NCBI GenBank assembly: GCA_027422505.1
Contig: JAPQWV010000636.1
Coordinates: 248,001-312,000, forward strand
Length of the DNA: 64,000 bases
Direction of reading: 5' to 3'
Source of the DNA: Craterostigma plantagineum
Taxonomy: Eukaryota; Streptophyta; Magnoliopsida; Lamiales; Linderniaceae
Shown: piece by piece, positions 1 to 64,000 of the stretch
Numbering within the stretch: the stretch's first letter is position 1
How the letters are laid out: the number at the start of each line of letters is the position of its first letter
The notes under the pieces: generated by a model
Told to the model about the DNA's origin: nothing
Databases searched by the model: none
Seen by the model: only the letters and a program-made list of their open reading frames with translations
Translations under genes and position numbers: made by a program

Positions 1-161
1 ATTGAATTGAAATTGGCACTTTCGCCGATTGCTTAATTCACTTTCACTTTGTTTCTTCAACGAAACTAAGTCACAATTTGTGCCAAATTTTCTAAGTCCT
101 AACATGCTTAACAACGTATTGAATAATTTTGCATACTTTCTAAGTCAAAATGGTCGATTTC

Positions 162-188
162 CGCTAATCCTTTGCTCTCATCTTGCAG
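162..188 (+). other. Candidate 3' splice acceptor upstream of the extra ORF
   Basis: A pyrimidine-rich run ending CTCTCATCTTGCAG finishes at 188, ten bases before the first good ATG (199) of the extra ORF. This fits a plant 3' splice site, which would let the downstream ORF be made from a spliced subgenomic RNA, as is known for some plant elements with a third ORF. It is inferred from sequence shape only; the donor would lie outside the window. Confidence 0.35.
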
Positions 189-198
189 ATATACCAAA

Positions 199-3100
199 AT
201 GGTGCGACAAATTGATGAGATTTTCGCCTGCAAGGACTGGGCACAGAGGGCACCCAACAACCATCAACTTGACTTTGATAATACCTCGTGCCCGGATCCT
301 ATCATTATTAAATCCCTCGCAAACCACCCTCTAAATACCGCCCTAAACATCACCGAGGTAGTCCCTGAAGTGTATGTGCAACAATTCTGGTCCACTCTTC
401 AAAAACCAACCAATAACCCAAAAATAACCACCCTTTCCGCCAAAATCGACAACACCATAGTTGTCTTTACTCCATCCGTTCTCCGTTCCATACTAAACCT
501 ACCTCATTCACTCCTATATGATCCCCATCCCTCCAACGACGACCTAATCAGGGACTACTATTCATGGGCCACAAACCTAACGCCCAAAACACCATACACT
601 TACCTGAGTTCACTGCCAAAGACATCCCTGCACCTTGGAGGACTCTGTTTCTCATTGTCAACAAGTGCCTCTCGCCAAAGCACTCCGGGTCCGACAAGTG
701 CAACTGGAACATCATGCTTATCTCTATGGGATCGTCTTCAACAAAAATTATGATGTCGCCCAACTCATCTGGTCGGACATCCGCAATCAGCTGCGAAGGC
801 GAGGTCTTGGATCAACGAAGCCGATGCTCCCTTACTTACGGTGGCTACCAGTTATCGTCCAACATTTCGTGGATCTTCATCCCGAAATCAAACGCCGACC
901 GAGAAACGAGGGTTATCAATCTCCGAAGCTCATAAAAATCCAATCAACGAAGAGCAAAATCGATCAGGAGGCCATGATCATCCCAGACCACTTACTTCGC
1001 CTCCTCGATCCGAATGAGCCGGAGCTACGCAAATATATGCAAGCCAACAACCTCGACAACGTCCCCGTGGCTCAACAAAACCAAGTTGAACCTAACCCAG
1101 GGACAAGCCAACCCCCACAGCCAAATGTAGGTCTAGGACACTCCTCATCCTCACAGCCAAAACACAAGCGCAAATCCAAAGGGGCTGACCGAGGAGGACG
1201 ACAGGAATGGCGTACAAAGCAAAAACATGACCGTACTCCTAAGTCAACTAGTCCACTTATAAGCCGGACCGAACCCATAGGTACAGGGGATGACTTTGTC
1301 TTCCCCCGAGTAGAAGTCGCGACATCGGGTCCAATCGCGCAAACTACCCTTCCCAGCCACTCAATCATCTCCCAACAGATGATTGTTTCACATACTCACG
1401 AGGTGCCACGTCATTCATCACCACCTCGCTCGGAGATGGTTGATGTAACAAGCAGTACTCCGCCTCAGACTGCACCTTCCTTGATCACTACGAGTCTAGT
1501 GCCCTCACCATCCATAATTTCTCCACTTTCTAGGACACTACCAATAGATTCTGCACTTCTAGATCTTAGTGATGTAGACCGAACGCACTACGATGTCTCC
1601 GTACTGGAGTCTAGTACGGAACAGAGCCGAAGACCCAACGTAGTCAACATCACTGCAGCTACGACCTTGGGCCATTAATCTGAGTCAGTGTCAGCTTTGA
1701 TGTCAACGATGAGCCGTGGCCTCGGTTCTTCAAGTCCTGTGCAAACGGGCGGCACATCAGTGCCCTCTACTGATGTTGTGACGACGGAACGTCTTAGTGA
1801 CTCCGTCAGGTTATTTTCCCCGTTCGTGACGGAGGTGAGCCTAGAGAATCGACTCGCAGCATTGGTGAAAGATCTCGAGGACACTATTATGACCCAAGTC
1901 TACAACGTCATTGGGACATCCTCTCGGGATAAAGGCAAAGCCCCCGTCAACGAAGAAGTACCCACGCAACCCGACCCCACTGCTTGCTCTGAGGAAGGAC
2001 CATGGAACGTACCAATCCCGGAACTGATCGACGTTCTACTGGCCCGACTCCGTACTGCACCAACGCTCACTGCCTATGAAGCGAAGGTCCTCAGACGTCT
2101 GGAGCTTCCTTTCAACCCGCCTAACCCCGGCGAGGCCTAGTCATCAAGACAATCCCGTGACGACCCTGACGGTGGGGATCGTCCCGAGGGGGAGAAGACA
2201 CAAGGGACAGGGCCTCAACCGCAGCCACAGCCGCAACCTAGAACCACCCGAACACCCACCAGAACAAAACCACCTACTTCCACCCAAACCAGAAAATCTA
2301 CCCGAACTACTACCAATAAAACCCAAACGACCTCCTCATCAACCGTGAGTCCATCACCGCCTAGCCTTACAAACCCAAGAACTTCCTCTGATCCTCCATC
2401 CTCACCTACTCTATCTCTCGAAACACTTTACAACCGACACTCAGCGGTAGAAAAGTACATCTTCAACGACGATTGGTTAACAAAGCCGATGCATCCAGCC
2501 TTGGACAAGGGCTTACTGGACAACCCCAGATACTTCTTGATGAAGGCAAATGTTGACCTCGCACTTATCGACGATGATGAGCTCGAGGAAGGTGAAGACT
2601 ACGAAGCAGACATTCCAGAACTTCCAGAGCTTCTCAAACACGCTGTCGTCGATAAGGAGTGCCCCCCTCGAAGTCGAACATAGGAAAAGAACAGAAGCCG
2701 CCGTGGGAAAATGTCAAAGTGATAGCTCCATATCAAAAAGAGATACGGAGAAGAATTTGGAGGAAGGAAGATAGGATCAAGGAGCTAGACGAGCTGAGTC
2801 TAAGAGGCCTAACTCATCTCCCGAGAACAACTGCTATACGATACCTACACTCTCTTCGTAGAGGGCTTGTGTTGAGAGCAAAAGATACAAATGTTGAAAA
2901 TCTTAGAAGAGAAGAGAAGGAAAAGGCCAGAATCAGCAAAATCTTGGGAGTTCGGCGAGGTCGTCTCGACTATTATGAGTATCCAATCTATAAAGTGCAG
3001 CGAGAAGATGGAACGGTTGAGGAACTGACTGAAGGTGATCTCTCCTACATCAGAGGTGAAGATGTTGATCGGATACTTTTCAGCTTCAAATTTCTTGGAA

Positions 3101-3498
3101 CACTCCAGAATCCAGACTTGAAAGTGGGCTACGTTGCTCTTAAGCGATTCATGATGCGCCAAATCAAGTTCAATTTGACTCACGATCTTCAAATGGCGGT
3201 GGAAAGCAACATGAAAAGGGTGAATCTCACGAAGCCATCCTTCGAAGTCCCCGACTCAAGTCTTGGTGAAGGCCACATAATCAATGATGACAACGATCCA
3301 TCGGTGGTCTACATCAATTACAAAGGAGAAAAGAGGCTGATGAAAACATCGGAGATTGCCAAATCCAGCGATGGGACGCTGCTGATTATTCGGGTGAAAC
3401 TCGAATGGATTTTGGAGAAGCTAAGGAACGAAGAAGCAGAAGTCCAGGAGAAGTACGAGAAGCTGATCAACATCATCTCCGATCGATTATCCTTATGA
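199..3498 (+). pseudogene. Extra ORF of a copia element (third ORF, function unknown), decayed
   Basis: The frame opens at ATG 199. The N-terminal part reads VYVQQFWSTL and later VVFTPSVLRSILNLP; the middle has MIIPDHLLRLLDP; the C-terminal part has RQIKFNLTHDLQMAVE and GEKRLMKTSEIAKSSDGT. From memory of the family, this N-terminal, 'IPD' and C-terminal arrangement matches an uncharacterised protein following pol in copia elements that are abundant in asterid genomes. A Pro/Thr/Arg-rich linker (about 2150-2340) separates the halves. The copy is broken: frame changes near 550, 715 and 2650-2690, and in-frame stops at 1676 and 2138. No catalytic motif, signal peptide or clear membrane span was seen. 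Position 3' of pol resembles that of env-like ORFs, but similarity to env is not evident. Confidence 0.6.
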
Positions 3499-3607
3499 CG
3501 AACGATACGATCTTACGAGTTCAGACTTGGACTCAGGAAAGCGATTGATGCTGTGGAGGAACCCAAGAAGAAGAAGACACAAAGGACATCAAAGCGAAAA
3601 GGATGCT

Positions 3608-3742
3608 AAGGGGGAGATTGTTATGAATATTTTGTAGCATCCTTTAATTTATGTAATCTTGGGTTAATATGTTTATTTAATGGGTTGTAGTAGTTTGGGG
3701 TGACTTATTATATTAAGTCATAGTTTTGTATTGGGCTTTAAT
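3608..3742 (+). repeat. K polypurine tract and truncated 3' LTR
   Basis: AAGGGGGAGATT directly precedes TGTTATGAATATTTTGTAG, the usual plus-strand primer and LTR start of copia elements. J has the equivalent AAGGGGGAGATTGTTAGG on its strand (46205-46225). The LTR ends at 3742, where the A LTR begins with TGTAGGACC. Confidence 0.75.
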
Positions 3743-4499
3743 TGTAGGACCCCGGTCCCCGCAAGTTAGGTCGGCCAATAAAATTACGTGTATGACTTAT
3801 GTGATTTTAGGTCGGTTTCGTATATGACTTATGCGTATGTGATTTTCATGAATTTTACGCTCGTGAGAATTTTGAGAACTATGTGCAATTAAGTGCTAAT
3901 GTCGTGAAATTGTGATGACCCTAAAGATTTTGAAGGAGGAATTTCCGAAATAGTAAGGAAGGAATTAACTAAAGTTGGCTAAGGGATTTAAATGGGTCCA
4001 ATTTATGAGAAAAGCCCAAATGGGGGACAAATATCCCTAAAACTAGGGAAGACCCATGCCATACCCAACATAAGCCAAGGGAAATATCTAGCTAAAAATT
4101 CCAAAACCCAAAACTCCACCTAAGAACTAACGAAAGAGCAAGGAGAAAAGAAGAGGGAGCCGAGAGCCAAATCGAACCAAGAGCACTCCAACTAGCTAGG
4201 GATTCGAAGTTGGTAAGCGAAATATCTCCCTTAAAGCTTTTAAATTCGTACCCTAGGTGTAGTTGGAGATTATTAATGGCATTAATGGCAAGTAGTTGAG
4301 GAAGATTTCGAAAAACCCTAAATGGAATGTATAAGCTCGTAATAGGGTCCCGATTGAATGATTCAGTGTTAGGAACTATAATATAGACAACTTAGAACTT
4401 AAATATCCTGTTGTAAGAGGGAATCACACGATTTAGGTGACAAGAAGGGATGAAATGCAGAAGTTTCGATGGGGTGAATTTGGGAAGAAAGTAGTTTCG

Positions 4500-5310
4500 A
4501 CCAAATGAATAATTGAGTTTCGATCGAAACTAAGAAATTGATTTTAGGGTTTCGGGCGACCCTTGAATTGAATTAGGTTTCGATCAAATTGATTTGCAAG
4601 ATAATAAATTAGGAGTTTCGATCGAAACTCATCCTAACACATGAGTATCGATCGAAACTCAAACCCCAATTCATAAAATCACTCGAAATTAGCTAATGAA
4701 AGGGGAGTTTCGACCGAGATGAATCTCGGCGAAACTCAACCCCAAGCTCATGCAATTGAATCACATAAACCCTTTCACCATGCATAGCTTCGAGCGAAAC
4801 CCTAAAATTTATTGAAGATAGCCGATGAAATGAGTTTCGACCGAAGCAAAACTCGGCGAAACTCCATCAAAGACATGCAATTGATTTAAGTTGATCTCCC
4901 TGCCATGCATGGTTTCGAGCGAAAGTGATGACGCCATGCACACGTAAGAACACGGAGAAACTCAAGTCGATCGAAAGTGGAATCGATCGAAAACCCTCAA
5001 ATTAAATTGAATTCGGCGAAACTCTAATCAATCGATCGAAACTAGATAATTGAGAAGGTTTCGATCGAAGGAAAACTCGGCGAAACTAGTATCGTTTCGA
5101 GCGAAACCAATTCGTGATAAATGCCAAATTGAAATTAGGATTGATCTAAATGAGTTTCGATCGAAAGTGGCTAGCAAATGTGACTTTCGATCGAAAGCAA
5201 CTAGAGGATGAAATTAATCGGGCGGAACTAGTTCATGACAATTAGGTGAAATTGGAACTTGAAGGAAGTGAATTTCGATCGAAACTAGGGTTTAGAGTAC
5301 ACCAATTTTA
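4500..5310 (+). repeat. Dispersed TTTCGATCGAAA palindrome array in the A LTR
   Basis: About ten TCGATCGA cores, many within the full palindrome TTTCGATCGAAA, plus variants TTTCGAGCGAAA and TTTCGACCGA, are scattered over 0.8 kb with irregular spacing. The words are CpG-rich and self-complementary. No coding sense was seen. Confidence 0.8.
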
Positions 5311-6013
5311 TTTAATTGAGTCGGGCGAAGCTCGTGTGAAATTGGAAATTCAATTGGAAGAATTCAATCAAATGAAACCTAGTAGAATCAAGTTACTTTC
5401 GCCGAGCTTATAGTGTAAGAATTTAGATGATAAGTGAGAAACCTTTTAAGGATCGAAACTTGATTGGAATTGAACCAATTAAGGATCGATTGATACCAAG
5501 TCCCAATCACTTTAGCCTAGCTATATGAACTAGAGTCCTTGAACTCTAACATACTTTAGCTCTTGAAATATAAGGGTTTAAGAATGTAAGACGCAAATAA
5601 ATTAAATGGGAGTCTAGAAAAGTTATACAAGTCCGAACAAGCAATAAGAAGGAATTTAATTACTTCGATGAATTAGCTAAGGAAGCAACGTACTAACCTC
5701 CTAACCTTTTTATTTAAAAGGTCGTACGATAGGAGCAAACGGGGAGAATACTAATTTCGCTTGGACGACAAGTAAGTAGAAATTCAACTACGACACGTAA
5801 CTTGCCTGCGTTCTGAATTATGTGCTCGTGTATTTTATGTGAAATATGCATGTTACGACATGATTTAATTTTACGTATGGTGGCATGGTTTGCATATGTA
5901 CATGAGCATAGCATGAGCACTTGCACGCATGCGTAGTACGTAAGGCGCGAGGTATGAGCGTGCATAAGATCGCCTGTGTGCGATGTATACTCGCCGATAT
6001 TGGTGTTGGTGTC

Positions 6014-6320
6014 GACTCGAATGAAGAGTCACGGCTACCCCTATGCGGCCATGGCGAATGAAGCCATAAGGCCTGTATAAGAGGCTGGGGGAATACCCCG
6101 TATGCGGGAGATGCAACCTGGAGGATGCGGCCCGGGTCACACGCTGAGTAAGGGAAGATTCCTTCGGGTGACCTTCTAGCGTGTAAAACACTACCCGGAG
6201 GGAAGATTCCTTCGGGTGACCTCCGTGGTTAGTGGCCTCGGTGTTGGCTACCAGTGAGAAGCGTCCGCGTGGAGGCCACACTGAGTAAGGGAAGATTCCT
6301 TCGGGTGACCTGCTAGTGTG
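6014..6320 (+). other. Constant-loop, variable-stem hairpin array in the A LTR
   Basis: Two short hairpins share the loop GAATGAA but have different stems: GACTC/GAGTC (6014-6030) and ATGGC/GCCAT (6051-6067). Three larger ones enclose the same 23-base segment (GGGAAGATTCC...GGGTGACCT, at 6152, 6200 and 6289) between different stems: ACACGCT/AGCGTGT (6139-6184), CGGAGG/CCTCCG (6196-6225) and CACACT/AGTGTG (6277-6320). The array lies about 590-890 bases upstream of the LTR 3' end. Pairing was read by eye; structure in RNA is inferred. Confidence 0.6.
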
Positions 6321-6524
6321 AGAACCTCCACACTTGAGATCTATATGATATGGCGCATAGTGGGATAGAAAGCCGAGGGCCCGAATGAAATAAGAGTATA
6401 AGAAAAAGAGTAAGAGCGTAAGAAAAGAGTACGAGAATGAGGAAAAAGAGTACGAGCGTTAGAAAACGACGGCGTGGATTGTCGATCGTTAGGACACGTG
6501 CATTCATGCATAATTTCTGCTTAC

Positions 6525-6567
6525 TGAGCCTCGGTGGCTCATTGTTTATGTTACGTGTTGTAGGTAC
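6525..6567 (+). other. Conserved hairpin plus TGTTGTAGG block of the A LTR
   Basis: TGAGCC (6525-6530) pairs with GGCTCA (6536-6541) across a five-base loop, followed by TTACGTGTTGTAGGTAC. Equivalent blocks occur in B (12284-12300 and 25549-25565, antisense), I (52978-52994, antisense) and, degraded, in the solo LTR (45369-45385). Stem bases differ but still pair in A, B and I. Confidence 0.6.
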
Positions 6568-6908
6568 TGACGATCACGGTACGTGATCAGACTTTTATGC
6601 GAGGCCGATCTTTTGACGCAATCCGACCGCTTTTGAGGTGGGAGTGTGTGTATGGATGACGACCTGTGAAGGCCGGGCGCATAGGGAGCTTTTGGCTGCA
6701 CACACACACACTTGTATTTTGTGTAGACACGATTTCGATGATTTGTAGAACGAATTACGAATATTCTTTTGACATGTATATAAGACTTCCGCATGCACGT
6801 TTAAAATGAAAAATTTTATTCGCGTTTTTACGCACTCGCACGATAACAAAGCATTAACACTTAGTATTAGAACGGAATACGAGGGCGGGACGACGGGTCT
6901 TGACAGAG

Positions 6909-6920
6909 TGGTATCAGAGC
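6909..6920 (+). other. A primer binding site (initiator tRNA-Met)
   Basis: TGGTATCAGAGC lies three bases after the LTR end. It is complementary to the 3' end of plant initiator tRNA-Met, the usual primer of chromoviruses and copia elements. Confidence 0.92.
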
Positions 6921-7061
6921 TTCGGTCACAGGTCCTGCAGACTGTCCATACACACACACTCAAAAGCGCGGAAGCGGCCTTGCTTGTAAGTACCATGTTA
7001 TGTGAATTTCTTGTATGGTCTGATTTATTGGCCTTAGGAATTATCAGGATAGGTTGAGAAG

Positions 7062-10000
7062 ATGGTTAGACCTAGGGGTGAATGAAGCAGGGAATCTGAT
7101 CAGGGTAGGGACACTAATAACCCCCCTGACAGTCGGGATGCTACCATCCTGCAGCTGACTGAACTGGTCCGGCAACAGTCGGCCCAGATTCAGCAGCTGA
7201 TCCAGCAGCAAAATACTGGTGGGCAATCAGCCAATCTACCTCCCCCACCTGAACGAATCGAGATGATCGGGGAGAGGTTCAGGAAACTAAATCCTCCACT
7301 GTTCGAGGATGCTGTAGACCCCACATCCGCCGAGGATTGGCTGAGGACGCTGGAGAACATGTTCCAGCACAGCCGCACCCCGGAGGCGGAAAAGGTCATG
7401 TGCGCTGCCTACCTGCTAAGGGGGAGCGCCGGACACTGGTGGGAAACCGTCTCAGCCGTCGAAAACCCCCTAACGATGAGCTGGTATAGGTTTAAGGAGA
7501 TCTTCAGGGGAAAGTATTACACCGCCCCTGTCAGAGCACAGCGGATGAGTGAGTTCATCAACCTCCGCCAAGGAGCAATGACAGTGGCGGAGTACATCAG
7601 GAAGTTTGAGCAGCTTTCAAGGTTCGCTGCTCATATGGTTAGCACGGACACGCTCAAGATCGAGCGGTTCATGGAAGGGCTGAAGCCCGAGTTATATCGG
7701 GATGTAAGTATGGCGGGAGTGCAAGGGGCCACGTATGCACAAGTGGCTGAGAGAGCGCTCGTGGCGGAGCAGGCCGAGTCTAGAATAGCTCGCGCCCAAG
7801 AAGCTAAGCGCAAGTTCGCACAAGGGCCGCAGGGGAGCGGAAGTAATCCGAAGCGGCAATTCGTTGCCAAGGAAGGGAAACAGGGGCCTCAGAATCGACC
7901 AGGACCACCCCCACAGTTTAACCCCAACCAGGGTAGACCTCAGCTGGACCTACCCGTATGCCCTAAGTGTGCGCGGAGGCACACGGGAGTCTGCCACTCC
8001 CAGAATGCCGTCTGCTTCAAATGTGGCAAGACGGGCCACTATCTGAGGGCATGTCCCGAAGGTGGATCCGGAAGCCAAGCTGGAAACCAAGCAGCACCAC
8101 CAAGGGTACTAGCCAGGGTTTTCACTATAACCTCCGAGGAAGCGGAAAATAACCCGGCAGTGGTGACGGGTACCCTTCTCGTCTATGAAATCCCCACATG
8201 CATCCTAGTCGACTCGGGGGCGACTCACTCATTTGCATCCACTAAGTATGTCACGAGGGTAGGAGTCACGCCTCACCGAGCTGAGTGTGAGTTTAGGGTA
8301 ACAGTTCCAAACGGGAATCCCACCCAAACTAACCATGTCCTACGGGATTGCCCAATAGTGATCGGGAGTAAGGAACTACCCATAGACCTCATAATCATTC
8401 CCATGAATGATTATGAGGTGATCCTTGGAATGGATTGGCTATCGAAGTACGGAGCTGTCATAGACTGCCACCGCAAGATAGTCACGCTCAATATGGACGG
8501 GGATGAACCCCTTAAGTTTGTAGGGACTAGTAAGGGGACTATGATCTCTAGGATATCAGCGCTGAAAGCCCAACGACTGATCAGATCAGGGTGCGAAGCC
8601 TATCTGGTATTCGCTATCAAGTCGGAGGAGGATCCCTCTCCGAAATTCGAGGAAGTGCCGGTAGTTAAGGAGTTCCCTGACGTATTCCCCGAGGAATTAC
8701 CGGGACTGCCACCCGAGCGAGAAATAGAGTTCGCTATAGATCTGGTACCTGGAGCGGCGCCAGTATCTAAGACCCCCTATCGGCTAGCACCGACGGAGAT
8801 GAAGGAGTTAAAGGACCAACTCGACGAACTCCTGCAGAAGGAGTTCATACAGCCGAGTTTCTCTCCCTGGGGAGCGCCTGTGCTATTCGTGAAGAAGAAA
8901 GATGGGTCTATGCGACTATGCATAGACTACAGGGAGCTGAATAAGTTGACGATCAAGAACAAGTATCCACTCCCTAGGATAGACGATCTATTCGATCAAC
9001 TACAAGGCGCGACAGCTTTCTCCAAGATCGATTTAAGATCGGGCTATCACCAACTGAGGATCCGGAAGGAAGATGTCCCGTAGACGGCCTTTAGTACCCG
9101 TTATGGCCACTACGAATTTCTGGTGATGCCATTCGGGCTAACTAATGCGCCCGCAGCGTTTATGGACTTACTGAACCGGGTGTTCAAGCCATACTTAAAT
9201 AGGTTTGTCATCGTCTTCATTGATGACATCCTAGTCTACTCGAAAACGAAGGAGGAGCACGAAGAACACCTGAAAACAGTTCTAGGAATACTACGGGAGA
9301 AGCAACTATACGCCAAGTTCAAGAAGTGCGAATTCTGGCTTGACCAAGTCGCCTTCTTGGGGCATATAGTGTCAGGAGAAGGGATTTCTGTGGACCCAAA
9401 GAAGATAGAAGCTATTAGCAATTGGCCCAGGCCGACGAACGTGACGGAAATACGAAGTTTCCTCGGTCTGGCCGGATACTACAGGAAGTTCATAAAGGAC
9501 TTCTCAAAGATAGCATCGACACTGACGAGGCTGACCAAGAAGAATACGCCTTTTCAGTGGACCGTAGAATGTGAACGGAGCTTCCAAGAGTTGAAAGAAA
9601 GACTTACGACGGCCCCAGTTCTCACAATACCTTCGGGAACTGGAGGATTCACCGTTTATAGCGATGCGTCTAAGAACGCGTTAGGGTGTGTGCTAATGCA
9701 GAACGGGAATGTAGTAGCATACGCCTCTCGTCAACTAAAGGAGTACGAGAAGAATTACCCGACGCACGACTTAGAACTAGCGGTAGTGGTCTTTGCTCTC
9801 AAGATTTGGAGGCATTACCTCTATGGAGAGCGGTGTGAGATATACACTGACCACAAGAGCCTTAAGTACTTCTTTACGCAAAAGGAGTTAAATATGAGGT
9901 AGTGGAGGTGGTTCGAGTTAGTTAAGGATTACGACTGTGTAATGAACTACCACCCAGGCAAGGCGAACATAGTAGCCGATGCCTTAAGCCGAAAAGCAAT

Positions 10001-11527
10001 CAGTGCAGAATTGCAACTGCTAGAAGTAGAAGTCGTATGGGTAGGCGAAGTTGAGGCGCAGTTAGCGGCCCTAGCTTTGCAACCGACGCTGTTAGAACAG
10101 ATCAAGACGGCGCAAGGAGCAGACGAGTTGTATGCAAAGATTAAGGAGGCACAGCCGGAACAACCGACGGGATACCTCGTGATACGGGAAGACGGACGGT
10201 TATACTTCAAGAATCGGTTGTATGTGCCAGACGACGTCGAACTACGACGGCTAATAATGACGGAAGCACACGGTACGACGTACTCGGTACATCCAGGAGC
10301 GACGAAGATGTACAGAAACCTCAAGGAAAACTACTGGTGGCCAGGCATGAAAAAGGACATCGCGACCTTCGTGAGTTAGTGCCTGACGTGCCAGCAGATC
10401 AAGGCCGAGCATCAAAGACCGGCAGGAACCCTGCAACCGTTACCCATTCCGGAATGGAAATGGGATAACATTACCATGGACTTCGTAGTAGGACTGCCTA
10501 GAATTGCGAAAGGGCATGACGCGATTTGGGTAATCGTCGATCGACTAACCAAGTCGGCCCATTTCCTACCAATAAGTACAACGTTCTCCATGGAACGATA
10601 CACGGAGCTCTATATCCAAGAGATAGTGCGACTGCACGGCGTTCCATCATCGATAGTCTCGGATTGCGACTCCAGATTTCTATCGAAATTCTGGACGAGC
10701 TTGCAAAAGGCGATGGGAACGAAGCTATCTTTTAGTACCGCCTACCATCCGCAGATGGACGGTCAATCCGAGCGAACTATTCAGACGCTGGAGGATATGC
10801 TCCGAGCATGCGTACTCGATTTCAAAGGAAATTGGAGTAGGTACCTCCCACTAATCGAGTTCTCGTACAACAACAGCTACCACGTCACCATCGGGATGGC
10901 ACCGTACGAAGCGCTATACGGGCGTAGGTGCAGGTCCCCGGTACACTGGGACGAGGTCGGAGAACGGGCGATGCTAGGCCCCGATATAGTATGAGAAACG
11001 ACGGAAGCCATTTCTATGATACGAGAAAGAATGCGAACGGCACATAGTCGACAGAAAGCTACGCAGATAGAAGACGTCGACCACTGGAATTTGACGAAGG
11101 CGATATGGTGTTTGTGAAAGTATCGCCAATGAAGGGCGTGAAAAGGTTTGGAAAGAAAGGAAAGCTGAGTCCTAGGTATATAGGACCGTTTAGGATACTG
11201 AAAAGAGTAGGCGAGGTAGCATGCCAATTGGAGCTGCCTGCGTCATTAGCTCAAGTGCATGACGTGTTCCACGTCTCGTCACTGCGGAAATACATAGCCG
11301 ACCCGAATCATGTGCTAGGAAATGAGTCCCTACATCAGCAATTGAAGCCGGATCTGAGTTACGAAGAGACTCCGGTGGAAATACTGATGTACGAGACTAA
11401 AAGGCTAAGGAACAAAGATATTCCTTTAGTGAAAGTACTGTGGCGAAACCAGTCCACGGAAGAAGCCACATGGGAACGGGAGGACGAAACGAGAATTCGT
11501 TACCCCGAGTTGTTTCACACGGGCTGA
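7062..11527 (+). pseudogene. A gag-pol polyprotein (gag, protease, RT, RNase H, integrase, chromodomain), broken
   Basis: From ATG 7062 the frame holds the gag core (RFRKLNPP, then [13 protein letters not shown]), a CX2CX4HX4C zinc knuckle at residues 318-331, protease active site VDSGATHSF (Asp at residue 384), RT with [12 protein letters not shown] and FIDDILVYS (9216-9239), RNase H with [11 protein letters not shown] and YTDHKSL, then integrase with the HHCC finger (about 10260-10390), [16 protein letters not shown] and GQSERTIQ. The C-terminal part (about 11360-11520) has VKVLWRNQSTEEATWE, a chromodomain-like tail that may direct insertion into heterochromatin. In-frame stops lie at 7083, 9081, 9900, 10377 and 10992, and a small deletion near 11055 shifts the frame. 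Most stops replace a Lys or Gln codon of the family. The copy cannot encode a full polyprotein. Confidence 0.92.
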
Positions 11528-11547
11528 TTTCGGGGGCGAAATCCTCC

Positions 11548-11992
11548 TTAAGGGGGGGAGGATGTAGGACCCCGGTCCCCGCAAGTTAGGTCGGCCAATA
11601 AAATTACGTGTATGACTTATGTGATTTTAGGTCGATTTCGTATATGACTTATGCGTATGTGATTTTCATGAATTTTATGCTCGTGAGAATTTTGAGAACT
11701 ATGTGCAATTAAGTGCTAATGTCGTGAAATTGTGATGACCCTAAAAATTTTGAAGGAGGAATTTCCGAAATAGTAAGGAAGGAATTAACTAAAGTTGGCT
11801 AAGGGATTTAAATGGGTCCAATTTATGAGAAAAGCCCAAATGGGGGACAAATATCCCTAAAACTAGGGAAGACCCATGCCATACCCCACATAAGCCAAGG
11901 GAAATATCTAGCTAAAAATTCCAAAACCCAAAACTCCACCTAAGAACTAACGAAAGAGCAAGGAGAAAAGAAGAGGGAGCCGAGAGCCAAAT
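11548..11992 (+). repeat. A polypurine tract and truncated 3' LTR
   Basis: TTAAGGGGGGGAGGA (11548-11562) precedes TGTAGGACCCCGG (11563). The LTR matches 3743-4172 with about four differences by eye and stops at 11992, where element B starts with TGTGACGACCC. Confidence 0.9.
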
Positions 11993-12445
11993 TGTGACGA
12001 CCCTACTTTTATAATGTAGATATTTGGCGGATTTCCGCAACGAAAGCCGCGGAAAGCCCATTTAATAAAAACTTTTTAATTTATATATCATAAAATGTGG
12101 TTTTACAAAAGATATCTTTACACGGACTGGAGCCCCAAAAATTCAAAAATCTAAAGCCGCTCCACAGGTCGCATCCATGTACCGCTCTCGCCCTCAAAAG
12201 CCCGTGGAGTCACCGTCGCCAGCTTGCCTTAGACGCGACGTCTATCGACGTCGGACTCATCCATACCTACAACACATAAAGGCCTGAGCTATATGCTCAG
12301 TAGGTGAATTCATGTAAATGCAGCGTGCACTCAATCCCGACCCGACACCTCACCACATGATAAGATGCGATGCACGCTCGTTACCACAATCTACCCTATC
12401 TCAATATCAGGGCCCTAGGTCGAACTATGCACCTCAAAAATGAAC

Positions 12446-12685
12446 CTACGGCACCAACCGTAGAGTCGAGCGGCACCAACCACTCATCTCGACGGCACCA
12501 ACCGTCATCAGCGGCACCAACCACTGATCATACCGGCACCCGGTCACATAGAGATAGGCGGCACCAACCACCTATCTCGACGGCACCAACCGTCATCAGT
12601 GGCACCAACCACTGATCATACAGGCACCAACCGGTCACATAAATCCGGGCGGCACCAACCACCCGTCTCGACGGTACCAACCGTC
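12446..12685 (-). other. Array of eleven CACCAA-loop hairpins with different stems (left B LTR)
   Basis: Read on the plus strand, the units share loop CACCAA (once TACCAA). Their stems are CTACGG/CCGTAG, GAGCGG/CCACTC, GACGG/CCGTC, ATCAGCGG/CCACTGAT, ACCGG/CCGGT (damaged here, intact in the right LTR), GAGATAGGCGG/CCACCTATCTC, GACGG/CCGTC, ATCAGTGG/CCACTGAT, a second ACCGG type, CGGGCGG/CCACCCG and GACGG/CCGTC. In the intact units the only imperfect positions are C opposite A on the plus strand, which are U opposite G in the B sense RNA (loop UUGGUG). Units are almost back to back. No protein reading was believed. Confidence 0.8.
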
Positions 12686-13464
12686 AGGTGCACTAGTACC
12701 AACCTCAACTCGACTCCGAGTCGACGACCAAAATCGGTCACATCTACCACATGCGCCTCGCGCCGACACCTTAAGGTGTCACCGTGCCAACACGGTCATC
12801 ATCTCCCACATCGACATGTCATGCACATGCTATGTAGTGCAACTAAGGATGCAACATTTCATAAATGAATAACTATTTTCATCGAAAATAATTACATTCT
12901 CATCGTAATTTACTAACAATAATTCCTCAAGATTCCCTAATAAGTATTTCCCTTTCCCTCAAAATGATCCTCCCGTATAATTCTAACTCAGCCCGCACAA
13001 TTCAAAATCCTTTAATCTATTTTAAAATCCCAAATTAACTCTTACGACCCGGATAGGCTTAAATTGGCCGACACTTGAACTAAGGCCCAAAATCACTTAA
13101 CTAGTCGACATGTGAGGAAAAGTCCACATTGGAAATTGGATTTGCCAACCTAAGTCGAATGGTTGTTCAATTTGCCAAGTCGCTAGTCAATTCGTGAATT
13201 AATTGACCTGTGAGAGTACACACTCCGCGAAACTCCTACGCCTAACTCTTATGGTTCAAAATAGACTAAGTGTGGGAGTGGGCCTAAATTTGAACTAAAG
13301 CCCAATTAAGTTTATTCTAAGTCAACACTCTAAACTTGGTCAACGCTCACCATTTGACTTCTCCGCACTAAGTTTCAAAGGTGGGTCAACTCGTGAAACT
13401 ACCTTGTCAACGCTCGAAGTTATTCGGCCCGCGAAGTATTTACTTCGCGAACTCCAAGGCATCG

Positions 13465-13468
<4 letters not shown>

Positions 13469-13543
<75 letters not shown>
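13469..13543. repeat. CT/AG microsatellite (left B LTR)
   Basis: About 75 bases of uninterrupted TC dinucleotide. The right LTR has only about 55 (26737-26791), so the pair has changed in length since insertion. Confidence 0.97.
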
Positions 13544-13547
<4 letters not shown>

Positions 13548-15807
13548 CGCAAATCTAGCCGGCCCGCGAGAGGTTTAGTTCGGCCCGGGTTGTCTCTCGC
13601 TCGCAAAAATCTCTAGCCCGCGCAAAGCCCTATCTTGGCCCACGGAGACGTTTGCTTTCTTACATGCCGTGACTCCAAGCCCGCGAGAACGTTTTGTGAC
13701 CCGACATCGTTTCCCCAATTCATGAAGTTCTCAACCCGCAAAAATCATTCGCTCTCCCGCAACTCGTGAACCTCAAGCCCGTAAACCCCTTTTCGACCCG
13801 AAATTATCCCCCAATTTGCAAACTACCCCAAACCGCAAAATAATAGTCTCTATTTTAAAGAGTTCTAATTTCACTCGTTAGACACCTATAGTCCAATAAT
13901 CAAACTTAAACCCTAATTCCTTGAAATTCTCTACATTAGTTCATTACCACCCGAATAATCTCATAACAAGTAGAACATGTAAAAATCAAATATAAATCCA
14001 TATATTGGCTTCCAAACATAACACAATATTAAAAGCATAATTCCACAACAAGGTTGAACACCTACCATTTTCGAAACATCCCGCCCTATCTCACAATTCG
14101 CAAATTCTCTAGCCCGCGAAGCTAGTTTTCGACCCGAAATTTATTCCCAATTAGCGAAATCCCTCAGCCCGCTAAATTAAAGTCTAACTTCACCTAAAAT
14201 TTCTATTTCCACCTCGTCAACTCATACGAACGAACTAAATCGCAAAACCTTATTTTTCTACCAATTATCTTCGTCTCCTAACACTTATGCGTATAACCAC
14301 ATATGTTCACCAAAACCCATATATTGGGTATGAAACTTCACGCATAACATTGAACAAGTTCACCAAAACCCATAATCATCATATCCAAGTATTAAATATA
14401 TCACGTGAGCTCATTTCGCGGCATGTACAAATCAAATAATCACATAGAGCATGGAACATGTTTAGCATATTTATATACATGGGATTTACGTATTGTAGGT
14501 GAGAATTTTGACCTACGAATTTCTTCAACCCTATTTGTTTATGTACTCAAAGTATCTAAGGGATCTAATATTAAACACTTATTTAGACTTATTTGGAATT
14601 CTCTAAACATGCTCATACGCCCCATTTTAGTATTTAAGCCATCCGAATTCGGACCAAACTACATAAAAACATATAAGCTACCCACAAGAATATGAAGTTC
14701 TAATACCAAATTCTCTTAAGAACGTTCGCAACTCCCTTAAACCTATTTACGCTTCATAATTTTCAAGAATCAACTCCAACATAAAATACACACACCCGAG
14801 AATTATAACTAAATCACATATGTCACATTAAGCATCCACATAGTTCACGTAGCTCCACGTGATTTGTCTAAGCACACATTTAAAAATCATACAAATATAA
14901 TAATCACCTCGAGAGTCTCATAAAAACATTTTATACTCACATAACTAAATCACATGTCACTTTGAGAATTTCTGTCACCACATAGTTCACGTGACTTCTT
15001 GGAATTCACCTCAAGCACTCATTAAAAATCATAAGCTCATAATCCTATTCCTAGCATGTAAACGTGCTTATCCACATAAAGCCCATATATCGGATTTAAA
15101 ACTGAGCGCACAACATAAGCAAATGGTAGCTATCATAACCAAATGAACTAAGGATCATCACTTTCGAACTTGTAGAGCCTATCACCCAAGCTTCGTTCAC
15201 CTTTCAAACTAACATAATAATTTTCTATGCTCATAAACATGTATATTCATAGATGCATACCCATATATTGGACTGAAGCATAGCGTATAATATTAATAAA
15301 CAGCCACAGGTTTAAACTTTAAATATTTTCGAACTTGGAAGGCCATTCATCTGAGTTCAAACATCCCAAAAAAAATGCTTTGTGTGTTGTAGGTGAAAGA
15401 ATCCACCTACCTATCCTCCAAGCCAATTTCAATGATCTTTGGGAAGTTGAGCTAGCCGAAACTCTTGATCCTTTGTTTGGTTCGACCCACTATGCTTCAA
15501 CTCCTTAAGCCGTTGGAATTTAATTCGAGGTTGAAATTTGGATAGAGCTTGCCCACAATCCTTCTTTACTTCTTCGTCACTTTCATTTATTTCTCTCGTG
15601 GATGTGATGAGTTGCAAGTGATGGTTTTCTTTTCAATTACCACGTTTTCTCCTTAGCCAAATAATGATTATTTTATATAGGTTTAGCTTAGGGAATGGGA
15701 GCCATGCCTTTGGTCTCCTCAAATTAAGGAAAATATCTCCTTTGTTTTCTCTATTGTGCTCAAGTTTGGGTTTAAATCATTTTCCACCAACTTAAATCAA
15801 TTGGGCC

Positions 15808-17351
15808 TGATCGACACGTGGTGTGTGAATGGAAAGTGCGACAAGTAATAATTAAAACGAATACCTAATTACTATCACCGACGTGCGATAGGCAGTGGAC
15901 CTATCGTTTGTAGTGCAGTAAAGTGAGTAAACGAGTATCGAACACAAGGAATAAATCAATTACTAGTAGTGACCTATCGACTCGATATTTAGCCTAAACA
16001 AAATACGCAATTTGTTTGACGACTTATCCTAACAGATCGTTCCTAAATCAACTAGAGATTCAAATAGCACGCTTAAAACTGATACGAAGCTTCAGATAAT
16101 AAAGAAGTGCTCGGGATTCGAATCCCGCTAGGTGTTATCGACTAAGACAATAAAATCGTTCCTACGTGATCTTGACTAAATCGCAGTAATTTCCTACCCG
16201 CTCGCGAATTTGCTGTCGCCCTAAACGCTCGCGGGGATCTAAAATTCAATAATTACTAACGGCGAGGATCGAGTATTTGCTTTCGCCATATACTCGAATC
16301 CTATCTTCTATGAACGGCCTAAACGTTGTTTAGCTGTCGCCCTAAACGTTTTTCCACACGATCACTTTAACACATAGACATATTAAAGCGACGAAACATA
16401 TTCATAGAACGATAAATAGTCAAAACACAAAATCACGATAATATACGTCTTAAGTACGACTAATCCTAGCGTTCATCTAATCCCAAACACAAACGGGATT
16501 TAGCTACGCATAATTGACGAGAGAACGAGAGAATTAGGGAACAGAGAAGGAAGACTCATGATTCTTGAATACTGGCGAATTATCGGCGCTTGCTTGATAA
16601 ATCTTCGTTCTCTGATCAATTTGGCGTGATTTCGTCGTCGCTTCGTCTCTTGCGCTCCGGGATGTAATTCTGTGTTCTTTTCGCCCTAAATTCGTCCCTA
16701 GATGGTTTGGAATTGATCTCTGGTAAGTTGTGCCCTTTCTGGGTCGAATTTGGGCTTTTTATAGTGAAATTCGACACTGTCACGGCCTGAGACAAGACAG
16801 GTCACGGCCGTGACACTCTCTGGGTCGAATTTGGGCTCACTGCCGCTCGTCACGGCCTGGTGCAGCAGTGTCACGGCCGTGACCCCCTCAACAGCTTTGC
16901 GGCAGTTTCGTATTTCTCTCGGATGGAGGGGTAAACGATGTCCGATTGACCTGAAATTTTAACCATAGATAGAAGACTCGCCAATCTTGATTTTGACCAA
17001 AGGGATTCTCGATCCGAGGTCTGGATTGAGCGATATTAATTTTCTAATGCTGCTGCTGCTATGGGTCACGGCCTGGTGCAAGAAGTGTCACGGCCGTGAC
17101 CATCTTCAGTCTAACTCTCTGCCAAGTGTCACGGCCAGGTGCACTATGTGTCACGGCCGTGACCTTCACCAGTTTTCATCGTTTTCGCGCCGTTTTGCCT
17201 CGTTTTCGCTCCTTTTAGCCCGAAACTTATCCTAAAGCCTTATAATACCAAAACAAGCAGAAATAGGATTAATAAGTGCATAAAATGACTACGAAAACTC
17301 TATTATGAGCCAATTAAATACTATGATAAACGTGCTACGATACGTTTATCA
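15808..17351 (-). repeat. C 3' LTR (1544 bp)
   Basis: Near-identical to 21912-23453. It carries four GTCACGGCCGTGAC palindromes. No coding content. Confidence 0.95.
16786..17163. repeat. Four GTCACGGCC modules with 14-base palindromes in the C LTR
   Basis: Each module is GTCACGGCC, a spacer of about 12-17 bases often containing TGGTGCA, then the perfect palindrome GTCACGGCCGTGAC. Palindromes lie near 16801, 16869, 17088 and 17149; the right LTR repeats them near 22907, 22977, 23192 and 23253. The first half of each module can pair with the end of the palindrome. The spacing suggests two pairs of modules. Confidence 0.85.
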
Positions 17352-19076
17352 AACCTCCCCACACTTAAGCATTTGCTTGTCCTCAAGTAAATTAGAAGTC
17401 AGAGAAGGCACAAATCAAGATAACGGCACGATTGTTCGCAATTTATCATCAAAGCTAGAAAGCACGAAACAGAATCAAGCGAGCAATCATGGACATCACA
17501 CTAATGACTTGCACTTGTCGACCTAAACTTCATTCGCACTGCCAATCGAGACTCATACCTCACAGGGATTCGCTCAAAATCACTCAGTGTATAGGCTAAC
17601 ATATAGTGAATCGCACAATTCGTGCACTAGTCTCACCCCTACCATAAACTTGCACTCTAATCGCATCTCTACTATTTAAAGTGGCAAGCATAAATCTGAG
17701 GATCTTTTCGGGTTGAAACGGGTCAAATAATAACGAAGCGATAAGCATATATACTGAACACGTAGTCTTAGAGCTAGGACACGTAAGCGAAAAATATCAA
17801 AGAACATAGCATGATTAAACCGACCGTCACATGCTTCAACATAAGACTCAGTTCTCGCTCTGAAATCCTAGACTTTTCTGCCCGACCCTCTTGACTCAGT
17901 TCCCTTTCATTTTCTGCCCTTTCACCTTAGTTACACTCCACTTTTGTGCACTGCCCTTATTCCTTAAAAACATCAAGGTTTGGCTTTTGTCGCAAAGAAT
18001 ACATCGTCACCGCGAATGCCGTGTACCTAGGGATACTTATTACCAAAACCTATATCTTGCCAAAGGGTTATGGGCAGGCTTATGCAAGGGATCGGGTCAT
18101 TTCAGAAAACGGTCAAGTAAGGGACGAGTCATTTCACGAATAGCAGAGAAGAACATCAAATCATACACTGAAACAGTAACTCTCAAGTTCGACTTCTGCT
18201 CTATTCTAATCAACTAGGGTTCATATAATCTCTAGAGGCTTATTCGGGTCAGTAGCTTATAGAATTCACGAGGTAAGCAAACAAATAGGCTCAGGCTCAA
18301 AGTGGCTAACTAAGGGGCTTAGTCATGGTAAGAAAAATTTGGCCCTGGACTTAATTCCTAATACCCTATCATTTTCATACTAACGCACCAGAAATAGTTT
18401 CAACACGCATCAGACAGGCAAGTTCTAGAGAGATATAGACTAGGCACGTCACACAACCAAGAAAATGAGCATAAGCTCGTCAGGCTCAACTCTCACAACG
18501 AAAAAGGGTTATGTGTAGGAATCTCTCAAAGCAGCGCTATATCTATTCAAACAGACACGATTCAATCAATCATGCATATCCTAATTGCTCACAAAATTTC
18601 ATGTCATGCAAACCAGCTTGAGATAAGCGCAAATAATCATGCCTGAGTTCAATAATTCATGCTTTTCTAACGAAATTGATAGCTAACGGACACCTCATAG
18701 AAAAAATATTTCACGTAAATTCTCAACCTAAATTTCCCTCCCCACACTTAAGACATACGTTGTCCTCAACGAAAAAATGAATAAAGAAAGGGAAAAGAAG
18801 GTTAAAAAGAACGGGACTCCCCTGACGAATAAGTAGGCGTGGTCGTGACTGGATGCGTGAAGGTCGCGGATCGTGACTCGTGATATCCTTACATAACTAA
18901 AAAGAAAATGAAAAGTAAAAAGGAACTAGACATAGATGATAATAATAATAGTAGTAGTAGATTTCATATGCATCATATTCATAGGTAAATAAAAGAAAGT
19001 ACTAGATAGATAAAACCTGGGTTGCCTCCCAAGTAGCGCTTTCTTTACCGTCATCAGCCGGACGTGCTTTCGTTCG
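17352..19076 (-). other. C noncoding 3' region with terminal and internal polypurine tracts
   Basis: No real gene in 1.7 kb. At the LTR edge the sense strand reads AAGTGTGGGGAGGTT just before TGATAAACG, a good polypurine tract (17352-17368). A second copy of the same context (sense CTTAAGTGTGGGGAGGG, 18736-18752) lies 1.4 kb upstream; both have a TTGAGGACAA-type word on the upstream side. CTTGGGAGGCAACCCA (sense) sits near 19020-19035, a block I recall in plant Athila/Tat elements; it can form a TGGG/CCCA hairpin. Confidence 0.7.
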
Positions 19077-21721
19077 TTAGGGTGGCTGGAAGTCGAGGTA
19101 CAGCATCTCTTTTTTGCTTAAGTTTCCCTCACCTGCATCTATACCTTGGAGGTGTAGCCTTTCGCCGGGCAGCGGTTTCAACTCTAGTGGCGGTCGCTCC
19201 TCGACTGGGCTCTTGTCCTTAACTTCTTCGATGCTCTCGTCGATGGCTATGATGGGTTCGTCGATCTCCTCCCCACACTTATTGATTGCCATATTCGTGT
19301 GCCTATCATGCTCGCTGACCTGTGACAGCACGGAAAAGAGAAAATCGTGCTCAAAGACATCTAAGAAATAGCATTTATCATCTTGCTTGCTCTTTTTCAT
19401 CGGGTCAGCCATATTGAACGTAACTTTTTCACCGTCTACTGTCAAGGTTAATGTTCCATTCCTAACATCTATCATGGTCTCGCCTGTAGCTAAGAATGGT
19501 CTACCTAGAATTAATGGAACATTTTCATCCTCGTCCATGTCTAAGATCACAAAATCAGCAGGGATAACGAACTTATCGACCTTAACTAGAATATCCTCGA
19601 TAACACCTCGGGGGTATTTTAACGATCTATCGGCCAGTTGAACACTCATTCTAGTGGGTCGTGGTTCACCTAATCCTAAGCGCTTAAACATGGAGTACGG
19701 CATTAAATTTATACTAGCACCTAGATCAGCTAAAGCATGCTCAACAACTAAATCACCTATCAGACAAGGAATAGTAAAACTCCCTGGGTCCTTGAGTTTT
19801 TTCGGTATGCTCTGGAGTATCGCCGAGCACTCTCCTCGTAGGTATACCGTGGAGACGTGTTCGAGCTTCCGTCGATTCGTCAGCAAGTCCTTCAGGAACT
19901 TAACGAAACTGGGCATCTGCGTAATAGCTTCAACAAACGGTAAGTTAATATGTAATTCTTTGCACATACCCATGAATCTGCCAATTATCGCTTCTTCTTT
20001 GTCCTTCTTCAACCGTGTTGGATAGGGAATCTTTGGCTGGTACGGCATCACTAGTGGTCGCTCGTTCTCCCTCGCTTTTTCTATTTCGGGTGCAGCCTCC
20101 TCCTTTTTAGGTCGAACCTTCTCTATTTCAGGTGCAACTCCCCTCAACCGAACTGGATATGGGATATTTGGTTGATACGGCTTCACGAATGGTCGCGTCT
20201 TTCTCTCGTCATCCTTGACCTTCTCGACTCCGTCGCCCTTACTTTCCTCCACTTCTGGCTCGTCGTGGCCCTCGAAATCGACTTTCTCCTTTAAGTTCTG
20301 CTTGGTAGGAGCTTCTTGTAATCCTCTCCCGCTTCTCAAGATTACTGCATTGCAATACTCCTTGGGGTTTGTCTCGGTGTAGCTCGGGAGTGATCCTTGA
20401 TTTCGCCCCGCCATTTGCTTTGCTAATTGCCCCACTTGTTGCTCCAACCTCTTGATCGAGGCGTCTGTATTCTGAGCACGGATGTCATTCGCCTCCATGT
20501 ACTCCTCCATCTTTGTCATTCGGCTTTCGTGGGTTGCGGTTGTGCTGCTGAAATTCGTGAGGAGCGCCTTCATCATATCCTTCATCTCTCTCATGTCATC
20601 GGATCCTCCTGCGGGTACGTTCTGATATTGGCGTGGTGCCCCGTTCTGGAATCTGGAAGACCTAGGCTGAAATCCAGGCAGTCCTTGCCCCTGGTGGTTC
20701 TGATTCCCGTACGCCAGGTTTGGATGTGCTCGAGGCTGGAAGCTTCGCTGACCACCTTGGTAATTGCCCATGTAGTCTATGTGCTCCAGCGGCTGCCCAA
20801 GTTGGCATTCTGAGGTCTCGTGGGCTGCGCCGCAAATTCCGCATAATGGCACGTAAGACGTGTGCTGCGTCGGTGCGATGGTGGCCACGGCGTTCACGGG
20901 CTGAGTTTGCCCGGACTTGGGAAGTAATACGCCAATCACCGTCTGCAACTGGGAGTTCGTCGAGGCGATTTGTTGCTGAAGTGCCTCGATTTTAGCATTA
21001 GTGGTCGTCTCCTCACTCACTCCGAACACATCGGGTGTCTTCATCCTGGTATTGCCCCTCATGAAGCTGTTCCTCGAGTAGTCCTCTATCAGATTCCAAG
21101 CGTCGGTAGCATTGAGCTTCACGAGTCCTCCTCCTGCGGCTCCGTCTAGCATATGGACAGTCTGGTCATTGAGCCCCTCGTGAAATCGGTTGATCTGGGC
21201 TGCCTTCGACATCCCGTGCTGCGGGCACCTCTTCAGTAGGGACTTATATCGCTCTCACACCTCGTAGAGGTTTTCTGAGTCCTTCTGATGGAATAGGGAG
21301 ATCTCTGTCTTTAACCTTAGCACCTTCGTCAGCGGGAAATAGTGGCCGATAAACGCGGCTCGCAGCTCCTCCCATGTAGTGATTGAGCGAGGTGGCAACA
21401 TCTCCAGCCAGTCCTTCGCTCTGAACTTCAAGGAGAACGGGAACAGCATCAACTTAATTGCATCACCCGAGACCCCGTTGATCTTGATGGTGTCAGCACC
21501 GTCAGAAAAGCCTTCAGATGGGAGTAGGGATCGTCATCGGGATTGCCCTCAAACTGGACTGTCTGGAAGATCATCTGAAGCCAAGAGTGCTTCAGCTCGA
21601 AATTGTTGTTCTCGATCGGCGGGATGACAATCGCCGACTCAGTACTGCCTAGCGCGTCATTCCTGAGGAGATCCTGTAGTGATGGCTCCTCATCCTGGAC
21701 GGGTACTCTATGGTCCGCCAT
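19077..21721 (-). pseudogene. C gag-protease, broken
   Basis: The start MADHRVPVQ is at 21721. Gag then shows FRAKDWLEMLPP and LFHQKDSENLYEV, a coiled-coil-like stretch (KIEALQQQIASTNSQLQ), a zinc knuckle CGICGAAHETSEC and a charged linker. Near the C-terminus is an aspartic protease (LADLGASINLMP, about 19697-19740, and LILGRPFLATG). The frame ends at 19077 shortly after PPLELKPLP, which in autonomous relatives is the linker into RT; everything beyond is missing. The copy has a frame change near 21450 and a stop near 21255 where TGG is expected. The Asp of the active site is followed by LGA rather than SGA/TGA, as is usual in this lineage. Confidence 0.87.
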
Positions 21722-21887
21722 ATCTACTTCTGTATCTGGACTAAAGAAATCGACTCGTAAAAGAAATAACGAAAATAACAATAACTAGAAGAACAAATAA
21801 CGCCAACAGTAATAAAGAAAAGAAAAGGAAAACTTCAAATAAAAATGGCTAAATTACCGAACTACGGTGTTCCTAATATCAATTTAT

Positions 21888-21904
21888 TCCCCGGCAACGG
21901 CGCC
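21888..21904 (-). other. C primer binding site (tRNA-Asp)
   Basis: The sense strand reads GGCGCCGTTGCCGGGGA, complementary to the CCCCGGCAACGGCGCC end of plant tRNA-Asp. It lies seven bases inside the 5' LTR. This primer is typical of Athila-like elements. Confidence 0.85.
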
Positions 21905-21911
21905 GAAAACT

Positions 21912-23453
21912 TGATCGACACGTGGTGTGTGAATGGAAAGTGCGACAAGTAATAATTAAAACGAATACCTAATTACTATCACCGACGTGCGATAGGCAGT
22001 GGACCTATCGTTTGTAGTGCAGTAAAGTGAGTAAACGAGTATCGAACACAAGGAATAAATCAATTACTAGTAGTGACCTATCGACTCGATATTTAGCCTA
22101 AACAAAATACGCAATTTGTTTGACGACTTATCCTAACAGATCATTCCTAAATCAACTAGAGATTCAAATAGCACGCTTAAAACTGATACGAAGCTTCAGA
22201 TAATAAAGAAGTGCTCGGGATTCGAATCCCGCTAGGTGTTATCGACTAAGACAATAAAATCGTTCCTACGTGATCTTGACTAAATCGCAGTAATTTTCTA
22301 CCCGCTCGCGAATTTGCTGTCGCCCTAAACGCTCGCGGGGATCTAAAATTCAATAATTACTAACGGCGAGGATCGAGTATTTGCTTTCGCCCTATACTCG
22401 AATCCTATCTTCTATGAACGGCCTAAACGTTGTTTAGCTGTCGCCCTAAACGTTTTTCCACACGATCACTTTAACACATAGACATATTAAAGCGACGAAA
22501 CATATTCATAGAACGATAAATAGTCAAAACACAAAATCACGATAATATACGTCTTAAGTACGACTAATCCTAGCGTTCATCTAATCCCAAACACAAACGA
22601 GATTTAGCTACGCATAATTGACGAGAGAACAATGAGAGAATTAGGGAACAGAGAAGGAAGACTCATGATTCTTGAATACTGGCGAATTATCGGCGCTTGC
22701 TTGATAAATCTTCGTTCTCTGATCAATTGGGCGTGATTTCGTCGTCGCTTCGTCTCTTGCGCTCCGGGATGTAATTCTGTGTTCTTTTCGCCCTAAATTC
22801 GTCCCTAGATGGTTTGGAATTGATCTCTGGTAAGTTGTGCCCTTTCTGGGTCGAATTTGGGCTTTTTATAGTGAAAGTCGACACTGTCACGGCCTGGGAC
22901 AAGACAGGTCACGGCCGTGACACTCTCTGGGTCGAATTTGGGCTCACTGCCGCTCGTCACGGCCTGGTGCAGCAGTGTCACGGCCGTGACCCCCTCAACA
23001 GCTTTGCGGCAGTTTCGTATTTCTCTCGGATGGAGGGGTAAACGATGTCCGATTGACCTGAAATTTTAACCATAGATAGAAGACTCGCCAATCTTGATTC
23101 AAAGGGATTCTCAATCCGAGGTCTGGATTGAGATATATGAATTTTCTAATGCTGCTGCTGCTATGGGTCACGGCCTGGTGCAAGAAGTGTCACGGCCGTG
23201 ACCATCTTCAGTCTAACTCTCTGCCAAGTGTCACGGCCAGGTGCACTATGTGTCACGGCCGTGACCTTCACCAGTGTTCATCGTTTTCGCGCCGTTTTGC
23301 CTCGTTTTCGCTCCTTTTAGCCCGAAACTTGTCCTAAAGCCTTATAATACCAAAACAAGCAGAAATAGGATTAATAAGTGCATAAAATGACTACGAAAAC
23401 TCTATTATGAGCCAATTAAATACTATGATAAACGTGCTACGATACGTTTATCA
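21912..23453 (-). repeat. C 5' LTR (1542 bp)
   Basis: Copy of 15808-17351 with small differences, for example a five-base indel near 23098 and a two-base indel near 22631. The duplication GGGCC follows at 23454-23458. Confidence 0.95.
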
Positions 23454-23458
23454 GGGCC

Positions 23459-23698
23459 CTTCTTCACCCTATTTAACTACTTCTACTTGGCTCAAATATA
23501 TATATAATTTGCTCAATACTGTTTATTGGATCCAAATGAATTGTGCCAAAACTATTTAGATCGAATATTATTGTACCAAACTTCTCACCCGATCTCCGAT
23601 CCGCTCAATCATCGAATTCATTAATTTCGAACTCGTGCAAAATTAGTTACGTCCTAATCCCGTATTAAAATTACGGGTGTTACATCTTCCCCCCTTAA
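23459..23698 (-). repeat. B 3' LTR start and polypurine tract
   Basis: This is the remainder of the B 3' LTR after C. It ends on the plus strand ATTACGGGTGTTACA (23684), i.e. TGTAACACCCGTAAT in sense. Directly upstream in sense is TTAAGGGGGGAAGA (23685-23698), the polypurine tract. The I LTR start (54950-54974) is closely similar. Confidence 0.9.
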
Positions 23699-23912
23699 AT
23701 GAATTTCGTCCCCGAAATTAAGTGGCAGGGGAGTCGTGTTCGGCTCTACGACTAGGTTTGCCCATATATTTTCTACGTTCTCAAGACATACCTATTTTTC
23801 TATCCCACCACGGCTCTAATATCTCAATACCAATATTTAATTTCTATCCCTCATTGATAGGATTTATTCCTATCTATGTCACACAACGAGCCAACACATC
23901 CGAATGTGTTGC

Positions 23913-25096
23913 TCAACCATGAAGATCTAAACTAACGGGAAAGGGGCACATTATAAACAACGTACCCGTGGAAAAAGTAGGATTGGCCTCCGCCTCTTCG
24001 TTAGTTAGTGTAAAAACACGGGCGGGAACCAACGGTGGTCGTTCTTGTGGTGGGGCTAAGTCTTGGGGCAAGTTTGCCCGACAATTCTTGGCATAGTGGC
24101 CTGACCGTCCACATCGAAACATTGCATTTCGCGGTTTGGATTCGGATTCGTCCCGAAGCATATCCCAAAATGATAACGCCCACACTGCTGACACTGGGGG
24201 GCACGTCCCCTAATTTGAGCAGGAGCATGGGTCAACTCTCCACTTGGCTTTTCTCGCCCAATCGGTCCCCTCGGGCGATTACCCTTGTTGTTGGGGCCCA
24301 TTCCGATGTTTTGGCGCTTCCGTTCGCCCCCGTTGCCATGTGGACCCTCCTTTCTCTTCCTTGCCTCATGTGCTTCGACGATCTTAGCCTCCGCTTGCTC
24401 TGCAATCAATGCTCGCTCCGCTACTTGGGGAAATGCTAGCTCTCGACCTCCGCCACAAACGTCACGGTAAATTTCGGGTTTGAGGCCTACTTGAAAGCGT
24501 TCTACCTTTAGCTCGTTGGTCGCCACCATATGCGGGGCAAAACGCGACAGTTCCTCAAACTTATGGATATATTCTGCAACTGTCCTCTCGCCTTGCTTAA
24601 GATTGATGAACTCGTTCATTTTCCGAGTTCGGTCATGGGTGGTAAAATATTTTCCCCGAAATAGCTCCCTGAATCTTTCCCACGTCATGGTTATTGGGTC
24701 CTCCAAGATTTTGATGGTGTCCCACCAAAATCTGGCGTTCCCTCGGAGCATCGAGACAGCACAGAGTACTCGTTCATTTTCTGGGACTCGACTGTATAGG
24801 AACATGTCCTCCACGGTACATAACCAGTCATCTGTCACCGTAGGATCGATGGCATCCTCAAAAGTGGGAGGGTTCAACTTCCGAAACCGTTCCCCGATGA
24901 TCTCTACACGCTCGGGCTGGGGAGGTGGGTGGCGTTCGGATGAACCGTGATGTCGGATAAGATCAGCAATCTGATCCGATTGCCGTTGGATCAGCTCGGT
25001 GAGTCTCATAACTAAAGCATCCCGTTCATTGGTCGGGGACTCAGGTTCGTCCCTGCGACTCGACTCCCCTACGTATTCTCTACGCGTTCTCGGCAT
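23913..25096 (-). pseudogene. B gag with truncated protease
   Basis: MPRTRREYVGESS starts at 25096. The gag core [26 protein letters not shown] and EYIHKFEELSRFAPHMV is intact, about 346 codons in one frame. A frame change near 24120-24190 precedes the zinc knuckle CGRSGHYAKNC and the linker ARVFTLTNEEAEANP. Protease stops after its first strand: where relatives read on to the DSGATHSF active site, this copy turns to unrelated sequence. Gag packs the element RNA into particles; with gag alone B would need pol from relatives. The adjacent junction leads almost directly to the polypurine tract. Confidence 0.88.
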
Positions 25097-25243
25097 TTTC
25101 TCACTTATTCTCTACAGTCACCAGAATATAGAATCCATGTTAAAAGCATATAATCAAATCATACCGTAAAACTTACAGGCAGGGCTGGTTCTCCAGACTT
25201 TTGAGCGGCGGTACATGGACAGTCTTCAGAGTCTAGAGCCGAA

Positions 25244-25255
25244 GCTCTGATACCA
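25244..25255 (-). other. B primer binding site (initiator tRNA-Met)
   Basis: GCTCTGATACCA on the plus strand is TGGTATCAGAGC in sense, two bases from the LTR end. Confidence 0.92.
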
Positions 25256-25710
25256 CCTGTGACGACCCTACTTTTATAATGTAGATATTTGGCGGATTTT
25301 CGCAACGAAAGCCGCGGAAAGCCTCTTTAATAAAAACTTTTTAATTTATATATCATAAAATGTGGTTTTACAAAAGATATCTTTACACGGACTGGAGCCC
25401 CAAAAATTCAAAAATCTAAAGCCGCTCCACAGGTCGCATCCATGTACCGCTCTCGCCCTCAAAAGCCCGTGGAGTCACCGCCGCCAGCTTGCCTTAGACG
25501 CGACGTCTATCGACGTCGGACTCATCCATACCTACAACACATAAAGGCCTGAGCTATATGCTCAGTAGGTGAATTCATGCAAATGCAGCGTGCACTCAAT
25601 CCCGACCCGACACCTCACCACATGATAAGATGTGATGCACGCTCGTTACCACAATCTACCCTATCTCAATATCAGGGCCCTAGGTCGAACTATGCACCTC
25701 AAAAATGAAC

Positions 25711-25953
25711 CTACGGCACCAACCGTAGAGTCGAGCGGCACCAACCACTCATCTCGACGGCACCAACCGTCATCAGCGGCACCAACCACTGATCATACCG
25801 GCACCAACCGGTCACATAGAGATAGGCGGTACCAACCACCTATCTCGACGGCACCAACCGTCATCAGTGGCACCAACCACTGATCATACCGGCACCAACC
25901 GGTCACATAAATCCGGGCGGCACCAACCACCCGTCTCGACGGTACCAACCGTC
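25711..25953 (-). other. Array of eleven CACCAA-loop hairpins (right B LTR)
   Basis: Same array as 12446-12685 but better preserved: both ACCGG/CCGGT units are complete here. Unit six has loop TACCAA instead of CACCAA, still with the eleven-pair stem GAGATAGGCGG/CCACCTATCTC. The downstream hairpins GACACC/GGTGTC and ACCGTG/CACGGT are also kept (about 26033-26065). Confidence 0.8.
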
Positions 25954-26732
25954 AGGTGCACTAGTACCAACCTCAACTCGACTCCGAGTCGACGACCAAA
26001 ATCGGTCACATCTACCACATGCGCCTCGCGCCGACACCTTAAGGTGTCACCGTGCCAACACGGTCATCATCTCCCACATCGACATGTCATGCACATGCTA
26101 TGTAGTGCAACTAAGGATGCAACATTTCATAAATGAATAACTATTTTCATCGAAAATAATTACATTCTCATCGTAATTTACTAACAATAATTCCTCAAGA
26201 TTCCCTAATAAGTATTTCCCTTTCCCTCAAAATGATCCTCCCGTATAATTCTAACTCAGCCCGCACAATTCAAAATCCTTTAATCTATTTTAAAATCCCA
26301 AATTAACTCTTACGACCCGGATAGGCTTAAATTGGCCGACACTTGAACTAAGGCCCAAAATCACTTAACTAGTCGACATGTGAGGAAAAGTCCACATTGG
26401 AAATTGGATTTGCCAACCTAAGTCGAATGGTTGTTCAATTCGCCATGTCGCTAGTCAATTCGTGAATTAATTGACCCGTGAGAGTACACACTCCGCGAAA
26501 CTCCTACGCCTAACTCTTATGGTTCAAAATAGACTAAGTGTGGGAGTGGGCCTAAATTTGAACTAAAGCCCAATTAAGTTTATTCTAAGTCAACACTCTA
26601 AACTTGGTCAACGCTCACCATTTGACTTCTCCGCACTAAGTTTCAAAGGTGGGTCAACTCGTGAAACTACCTTGTCAACGCTCGAAGTTATTCGGCCCGC
26701 GAAGTATTTACTTCGCGAACTCCAAGGCATCG

Positions 26733-26736
<4 letters not shown>

Positions 26737-26791
<55 letters not shown>
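26737..26791. repeat. CT/AG microsatellite (right B LTR)
   Basis: About 55 bases of TC dinucleotide, the shorter counterpart of 13469-13543. Confidence 0.97.
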
Positions 26792-26795
<4 letters not shown>

Positions 26796-27734
26796 CGCAA
26801 ATCTAGCCGGCCCGCGAGAGGTTTAGTTCGGCCCGGGTTGTCTCTCGCTCGCAAAAATCTCTAGCCCGCGCAAAGCCCTATCTTGGCCCACGGAGACGTT
26901 TGCTTTCTTACATGCCGTGACTCCAAGCCCGCGAGAACGTTTTGTGACCCGACATCGTTTCCCCAATTCATGAAGTTCTCAACCCGCGAAAATCATTCGC
27001 TCTCCCACAACTCGTGAACCTCAAGCCCGTAAACCCCTTTTTCGACCCGAAATTATCCCCCAATTTGCAAACTACCGCAAACCGCAAAATAATAGTCTCT
27101 ATTTTAAAGAGTTCTTATTTCACTCGTTAGACACCTATAGTCCAATAATCAAGCTTAAACCCTAATTCCTTGAAATTCTCTACATTAGTTCATTACCACC
27201 CGAATAATCTCATAACAAGTAGAACATGTAAAAATCAAATATAAATCCATATATTGGCTTCCAAACATAACACAATATTAAAAGCATAATTCCACAACAA
27301 GGTCGAACACCTACCATTTTCGAAACATCCCGCCCTATCTCACAATTCGCAAATTCTCTAGCCCGCGAAGCTAGTTTACGACCCGAAATTTATTCCCAAT
27401 TAGCAAAATCCCTCAACCCGCTAAATTAAAGTCTAACTTCACCTAAAATTTCTATTTCCACCTCGTCAACTCATACGAACGAACTAAATCGCAAAACCTT
27501 ATTTTTCTACCAATTATCTTCGTCTCCTAACACTTATGCGTATAACCACATATGTTCACCAAAACCCATATATTGGGTATGAAACTTCACGCATAACATT
27601 GAACAAGTTCACCAAAACCCATAATCATCATATCCAAGTATTAAATATATCACGTGAGCTCATTTCGCGGCATGTACAAATCAAATAATCACATAGAGCA
27701 TGGAACATGTTTAGCATATTTATATACATGGGAT

Positions 27735-28374
27735 TTTCTCGATTGTCCTAATTTTTCTCGCTAGGGTTTGCGATCGGATTAGTTTCTCGATCGAAAAACT
27801 TGGCGAGAAAATTTTTCTCGGTCAGAATACGAAGTCAGCACTAGAATCGTCATTAGCAGAAACGATTTTAGTTAGAAATATTTCTCGAGCATTATTCAGC
27901 GAAAAACTTTTTCGAGAGAGACTAATTTTGACTTGGCATGCGTAAAAACTTTCTCTCCAAAAACTTTTTCGATCAAACGTTTGACCAGGCGAAAATCATT
28001 TACACGCGAGAAACTTTTCTAGTCAACAGATTTACTTTGACTTGTCGAGAAACATACTAACGTACTGTTTCTTTACGATCGAAATAAATGCACGATTAAG
28101 AAATTTTTCTCGACCGAATGATTTTGAACAATTTATCCCGCTCGTAAAATATTTCGCTGACAAAATTTCTCGCACGAGAACAGTAAATACATTCTATATC
28201 GACGAAATTAATTTCGATCAAACTTCAAAGATTGAATCGAAAATAGTTGTCGATCTAATTTTCGAATCAAACGCTACTAACTAATTTTGTCACTTGTGAA
28301 GCACTTTACATCATTTTCATCCTTCAAAACAATCAACGAAGATCCTTCAACAACTCGAACACTACAATACAAAC
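27735..28374 (+). other. D leader, rich in TTTCTCG / CGAGAAA words
   Basis: 640 bases without a gene. Many TTTCTCG, CGAGAAA and TTTTTCGA words occur, several as near-palindromes such as TTTCTCGATCGAAA. The final 100 bases are A/C-rich and lead to the gag ATG at 28375. No TGGTATCAGAGC primer site is present. Confidence 0.6.
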
Positions 28375-29600
28375 ATGGATGCATACTCACTCGGAAATGA
28401 CAACCGTCTGCCGATCTTGCAAAGAGGCGAATACACAGTATGGAGAAGCCGCTTCCTGAATTTCATAGCTCTAAAAGATCAAGCCGAAAATCTACTGCAG
28501 TCCCTTGAAGAGGGACCGGCACAGTTTTGGGTTCATGTGCCCGGGGACGAATCAGCTACTCCAGTAATTCCAGCTTCTAGGCGACTAAAGGAGCCTAGAG
28601 AATACTCTCTGGAGGAAAGAGCTCGAGCTAAGGCTGATCTAGTAGCCATGAATATCCTTATGCAGGGGATCCCCAACGATATATACAGACAAATCGACAG
28701 CCTTTCATCGGCTAAAGGGATGTGGGATGAGCTGCATAGGATGATGCAAAGGACGGAAGTTGGCATAAAGGCCAAGAAGGCAAATATTCTCACTGCATAC
28801 GACTCCTTCAAAGCTAAGCCGGAGGAGAGCCTATACGAAATCTACCAACGATACCTCACTCTTCTCAACGAGATGAGGAAGATAGAAATAACAAAGACAA
28901 ACATGGAAACGAACATTAGATTTCTATCTTCTCTGCCCACGGAATGGAAGAAAATATCTACACAAATACGACAAAATAAAGATCTCGAAGAGTTGGATGT
29001 CCATGCCGTGTTCGATAATCTAGCTCAACATTAGGATGATATCCGAGAGATTATCAAAGAGCAGAATAGCAAACAAACCGATGACACGGTTGCCTTATTC
29101 TCGGAGAAGAGGAGCACAAGATCAAGAAAAGAAAAGATCGTTAGGCCACCTTCATCATCGGAGTCGGAAGATGAATCGGACTGCGACATAGAGCCGAACA
29201 TGAAAGCCCTTGGAAAGCAGTTAGCTCTCATTGGACAAATGATGAGCAAGAAGTACTTCAAGAAGAAGTCTTCAACCTCGGCCAACAGACTTCGAACTAC
29301 AAGCTCCAAGAACAAAGAACGTGCTCCGGAGAGTTCCGAGGTCAAGAACCCCAAAGAGACTAACTAATGCTTTAATTGTGGGAAAGCAGGTCACTTCGCC
29401 AGAGAGTGCACTCTCCCGAAGAAGAGAGATGCAAACTACTACTCTAGGAAGCTTCAATTGACAAAACTGAAAGAAGCTGGAGTAGCTCTCATGGCCGAGC
29501 AGGACCAATGGCTCGAGGACACATCGGGCTCAGAAGAAGAGAACTTAGCCCTCATGGCTCGTCTCGACAGCGAAACTAGACAAAGAAAGAGAGAAGTTTG
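28375..29600 (+). pseudogene. D gag, with two nonsense codons
   Basis: ATG 28375 opens MDAYSLGNDNRLPILQRGEY. The gag core has MNILMQGIPNDIYRQIDSL and SLYEIYQRYLTLLNEMRK, typical of copia gag. The frame reads through a TAG (29032) and a TAA (29365), then a zinc knuckle CFNCGKAGHFAREC (29368-29409) follows directly after the second stop. An acidic Ser/Glu-rich stretch lies before the knuckle. The frame closes near 29600. Both stops look like single substitutions of sense codons. Confidence 0.87.
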
Positions 29601-29626
29601 AAGCTGAAAAGAAAAAATTCTATAAG

Positions 29627-30448
29627 GTGATGGAAAATCTCAAGGCTTCCTCGTCCTCCCAGACTATCTCACACGCTATCATAAAAAGCGTGAAAATAGA
29701 AAAATCGCCTTCGAAAGATCAAAAGAGCATTAATTATTATGTTAAAAGTGCTAAGACTAATTTTACTTCACCTACGTCCACAGGGAGCGTAGAGCCAGCA
29801 CCGACTACGAAGGCGAGAGTGTCTAGTCCTAAAATAAAGGAGCGAGTAGATTTAAATGTTTCTGAAAATGTTATCCCTTCTGTCAAAACAAAAGACACTC
29901 GTAGTAATAAAAGAGCCATTTCTACGTTCAAAATAATTGCTTCTACGTGCTCAATTCAGCCCATCACCTATAGAAGTGAAAATACCGAAATAGGCTCTAC
30001 ATCGAAAATTACTACTAATCATTCTGAAACAAATGCCAAAAGGAAAAATCGTAGGAAACAAGATCCAGCCATAAAGACAGCTTATGGTGCCGTACATGAC
30101 TGTACTCACCTAAGGTATCCCGTAGAAATTAAATCCCCCAAGCACCTTAGGAGACTATCACAAGAAAAGATCTTTTCCTCAGTCAAACCTTCCAAGGCAT
30201 TTGTACGAGCTGAAGTTAACCTTCCCTGTAAGGTTCAACCCAAATGGGTTCCTAAATCTCCGCCTAGGACGACAAAAGCCAAAAGGGCCAAGTCTCCTAC
30301 AGAGGCAAAACCGAAACTCACTTCTCCAAAAGTGCAATGGGTTATTAAGATTCTTCCAGAAATAGATTTAGGAGTCATATCTGAACCTAAAATTAAATCT
30401 GCTAAGCTGAGAGGACCCATGCTTAAGTGGGTACCTAAAGCTCTCTAA
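29627..30448 (+). pseudogene. D gag-protease spacer, Lys/Ser/Pro-rich
   Basis: A 273-codon open stretch rich in Lys, Ser, Thr and Pro. It has three short repeats of the form KWVPK (KWVPKSPP, WVIKILP, KWVPKAL). It lies between the zinc knuckle and the protease in a shifted frame. Copia elements of this type often have a basic linker here; no domain is recognised. Confidence 0.55.
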
Positions 30449-30464
30449 ATTGTTTTTGCAGATC

Positions 30465-33400
30465 CATCATGTGTGGTACCTCGACTCTGGTTGCTCCACA
30501 CACATGACTGGTAAACAAGAGCTGCTGAGCAACTACAAAGACCGACCAAATGGCAAAGTCAGATTTGGGAACAACGATTCAGCCACGATTCTAGGATTTG
30601 GGGATATCGGAATCTGACCATCAAAGATGTCTCATGCGTCGAAGGCCTCCGCCATAACTTGTTCAGCATAGGCCTTCTGTGACAAAGGCTTCCATGTGGT
30701 CTTCCATGCTGACCGGTGCAGAATTTTGGATAGTCAGGACACAGAACTCCTTCAAGGACTTCGGAAATCCAATCTTTACACGATCAACCTGACGTCCGTG
30801 CGGCCCTCGACAGCTGTATGCCTCATTTCTCAGATTGATATACAGAGGAACAGCATATGGCATCAACGACTGTCTCATCTAAACATGAAAGCTCTCCAAC
30901 GTCTTTCTACGAAAAAGTTGGTCCACGGTCTTCCAACTATACAACTACAAAGGGAGCATCATTGTTCGGCATGTCACCTAGGAAAAATGAAGCGAGCATC
31001 TCATCACGTCAAGCAAATTGCGTCTACTTCTCGACCATTGGAACTAATTCACATGGATCTCTGTGGTCCGATGCAGACTCAGAGTATCAATGGAAGAAAG
31101 TATGTCCTAGTGATTGTAGATGACTATTCTCGCTACACGTGGACAAAGTTCCTCCGAACGAAAGATGAGACCGGTGACTTGATAATCAATTTTGTGAACA
31201 CAACTCAAAATCTGCTGCAACAGACTATTCAAGTTGTTCGAACAGACAACGGCACTGAGTTCAAAAACAACCACCTCAGTGAGTTTTATCAAAAACTTGG
31301 AATAAGTCAACAATTTTCAGCCGCCAAAACACCTCAGCAAAATGGGGTCGTCGAAAGGAAAAATCGAACACTAGTGGAAGCCGCTCGTACAATGCTGATC
31401 CAGTCAGGACTTCCACACTTTCTATGGGCTGAAGCAGTCAATACCGCTTGTTTTACTCAAAACATGACGGTGGTTCACAAACGGTTCAACAAGACTCCGT
31501 ACGAGATTGTGAATAACAGAGTGCCCAATATCTCTTTCTTTAAAGTCTTCGGGTGCAAGTGCTTTGTGGCGAACGACCAAGAACAACGTGCAAAGTTCGA
31601 CCCTAAAGCATTCGAAGCTACATTTGTCGGGTTTTCTTCAACTTCAAAAGCGTACCGAGTATACATCAAGTCCAACCGAACTATTAAGGAAAGCTATAAT
31701 GTCACTTTTCACGAAGTGGCAGAGATGGCTTCTGGTCAACTCAGTCCAGGACCCGTGCCTAACCCGCTGGTTCCTGCTCAAATCAATTCAGGACTCATGC
31801 TCAACCCGATGGCTTCTGAAGACAACATTTCAGAACCCGTAATCACTGGTATGTTGGCACAAAACAAACTGAAGATGGCACCAACATCAAAGTCAATGTC
31901 AGACGAAGCAAGGAGACTTGCAATAGACGACATGGAATCTCTCTTCGAACCAGTTTATCGGTCATGCACCACTGCACCTACAGTGGATTCTCCTCTGTTC
32001 GAGACCGACGTACCAAGTTCATCTCACAAATCTACCCCACCCGATTCAGATTTGCCACAGAATACCGAAGAACCTACAGTGGTCCTCGAGGAAGTATCAT
32101 CAGAGACGATCGATCCAAGTGCAGAATTGGAACTTCCACAGACAATTGATCAATCGGAGACTATAGGCAATCTAGATCCACAGATGGCTGACGCATCTGC
32201 TACAGCCTTGCCTCATGAGTGCAAGTGGACTAGAGGTCACCCGGTCGATCAGATAATTGGCGATCCTTCGGATGGTGTGAGGACACGTCATCAACACAGT
32301 CTTTTCAGTTGCTTCCTGAGCCAAAATGAGCCTACCAAAGTAGCAGACGCACTTCGAGACCCGGATTGGACAATTGCAATGCAAGAGGAAATCAATCAGT
32401 TCGAACGTCTTCAAGTGTGGACCTTGGTACCCCGTCCACATGGGAAAACAGTGGTCGGAACTAAATGGGTTTTCAAGAATAAGAAAAATGAAGATGGTGA
32501 AGTGATCCGGAACAAAGCAAGGCTAGTAGCTAAGGGATACAATCAACAGGAAGGCATCGACTACGACGAGACTTATGCTCATGTTGCCCGTATCGAAGCT
32601 ATCCGCCTCCTGCTGGCCTATGCGGCTCACAAAGACTTCAAAGTCTATCAGATGGATGTTAAAACCGCTTTTCTCAACGGCATGTTAAAAGAAGAAGTCT
32701 ACGTCGCTCAGCCGGAAGGTTTCGTTGATCAAGAACATCTCGATCACGTCTATCGTTTGGACAAGCTCTCTATGGACTAAAACAAGCCCCACGTGCTTGG
32801 TACGATGTCCTGAGTGATTTCCTCGTGAAGTCTGGATTCATACGAGGAACGATAGAGACAACCCTCTTCATTAAATGGCATGACAAAGATCTGATGGTCG
32901 TCCAAGTGTATGTCGACGACATCATCTTCGGATCAACAAATCCTCGGCTCTGCAAGAAGTTTGGAGATCTCATGAAGAGCAAATTCGAAATGAGTCACAT
33001 GGGAGAGATGCAATTTTTCTTAGGCCTTCAGGTCAGGCAGCTCAATGATGGAATTTTCATCAGTCAAACAAAATACATCATATTCTGAAGAAGTTTCATC
33101 AAGACCAGAGCAAGCCTCTCAGCACTCCTATGTCACCAAGCTGCAAGTTGGATGCCGATCCCTCTGGTAAATTGGTCGACATCACACTATATCGCAGCAT
33201 CATTGGATCTCTTCTCTACCTCACTTCGAGCCGGCCGGATATCATGTTTGCCACCTGCTTGTGTGCCCGTTTTCAAGCCGAACCCAAAGAATCCCATATT
33301 CTCGCGGTCAAAAGAATTCTTCGCTACCTTAAGGGCACCTCTACCCTTGGCCTATGGTATCCAAAGGGTACGAATTTCAAACTTATCGGCTACACTGACG

Positions 33401-33849
33401 CTGACTATGCAGGTTGCCGAATGGACAGGAAAAGCACGTCCGGTGGCGCTCAATTTCTAGGCGAAAAGCTGGTCTGCTGGTCATCCAAAAAGCAGAACTG
33501 TGTGTCCACTTCGACGGCAGAAGCAGAATACATAGCTGCCGCCAGCTGTTGCTCACAGATGCTGTGGATGCGGACACAGCTTCGCGACTATGGGTACAAT
33601 CTAACTAATATACCCATATATAGTGATAGTCAGAGTGCAATTGCCATTACTTGCAATCCTGTTCATCATTCACGCACAAAACACATAGACATTAGATATC
33701 ATTTTATCAAAGATCACGTAGAAAAAGGCACGATAGAAATGTACTTTGTGAACACGGAGTTTCAACTAGCCGACATTTTCACCAAGGCCTTGGATGAGAA
33801 ACGATTCAAATTCCTTGTCGGAAAATTAGGCATGGTGAATCTTCCGTAA
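30465..33849 (+). pseudogene. D pol: protease, integrase, RT, RNase H
   Basis: Protease begins at WYLDSGCSTHMTG (about 30480). The integrase finger [10 protein letters not shown]...[24 protein letters not shown] and GVVERKNRT keep the three acidic residues. A long low-conservation linker (about 31700-32330) follows. RT has [35 protein letters not shown] and YVDDIIFGS (YVDD at 32909-32920). RNase H has YTDADYAG, STAEAEYIAA and IYSDSQSA and ends at 33849. Breaks: stops near 30616 and 30680, frame changes near 32765 and 33085. Domain content is complete, so this copy probably died recently or is under decay from a once active state. Confidence 0.9.
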
Positions 33850-35670
33850 TATGTGCATTACCTGATCTTCTGTGCTATCACATGCTCTATTCTATGTGTT
33901 TTCTATGCTTATTTGTCCCTATCTTGCGTGATATTAAAAAAAATTAATAATAATAAAAAATAAATAAATAACAATAATAAATATATATACATATGTATAT
34001 AATATAATGGGGTATGACGAAATCCTTTAGATGCTTTGATCTAAAGTCACTTAGAATTTTACCCCGACATGCGATCGATCTAATTGCTTAATATTGTCAG
34101 TCTAAGTCGCATCCTTGTGTCTAAAAGGTCATTTGATTGTTCCACTAGACACAAAGTCACTTTACATGCGTGAGGATTCAAGCCTTGTTCTTTTTTCTTT
34201 CTTTGGATCTACTTCTCGAGTGAGTCACACATCAATTACTTGTCTTACATAGTGATTCTTGGTTTCATACTCACCTTGCGTCAGATTGTTAGGAAAATGA
34301 TAAGGGAGTTTGGGATATTCCCCATACGGCCTTATATAAATTCCCCCATGTTTGCCCTTAGTCATCCACTTTGAGCCTTCTCCGACGTCCTTTTCTTCAT
34401 TTTGAAACCCATTCCCAGCCTTCAACCGAAATCTATACTCTTCGAATGGTTGTTCAAACGAGAAAAGAAGGGGGAGATAACAAAAGAAAAGTAGGATGAT
34501 GACAAAAGAAGGCATTGCTCAACGCATAAAGACCAAAGGAACCGGCCTTCCATCTACCTTGTAGAAAGTGGCATGGTTCCTGCTGCGAACTTCTCCAACG
34601 ATAATCTCGTACGCTCGTCAGAACGGCTGGAAGAGGAGCACCACGAAGTGAACTTCTCCAACGATAATCCGGTCTTATATCGGGAAACGAGAAGAGGAGC
34701 GCAGCCTCGGGTACGAATTCCATAACCGTGAACTTTTCCAAATAGATAATCTCTGAAACCTATCTAAGGACTAAGAGAAGAGGAGCACGGTATCGGCCCG
34801 AAAATCAACAAGAAGAACTCCGCCTACGATAATCTCCTATAGCCTCATGGAGAAGCGGAGCTTCAGCTTGAGCATAGCTCATTAAAGGGATAGTAAATGA
34901 GGGAGAAAAGAAGAAAGATACCGAAAAGAAAGGAGACAGACATAGAAATGGAAGATGAGGAAGAGATATGCTCACTCTCCTCTAAATTCCTTCCCTTCTA
35001 AGTCCTAGCCAAACTAAAACCTTTACGCCCCTTTGATTCCAATCGACGGTCTTTCGCTTGGGTGAAATGATTAAACACGCCTCGATCACAGGTAAATTGA
35101 CTTGAAACTGCTTGTGTTGACTTGAGTGATAATAATATAAAAATCCCAAGATAGAAATTATTGAGAGCAAGAGCGAACCTTGTGAGAGTTGTCGAAATGG
35201 AGCAGTCTATGACTTAGGACTTTAGTTTGACGACAAGACTTGACGGCATTTTCTCTTTCCAATGTCTCGTAAAATTTTAGGCTTGACGATTGATCGAAGC
35301 AATATAATCTGACCCCATACTATAATATAGTAAAATAAAAAAAATTATATATATATATATATATAAATATATACTTCGCACATTTTGACATGAAATGTTA
35401 TGTTTCATATGCGTTGAATTGAATAAATGCGAATTTCTTTAGTATATCGCACATTCTAAATGCAATTTTAGATTGCATTGGTACTGAACTGTTTAAAATG
35501 CGATAAGTTTTTCTATGCTCTAACCCTCACACAATATTTTGAAGTACATGTTTTCGGGGACCATGTACACGTACTTGGTAAATTTGTGTGTTTTTTTGCT
35601 CGTGACTTGAATTGACTTAATATGCTTGCATAATTAGTTAATTCTTGTGCATCATTTGAGGGGGAGCAAG
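33850..35670 (+). other. D 3' noncoding tail with four GAACTTCTCC repeats and a polypurine tract
   Basis: No gene. 33930-34010 is A/T-rich. Four imperfect repeats of 63-85 bases start at 34587, 34650, 34730 and 34815 with GAACTTCTCCAACGATAATC or a variant; the first three end near AGAGGAGC. 35340-35370 is an AT microsatellite. The tail ends in TTTGAGGGGGAGCAAG (35655-35670). Confidence 0.6.
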
Positions 35671-35711
35671 TATAAAAATCGTGGTTTAGCTCCAAATATT
35701 TTTGACGTTTA

Positions 35712-36078
35712 GCTCTGATACCAATTGTTAGGTCCTTTTTATCCAACACGGATCAAATCACGTAGTGAATTCAAGAAAATGAAGAACGGATTAAGAATTA
35801 CCTTTCGGATTTTATCGTCGAAGCCTCGTGGTAACTCTTCCTTGTAAAGCAAGTTTCATTCTCTCCAAGTTACCACAATTTCGAAAAAGTGAATTCAATA
35901 CTAATGAAGTGATCACTCTAAAGCAAGCTTTAGAGTCACTATATATACCAAACATTGTTGGTATATTTACACAAGTAGCCCTATGATATGACTAATTACA
36001 ATTAAGCGCAAGGCTACTTAATATCTAAGCTAGACTAAGATAACTACATTAATTGAATACAATTAAATAGTTCCAACA
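35712..36078 (-). repeat. F: minus-strand copia LTR (353 bp) with primer site
   Basis: The LTR 35726-36078 starts TGTTGGAACTATT and ends GGACCTAACA in sense, followed by ATTGGTATCAGAGC (primer site 35712-35723). A TATATATA box lies mid-LTR. It interrupts the RNase H frame of E at 36079. The matching internal region should lie to the left, but the D tail in the opposite orientation is found, so only this end of F survives. Confidence 0.78.
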
Positions 36079-37360
36079 GTTTTGACCTGGACTGAAAAGT
36101 TGGATTCCTTGTGAGATACAAGGCACTCTGACTGTCACAGAACAGAGTAATATTCTCCTATTCGTGCCCGAGTTCCTCCATGATCATTTTCAACCATATA
36201 GCCTTTACTTTCCCGCGTAGCTGCAACATATTCTGCTTCAGTTGTTGACGTCGCAAAAACGGGCTGAACTTTCGATACCCAGCTTATGGCTCCGCTAGTA
36301 AGAGTGAACACATATCCCGTGGTAGATTTGCTCTTGTCAAGATCACTTGCATAATCAGAGTCAACATACCCTCTGCAGTAAAGTCTGCTCCCCCGTAACA
36401 TAATGCAACATCTGAGGTTCCTCTTAGGATCCTCTGCACCGCGCTCCAATGTTTTTTGCTCAGATTCGCCACGTATCGACTTACTACTCCCACTGTATGT
36501 GCAATGTCTGGTCGTGTACAAATCATCGCGAACATAAGACTTCCCACCGCTTGCATACGGTACTCGAGACATCTCCATCCTCCCATCTTCACTGCTAAGA
36601 CTCATACTTGAGGATAATTTGAAATTAACAAGAAGTGGGTAGAAATTGGCTTACAGTCTTGAATATTGATGCATCGCATGACCTTCCTCAGATATTCTTC
36701 TAAGAAAGCCAAATCTTCATGTTTATGTCCCTAGAATTTTGTTTGTCGGTCCCAAGTCCTTCATTTCAAATTCCCTAGCCAATTGTGCCTTGAGTTCTTC
36801 AACACGACCTTTGTTGGGGCCTGCTACCAACATGTCGTCAACATACCACAGTAATATGATAAATCACTTTCACCAAACCTCTTGAAATATGCACAAGGCT
36901 CTGCATTCAATCTGTTGTATCCAAGGCTCATGATGAATGAATCAAATCTCTTATACCAACACATCGGCACCTGTTTGAGACCGTATAGAGATTTGTTTAA
37001 CCTTCAAACCAAGTTCCGCCTCTCTTTGTCTTCAAAACCTTCCGGCTGGAGCATATAAATCTCTTCTTCAAGATCTCCATGAAGAAAGCTGTCTTTACAT
37101 CTAGTTGCTCTAGAGGTAGGTCGAATGTAGCACACATTGCCAGGAGTACCCAAACAGTCGTCTGTCGAACCAGGAATATATCATTGAAGTCGGTGCCTTC
37201 TTTATGAGAATAGCCTTTAACCACCAGTCGTGCACGAAACCACTCTACTTGATCATCGCTGTTCCGCTTGATCTTAAAGACCCATTTGTTGTCGATTACC
37301 TTTCTGTCGTTCGGTAGTGGCACCAGCTCCCAAGTCTTAGTTTTCTGTAGAGCTTCCACT
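36079..37360 (-). pseudogene. E RT and RNase H, broken
   Basis: RT starts near MEALQKTKTWELVPLP with NKWVFKIK, RARLVVKGYSHKEGTDF and LEQLDVKTAF (37359-36997). The YVDD box reads on the minus strand near 36830-36846. RNase H shows YVDSDYASDLDKSKSTTGYVF and STTEAEYVAA (20 residues at most quoted separately), then GEYYSVL and a stop; the codons for DSQSA continue in another frame. Several frame changes and a stop at the end of the first RT block. The frame is cut at 36079 by the F LTR within the last RNase H motif. Confidence 0.8.
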
Positions 37361-37647
37361 GATCTGCATCTGAACTATTCAGTGCTTCTTGAAGACTTGA
37401 TGGCTCTCTATCATCAGTTAGAAGACTGTATGCAACGTTGCTGTCTATATCGTAATCTTCATGCCAGGATGGTGCGGCACTTTGCGCGTGCGGCTCTGAA
37501 GATTTGCTTGGCCCTTCCTCGTGCTCTTGCTTCAGAAGAATCGTGTTCCACGGACTTTCCTTTCACCTGAATCGTCTAGTTTCTGGGCTTTTCTTTGTAG
37601 TGCTATCATTTCCTCTGATTAGTTTATCTTCTAAGAAGATAACCTCC

Positions 37648-38930
37648 CTACTGATGAAAACTTTGTGGGCAGTGGGATCCCACAGGCAATACCCCTTTAC
37701 ACCCATACCCCAAGAACAAACACTTACTGGACTTCGGATCCAGCTTCGCAGTTTCTTGGGCGTTGTACATCACGTACATAGGACTTCCAAATACATCGAT
37801 TTTGGAACAATCAGCTGGCTTCCCGGTCCACATCTCCATCGGCGTCTTCTGATCAATTGCCGTTGAAGGCGATCGATTGATCACGTAGCAGATGGTGTTG
37901 ACTTCTTCTGCCCAGTATGATTTATCCAGACCCGCAGCTCCCACCATGGCTCTTGTCCTTTCCAACAGAGTCCTGTTCATCCGCTCCGCCACTCCATTTT
38001 GTTGTGGAGTATACGCCGTAGTGAAGTGCCTTTTGATGCCTTCCCTTTTGCAAAAGCTATCAAATTCCCCATCAGTATATTCTCCTCCATTATCTGTCCT
38101 CAAACACTTGATCTTTTCCTGTATCAAGTTCGACCCGAACCTTGAAATTCTTGAAGGTTGCAAATACATCCCCTTGCTCTTGATGATATACACCCAACAT
38201 CTCCTGGAGTAATCGTCGATGAAGGACACGAAGTACTTCCCTCCTCCTCGGGATGAAACCAGAGATTGCCATACAACCAATTCTAGAATATCGTGGCTTC
38301 TAAATTTGATGTGTTGAATTGTAGCCGATGCTGCTTGTTTTGTTACGCAATGCTCACAAAACGGTAGTGACACCTTCCTGAGACCCGGAAGTAGATTTTG
38401 GCCCGCAAGAATTTTCATTCCTTGTTCCGGCATATGTCGGAGCTTCTGATGCCATAGCATAGTAGATCTTTCATTTGAACCTCCTGAAGCCACAGATGCT
38501 TCCCCTTCTTGTACCGTCTCTCCCAACAGCATATACAACTTTGCAGCAATTTTTTCACCTTTCATGAGTACAAGTGCTCCCCGGAATATTTCATTATTCC
38601 TCCTCGAACTTTGATTTCACAGCCAAGATCATTCCCACAAACAATAAATTCTTCTTCAGACCTTCCACGTGCCGCACTCCTTGAATAGTGCAAACTGTAC
38701 CTTCGTGCAACTTCAACCTCACGGTTCCAACGCCTACGATCTTTAAGGCATTATCTTCGCAACTGTACACATATCCTCCTAAGATAGGTTCGTTGTGGTT
38801 GAACCAGTCTTTTCGAGAGGTCATATGGTAAGTTGCACCCGAGTCAAGAAGCCATATCTCATCATACGCCTTCCTGCTCTCCGTTGAGATAGCTATTTGC
38901 TACACAATACGTCTCCACCTGATGCGTTTG
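37648..38930 (-). pseudogene. E protease C-terminus and integrase, broken
   Basis: 38824-38594 holds the region after the protease active site (VRLKLHEGTVCTIQGVRHV). The integrase 38565-37648 has WHQKLRHMPEQGM, CEHCVTK for the zinc finger, CLRTDNGGEYT and NGVAERMNRTLLERT with the second and third acidic residues. At the first catalytic position relatives read HSDVW; here LELVVWQ suggests that three residues including the Asp have been deleted. This integrase would be inactive even if expressed. Confidence 0.8.
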
Positions 38931-39049
38931 CCAGATTTCCTTTAATTGGAATTCTTCAGGCTCCAACAATTCTTCTTCAAGTGACCCTTCTTTCCGTAGT
39001 AGTAGCATTTCATATCCTTCTTCTTACTTTTTGATTTCCCCTCCCTTGA

Positions 39050-39673
39050 ATGTGAGTCCCACTTGAGCCACGTTCCGTTGATCCCCCTCTCATCACCATC
39101 AAAGCTTCAACCTGTTAAGAGCCTGCTTGCTGGTCCTCCTTGTTCTTTCGCCGATTTTTTTCTTCGAGAATAGCAGCTGCGATGTTATTGAATACTAGAT
39201 CTTTTGCGTTGTTTGTCAAGTTGATAATGAGTTGATCATACGAATAAGGCAGACTTAAGTAGAATTCGGCACGTTCTTTATCCTCTGTTTTATACCCCAA
39301 CGATGTTAGCTGGGAAAATAGAGTATTCAAGACGTTGAGATGCTCCATCACCGAAGTAGATTCAGACATTCTCAAGGTGAACAATTTTCTCTTCAAGAAA
39401 ATTTTGTAACGACGTCGGCTCGAACAGATTGGTTAGATGGTCCCATATCTCCTTTACCGTTTTCTTTTCTTCGACGCTGGACAATATCTCATGCTAGTGC
39501 CAGATGGAGATTATCGACAGTCCCATCCATCTCGTTCCATTTCTTTTCATCTGTCACTGTGGCTGGTTTCATCGATAGCCCCCAGACAATCGTCCTTTCG
39601 CAAGATCGCCTTTATCTTTAATTCTTGAGAAGTTTCTCCCATTGAATTTCTCGATATCGTATTTCGCCGCCAT
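39050..39673 (-). pseudogene. E gag, broken
   Basis: The start MAAKYDIEKFNG is at 39673 (minus). A later in-frame block 39396-39115 has LFTLRMSESTSVMEHLNVLN and IINLTNNAKDLVFNNIAAAI, a typical Tnt1-like gag core. In between are stops and shifts near 39400-39640. Zinc-knuckle codons lie near 38990-39030 on the same strand but are not in one frame. Confidence 0.75.
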
Positions 39674-39855
39674 AATTTTCGCTCAGTCGTGAGCAATATC
39701 TCCGACGGGGTTGCAGCAGATAATTATTGAACTCGTCCCGGCTTTTTCGTCACCATAACAAGGGCAATATGATATCTATCATTTTTTATGTGGAGGGTCC
39801 ACGTTAGTGGGAACCACACAGCATACGATAAATAGATATATAAAACCCAAGCTTG

Positions 39856-40060
39856 GCTCTGATACCAATTATTGGCGTGGCAGCGGACCCGGTCGAGTAA
39901 TACATTGGCTAATATTTGAGCAATTAAAGATAAAATGTGGACACCAAGATTTAAGGTGGAAAACCCCCCAAACAAATCGGGGTAAAAACCACAAGCAAGG
40001 AAGAAGAAACCCCCCAATATCTAATGCCTATTTATAGGCAATAGAAATTGTAAGCTCACG
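39856..40060 (-). repeat. E primer site and 5' LTR remnant
   Basis: GCTCTGATACCA (39856-39867) is the initiator-Met primer site in sense TGGTATCAGAGC. The LTR is read to its right; the usual TG/CA edge is degraded (TTATTGG). The upper limit is uncertain because another LTR-like sequence follows. Confidence 0.65.
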
Positions 40061-40109
40061 TAATTACTTTCCTCATGTGAATAGGATGACAAATCAATAC
40101 CCATGTGAT

Positions 40110-40590
40110 TATTTTTTGTGGAATCGTCAAAGCCGCAAGTTCTGACATATAGTAATAGTTGTCAGCAAATGGTTTTCCATAAAAACCACTTGCTCACCTA
40201 CTGCAAGGAATGGGACACCGCCCAAGACCACCGCCCAAGGATGAGCTTTAACATATATAATATATATAATAATAATATATATATAGTTATTAGCGGGAAA
40301 GCTTGCCTATATAAAGGCAGCGAGAGGAAGCTTAACGAAAACACACCGTAGCGAGCAAAGCAGTAGAGAAAGTGAGAAAGAGATGTACAAGTGAGGATAA
40401 AAAAAAATTGAGCATTTGTCTGGTATTTTCTCCCACTATAAAGTGAGATAATTAGTGTTTTCGCCTTTATAGATTGATAGGTTGTAAACCTCGTAATAAA
40501 ATTTCTACCTCACCGTGGTTTTTCACCCCAATCAAAAAGGGTTTTTCCACGTAATTTTTCGTGTTCCATTTATCCTCACAGTCATTTCCA
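40110..40590 (+). repeat. Candidate plus-strand copia LTR remnant
   Basis: A TATATAAAGG box (40308-40317) is followed by a leader-like stretch and by AATAAAATTTCTACC, CACCGTGGTTTTTCACCCC and GGGTTTTTCCACGTAA. The last two words are typical of the U5 part of Tnt1-type copia LTRs read on the plus strand. No primer site follows and no partner LTR was found; it may be a solo LTR or a fragment. Confidence 0.45.
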
Positions 40591-40599
40591 ATATAGTTA

Positions 40600-41411
40600 T
40601 TTCGAAACAGTACTGCTTAAATTTTCGAAATCGACACCTATCAAATGCTTTTTCTAGTCAAATGTCTACTCAATCCTTTATTGCGGAAAACTCTTTCGAT
40701 GATGCAAATGAGGACACTAGTGCCCCATTTGTAAATGAATTTTGTCTTCCCTACTCAATTGGGTATAACTCATCAAATGACACATAGCACAATAAATTTT
40801 AAAATGCACTTAATTAGGGTGGTTGGTTTTTTAACATACGTGTGGTAGTGTTTAGGAAATGACATTTGTCAAATTTCAAATAGAGCTTGGTTAATTATAC
40901 CCAATTGGGTAGGCAACTCAAAACCTTATAGTTGGCGATGGATGTGGGGAGAATTGTGTATGTTCGCTAAAGATGAAAGTTTTTCACTTGAATAGACACA
41001 AAATAATGAAACCTTGCTTCTCATGACTCTTCATTTCGAAGAGTTACAACCTTCACAATATCATGATAATATTTAGATAAAGATTCTATTATTTTTAGAG
41101 AAGTTTACAATCAGATAGCCAATATTAAAAATTATTAAATCAACCCATTGCCATTATCTTTTATATGTAGGTACTCGCTTGGCTGAAGGTACATCATATA
41201 ACAAATTTAGTTACCATATAGAAACGTAGTGTGGTACACATATAAAGAAAAAAGGGTACGCCATCCTTATAGAGATATCACATAACATATTTAAGAATTG
41301 TCTACCACATAAACACGTAGTATGGTACGTAATAAACAAAATAAAAAAATACGTAAACGATGGTAAAATAGTATTCTCAACCAATCGAGTACATAAAAAC
41401 TTTAGTCTACT

Positions 41412-41415
<4 letters not shown>
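40600..41415. other. AT-rich DNA, no gene recognised
   Basis: No coding similarity or repeat structure was recognised. Words such as CATATAACAAATTTAG recur loosely near 41190 and 41280. Confidence 0.5.

Positions 41416-41462
<47 letters not shown>
41416..41462. repeat. TA microsatellite
   Basis: About 23 TA units run directly into the fold-back element; shorter TA runs (41845-41860) lie on its other side. Confidence 0.97.
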
Positions 41463-41465
<3 letters not shown>

Positions 41466-41844
41466 GTTTGCTATGGTGCCCACCTACCGTGAGCAACCAC
41501 CGTGAGCACCATAAGCAAATCTCTCAATTTTTTGCTTTATTTTGATTCCAACACCACCAACACCTCCGTAGATCCTCTCATATCCATTCCTAACATAAAT
41601 CGCCATCAACAACACGTTAATTTTTAAGAAAATTCATTATTTATTATTCACATGTGGACGACGTACTGATGTGATGATTTTCTTAAAAATTGACGTGTTG
41701 TTGATGGCGATTTATGTTAGCAATGGATATGAGAGGATCTACGGAGGTGTTGGCGGTGTTGGGAATCAAAATAAAGCAAAAAAGAGATTTGCTTATGGTG
41801 CTCACGGTGGTTGCTCACGGTAGGTGGGCACCATAGCAAACCTC
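41463..41844. mobile_element. 382-bp fold-back element inside a TA tract
   Basis: The two arms, about 165-170 bases each, are nearly perfect inverted copies: left starts GAGGTTTGCTATGGTGCCC, right ends GGGCACCATAGCAAACCTC. A core of roughly 40 unpaired bases separates them. Flanks are TA repeats, so the target duplication (TA or longer) cannot be sized. No ORF. The terminal sequence is not one I recognise as Stowaway or Tourist. Insertion into TA repeats resembles the behaviour of known TA-targeting MITEs. Confidence 0.85.
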
Positions 41845-42294
41845 TATATATATATATATTATATGTACATATATAATTTATCTTAAGGGGGACTGAACTG
41901 ATTATTTTTTATATTTTGGGATATTTACGTGCATATACACCTTATCTTTATTTTTTCCAACACCTTTGTGTGCTAATGGATGGATAGGGCAAGAGTTCGA
42001 CAATGGATTACATGCAAGAGGCTGTCAGCTATAATTTATCTTGTTAAGGAATCATCGAGCTCTAACAAATTGATTGTCACCGTGCCTGTTAGGCCTTGTC
42101 ATCGGCTTTGAGATCTTAACTGTAATCGGTAATAACTGCATCAACGATGATGGAGTCTTCCTTCTCTCTCAATTGCTTAGCGAATTGATTAAAAAAAGGA
42201 TTCAATGTGCTAAGTTGTACTTCTACAAGAGCAAATGAGCAGATGATTTAGATCGAGGTAGTAAATCTCCTATGAACGTTTAATTAAATATATG
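41845..42294. other. Intergenic DNA, no gene recognised
   Basis: After a short TA run, about 430 bases of mixed composition without ORF or repeat that I can name. Confidence 0.5.
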
Positions 42295-43379
42295 TGATGC
42301 CGTCGAAAAATGGATCCGCCGCGAAACTGGACTGACGAGGGGGTGAAGGTGGGGGTCATTTGCCCTCTTGCCTTGGTCAAGGGGGTATTTCCTTCTTAAG
42401 GTAGTGTAAACGAATATGATGCATAGATGAAGGTGATGAAAAAATGGTTTCTTGTGTTTGGAAGAAGGTGATGCAGTGCAAAAAATGGCAGAGTAACGGT
42501 ATATTTTTCTGGGAAAAACGAACCTGGACTGTGGGATTTATGGTGGTATTTATAGTGCTGTGAGAAACGCGTCCAACCTTCTGACGGTTACTGCCGCACC
42601 CGGGCCCTCGTAAGCAATTAGGGCCAATAAATTTGCAAAAATGTCGGATGCAATTATGTGTATTGCGTGCATTAAATTTTATGCTTAAGTGATTTGTGAA
42701 TTTTATGCATTAATTTGATGACATGTTATATCTAACTTGGAGATGGGCTTTCGAAAAAGGCCAAAAGAGGTTGGGTCATGTGTAAAGATTTGAACTATAA
42801 ATAGATCATGATTCTTAGTGGGCTAGGATTAAATATTAGGTCCAATTCAATTAGAGTCAAGCTTTGAAAAAAAAATCCCTTAAAACAAGGAAAACTCACG
42901 TCAACTTGTCTCCCCACCCATAGAAAAATATCTATTCAAAGCTTTAACCTCTCAAAAACCATTTACAAAGAAACCATCGAAGCTTGAGTGAAAAAGGGAA
43001 GAAGAAAACGAAGTAACTTCACGGAAGCTTGGATTAGGTATGAGTCTCCTCCATGAACCTTGTATTCTCACTTATATATTAAGGTGTTCTAAAGACGGCA
43101 CGAAAATACTCACTAACTACGGTTTGGGCAGCTTTAATCCTTGAAGCATACTTCTCTCGCCCTGATTAAGTGATTTTAATTCCATAATAACATGTGTTAG
43201 GGATTTTAGGCAAGAAAAATAAGATTAAGTATGCATGTAATTAAGCTCTGATTGTAGGGTTTTAGGGATTCATATCGACCTTCAATGTGTTCTTGAGAAA
43301 ATAGCTTTTAGATCTTTAAGCATTGAGTTTTGCCAATTAGAAGTTGTTTCTGGTGAGACGGGTTTCACGAAATTTAAGT

Positions 43380-44410
43380 TCCACGAACCCTAACATGCGA
43401 ACCCTAGGCAAACGCGAAGTTCACGAACTCGACTTATTGTCGCGCTTGGATTCTTGAGCTAGAGTTTTGCGGGTCCAACCGATTGCGAACTAGCATGCTT
43501 CACGAACCCGCGAACCATGGAAAGGATTCGTGAACTTAGAGAGGGAGATGCAATTCGCGAACGGACGAAGCAATTGGCGAATCCGCGAGGTTGGCGAACT
43601 CGGCCATTGCTCATTTCGCGAAACATGATTTGGCGGGCCTTCAATCTGCGAATCCAAGGGTGGCGAGCCCATCAAGGTTTGGCGAATCCGGTATTGCGAA
43701 CTCAAGCAGTTCGCGAATCGCGTGGTTGGCGAACTCGTTACACTTCAACCCATCAGACTTCGCGAACTGGAATTGACGAATAGGACAAGCCGCGAAATCA
43801 ACTTCACGAGTTGAGGGTTTCGCGAATCCACTTTGCGAACTCAGACATGGAATTTGGCGAATCATAGATCGCGAAACCGAAGCTTGGAAAACCCGACACT
43901 TCACGAACCGAAGAATTTGGCGAACTCAAGCCATTTCGCGAACTCAGTTTGCGAACCCTATACGTTGAACATTTCGGGAATGGTGTGAAGTTGGCGAATG
44001 AAGGGACAAGGTAGATGGATTCGCGAAATGACCTTAAAGGAATTTCACGAATTATTTCCAAGAATATAACTTCACGAATTATGCTAGTTGGCGAACTAGG
44101 TTTCACGAAGTGAGGGATTAAGGGAGTTCACGAAGTGAGTATAAAAGAGAGTTTGCTAAGTATATAGTTTGCGAATTGTGTGTGTCGCATTTCATGAATT
44201 TCAAAAAACGTTAGGGGAGTTCGCAAACCCTAGGATAGGAATTTTATTTCGCGAACTCATAGGGCTATGAAATTAAATAAGGGCTTAATGGAATTCGTAA
44301 ACTATAGGTTCACGAGTCATATGTATTTCACGAGCTATATAAGTTCGCGAATTCTAAGGGACTAATTTACGAATCCCAAACTTAGTATACTCCACGAGTT
44401 TGAACTTTCA
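43380..44410. repeat. Dispersed TTCGCGAA / GCGAAC words in the solo LTR
   Basis: Dozens of TTCGCGAA, GGCGAAC/T, CACGAA and TTCGTGAA words at irregular spacing fill 1 kb. The core TTCGCGAA is a CpG-rich palindrome. Confidence 0.8.
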
Positions 44411-45368
44411 CGAGCCACTAATTTCTTTCGAAATATAGTGCTAAGTAAAATAATTCAATACTTAGGAATTTCGAGTACTTAGCTAATTTAAATAAATTAA
44501 CTAGCATGCTGATATTAATGTTTTATGCCTAAGGTCGAGACATAGGAAATTCATCGGATCAGTAGCATTAGTCGACGGACGATAGGTAACTAGAAACCCA
44601 ACTACAACACATAACTTATTTGCGTGTGCCTGTTTTATGCGACTATGTGCCTCTGTGCTTACCTGTTTACGTGCTGTAATTGATATGTTTTCACGTGGTA
44701 AGCATAATTCGAATTAGTTGCATTTCATGCTCACGTGCATGCACGATCATATGCGGGCGGGTTATATGGGTTGTGTATGCGTATATGAGGTATCGCTTGA
44801 AAGCGATTGATACATTGCTGATATGGGCATGTGTTGTCGACTCGCAATTGAGTCAAGGGCTGTCTACTATGCCACCAGGGCGGCGTTTAGCGTCATCGTA
44901 ATATTATGTAAATATGTATATGAATATGGATATGATTGGGCGAGGCCCGTGGCGGTAGGGAGCGACCTGGAGGGTGCGACCTGAGGGTATAAGCGACACA
45001 TGGTGGAACCCTGGTGTAGGCAACCTCAGCGTGGGCTACCAGCGTGAGCGACCGCCGGACAGTCGGGGACGACCGGGTACATATGGCGACCTAGGGGAAC
45101 GATGTGCATCCTAGGGTTCGGCCATCCAGTGTGAACCGCTGTCGTATTGGTCCTTGATGGACGTGAGCTCATTGTGGTGCATAGGGAGATTAGCCGAGGG
45201 CCCTGAGTTATATTAGTACGAGAACCATATGCAGTGGCGCGGATCGCCTTTGCGGAGCATGATATAGACATGCATCGGCGCGGATCGCCTTTGCGAGTGT
45301 TACATATATCGGCGTGGATTACCGATGCGGGGGAGTGACACGTGCATTCATGCATGATTTCTGCTTAT

Positions 45369-45488
45369 TGAGCCATGGTGCATCATCCTTACGTTATGTG
45401 TTGTAGGAACCAGCAAACACGGTACGTGACCGCCTAGCTTCGCGCTGCTTTTGGGGGTGGACGTGTGGGTATGGATGACGACCTGTGA
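45369..45488 (+). other. Conserved LTR 3' block in the solo LTR (degraded hairpin, TGTTGTAGG, GACCTGTG)
   Basis: TGAGCC (45369-45374) no longer pairs well with GCATCA, then TATGTGTTGTAGG, then ATGGATGACGACCTGTG. Order and spacing match A, B and I. Confidence 0.6.
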
Positions 45489-45874
45489 GGCCGGGCGCAT
45501 AGGAACCTTTTGCTGTGCCGTCACGCATCACCTGTGTAACTAGATTATGCATGTAACTTAGGATTGACCGTTATTCTTTTGACGTGTACATAACAGTGTT
45601 CCCTCATATAAATGGAAAAGAAAAATTTTATACGCAATTTTCGGTATTCTTTCCAATTACAACGTGTTAGGCACGTAGGAATACGTTAGATTAGGCGGAC
45701 CGGGATCAGGGTCCTGACAGTTACCTCCCGCGTTCGGCATCTCTCAGCGGTTTCCTCCACGTTCTGGGAGTTACCCATGTGAAGGTGGCACGCGCCCACG
45801 ATTTCAGGCTGTTGGGCAATTCTCTTAGAGTATTTTCATGTTTCGGCTTCCCCTCGGGGTTCTGGCATTCCTTC

Positions 45875-46225
45875 TGTTGGTCCGAGATTTCACCAACAAT
45901 GCGACTTAGACGGATTAAACACGCCGAATGATCGAGATATAGGTTCGGGCGTGGGGGCTTGGTGGTGTTCTTGAGGAGCCTCTCTCTCACTAAATAAATG
46001 TTTATTTGATCTACCCACACAAGCACACCTAACTATGTATTAGGGTTTTCCTATTTATACCACAAGTTGGTATATAATAGGTGGGCTTCTTGTGAAGGCC
46101 CATTACATGAATAACTAAGAACTAACCTAACTAAGAGCTAGCCCAAAGTTTAATAAAGCTAACCAACAAAGATAATATAATGAAATTGAACACTACAAAA
46201 TATTTCCTAACAATCTCCCCCTTAG
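45875..46225 (-). repeat. J 3' LTR and polypurine tract
   Basis: LTR 45875-46212; the plus strand then reads ATCTCCCCCTTAG (46213-46225), the reverse of CTAAGGGGGAGAT. Confidence 0.93.
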
Positions 46226-47032
46226 TGTTCAATCTTCAATTCAGTGCGGGATATCTTTGTTGGGCGTATTGGAGGAATCTCGAGTCCTAACAAACTCCCC
46301 CTACAAGGGATATCTCCTCTTCTTGCGGAGGCATCGATGGCTCGGCTAGGACTCACTTGTTAAGATTCTCAAATCTTCTTCTTCTTGGCGCCGGATTTGT
46401 CGTCTTCGAATGGAAGTTGTCTGGTTCAGCCTCGAAGATGACTCGTCTTGCTCCAGAAGAAGGTAGGCGTGGGGCGTAAAAATGTGCCAAGGCTCCATTG
46501 AAATGTGACTTTCAAGAGCAGAGAGCCCGGTCTTCAGAGTGGTCAGCGCAGTGGTGGCGGAATGTGGTGGATGAGATGTGCCATGGCTCCTTCGAGTGTT
46601 CCATTATGAACATAATAACCTGACACATAAGAATGTGCGCGGAGGTAGTGGAAGCCTCCGGCGGGGCGTAGTTGGTGGAGGTGGTGGAGTAGGTGTTGTG
46701 AGAGGTGGCATAGGTGGTGTGAGTGGAGGTGGATGATGGTTGCTGCTGATGCTGTTGTACGATCTTCAACTCAGTTCTTCTCCTTTACTCCCCCTTGAGA
46801 TGATCTCCGTCTTTGGGATCGTCACGTCGTCTGTGGGACGAGTCTGCCTCTGGCGTTGATGGTGGTGATGGTGATGTAGTGTGGCGTTGAGTGAGGCAAT
46901 CAAGTGGGATTCTCAGGAGTAACAGCAATTGGTGTTCCTCCGGGTTCAGTTGTGAACACTGGAGAGACGGAGCAGCATGTGGTGGCGTAGGCGTAGGCGG
47001 GTGGAGTGGTGTCGGTGATGGGACCTTTTCCT

Positions 47033-47720
47033 TCATAGATCTTCGTTGAGCGCGGCATGGAATGTGTAAGTTCCTCGCTGATTGCTATGAGTCGGGGCTC
47101 CATCACGAACGGGGTAACTAACCAGACGGGGGTCACAGAGACGCTCCGTCGTCACAACATCGAAACATGTGTCCGATGTGCCGCCTGTTTGCACAGGACA
47201 AAGGAACCGGAGAGCCACAACGGCTTTCCGTTCGCACGGACGATGAGACAAGCTCGTATCCGTGGCCCATCGACAGTTGTGGTGAGGGTGGCTGTCTTGG
47301 GTCTTCCGCTCTCGGTCACAAGGACGTCATCAAGCGTTCGGGCAAGTTCATGAAGAACATGTGATGCGTAAAGAGTGTTTGTGTCCTAGAAAGTAGAAAA
47401 TTTCGGTGGGTGAGGACACTAGACTCTATGTGGGTGGAAGAGGTGCAGTGAGAGGCGGAGCACTGCATGTTCAACATCAACCGTCTCCAAGTGGGGCGGT
47501 GATGGCTAACGTGGTTCCGCTTGTGCGAATGAAACAACTATCTGCGAAAGGATAGCTGAGTGGTTGGGAGGGGTTAATTGCGCGGTTGGATCAGATGCCG
47601 CGACTTCTACTCGGGAAACGAACGAGTCGTCTCCTGTACCTATGGGCGAGGTCCGGGTTGTGGTGAGATATGACAGAGGAGTGCGATCATGTTGTCGTTG
47701 GTTCGCAACTCCTGCAAGCG
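47033..47720 (-). pseudogene. J relics of the copia extra ORF
   Basis: On the minus strand 47251-47033 encodes CPVQTGGTS and FDVVTTERL, matching SPVQTGGTS and TDVVTTERL in the K ORF (about 1735-1790). The reverse frame 47564-47700 reads AATSTRETNESSPVPMG, which matches the antisense frame of K near 1290-1330, so the DNA similarity extends upstream in the same sense orientation. The frame is broken throughout. It shows that J arose from a K-like parent or captured part of it. Confidence 0.65.
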
Positions 47721-48210
47721 ACTTACGTCATCCTCCCGAGATCGTTGATTTGATCTTTGCGTGGAGGAGGATGTCGCGCGACCTAGAGCTAGTCTAGAGA
47801 GGCTAGGGTAGGCTCGTTCCTGGGTTAGGATCAGGGGGTTTTCACTGATCCATGGGAACTATGGTGGCGTGGCGTGATCGCGTTGAAAGGCGATCACGAG
47901 TGATGTCGACGAGGGTGGCCCAAAACTGTTGATCAGACACTTCTGAGACTCGTCAGGTGGTGGTGGTAAGGGCGTAAAGAGGATCACGGTGGCTTAGGAC
48001 GTCTCCATGTAGCGCACCATGGTGGAATGGATGGCAGTGGGTGGACGGTGGAGTCTGGTACATGAGATCCACATCGCCTAAGCATCGAGATTGGATGGCG
48101 CGCCCACTGATGGTTGGTTGAACTTTTGTCAACCCTTCTTTGTAAGTTCGGGTTCTGCACGGATTTGTACAGAAGTCATGATGATTGCTCGCTTCTCTGA
48201 CATCCCTTCA

Positions 48211-48443
48211 TGCACGTGGAGCAACCCGTGTAACGTGCACGATGGGGTTGGTTGCTCGCAGTGCATACCGGTCATGAATGTGGAGCAACCCATGTACCAT
48301 TCATGCCGGAGTGTGGTTGCTCACGTCGTGTACCAGTCATGTATGTGGAGCAACCCGGGTACCATACATGCTGGGTGAAAATTAGCTGCCCTCGTCGCAT
48401 ACCAGTCATGAGTGTGGAGTAGCTTTCTTAGTACCTACTCATG
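48211..48443 (-). other. Four hairpins with constant loop GTGGAGCAACCC and different stems in J
   Basis: On the plus strand the stems are TGCACGT/ACGTGCA (48211-48239), CATGAATG/CATTCATG (48273-48305), CATGTATG/CATACATG (48338-48370) and CATGAGT/ACTCATG (48407-48443). The loop is GGAGCAACCC..GTA in the first three and diverged in the fourth. Linkers between units contain GGTTGCTC, complementary to the loop GAGCAACC, so loop-linker pairing is also possible. No coding sense. Confidence 0.7.
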
Positions 48444-49089
48444 CTGGGAGGTGAAATTGGCATTTGGAAATTCGGCTCCGAAAAGTTTGGGGGTGACCTA
48501 AACTTTTTCCTACAATGTGCCAATACCGTCCTAGGTCGATTGTTGGGTACGGTGATCGTTGCCGCGTTTTGGATTTGCCTTCAAAATTTTACAAAAACGT
48601 CGTCTATACCGAAAATTTTGGCCCAGAAAAATTTATTTCTGAAAATTTTAAAAGTGTAAAATAGACAAAGTCCAATGGGCTTAGAAAATTTTTCTCTATC
48701 CAATGATATAAATTTTCCGTAGGCCTAGAAAAAAAATTTCAACCCTTTTTTTTTTTTTTTGCTCCTTAAAACCTTATTTAATCCGAGGGGGGGCCAGAAA
48801 TTTTTGGTGGTCAAAAACGTTTAAGCGTATTTTTTAAATAGTGATTTTTGCAAGATTTGAAGCTAAAAGGTGTGTTTGGATCAAGTTTAAAGGTTAGGTG
48901 CAAATTTCTCGGGGGTGCGAAAAATGCTGTGTGAAAATGTGCGTCCGAGAAATTTCGTTGTGAGAGTAAGTCGCGAAATAAGGAAATTTCGCATTCAGAG
49001 TAAATTTTCGCATGTACAGTAAAAGTTTCGCATATCAAGAAGATTTTCGCATGTACTGTAAAATTTTCGCATGTAGTGGAAAATTTCTC

Positions 49090-49420
49090 AGTTTGAAAAA
49101 TTTCTCAGCCTTAGAAAATTTCGCGGTTTCAAAGTTTCGCGGTTTCAAGAAATTTCGCAACCTGGAAAGATTTCGCGGTTTCAAAATTTCTCAACTTGGA
49201 AAAAAACTTTTTCGCGGTTTCAAAATTTCTCAACCTGGAAAAAATTTTGCGGTTTCAAAATTTCTCAACATGAGAAAAAAAATTTCGCGGTTTCAAAGTT
49301 TCGCGGTTTCAAGAAATTTCGCAACCTGGAAAGATTTCGCGGTTTCAAAATTTCTCAACCTGGAAAAAATTTCACGGTTTCAAAATTTCTCAACATGAGA
49401 AAAAGATTCGCGGTTTCTCG
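49090..49420 (-). repeat. Tandem repeats of TTTCGCGGTTTCAAAATTTC type in J
   Basis: About nine imperfect units of 25-37 bases built from TTTCGCGGTTTCAAA and ATTTCTCAACCTGGAAA. Units are arranged in a higher-order pattern: the pair near 49116-49195 recurs near 49285-49365. A smear of TTTCGC and TTTCTC words extends on both sides (48900-49510). Confidence 0.85.
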
Positions 49421-49742
49421 GCCAGCGAAAGTTCCTCGGCCAGCGAAATTTTCGCATGCAAACTTTCTCGGGTATGAAACTTTCTCGGCCAAGAACAGTA
49501 CTATTTCATTGCGCGACTTTTACCAGAAAAATGACTCGTTTTCGCTCAAATCTCACTCAAAATCGACGAAACTTGTTCCAAAACTTCAAAAAAACATTCC
49601 TAAACACATAATCAACCTTTGGGATGTCTAAAAACAACAAATCGAGGTCGAAATCGCCCAAAAACAGAGAATGGCCGAAAATGATTTTCAAGCAATTTTT
49701 CACTCAAATCTTGCTCAAAACACGCAAATCCGATCGCGTTGG

Positions 49743-50095
49743 GCTCTGATACCAATTGTTGGTCCGAGATTTCACCAACAATGCGACTTAGGACGGATTA
49801 AACACGCCGAATGATCGAGATTTAGGTTCGGGCGTGGGGGCTTCGTGGTGTTCTTGAGGAGCCTCTCTCTCACTAAATAAATGTTTATTTGATCTACCCA
49901 CACAAGCACACCTAACTATGTGTTAGGGTTTTCCTATTTATACCACAAGTTGGTATATAATAGGTGGGCTTCTTGTGAAGGCCCATTACATGAATAACTA
50001 AGAACTAACCTAACTAAGAACTAGCCCAAAGTTTAATAAAGCTAACCAACAAAGATAATATAATGAAATTGAACACTACAAAATATTTCCTAACA
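49743..50095 (-). repeat. J 5' LTR and primer site
   Basis: GCTCTGATACCA (49743-49754) is TGGTATCAGAGC in sense; LTR 49757-50095 lies to its right. Confidence 0.93.
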
Positions 50096-50194
50096 CCTTC
50101 GTAGGCATATTCCCCTTTGGGCCTCGGCATCATCCACGAGCAGACCCCGGACTCTTCTTCCCATGTGCAGATTCCCCCGGGGGATGGTGTCAGT

Positions 50195-50276
50195 CCTCGA
50201 GGGGCTTCGGTCAAAGTACCTCGAGGAGGCTTTGGTCAAAGTACCTCGAGGGGGCTTCGGTAGAAGTACCTCGAAG
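50195..50276. repeat. CCTCGAGG palindromes at 24-25 base period
   Basis: CCTCGAGG at 50195, 50219 and 50244 and CCTCGAAG at 50269, with the spacer GGCTTCGGTCAAAGTA or a close variant. It lies in the possible LTR segment left of I. Confidence 0.85.
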
Positions 50277-50642
50277 AAGCGCCCTCTTTTGCTTTTTCTA
50301 AAGGTAAAAACGTTGTTGGAATTCTCCTATTGCCGGGAGAACATTTTTCGATCTAGATGGTACTCCAGAGCCTTTTTCCAACGCGGACGCTCGGCAAGAT
50401 CCTGCCGTCGGAGTGAGAACGCCACTTCCCAGTGGAGATAGTGATGAGAAGAATTATCACAAAAGCCTGGCTAAGTGGTCCGCTAAAGTAGAGGAGGTTC
50501 GGGCCAAAGCCAAACTTCCTTGGCATCGGGCTAAAGTATCTACCCTCAGCTCTTTGTCCCTCAAGGAATACCTTGAAAGATGACGTCATAGTCGTTCATG
50601 GGATCATTATAAGGTCGACGCTCAGATCTCTATCCTAAATGT

Positions 50643-52512
50643 TCACGGAACATCCTTTTAGCACCTGGTTAGTGCGCGTAGGATCACCGTGCGGCAAAGT
50701 AACTACATAATTGCATTCAGATAAGGTAGGAGATATTCCCACCTTTTCCACATACTTAGCCGACACAAATGAATGTGTGGCTCCAGAGTCAATCAATACA
50801 GATGTCGGCACGTCGTAGATAGTCAACGTATCCGTTACTACTGAAGGGTTCGCTTCGGCCTCCTCATTTGTCAAGGTAAAAACTCGTGCGGGAACGGGTG
50901 GAGGTCGAATTGGCGGTTGAGCGGAGTTCCGTACTAGGGGTAAATTCTCTGTACAAGCTCTAGCAAAATGACCAATCTTTCCGCATCGAAGCACTGCGGA
51001 ATCTGTCTCGCTCCGCAGCAGGCCCCGAAATGGTAACGCCCGCATTGTCGACACTGGGGCACAACATTTTGAGGTTGATTGGGGATATTGATCGGTCCCT
51101 GAATTGGTCTCGGGCGCCAGTTTTGTTGGCCCTGACGGTTCCATTGGGTATTAGGTCCTTTGCCGAAGAATTGGCGTTTCTTATCTCCACCGCTTCCTTG
51201 TTGGGCCTCTCTCCTCTTTTTCGCTTCATGGGCTTCCACTACCACCAACTCTGCTTGTTCCGCAATTAAGGCACGTTCCGTCACTTGCATAAACTCTAGT
51301 TGGCGTGCACCTGCAATACTTAAATCCCGATATATTTCGGGTTTAAGTCCCTTGATGAACCTGGTCACTTTCAACGAATTAGTCGCCACTAACTGCGGAG
51401 CAAATCGAGATAATTCTTCAAATTGACGGATGTATTCCGCCACCCGCATGCTCCCTTGCTTCAAGCTCATGAACTCGTACATCCTTTGTGATCGTGCGCC
51501 CTAAAGTATTTGTTGAAGAACAACTCCCTAAACCTTTCCCAAGTCATAGTCATTGGGCTCTCCAACACCTTTGCGGCGTTCCACGAATATCGCGCATTCC
51601 TCGAAGAAGGGAAATGGCACAAAGGACATTTTCGTTGTCAGGCACTCGACTATAGATGAAGATGTCCTCTATGGTGCCTATCCAGTCTTCAGCCACCGCA
51701 GGATTGGTGGCTTCGGTAAATATTGGGGGGTTTAGCTTTCGAAATCGTTCCCCAATTAGTTCCACTCGATCAGGCTGAGGGGAATGTTCCGACGAGCTCC
51801 GGTGATGGATCAAGTCGTTGATTTGATGTGACTGTCGTCGGATCAGATCAGTTAATTGGTGGATGGTAGAGCGGTCCTCATTCGGTGGGGATTTGGCCAC
51901 CCTACGACTAGTACTGTCAAAACGGGCCGGCGGGGCGGGCCGGCCCGTAACCCGCCAAAGCCCGCCAGTGGCGGGGCGGGCGCGAGTAAGCCCGCCTCCT
52001 GGCGGGCCTAGAAATTTAAGCCCCGCCCCGGCTGCGGGCGGGTAGCGGCCTGGCGGGCTTAGCCCGCCAATTTCAAAAAAAAAAATAAAATAAGAAAAAA
52101 ACTAAAAAATAAGAAAAAGTAAGAGAAAATAATAACAAATAGGAAAAAATAACATAAAAATAGTAAAAAATAAACAAAAATAAATAATTTAAGTTGGAAA
52201 GATATCTAATGTTTATAAACTTTTTTAATTTTAATTTATTTATGTTATTAATTACCAATTATAGCTAAAAATATAAAAATCATCATAATTTATTTATAAA
52301 TCTTATATTTTAAAATAAAAATATAATATTTAATTTTCCGGCGGGCTTGCCCCGCCCCACCAAAGCCCGCAGCCCGCGCGGGCATGCCGCTCAGTCCCGC
52401 CCTCAGGCGGGCCTAAAAAATTAGAGCCCGCCCCGCCACCCGCGGGCCGCAGGCCCGTTTGACAGCTCTACCTACGACTAGTTTCGCCAACTTCTCTACG
52501 TGTCATTGGCAT
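50643..52512 (-). pseudogene. I gag and partial protease, split by a MITE
   Basis: MPMTRREVGETSRR starts at 52512; the MITE with its duplication separates it from VAKSPPNEDRSTIH. Gag core [33 protein letters not shown] and GLKPEIYRDLSIAG is clear. The zinc knuckle RCGKIGHFARAC lies in a shifted frame near 51000; protease shows [17 protein letters not shown] (about 50790-50745) and stops near 50643. Frame changes lie near 51000 and 51485-51590. Gag resembles that of A and B at similar distance. Confidence 0.87.
51909..52470. mobile_element. hAT-type MITE (562 bp)
   Basis: Terminal repeats TAGTACTGTCAAAACGGGCC and (reversed) TAGAGCTGTCAAACGGGCC, with an 8-bp duplication CCTACGAC at 51901-51908 and 52471-52478. 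Both features are diagnostic of hAT. The ends are full of GGCGGGC/GCCCGCC words, the core (52080-52330) is strongly A/T-rich. No transposase; it needs an hAT transposase from elsewhere. Confidence 0.92.
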
Positions 52513-52659
52513 TTTTAACTAGTTCTACAATCATTCATAGAAAACACATATATCAAGAAACACGTAATCACATAGTCAATCTTTAAACTTACCGGCCAGG
52601 CTGGTTCTCCAGGCTTTTGAGCGGCAGTACATGGACAGTCTTCAGAATCTAAAACCTAC

Positions 52660-52671
52660 GCTCGGATACCA
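52660..52671 (-). other. I primer binding site
   Basis: GCTCGGATACCA, in sense TGGTATCCGAGC, one base different from the initiator-Met primer site of A and B; two bases from the LTR. Confidence 0.85.
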
Positions 52672-52977
52672 CCTGTGGCAACCCTCGATTTCTAAGTACG
52701 ATTAGTGGCGGATTTCCGCAACGTAAGCCGCGGAAGGCCCGTCTAATTAAAACTTTTTCTAAAAGATATTATAATACAACAAAATATTATTTTACATAAT
52801 AGTATTTGTACAATGTACCGAAATCCCCAAAATGTCAAAACGTCAAAAACCCTATCCGCTCCACAGGTCTTCATCCATATACCGCATCGTCCTCAAAAGT
52901 CCGTGGAGCACCGCCACCAGCCGCCTCAGTCTTGCCGCGCGCCGGCGTTAGACTCAGTACCTACAACACGTAAAACA

Positions 52978-52994
52978 CTGAGCGATTTGCCCAG
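52978..52994 (-). other. I LTR conserved hairpin
   Basis: Sense stem CTGGGC/GCTCAG across a five-base loop, with one G-U pair; on the plus strand that position is A opposite C. It corresponds to CTGAGC/GCTCAG in B and TGAGCC/GGCTCA in A. Confidence 0.6.
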
Positions 52995-53145
52995 TAGGTG
53001 AATAAAAATGCAGCGTGCACTCATTCCCAATCCCGATTCTCACAACATGATATAATGCACACTCGTTCCCACATTTCTATCGTATCTCAATATCAGGGCC
53101 CTAGGCTGGACTCGGCACCTCGCACGCAATAAAAAAAATATACTA

Positions 53146-53306
53146 TCTGGTCGCTAACGCCAGACTAGCGGTACCCACGCCGATAGTGCGCTGATCGATC
53201 ATGTCAACGTCCTCCTATCAGGTCGCCCCTTCCGCTACACAACTCATCCGACGGTTTGCACCTCGGGTCGCTCACGCCCGAGTAGACAGATCGCTCACGT
53301 CTGTCT
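53146..53306 (-). other. Hairpins with constant loop TCGCTCACG and different stems in the I LTR
   Basis: Plus-strand stems: TCTGG/CCAGA (53146-53164, loop TCGCTAACG), CTCGGG/CCCGAG (53262-53282) and AGACAGA/TCTGTCT (53284-53306), both with loop TCGCTCACG. A fourth degraded unit CTAGCGG/CCGATAG (about 53164-53185) has loop TACCCACG. The array lies 470-630 bases from the LTR 3' end, as in B. Confidence 0.65.
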
Positions 53307-53799
53307 CCCGTCAGGTGCCCTGCGAGTCCAACCTCAACTCCGCTACGAGTCTGACTGCCAAAATCGGCACACTCTACCCCGCTCAATCAACACCTTAAGC
53401 CTTAAGGTGTCACCACTAATGTGGTCATTATCCCTCACAATGTCGTGCAATGCCTTGCATATACGTGATACACATGAAAACTGTGATGTCACATAAACAT
53501 ACGTAAAACATTTAAATCATCGAATCATATAATCACACAGTAGCAGAGCATTTACGTGTCGTAGATGAATGATTAACCTACCTGTCCTCCTGATAAAATA
53601 GTTACGAAATCTGGTAAATTTCCTACGCTTCGATCCTCTGAGTATTGAAAATATTATCATGTCAATATTTGTTAAGTCGGGTAAGTCTAGAATTCTCGAA
53701 CCCTAATTATCAAAACACTAAAAATATCAAAAAAAATAATGAAAACCCTAAAATTCCTACAAATGCTAAAAATTTACTAAAATATTGAAAACTTTGGAA

Positions 53800-54470
53800 T
53801 AGATGATATCGAAATCTTTATAAGGCTGTCGAAATCTTACTAATATCCAAAACTATTATATTCGAAATCTTTGTATGAACATCTCGAGATCCTTCTATTG
53901 GAAAAGTTATTACATTTCGAAATCATTGCATGAGACATCTCGAGATCTTTCAATGAAAGAGTACATTTCGAAATCTTGGTATGGTATAATTATCACATCT
54001 CGAAGTCTTTCTATAACAATATCGAAATCTTAGGAATATCATATATTAAATAGATATCGAGAACTTAGATGTCGAAATCTTCGCTAACATGATAATGCCG
54101 AGATCTTTGGTTGAAAAGCAAATATCGAAATCCTTTGTTGAAAAGTAAATGTCGAATTCTTACTTATATCGAGATCTATTAAATGTCGAGAATTGATTAA
54201 CTGTATGGTATATGTGCATGTCGAAATCTTCCTATATACCTCTCGACTTTCTATGATACATCTGATACATCTCGACATCTTCTATAATTAGCATACAAAT
54301 CATGTATCGAGATATATATTCCAAACATTTGAAGACAAACACAGCTCTTGTCGAGATTATTCTAATCCTCATTAAGCACCTACCGAAATTCACCCCTCCT
54401 TAATATTTCATGTACTGAAAATATTTTAGATACTAAGAATATCGAAAGTTGATTTTATTGAAGAAGCCGA
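53800..54470. repeat. Dispersed TCGAAATCTT / TCGAGATCTT words in the I LTR
   Basis: More than twenty copies of ATCGAAATCTT, TCGAGATCTT and relatives at irregular spacing in 0.7 kb. The word AGATCT with flanking TCGA is partly palindromic. Confidence 0.8.
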
Positions 54471-54974
54471 AACTTTCCAAAATCTATCGCTGTTCTATCT
54501 AAAAACCCTTAAATACTAAGGATAGAGAAACTATTCCTTTGCTAATTATCACCTCGAACTCCTTATGGTGTTTGATTCTCAATTTTCGATGGAAAGCTTT
54601 TCTTAGGGGTTTTCTTCCTCAAATGACGTTATTGTATTAGAATTGGTAGATAAGTACTAAATGATCAAAATTATAAATGATGGGACATGGGATAACGATT
54701 TCTTTTCCCTTAAGCTTAAGAAAGCTTATCTAATATTTTATCTTTAAATCTTGTATAATTTGGGCTTTATGTTGTAATATAAATAAACCAAATGTACCCC
54801 AATTACAAATTCTATCTAATTATTTGGCATATTTCAAAATTATTCATGTTTATTGAAATTTTTATATCTTAGTCTCGTAACTTAAATTTTCCTACCAAAC
54901 ATCCTAATTTACAAAATTGGAAAATTCAAGACCGATTACATCTAAATCCCGTATTAAAATTTACGGGTATTACA

Positions 54975-56822
54975 GTGGGAGGTGTAAGATCCCCACCGCC
55001 TCGACGCAATGCCATGTGAACCCGAAGACAGCGGTCTCTACTCTGTCCATGGGATAAGATCCCAAATCAATTTGATCAAGCGCTCTCTTGTAGATAATGT
55101 TGACGGAACTTCCATTATCGACGAAGACCCTTCCCACATCATGATTGGCGACTTCAGCCCGGATCACCAAGGCGTTCTCATGGAAGTCCTCCCCTCCATG
55201 AAAGTCCTCGTGCCCAAAACTGATCACGGGTCCTGATCGCTTACTCTCTGCCTTAATTTCGTAGTTCTCGAGTCGGCGAGCTCCTGCTTTTCTTGCTCTA
55301 TTAGAGTCGCCTCCGTGGGTCGTCCCGAGATTATGTTAATTTGTCAGGAGGTATTTTCCGCTCGGGAGATCTTCGTTGTTGCCTAGTGCACCATCTTCGT
55401 CTGGTCTTGGGCCTCTCCTTTGCTCTATTTCCGGCAATTTCCTCGCTATTTACCTATGGTTAGGGGTGTGATGGTCCTGTCGGGTACTGAAGCGATTCCC
55501 AGTCCCGGGATATCGCGGCTTGGTCCCGAATCTGTCTTCCTCTCCTGTCAACTTCGCCCGAGCTTCGGGGTTCGACGCGATCAGCTTGTCCAACTCTCGA
55601 CCCAGTTGGAAACATCCTTCGGTGGTGTGCCCGTATTCATGGTGGTAGTTGCAGTAGGTGTCGGATATCGTCCTTCTCGAGTTATTGTCAATGTAAGGGG
55701 TCTTCGAAGGAAGTCGTACTCATCGCATATTTCTAGTGCTCGGACCTTGTTGACCCGCAAACTAGGATTATTTGCTCGGGGCATAGTCGGGATCGGCACC
55801 GGGCGATCGTTCCTTCTAGGGAGTGGCTTGTGGACCTGATCCCAGGGCGGACTCTTTCTTCGATCGGAGGGCTCTTTCGTTTATATTCGGGCTCCCTGGC
55901 GTGAGATTCTTCCACCCGAACGTATTTTCCCACGCAGGTCACCAATTCCTCTACTGTCGTCGGGTACTTCTTTACTAGAGATCTGAACAACTCCCCATCT
56001 CGAAGGCCATGCCCCAATGAGTAACTTGGGTGCGGCGTTGGGCACTTCCATTTTTACCTGGTTGAAGTGCCGAAGGTAATCTCACAGACTTTCTCCTTCA
56101 TCTTGCCTTATATTCAGTAGCTTTACGGCCGAAGACTGGTGCCTTCGGCTGCTCGAGAAGTGCTTCAGGAAGTGGCTGGTGAGGTCTTGAAAACTTCTGA
56201 TCTCTCCTGGAGGCAATATAGCGAACCACTGTTGGGCTCCTTTGGTCAACGTAGTGATGAAGAGACGACACTTGACGGCGTTGATTAGCTGGTATAGGGC
56301 TGCGTTTTGATCGAAAACGGCAAGATGGTCTTCGGGAGGTCCGATTCCATCGTACTTTCCCATCTCGAAGGAGCGATAGTGCCCATGTAATCGGACCGAT
56401 AGAACTTCCGGAGAGAACGGCGAAGCTCGGGGGATTAATGGTGCTTCTGGCGGGTTCGTTAAGTTCTGGAGTTTGTGAATCTCCTCCTTCATGCCTTCAA
56501 GTTCTGCTGCTTGCTGTTCAGCGCGCATCCTCTTATTGGCGCGTGCTCTCCAAAGTTCCGATGCTAATGTCCGATTCTCATCTTCCTTCTCTCCTGCTTC
56601 AAACTCGGCGTCATGTTCTCCATTTGGCCTTGGTTGGCAGGCATCAAGTCCTCCATTCGGCCTAGGTATCCATTTCTCCCGATTCCTTTCCACCATGAGT
56701 ATTCCGACGTCCATCCCGATCATTCTCATCTCTTGTACTGTTGCAGCCATCATCGCGGCGATGTCAGCCAGGTTCGCCTCGTTACCATTGGGCGACGTGC
56801 GGTCGTTTTCGACAGTCACCAT
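54975..56822 (-). pseudogene. Element H: Tat-type gag and start of protease
   Basis: MVTVENDRTSP starts at 56822. A long Arg/Glu-rich N-terminal part is followed by the gag core: HLAVFDQNAALYQLINAVKC, FITTLTKGAQQWFAILPPGE and LLNIRQDEGESL (to about 56082), then a stop and frame changes. Later come VKKYPTTVEELVTCVGKYV (about 55960) and the protease VFVDNGSSVNIIYKRAL (about 55130). At 54975 the frame is cut by the LTR of I. RT and beyond would have followed to the left but are gone. Confidence 0.8.
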
Positions 56823-57161
56823 ATTAAATTCTACTAGAGAGAAACTAGAGTTTCCCACAGACAGCGCAAAATTGATCACTCTCCGAGCAACCGCTTTGTA
56901 CCCGGCATGATCCCCAGCACATCCCTCATGCACTTCTTCCAATACCAACCTCCCCTTCTCTCTGGACAAACACCGGGCTTCGGGGTGGACGAAAGCTCTC
57001 TTGTATAGCTCCTCTCCAATAAGGCAGAACTTCCGTCGGAATTTTCCTGCATCCCTATGTTCAGGGTCGCGCAAGGCCTCCAAGATAGGAGCCCTCCAGT
57101 CTTCTTCCTCTCCTATACATCCCACCTGCTCCGTACGATCCTCCCTGCTAGCCGTCAGCAT
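56082..57161 (-). other. Fusion frame across the G-H junction
   Basis: An uninterrupted 359-codon frame runs from the G linker and integrase finger (LVLEEVHEGC) through the H primer site into the H gag (MVTVENDR, residue about 114). The junction lies near 56870-56886. It joins two parts that belong at opposite ends of an element, so it is a rearrangement product rather than a designed protein. Whether it is expressed is unknown. Confidence 0.7.
56850..56870 (-). other. H primer-site region
   Basis: Sense GCGCTGTCTGTGGGAAA, the leader word common in Tat-type elements (compare GTGCCGTCTGTGAGAAA of G). It has no LTR upstream: the G integrase frame runs straight into it. Confidence 0.7.
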
Positions 57162-60100
57162 CGTAACCTTCCTGGTCCCCTCGGGGACTGCGGTGCTAGC
57201 TAGATTCGCCAGAGAATCCGCCCTACTATTCTCTTCTTGGGGAATCTGTCGTATCTCGAAACTGTCGAAGGAGGCTTCAGCCTTCCCACTCGTTCGGCAT
57301 ACTTCACCATCTTTTCATTCTTAGCCTCGTAGTTCTCTTGGACCTGCTGAGCTACTAGCTGGGAGTCCGAGTATAGGATCACCCCTGTAGCTCCTAAGCT
57401 ACTGAGGATCTCCATCCCTTTCACTAGGGCTTCGTACTCGGCTTCGTTGTTGGACGCCGGGAAGTCAAAGGTTACGGCAAATTGTAGTTTATCTCCCTAT
57501 GGCGTGATAATCAAGACTCCTGTTCCTGCACCTGTCGATGTTGACGAGCCATCGACATAAGCCTTACAGGTCGGTGACACATCTCCCCGGATAGATTCTA
57601 GTAGGAAATCCGACAGGGCTTGTCCCCTAATGGCAGGTCGCCTCTCGAACTCAACATCATATTCACCCAGTTCAACTGCCCACTTAACCATCCATTCGGA
57701 AAGGTCGGGCCTACTTAAAGTCTGTGTCAAAGGTAAACTGGTGCGTACCCGTACTTTGTGAGATAAGAAATAGGGGCGTAACCTCCGGACCGACACCATC
57801 ACCGCCGAGGCTGCCCTCCCGATTTCGGAGTACCTGCTTTCGGCTGCGTTCATCGTCTTATTCATGAACACATGCCTTTGGGTGTCGCCTTCCTCTTTCA
57901 GGAGAACCACACTCACGGCACGCTCCTCTGTGGAAAAGTATAAGCTCAGCTCATCTCCAGGCAACGGTTTAGTCAATAACGGCATATTATGCAAGTAATG
58001 CCTTAGTCCTTCGAATGCCGACTGTAATTCTTCCGTCCACTCGAATCGGCATCCCTTTCGGAGTATTCTGAAGAAAGGTAGGCTCCTATCCGCGGACTTG
58101 GCGATGAATCTGCTCAGCACCGCCAGCCTACTTGTTAAGCATTGGACCTCCTTGATGTTCCGGGGTGGCTGCATTTCCAGTATGGCTTTTACTTTGTTGG
58201 GGTTTACCTCTGTTCCCCTCTTCGTGACCATGTACCCCAAGAAATTCCCCGACTGCACTCCAAAGGTGCACTTCTCGGGGTTCAGCTTCATACGACACGT
58301 CCGGATGGTTCGGAAGGCTTCGTCCAGGTCAGCGATGTGGTCTTTGGTCCATGTCGACTTGACCAGCATGTCATCCACATACACCTCCATATTACACCCG
58401 AGCTGGTTCTTGAACACGGTATCAACCATCCGTTGATAAGTAGCTCCTGCGTTCTTAAGCCCAAAGGGCATCCGATGTACCCGTACGTGCCTCCCGCCGT
58501 AAGAAAGCAAACCTTGTCTACATCGTCCGGGTTTAGCTTTATCTGATGGTACCTCTGATAAGCGTCCATCATACTAAACATCTCATACCCTGATGTAGAA
58601 TCCACCAACTGATCTATCCTTGGTAAAAGATAGTGATCTTTAGGACAAGCTTTGTTGAGGTCTCGAAAATCCACACACATTCTCCAAGAGTCATTTCCTT
58701 TCTTGACCATAACAACGTTAGCCAGCCAAGTGGGGAATTGTACTTCTTTAATGTGTCCTGCCTTGATCAGCTTCCCAACCTTGGCCTTGATATCCTAATC
58801 CCTCTCGACTCCAAATCGTTGGAGTCTCTGTTTCATAGGGCGGCTCCCTGGGAGTATGTTCAGGTGCTGCATAGCTATCCTGGGATCTACTCTGGTCATG
58901 TCTGCTGGTGAGAAGGCGAAGAGATAAGCATTCCGTCTCAGACATTCGACCAGCTGCGATGTTGTCTCCTTACCCATCTTCGTCCCTACCTGGGTAGCGA
59001 AACCCTCTTTTCCTGGGTAAAGCTCCACTGTCATTAGCTCCTCGCCAGGCTGGGGCTGCAGCCTCGTGGGTTCCCCATCCTCCTCTCCTAGTTTCGTACG
59101 TTTTGCTTGCCTAACTTCGACTCCACCTTTTTCCTTTCCCCCGTCACAACCTTGACTTCTCGTAACAACGGCTGGAGCTGACCTGATCTCCCGAGACCTC
59201 CCCCACCTGATCGCCTACCGGGAATTTGATCTTCAAGTGATACGTCGAAGGCACTGCCCTGAATCCGTTAATAGCTGGACGCCCCAATATGATATTGTAT
59301 ATAGAAACCGCATCAACCACCAGGAAGTTAACCATTCGTACCACCCTTCTGGGGTCTTCACCTAGTCCTACTAGGAGTGTGACTTGGCCTAAGGGCTGTA
59401 TGCCAGCTCCGCCGAATCCGTATAAAGAGGTAGTCACCGGCTTCAGCTTCGTTCCTAACTTCATCCGCTTGAAACAGTCCAAGAATATTATATCCGCTGA
59501 ACTGCCTCCGTCTATGAATACTCGTGACACGTTGTATCCTGCCACGTCCGTGGTGATTACGAGAGCATCGTTGTGGGGCCGCACGACGTCAACCTCATCC
59601 TGCGCTCCGAACTGTATGTTCCCTGTGGTCTCCATTTGACCCACTAGGCTGTCTCCTGTCAGGGCCTTTCCATTCTCTCTCATCCGAGCATACGACTTTC
59701 GTGTCGGGTGTGAGTCTCCACCATCTGGGCCCCCAACTATGATGAGGATGTGGGCTCTTTGCTGGCTGGGCCCAGGCCTATTAGGTTCCAACATAGGTTG
59801 CTTTCCATTGTCTTGTCCCGGACCTTTCTTCTCCCGGGGCTGTGTTGGTGGGACCGGTCCTCGATCTCGGTATATAAACTCCTTAAGGAGCCCTGCCTTT
59901 ATCAACCTTTCTACTTCATTCTTCAGGTGCGTGCAATTGTTAGTGTGATGCCCATATTCGTTATAATAACGGCAGAAGGGCCCTGACGTGGGCTTTGGGT
60001 GTCCTCGAGGGCTGGCTCGAGGATACCTGATGTCTGGATGTCTTGTCGCCACAGCCAGGACCTCTTCCGGGCTCATTCGTAGGGGAGTGTATCTCTGATA

Positions 60101-61462
60101 CCTGGGAAGGAATCTGTTCGCGCCACCTGGTATAGGCCTTCTGGTCGCTGGGGGTGGATAACTCGGACGTTTCCCTTGTTCCGATTATGGTTCTGCGTTT
60201 CTTTTTTAGGTACTATCCTAGTCGTTACCTCTCGGATCTTTGCCAGCCTGTTTTCCTCCAAATTTATATACTTATCGGCTCTGCCCAGTAGTTCCTCGAA
60301 TGTTTGTGGGGGCTTTTTGGAGAGCGACGCGAAGAAGTCGCCAACCTGCAAACCGTGAACCAAATCGTTAATTTTAACGGAAGTAGTGGCGGAGGGTACC
60401 TCCAAGGCTGCCACATTGAATCTTCTGATATAAGATCGAAGGCTCTCGTCTGATCGCTGCCTGACTTGAAACAAGGACATATTAGATTTAGGGGGCTTCC
60501 GAGCGCTAGCAAACTGGTTGATGAACATTTCTTGGAACTCCTCGAATGAGTGGATAACCTCCGGTTCTAGCTGGCTGAACAACTGTTGGGCGGCTCTCAC
60601 CAATGTTTTTAGAAAAAACCCTACATTTCACTCCTTCTGAGAAGTTATGCAACAAGATGGTGTTCGTAAAACGCAGCACGTGTTCCTCCGGGTCGGTGGT
60701 ACCATCGTACTTGTATGGAAACTGTTTGAAGTTGAGCGCTACTTCTCCCTCCAACAACTCCTTGGCGAAAGGCGTGCCGGCCTGGTGCAACCCTCGGAGA
60801 TGCGGCCTAGTCGTCTTATTTCGCATCTCATCTACCATTTTCCTTAGGTCCGACATTTGCCTTCTAAGCTCCTGTCCATTCGAACTGACAGCTCCCCCTC
60901 GACCGCGCGTGCGACAGCTTCTCCCCTCAACTTCTTGCTCGCTGGCTTTCCTATCTCCTTTTATCCCGCACTCACTGGCTATGGTTGTCGGAGATGCTAT
61001 ATTCATTTGATTTGCTGGCCCTTCCTGAACTCCTCTGAGAGGTTCCTCACCTCGTCTGGGTTTTGGGTTCAGCGGTCCGTCATTTCCTCCTTCCTGGGCC
61101 ACCTCCCTTCTTGACGGGTTCCTTTCCGGCAGTGGACGTAAGGTCTCTTCTTCGGCCACCACGTTCTCTCCTATAGTTTCCATCCATTCTGAGACATATC
61201 CGTCTGAGGTCCCGCCCTGAACAGAGAAAGGCTGCTTCCGTTTGCCCTTGCTCCTATCCTTCCTAGCGGTTATAGCCGCATCCACCGTATTTTCACCAAC
61301 AAGTCTAGTTGTTCTACCATCATGGTTATGGGAGTTTGAGGCGGAACTGCTCCAGACGGTCCTGCAAAGGTGGGTGTCGGTGTAATCACTGGGGTCTCGA
61401 TCGGTGAGGCCAACGTCGGGGCCGGCATGGGGTTTTCCCCTGCTTCCCCGCGACTTCCTCAA
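56885..61462 (-). pseudogene. Element G: Tat-type gag-pol up to the integrase finger
   Basis: Gag starts near 61462 with a charged N-terminus, then FKQFPYKYDGTTDPEEHVL and, after a shift near 60600, FINQFASARKPPKSNMSLF and LRSYIRRFN. A reduced knuckle CRYYNEYGHHTNNC lies near 59985. The protease has FIDGGSSADIIF (about 59500). RT (59034-57700) has MCVDFRDLNKACPKD, MPFGLKNAGATYQRM and YVDDMLVKS, followed by RNase H. A second, archaeal-type RNase H (57540-57200) shows YVDGSS, NNEAEYEALV and SDSQLV, a mark of Tat. The integrase finger (VHEGC, GDHAG) breaks off near 56885. Stops and shifts occur near 60600, 58795, 58500 and 57500. Confidence 0.88.
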
Positions 61463-61697
61463 ATCTTCCTTGCAGGTTCTGTGCTAATGGTGGTTGTTCT
61501 TCCATCATAGCCAACTTCTAGCCGTCCATAGGGCCTACTGCTCTCCTGAGGACGGCACTCTTCTACTGTCTCTCTCACATCTCGCCTTCAATCAGACACA
61601 AGCTTGGTTTATCTTCCTTGCCTTTTCTTCAAACAGACACAGAAACGGCCTGCCTTCCTTGCTATCACTGCCCAGCGCTCTCACGTCTCAGTCCATC

Positions 61698-61716
61698 TTT
61701 CTCACAGACGGCACCA
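61698..61716 (-). other. G primer-site region
   Basis: Sense TGGTGCCGTCTGTGAGAAA, two bases inside the LTR that starts (plus strand) TGATGCGTG at 61719. Same leader type as H. Confidence 0.7.
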
Positions 61717-61718
61717 TT

Positions 61719-62440
61719 TGATGCGTGTATGACCCCGATCAACAATATTTGGTCCGAGAAAAATGGTGATGGGTGAAACGGACTAGGCCTTGTTTTTGGT
61801 GTCTTTTAGAATATGTATTTTAGTGCTGAGAAAGAAAGAAAATGAAAGAGACACAGATTTTACGTGGTTCGGACAGATGTCCTACGTCCACGGGCCGCCG
61901 AAAATAGTATTCACTAGTCACGATTGGGAAATACACACTCAAGCTCACCTCGCTCGTTACAGTGTGGTCATGGCAGAAAAGAGAATGAAGAAGATGAATA
62001 CCGGAGATTTTCTAAGTGTTTTTGTGCCTTGTATTGAGTCTGTCTTTTCTCTGACCTCATCCTATTCACATATATCCATTTTTCCGTTGTCGTCCCAACT
62101 GGCAGTCCTTTGGGACCACATGATAGCGACGTCTGGTACGACTTAGGAAAAACAACACCTGCGAGTGTACTATTGGCAGACTGGCGCGCCTCTTCTCTGT
62201 TCACAATGTCGACCACTCACAGCCATCCACGTGTCCTCTGGTCGACTTTACTTAATATTTCCCGCTCAAACTATTTCGTTGTCAGAACCCATCTTACTTT
62301 TTCCGTACAAGGTCATAGGTACCCAGATATCCCACCTACCTGGTCATATGTCCGAAAAGTCACTATCTTCAGGTAGTCAGGTTAGGAGGAATGCTGAGCC
62401 GAAGGTTACCCCTATAAAATACAAAGACAGAAAACAAAAC
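61719..62440 (-). repeat. G 5' LTR (right limit uncertain)
   Basis: Noncoding sequence to the right of the primer site. I could not find a second copy or the outer edge; 62440 is a guess at where the composition changes. The word TTACGTGGTTCGGACAGATGT (61860-61880) resembles the 'acgtggttcgg' word of many plant LTRs. Confidence 0.5.
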
Positions 62441-62449
62441 ACATAATTA

Positions 62450-62940
62450 AGCTTTCGATTTCGAAGCTGTATCTCGTCACAGATCTTAGATTCCAATAGT
62501 ATACAAAGAAAAAAGGCGACGAACAACACAGTACCTGCTGATATCCGACTTGGGAAACAAATTCGTTCCTAAATTCGCAAAATCAAAAGCAAATTTAGTA
62601 CCAAGGAAATCCACTAACACCAAATCACTCAGCCAAGCATAGAAAAGCGTGAGAAGAAGACATGTCGACGACGAACCTTTAGGTTCGGCAGAAAAGGCGG
62701 TCGCCAAGCCAAGGCTTAGATCGCCGAAGCTACCATTTTCCTTCAGACTGACTCAAACGGCTGCCAGTTCTGAGCGAAGCTAGTAGAAGACCTCCCACCG
62801 TAAGATATGCCTGAAGATTCTAATTTCGACGCCATAAGCTCTCTCTGTCGATTTTGAGGTTTCTCTTCTTTTTGTCGGCTAGAGAAATGAAGAAGATAGA
62901 TGATGGATTGAAGTTAATGAATGTTCATTTATTTATGCAG
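62450..62940 (-). other. Possible truncated first exon of a host gene
   Basis: On the minus strand a CATAAATAAATG box (62937-62926) is followed by a CT-rich leader and ATG at 62835. The first frame is 30 codons (MASKLESSGISYGG..., stop at 62743); a second ATG (62709) opens only after a six-codon frame. A GCAG|GTACTG donor-like site lies near 62533. It could be a 5' UTR with upstream ORFs, or simply part of the G LTR. I recognise no protein family. Confidence 0.25.
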
Positions 62941-63078
62941 ATGAAAATGATGAAGAAAGGTTTAACTATTACGTTGCGTGTGGGCTAATTAAAATGTGAT
63001 CTCAGAGGTGATGATAAAAAGCACGTGGAATATGTGACTGTACTTACTTCATCATTCAATTCAATCCTCAATAAGTGG

Positions 63079-63462
63079 CGGTTGAGATCTTCTATTCCAC
63101 TTTGTGTATTCCACTCCGTATTCTAATGAACGAAAATCAGTACACCCCCCCCCCCCCGACAAGTGTTAAATCACACGTAAACATCATTACACCTATAAAT
63201 TTTATTATAACAAGTGTTTAAACAAAAAAAACCTCATTATTACGTATTTTTCTATTTTAATATATAATACGATTTTTTCGACTCCATATTAGAAAAATAC
63301 GTAATAATGAGATTTTTTTTTGTTTAAAGACTTGTTGTAATGAAATTCATAGGTGTAATGATGTTTACGCGTGTTTTAACACTTGTCGGGGGGAGGTGTA
63401 ACGATTTTCGTTCGTTGGAATACGAAGTGGAAATCAGAGAGTGGAATAGAGGATCTCAACCG
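63079..63462. mobile_element. Mutator-type MITE (384 bp) with long inverted arms
   Basis: Starts CGGTTGAGATCTTCTATTCC, ends GGAATAGAGGATCTCAACCG, and is flanked by a 10-bp duplication CAATAAGTGG (63069-63078 and 63463-63472). Nearly the whole length folds into arms of about 170-180 bases, with a C-run (63147-63158) opposite a G-run (63388-63394). A 9-11 bp duplication points to Mutator-like elements. No ORF. Confidence 0.88.
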
Positions 63463-63472
63463 CAATAAGTGG

Positions 63473-64000
63473 TGCCGTTGGGTGGGGTTCTCCATTTTAC
63501 CTTTTTTATGACTATTTTCGTGTTTTCTTTGTTCAATTTATTATAGAAAAATGATAATAATATAATATTGCAATGCAGCTATGCAAGTGGCGTTCGTTGA
63601 TTATTTTAGATTAGAAGGTGAAAGAAGCACGTGTTTATATGTGTTAAAAGCAAAGCACAAAGATAATACCGGCGAACTTAGGAGTTTGATTTTAATAACT
63701 CGCAATTGGTAACAACCATTTACTCTTTTTTTTTTTTATATTGATCGATAAATCATACAATTAAAGAAAACTGTTTGTTCACATGCTCTTTCATGACCCT
63801 TATTTTATTCTTCCCCACATGATCATATAACGACAAATTGGCAAAGAATAAAAAAAACTCACAAAAAATCATAACCAATATGGATGGAGCAGCTGACCGG
63901 GCGGGCTACCCCAAGTTCCACTAAAATCCACCATTTGGCAGGCCGGGCCTCCAAAATGGATGACCTACGAAATGGAGGCCTGCTCAGCCCCAATTGTGAG
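63473..64000. other. Right flank, no gene recognised
   Basis: A/T-rich DNA with poly-T and poly-A runs; the last 110 bases become G/C-rich (GGGCGGGC, GGCCGGGCC words) and may be the start of another repeat, perhaps an hAT-type end like 51909. Not enough is visible. Confidence 0.4.

Follow-up and report, generated by a model that had tools for sequence, protein, structure and literature searches.

The analyzed window, a 64,000-nt stretch of Craterostigma plantagineum DNA, contains an LTR element, element B, whose LTRs at 11993–14487 and 25258–27736 are 98.2% identical; their ends were set by BLAST and not by target-site duplication. A PBS-like sequence (TGGTATCAGAGC; 25244–25255, first base 25255), which presumably matches plant initiator tRNA-Met, is located on the minus strand just inside the 25258 LTR copy. 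The minus strand also carries a gag-type reading frame (24056–25111) with matches to Retrotrans_gag (PF03732) and Ty3_capsid (PF19259). Because both features are on the minus strand, B is read in this direction, as the preliminary description of this DNA had correctly stated. The LTR at 25258–27736 is thus the 5′ LTR and the LTR at 11993–14487, which includes the hairpin array at 12446–12685, the 3′ LTR. In the interior of B (14488–25257), we read the gag-type frame followed by a zinc-knuckle/protease-like remnant in another frame. A long RT or integrase frame was not seen in B, in which the domain scan covered the gag frame, and the element looks non-autonomous. A second LTR element is nested in B (LTRs 15808–17351 and 21912–23453, 98.6% identical).

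Ty3-type gag and RVP_2 protease domains were found in the window, PF03732 and PF19259 in the gag of B and additionally PF08284 in a further element, A. The integrase region of A matched SH3_Tf2-1 above the cut-off (95.6 bits, cut-off 30), while rve (28.4 bits, cut-off 32.6) and Chromo (20.9 bits, cut-off 25.1) stayed below. Judged by these domains, the B lineage appears to be a Ty3/gypsy-type, chromovirus-like LTR retrotransposon, presumably of the type named Tekay/Del-like. TATA-like stretches are present at positions 11 and 2385 of the 5′ LTR. Depending on which of them is used, the array would fall in U5/leader or in U3. A rice LTR of 3.2 kb is divided into U3 (1–244), R (245–2266) and U5 (2267–3292) in a passage of PMC3485330, showing that annotation may assign most of a long plant LTR to R and U5.

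Reading and parsing of positions 12446–12685 revealed 11 hairpins around the plus-strand core [CT]ACCAA (sense UUGGUR). The loop CACCAA corresponds to UUGGUG in sense RNA and is combined with seven stem types. All units belong to the minus strand and are given here in plus-strand letters. Hairpin 1 (12446–12463) reads CTACGG-CACCAA-CCGTAG and is followed by hairpin 2 (12468–12485; GAGCGG-CACCAA-CCACTC), in which one C opposite A corresponds to a sense G-U pair. Hairpins 3 (12491–12506) and 7 (12579–12594) both read GACGG-CACCAA-CCGTC. One sense G-U pair each is present in hairpin 4 (12507–12528; ATCAGCGG-CACCAA-CCACTGAT), hairpin 6 (12551–12578; GAGATAGGCGG-CACCAA-CCACCTATCTC) and hairpin 10 (12646–12665; CGGGCGG-CACCAA-CCACCCG), while every pair is formed in hairpin 8 (12595–12616; ATCAGTGG-CACCAA-CCACTGAT). 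Hairpin 11 (12670–12685) reads GACGG-TACCAA-CCGTC, and owing to its C to T exchange the sense loop would close with U-A instead of a possible U-G. Two units are damaged. Hairpin 5 (12532–12544; ACCGG-CAC-CCGGT) has a loop short by three bases, and hairpin 9 (12620–12635; ACAGG-CACCAA-CCGGT) has one mismatch. The corresponding units of the 5′ LTR are intact and perfectly paired, and this less damaged second copy of the array (25711–25953, minus strand) has 11 intact hairpins.

The units are nested in a higher-order repeat of 88/91 nt with four hairpins per repeat. Three of the four stems recur, so that GACGG occurs three times and ATCAGYGG and ACCGG twice each in the array, whereas the first stem varies (GAGYGG, GAGATAGGYGG or CGGGYGG). 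Because of this repeat, the seven stems are not seven independent ones. The preliminary description of eleven hairpins with one loop and seven stems was thus confirmed, with two units damaged and part of the stems being repeat twins. An extra ACCAACC adjoins the array in both LTRs (12698–12704 and 25966–25972); its core is intact and lacks pairing arms, as checked in the 5′ LTR copy.

Pairing of the array was compared with 200 dinucleotide shuffles per copy. Eight perfect hairpins were counted in the 5′ LTR copy and seven in the 3′ LTR copy, compared to shuffle means of 1.09 and 0.95. Across the 64 kb, hairpin density per 250 nt was highest in the two B copies (8 and 7), followed by a value of 6, at a mean of 1.09. 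Folding deviated strongly from the shuffled controls (z = −10.2 for the sense strand of the 5′ LTR copy and −9.0 for that of the 12446 copy). Moreover, pairing was arm-specific. When arms were swapped among the 12 core occurrences of the 5′ LTR copy, none of 20,000 permutations reached the observed sum of 78 (mean 45.6, maximum 67), and in a test limited to arms outside the GG/CC core, 1 of 50,000 reached the corresponding value. Each left arm matched the right arm of the same hairpin or of a repeat twin, and paired poorly with the rest. The 71 pairs of the 5′ LTR copy comprised 36 GC, 14 AT, 12 CG, 5 TA and 4 CA pairs and no TG pair. As described previously, all imperfect pairs of undamaged units are C opposite A on the plus strand; there are four, all at the third pair of the GYGG/CCAC core, which probably go back to one or two events. 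The array had no match among the Rfam 15 covariance models searched over 11500–28500 at E up to 1. A known RNA family was rejected, as this search gave only a sub-threshold match to snoR71, a plant snoRNA, outside the array (21211–21317, plus strand; 30.1 bits, gathering 40, full model length), within the nested element.

Two further arrays were found in the window, in elements A and T, at LTR positions comparable to that of the B array and with other constant loops. The LTR of A extends from 3743 to about 6905, the inner end being deduced from a PBS-like site at 6909, and the second LTR copy of A ends at the start of B. Its array in the 5′ LTR (about 5960–6370, plus strand) presents the loop GAATGAA on two stems, GACTC/GAGTC (6014–6030) and ATGGC/GCCAT (6051–6067). 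Furthermore, a 24-nt block is present in three exact copies (6151, 6199 and 6288), each within a different basal stem as we read the sequence, and the basal stems CACGCT/AGCGTG and CACACT/AGTGTG differ by a two-sided change. The number of perfect hairpins in this stretch is ordinary (4 vs 1.97, z 1.3), while its fold is unusual (z −3.8). The array of T (53146–53306, minus strand) carries the sense loop CGTKAGCGA on TCTGG/CCAGA, CTCGGG/CCCGAG and AGACAGA/TCTGTCT stems and holds an intermediate place (3 hairpins vs 1.0, z 2.6; fold z −2.4). The T LTR (from 52674 on) is 75–76% identical to B on the U5 side and homology returns beyond the array; between these blocks the T array differs from that of B.

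Beside the B array lies the lineage motif TTATGTGTTGTAGGTAT (12263–12279 and 25528–25544, minus strand), which was searched in the genome in its IUPAC form. The 17-base motif TTAYGTGTTGTAGGTAY, common to A, B and T, gave 12,809 exact matches (6,450 + 6,359) in the 1.71-Gb genome, compared to 4 + 3 matches for its reversed control. Genome queries with the arrays were evaluated for 40 of 444 candidates for B (94–100% identity), of 1,930 for T and of 2,709 for A. B arrays occur about every 5.5 kb at two places, with four successive arrays on contig C9 (about 24116104–24133021) and three on C23 (about 10376702–10387901), a repeated spacing expected of tandem elements sharing LTRs. Pairs of B arrays about 5.5 kb apart, as found elsewhere, are what one element gives.

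For a wider comparison, 60 of 100 listed motif sites, all on contig C1 and picked partly for variety of motif spelling, were taken as LTR sample. With three references added, single-linkage grouping at 80% identity or more over 450 nt gave 16 families. The sample holds near neighbours, maybe two LTRs of one element (e.g. L075/L093 and L081/L095), and these four fail the array rule, by which an LTR has at least two hairpins on one loop with stems differing at two or more compensated positions. Thirteen of the 60 sampled LTRs passed, or 16 of 63 with the references, two of these weakly due to short or loosely matched loops (L083 and L123). They belong to 6 of the 16 families. The other ten, many of them known from one to a few LTRs, were without such an array under this rule. 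Among the controls, none of 630 dinucleotide shuffles passed, and 1 of 66 tiles of the window between 28 and 64 kb, a stretch including the T array, did so.

Stems and loops of the relatives differ from those of B. L088 combines the stems GACGGCG/CGCCGTC, GGCGACG/CGTCGCC and CGACG/CGTCG with the loop TTGATG, and in family 1 AGACAGA, CTCGGG and CATTGG stems are found on CGTGANCGN. Family 5 (L072 and L091) has 11 hairpins with a TTRGTG loop in the same order as in B, in which ACCAGTGG/CCGCTGGT replaces ATCAGTGG/CCGCTGAT and a shorter stem replaces GAGATAGGTGG. Further compensated differences between relatives convert CTCGGG/CCCGAG to CCCGGA/TTCGGG and CGTTGA/TCAGCG to CATTGA/TCAGTG. The arm-swap test was also applied to T and to sampled LTRs; for L094 and the A reference it was uninformative with the cores chosen. 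In addition to B, arm-specific pairing was detected in L072 (0 of 50,000 permutations), L088 (6 of 720) and T (1 of 24). L129 was borderline (0.05), and L071 with three units only gave 1 of 6. The test failed in L090 (0.30), L077 (0.50) and L108 (0.83), indicating that some relatives have plain repeats. Other repeated cores (e.g. TAACGAGACCT, CGTATGCGA, GCGACCTGGGAAGGGGCGACC and GGCGCRGATCGCCTTTGCG) occupy the corresponding stretch of L090, L108, L094, L082 and L089, part looking like plain repeats and part like hairpins. The B array might likewise be a functionless tandem repeat, an LTR minisatellite with units palindromic by chance, for which the cores lacking arm-specific pairing in L090, L077 and L108 speak. 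This explanation is already disfavoured by the absence of arrays from the 630 shuffles and by the arms of B, L072, L088 and T, which pair specifically, and we regard it as very unlikely.

The lineage motif is flanked on its two sides by hairpins H1 (12284–12300, minus strand; CTGAGC-ATATA-GCTCAG) and H2 (12236–12253, minus strand; CGACGTC-GATA-GACGTCG), both arms of which differ between families. H1 stems read TGAGCC/GGCTCA, TGAGCT/AGCTCA, CTGAGC/GCTCAG or CTGGGC/GCTCAG, and H2 stems CGACGC/GCGTCG, TGACGC/GCGTCA, GATCACG/CGTGATC or GACGTT/AACGTC. The mean hairpin score was reached by 2.3% of letter shuffles for H1 and 9.5% for H2. Family 9 (2 rows) was dropped from the flank alignment and the hairpin tallies, and L123 from the H1 tally. 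The flanking hairpin covaries, as seen for the H2 counterparts in 31 LTRs (27 distinct rows) from families 1, 5, 12, 13 and 15, with L079, 28 LTRs of other families and the three references left out. In these rows, 97.0% of cells were paired compared to 94.1% in shuffles, and 16 cells had changed on both sides compared to 3.4, a count of the kind that relatedness inflates. None of 500 shuffles, in which relatedness was not controlled, reached the pairing, both-sides or covariation values. The pair-count and type-count measures of H2 did not rise above shuffles (150 of 500 and 373 of 500), so that only two pairs carry the covariation. When the flank was aligned with MAFFT (61 rows), RNAalifold predicted one short stem (−6.0), which did not go beyond column shuffles (mean of 50 −1.2, lowest −7.7) and brought no gain in covariation (0.4 compared to 0.5). 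We consider this whole-flank calculation uninformative, in our view because sequence alignment breaks covarying hairpins, and anchored hairpins were used for the flank instead.

That arms change together, as claimed at the outset for B, was thus borne out by the arm-swap test, by its recurrence in related LTR families on different stems and loops and by the covariation of a neighbouring hairpin. Such changes could also arise if, after tandem duplication, template switching in the course of reverse transcription or DNA replication made one arm a new copy of the other. Pairing would then be a by-product of quasi-palindrome correction and no function would be needed. Quasi-palindrome correction yields perfect palindromes and compensated changes without selection; many stems of the array are indeed perfect, and in the B repeat the two arms of the first unit change together. 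In contrast, arm copying predicts no lasting G-U pairs, yet a closing G-U pair of the AGACAGG/TCTGTCT type is present in 12 of 26 occurrences and sense G-U persists in the ACCTAC-type closing stem. H1 and H2, moreover, persist across most sampled families. Arm copying remains the main rival explanation, although we consider it unlikely. Maintenance of the stems by selection would account for the data better.

The C-A pairs had also been taken to favour an RNA made in the sense direction of B. A lean towards sense RNA was indeed observed, but it is weak, as few events are involved. Distinct one-sided states in 40 B copies comprised 14 sense G-U, 7 A-C and 6 other states besides 2 Watson-Crick states (14 vs 7, two-sided p = 0.19), and the strand argument within B was therefore rejected as decisive. 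Changes able to give sense G-U were also somewhat commoner outside the array (0.300 vs 0.215 per column). Fold energies were likewise rejected as decisive, since both strands of the 5′ LTR copy fold equally far from shuffles (z = −10.2 sense, −10.5 antisense), which gives no indication of the RNA strand. An alignment of the U5 flank (4 B and 28 T rows; sense −79.1, antisense −55.9) was not used, its sense strand being G+T-rich. Across families, the closing stem around H1 had 38 sense G-U and no A-C cells in 61 rows, in an alignment whose fold was no better than column shuffles, and the AGACAGA hairpin had 15 and none. The T-type groups together had 49 sense G-U and 11 A-C cells, with A-C and 'other' counts that are too high in the CATTGG group, where some rows were mis-extracted (loops such as ATTCGGGTG). 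As we read it, this cross-family G-U excess rests on few inherited events.

Loops were the least variable part of the array. In the 40 B copies, minority states per column amounted to 0.121 in loops, 0.162 in spacers, 0.204 in stems and 0.433 outside the array, the last value being somewhat too high due to misaligned starts of L053, L061 and L069. The B array thus has fewer variable sites than its flank. Arm copying predicts no conservation of the loop and yet loops vary least. Plus-strand C to T exchanges, which convert the closing U-G to U-A, or their reversal account for four of the eight minority states in the loops. When the RNA is folded, one more pair closes the B loop, GGU[UGGU]GCC, and the L088 loop reads CGU[UGAU]GCG. 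We read the T loop as CG[UGAN]CG with one unpaired base on the 3′ side. In L129, both bases of the outer apical pair of CG[UGAN]CG have changed, C-G being replaced by G-C (CGTGAGCGA to GGTGAGCCA). Of 45 distinct four-loop hairpins, 18 had UGRN four-base loops (at least 13 of them from B-type and L088 arrays), compared to 0–4 in each of 20 shuffle rounds. The loop of A is not UGRN.

A constant core could also be a transcription factor binding site, with the array acting at the DNA level as an enhancer of 11 sites. The B core ACCAACC is what we take to be the plant AC-II element for R2R3-MYB proteins. It occurs 28 times in the window compared to 6.7 expected, 23 of these in or beside the two arrays. 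The tobacco Tto1 LTR has MYB-bound repeats and resembles the B array in repeating a short LTR element with an AC-type core. We know of no arm-paired rows in Tto1. An enhancer leaves the pairing arms and the constant GG left of the core unexplained, and the core is confined to B-type loops, since the loops of A, T and L088 lack ACCAACC and thereby also differ from Tto1. Furthermore, the ACCAACC without paired arms adjoining the array indicates that the site can exist without a hairpin. Repeated cis-elements in LTRs are mentioned in a section of PMC10760457. As the second rival after arm copying, an array of MYB sites appears rather improbable.

We favour, with about even confidence, a selected cis-acting RNA structure that keeps a ligand-bound loop and lets its stems drift. 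The array would be transcribed, and in the sense RNA of the cell the LTR would fold into short stem-loops, arranged in a row and each showing the same apical loop. Selection would preserve this loop, and the stems only as paired scaffolds whose sequences drift via compensated changes and G-U intermediates. Tandem duplication would multiply and turn over the units, so that related families come to hold, at a comparable LTR position, rows that differ in number and loop, and a loop-binding ligand may read the loop many times over. The likeliest ligand would be the element's own Gag during RNA packaging, because of the location of the array in the LTR, its differences between families and its retention in B, for which a gag frame and no long RT or integrase frame was seen. 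A host RNA-binding or RNase III-type protein would come next.

Loops of hairpins SL2 and SL3 in the HIV-1 leader are bound by nucleocapsid and belong to the retroviral packaging hairpins. The arrays may be likened to these, since stem-loops within or close to the LTR transcript would expose short loops rich in G, and the B sense loop UUGGUG holds GGUG, but B has many tandem copies of one loop and drifting stems. A part of PMC3601003 links conservation of long retroviral R regions to stem-loops and states that plant Metaviridae LTRs could not be modelled. As described in a portion of PMC13183374, the yeast RNase III Rnt1 accepts substrates with A/UGNN tetraloops, with lower affinity for UGNN, and stems without consensus. 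The arrays share the UGNN-type loop and the lack of a stem consensus, whereas they belong to a plant retrotransposon and have short stems in rows; by this analogy, a UGNN-reading RNase III-type protein may be pursued as a lead for the ligand.

In contrast to a function for the element, the hairpins might be dsRNA-like substrates that feed small-RNA silencing by the host and are tolerated as the LTR needs them otherwise, as proposed for Sirevirus palindromes. Stems of 5–12 pairs are short for Dicer, and constant loops would not be needed; we give this possibility the least weight. In its favour, an excess of small RNAs at structured LTR palindromes in maize is reported in the relevant part of PMC10760457.

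The claim that such an array had no description in plant LTRs was too strong, as that same part of PMC10760457, with reference to Bousios et al. 2016, reports that palindromic motifs are clustered in the LTRs of maize Sireviruses, and describes maize Ty3 elements as generally without obvious structure peak. In both systems, self-complementary motifs form clusters in plant LTRs, and the RNA structure predicted for them is strong. However, the Sirevirus motif as given there has a constant stem (CACCGGACNNNGTCCGGTG) and a variable loop, whereas B has a constant loop and variable stems, and Sireviruses are Ty1/copia elements while B is of the Ty3/gypsy type by its gag matches (Retrotrans_gag and Ty3_capsid). 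No match to the Sirevirus motif was obtained in the window when up to 3 mismatches were allowed. A constant-loop, variable-stem array in plant LTRs was not found in a search of open-licence PMC papers for LTR hairpins and stem-loops.

To our knowledge, the choice of RNA by plant LTR retrotransposons is largely open. We tentatively suggest, as a possibility well short of the favoured reading, that this abundant LTR lineage carries a fast-changing, element-specific array in which the loop, often a UGRN tetraloop, is a recognition letter and the stems are free scaffolds. It might serve as a multivalent address tag marking the RNA of a family for its own Gag or for a shared loop-reading protein. 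If so, families with different loops would differ in packaging specificity, gag-only elements like B included. The constant-loop type of array would join the constant-stem palindromes of maize Sireviruses. Rows of fixed loops with compensated stems are a natural covariation experiment in many copies, and each family offers a short candidate recognition loop testable by simple binding and reporter assays.

Two further stretches of the window were noted. At 45394–45410 (plus strand), a copy of the lineage motif with one mismatch is preceded by a 14-nt tandem repeat, AGGGTGCGACCTGG (44957–44988); the motif copy may mark another old LTR of the lineage. The stretch from 48987 to 49417 is a dense tandem repeat, whose units are of the AAAATTTCGCGGTTTC type and show nested periods of 16, 39, 73 and 164.
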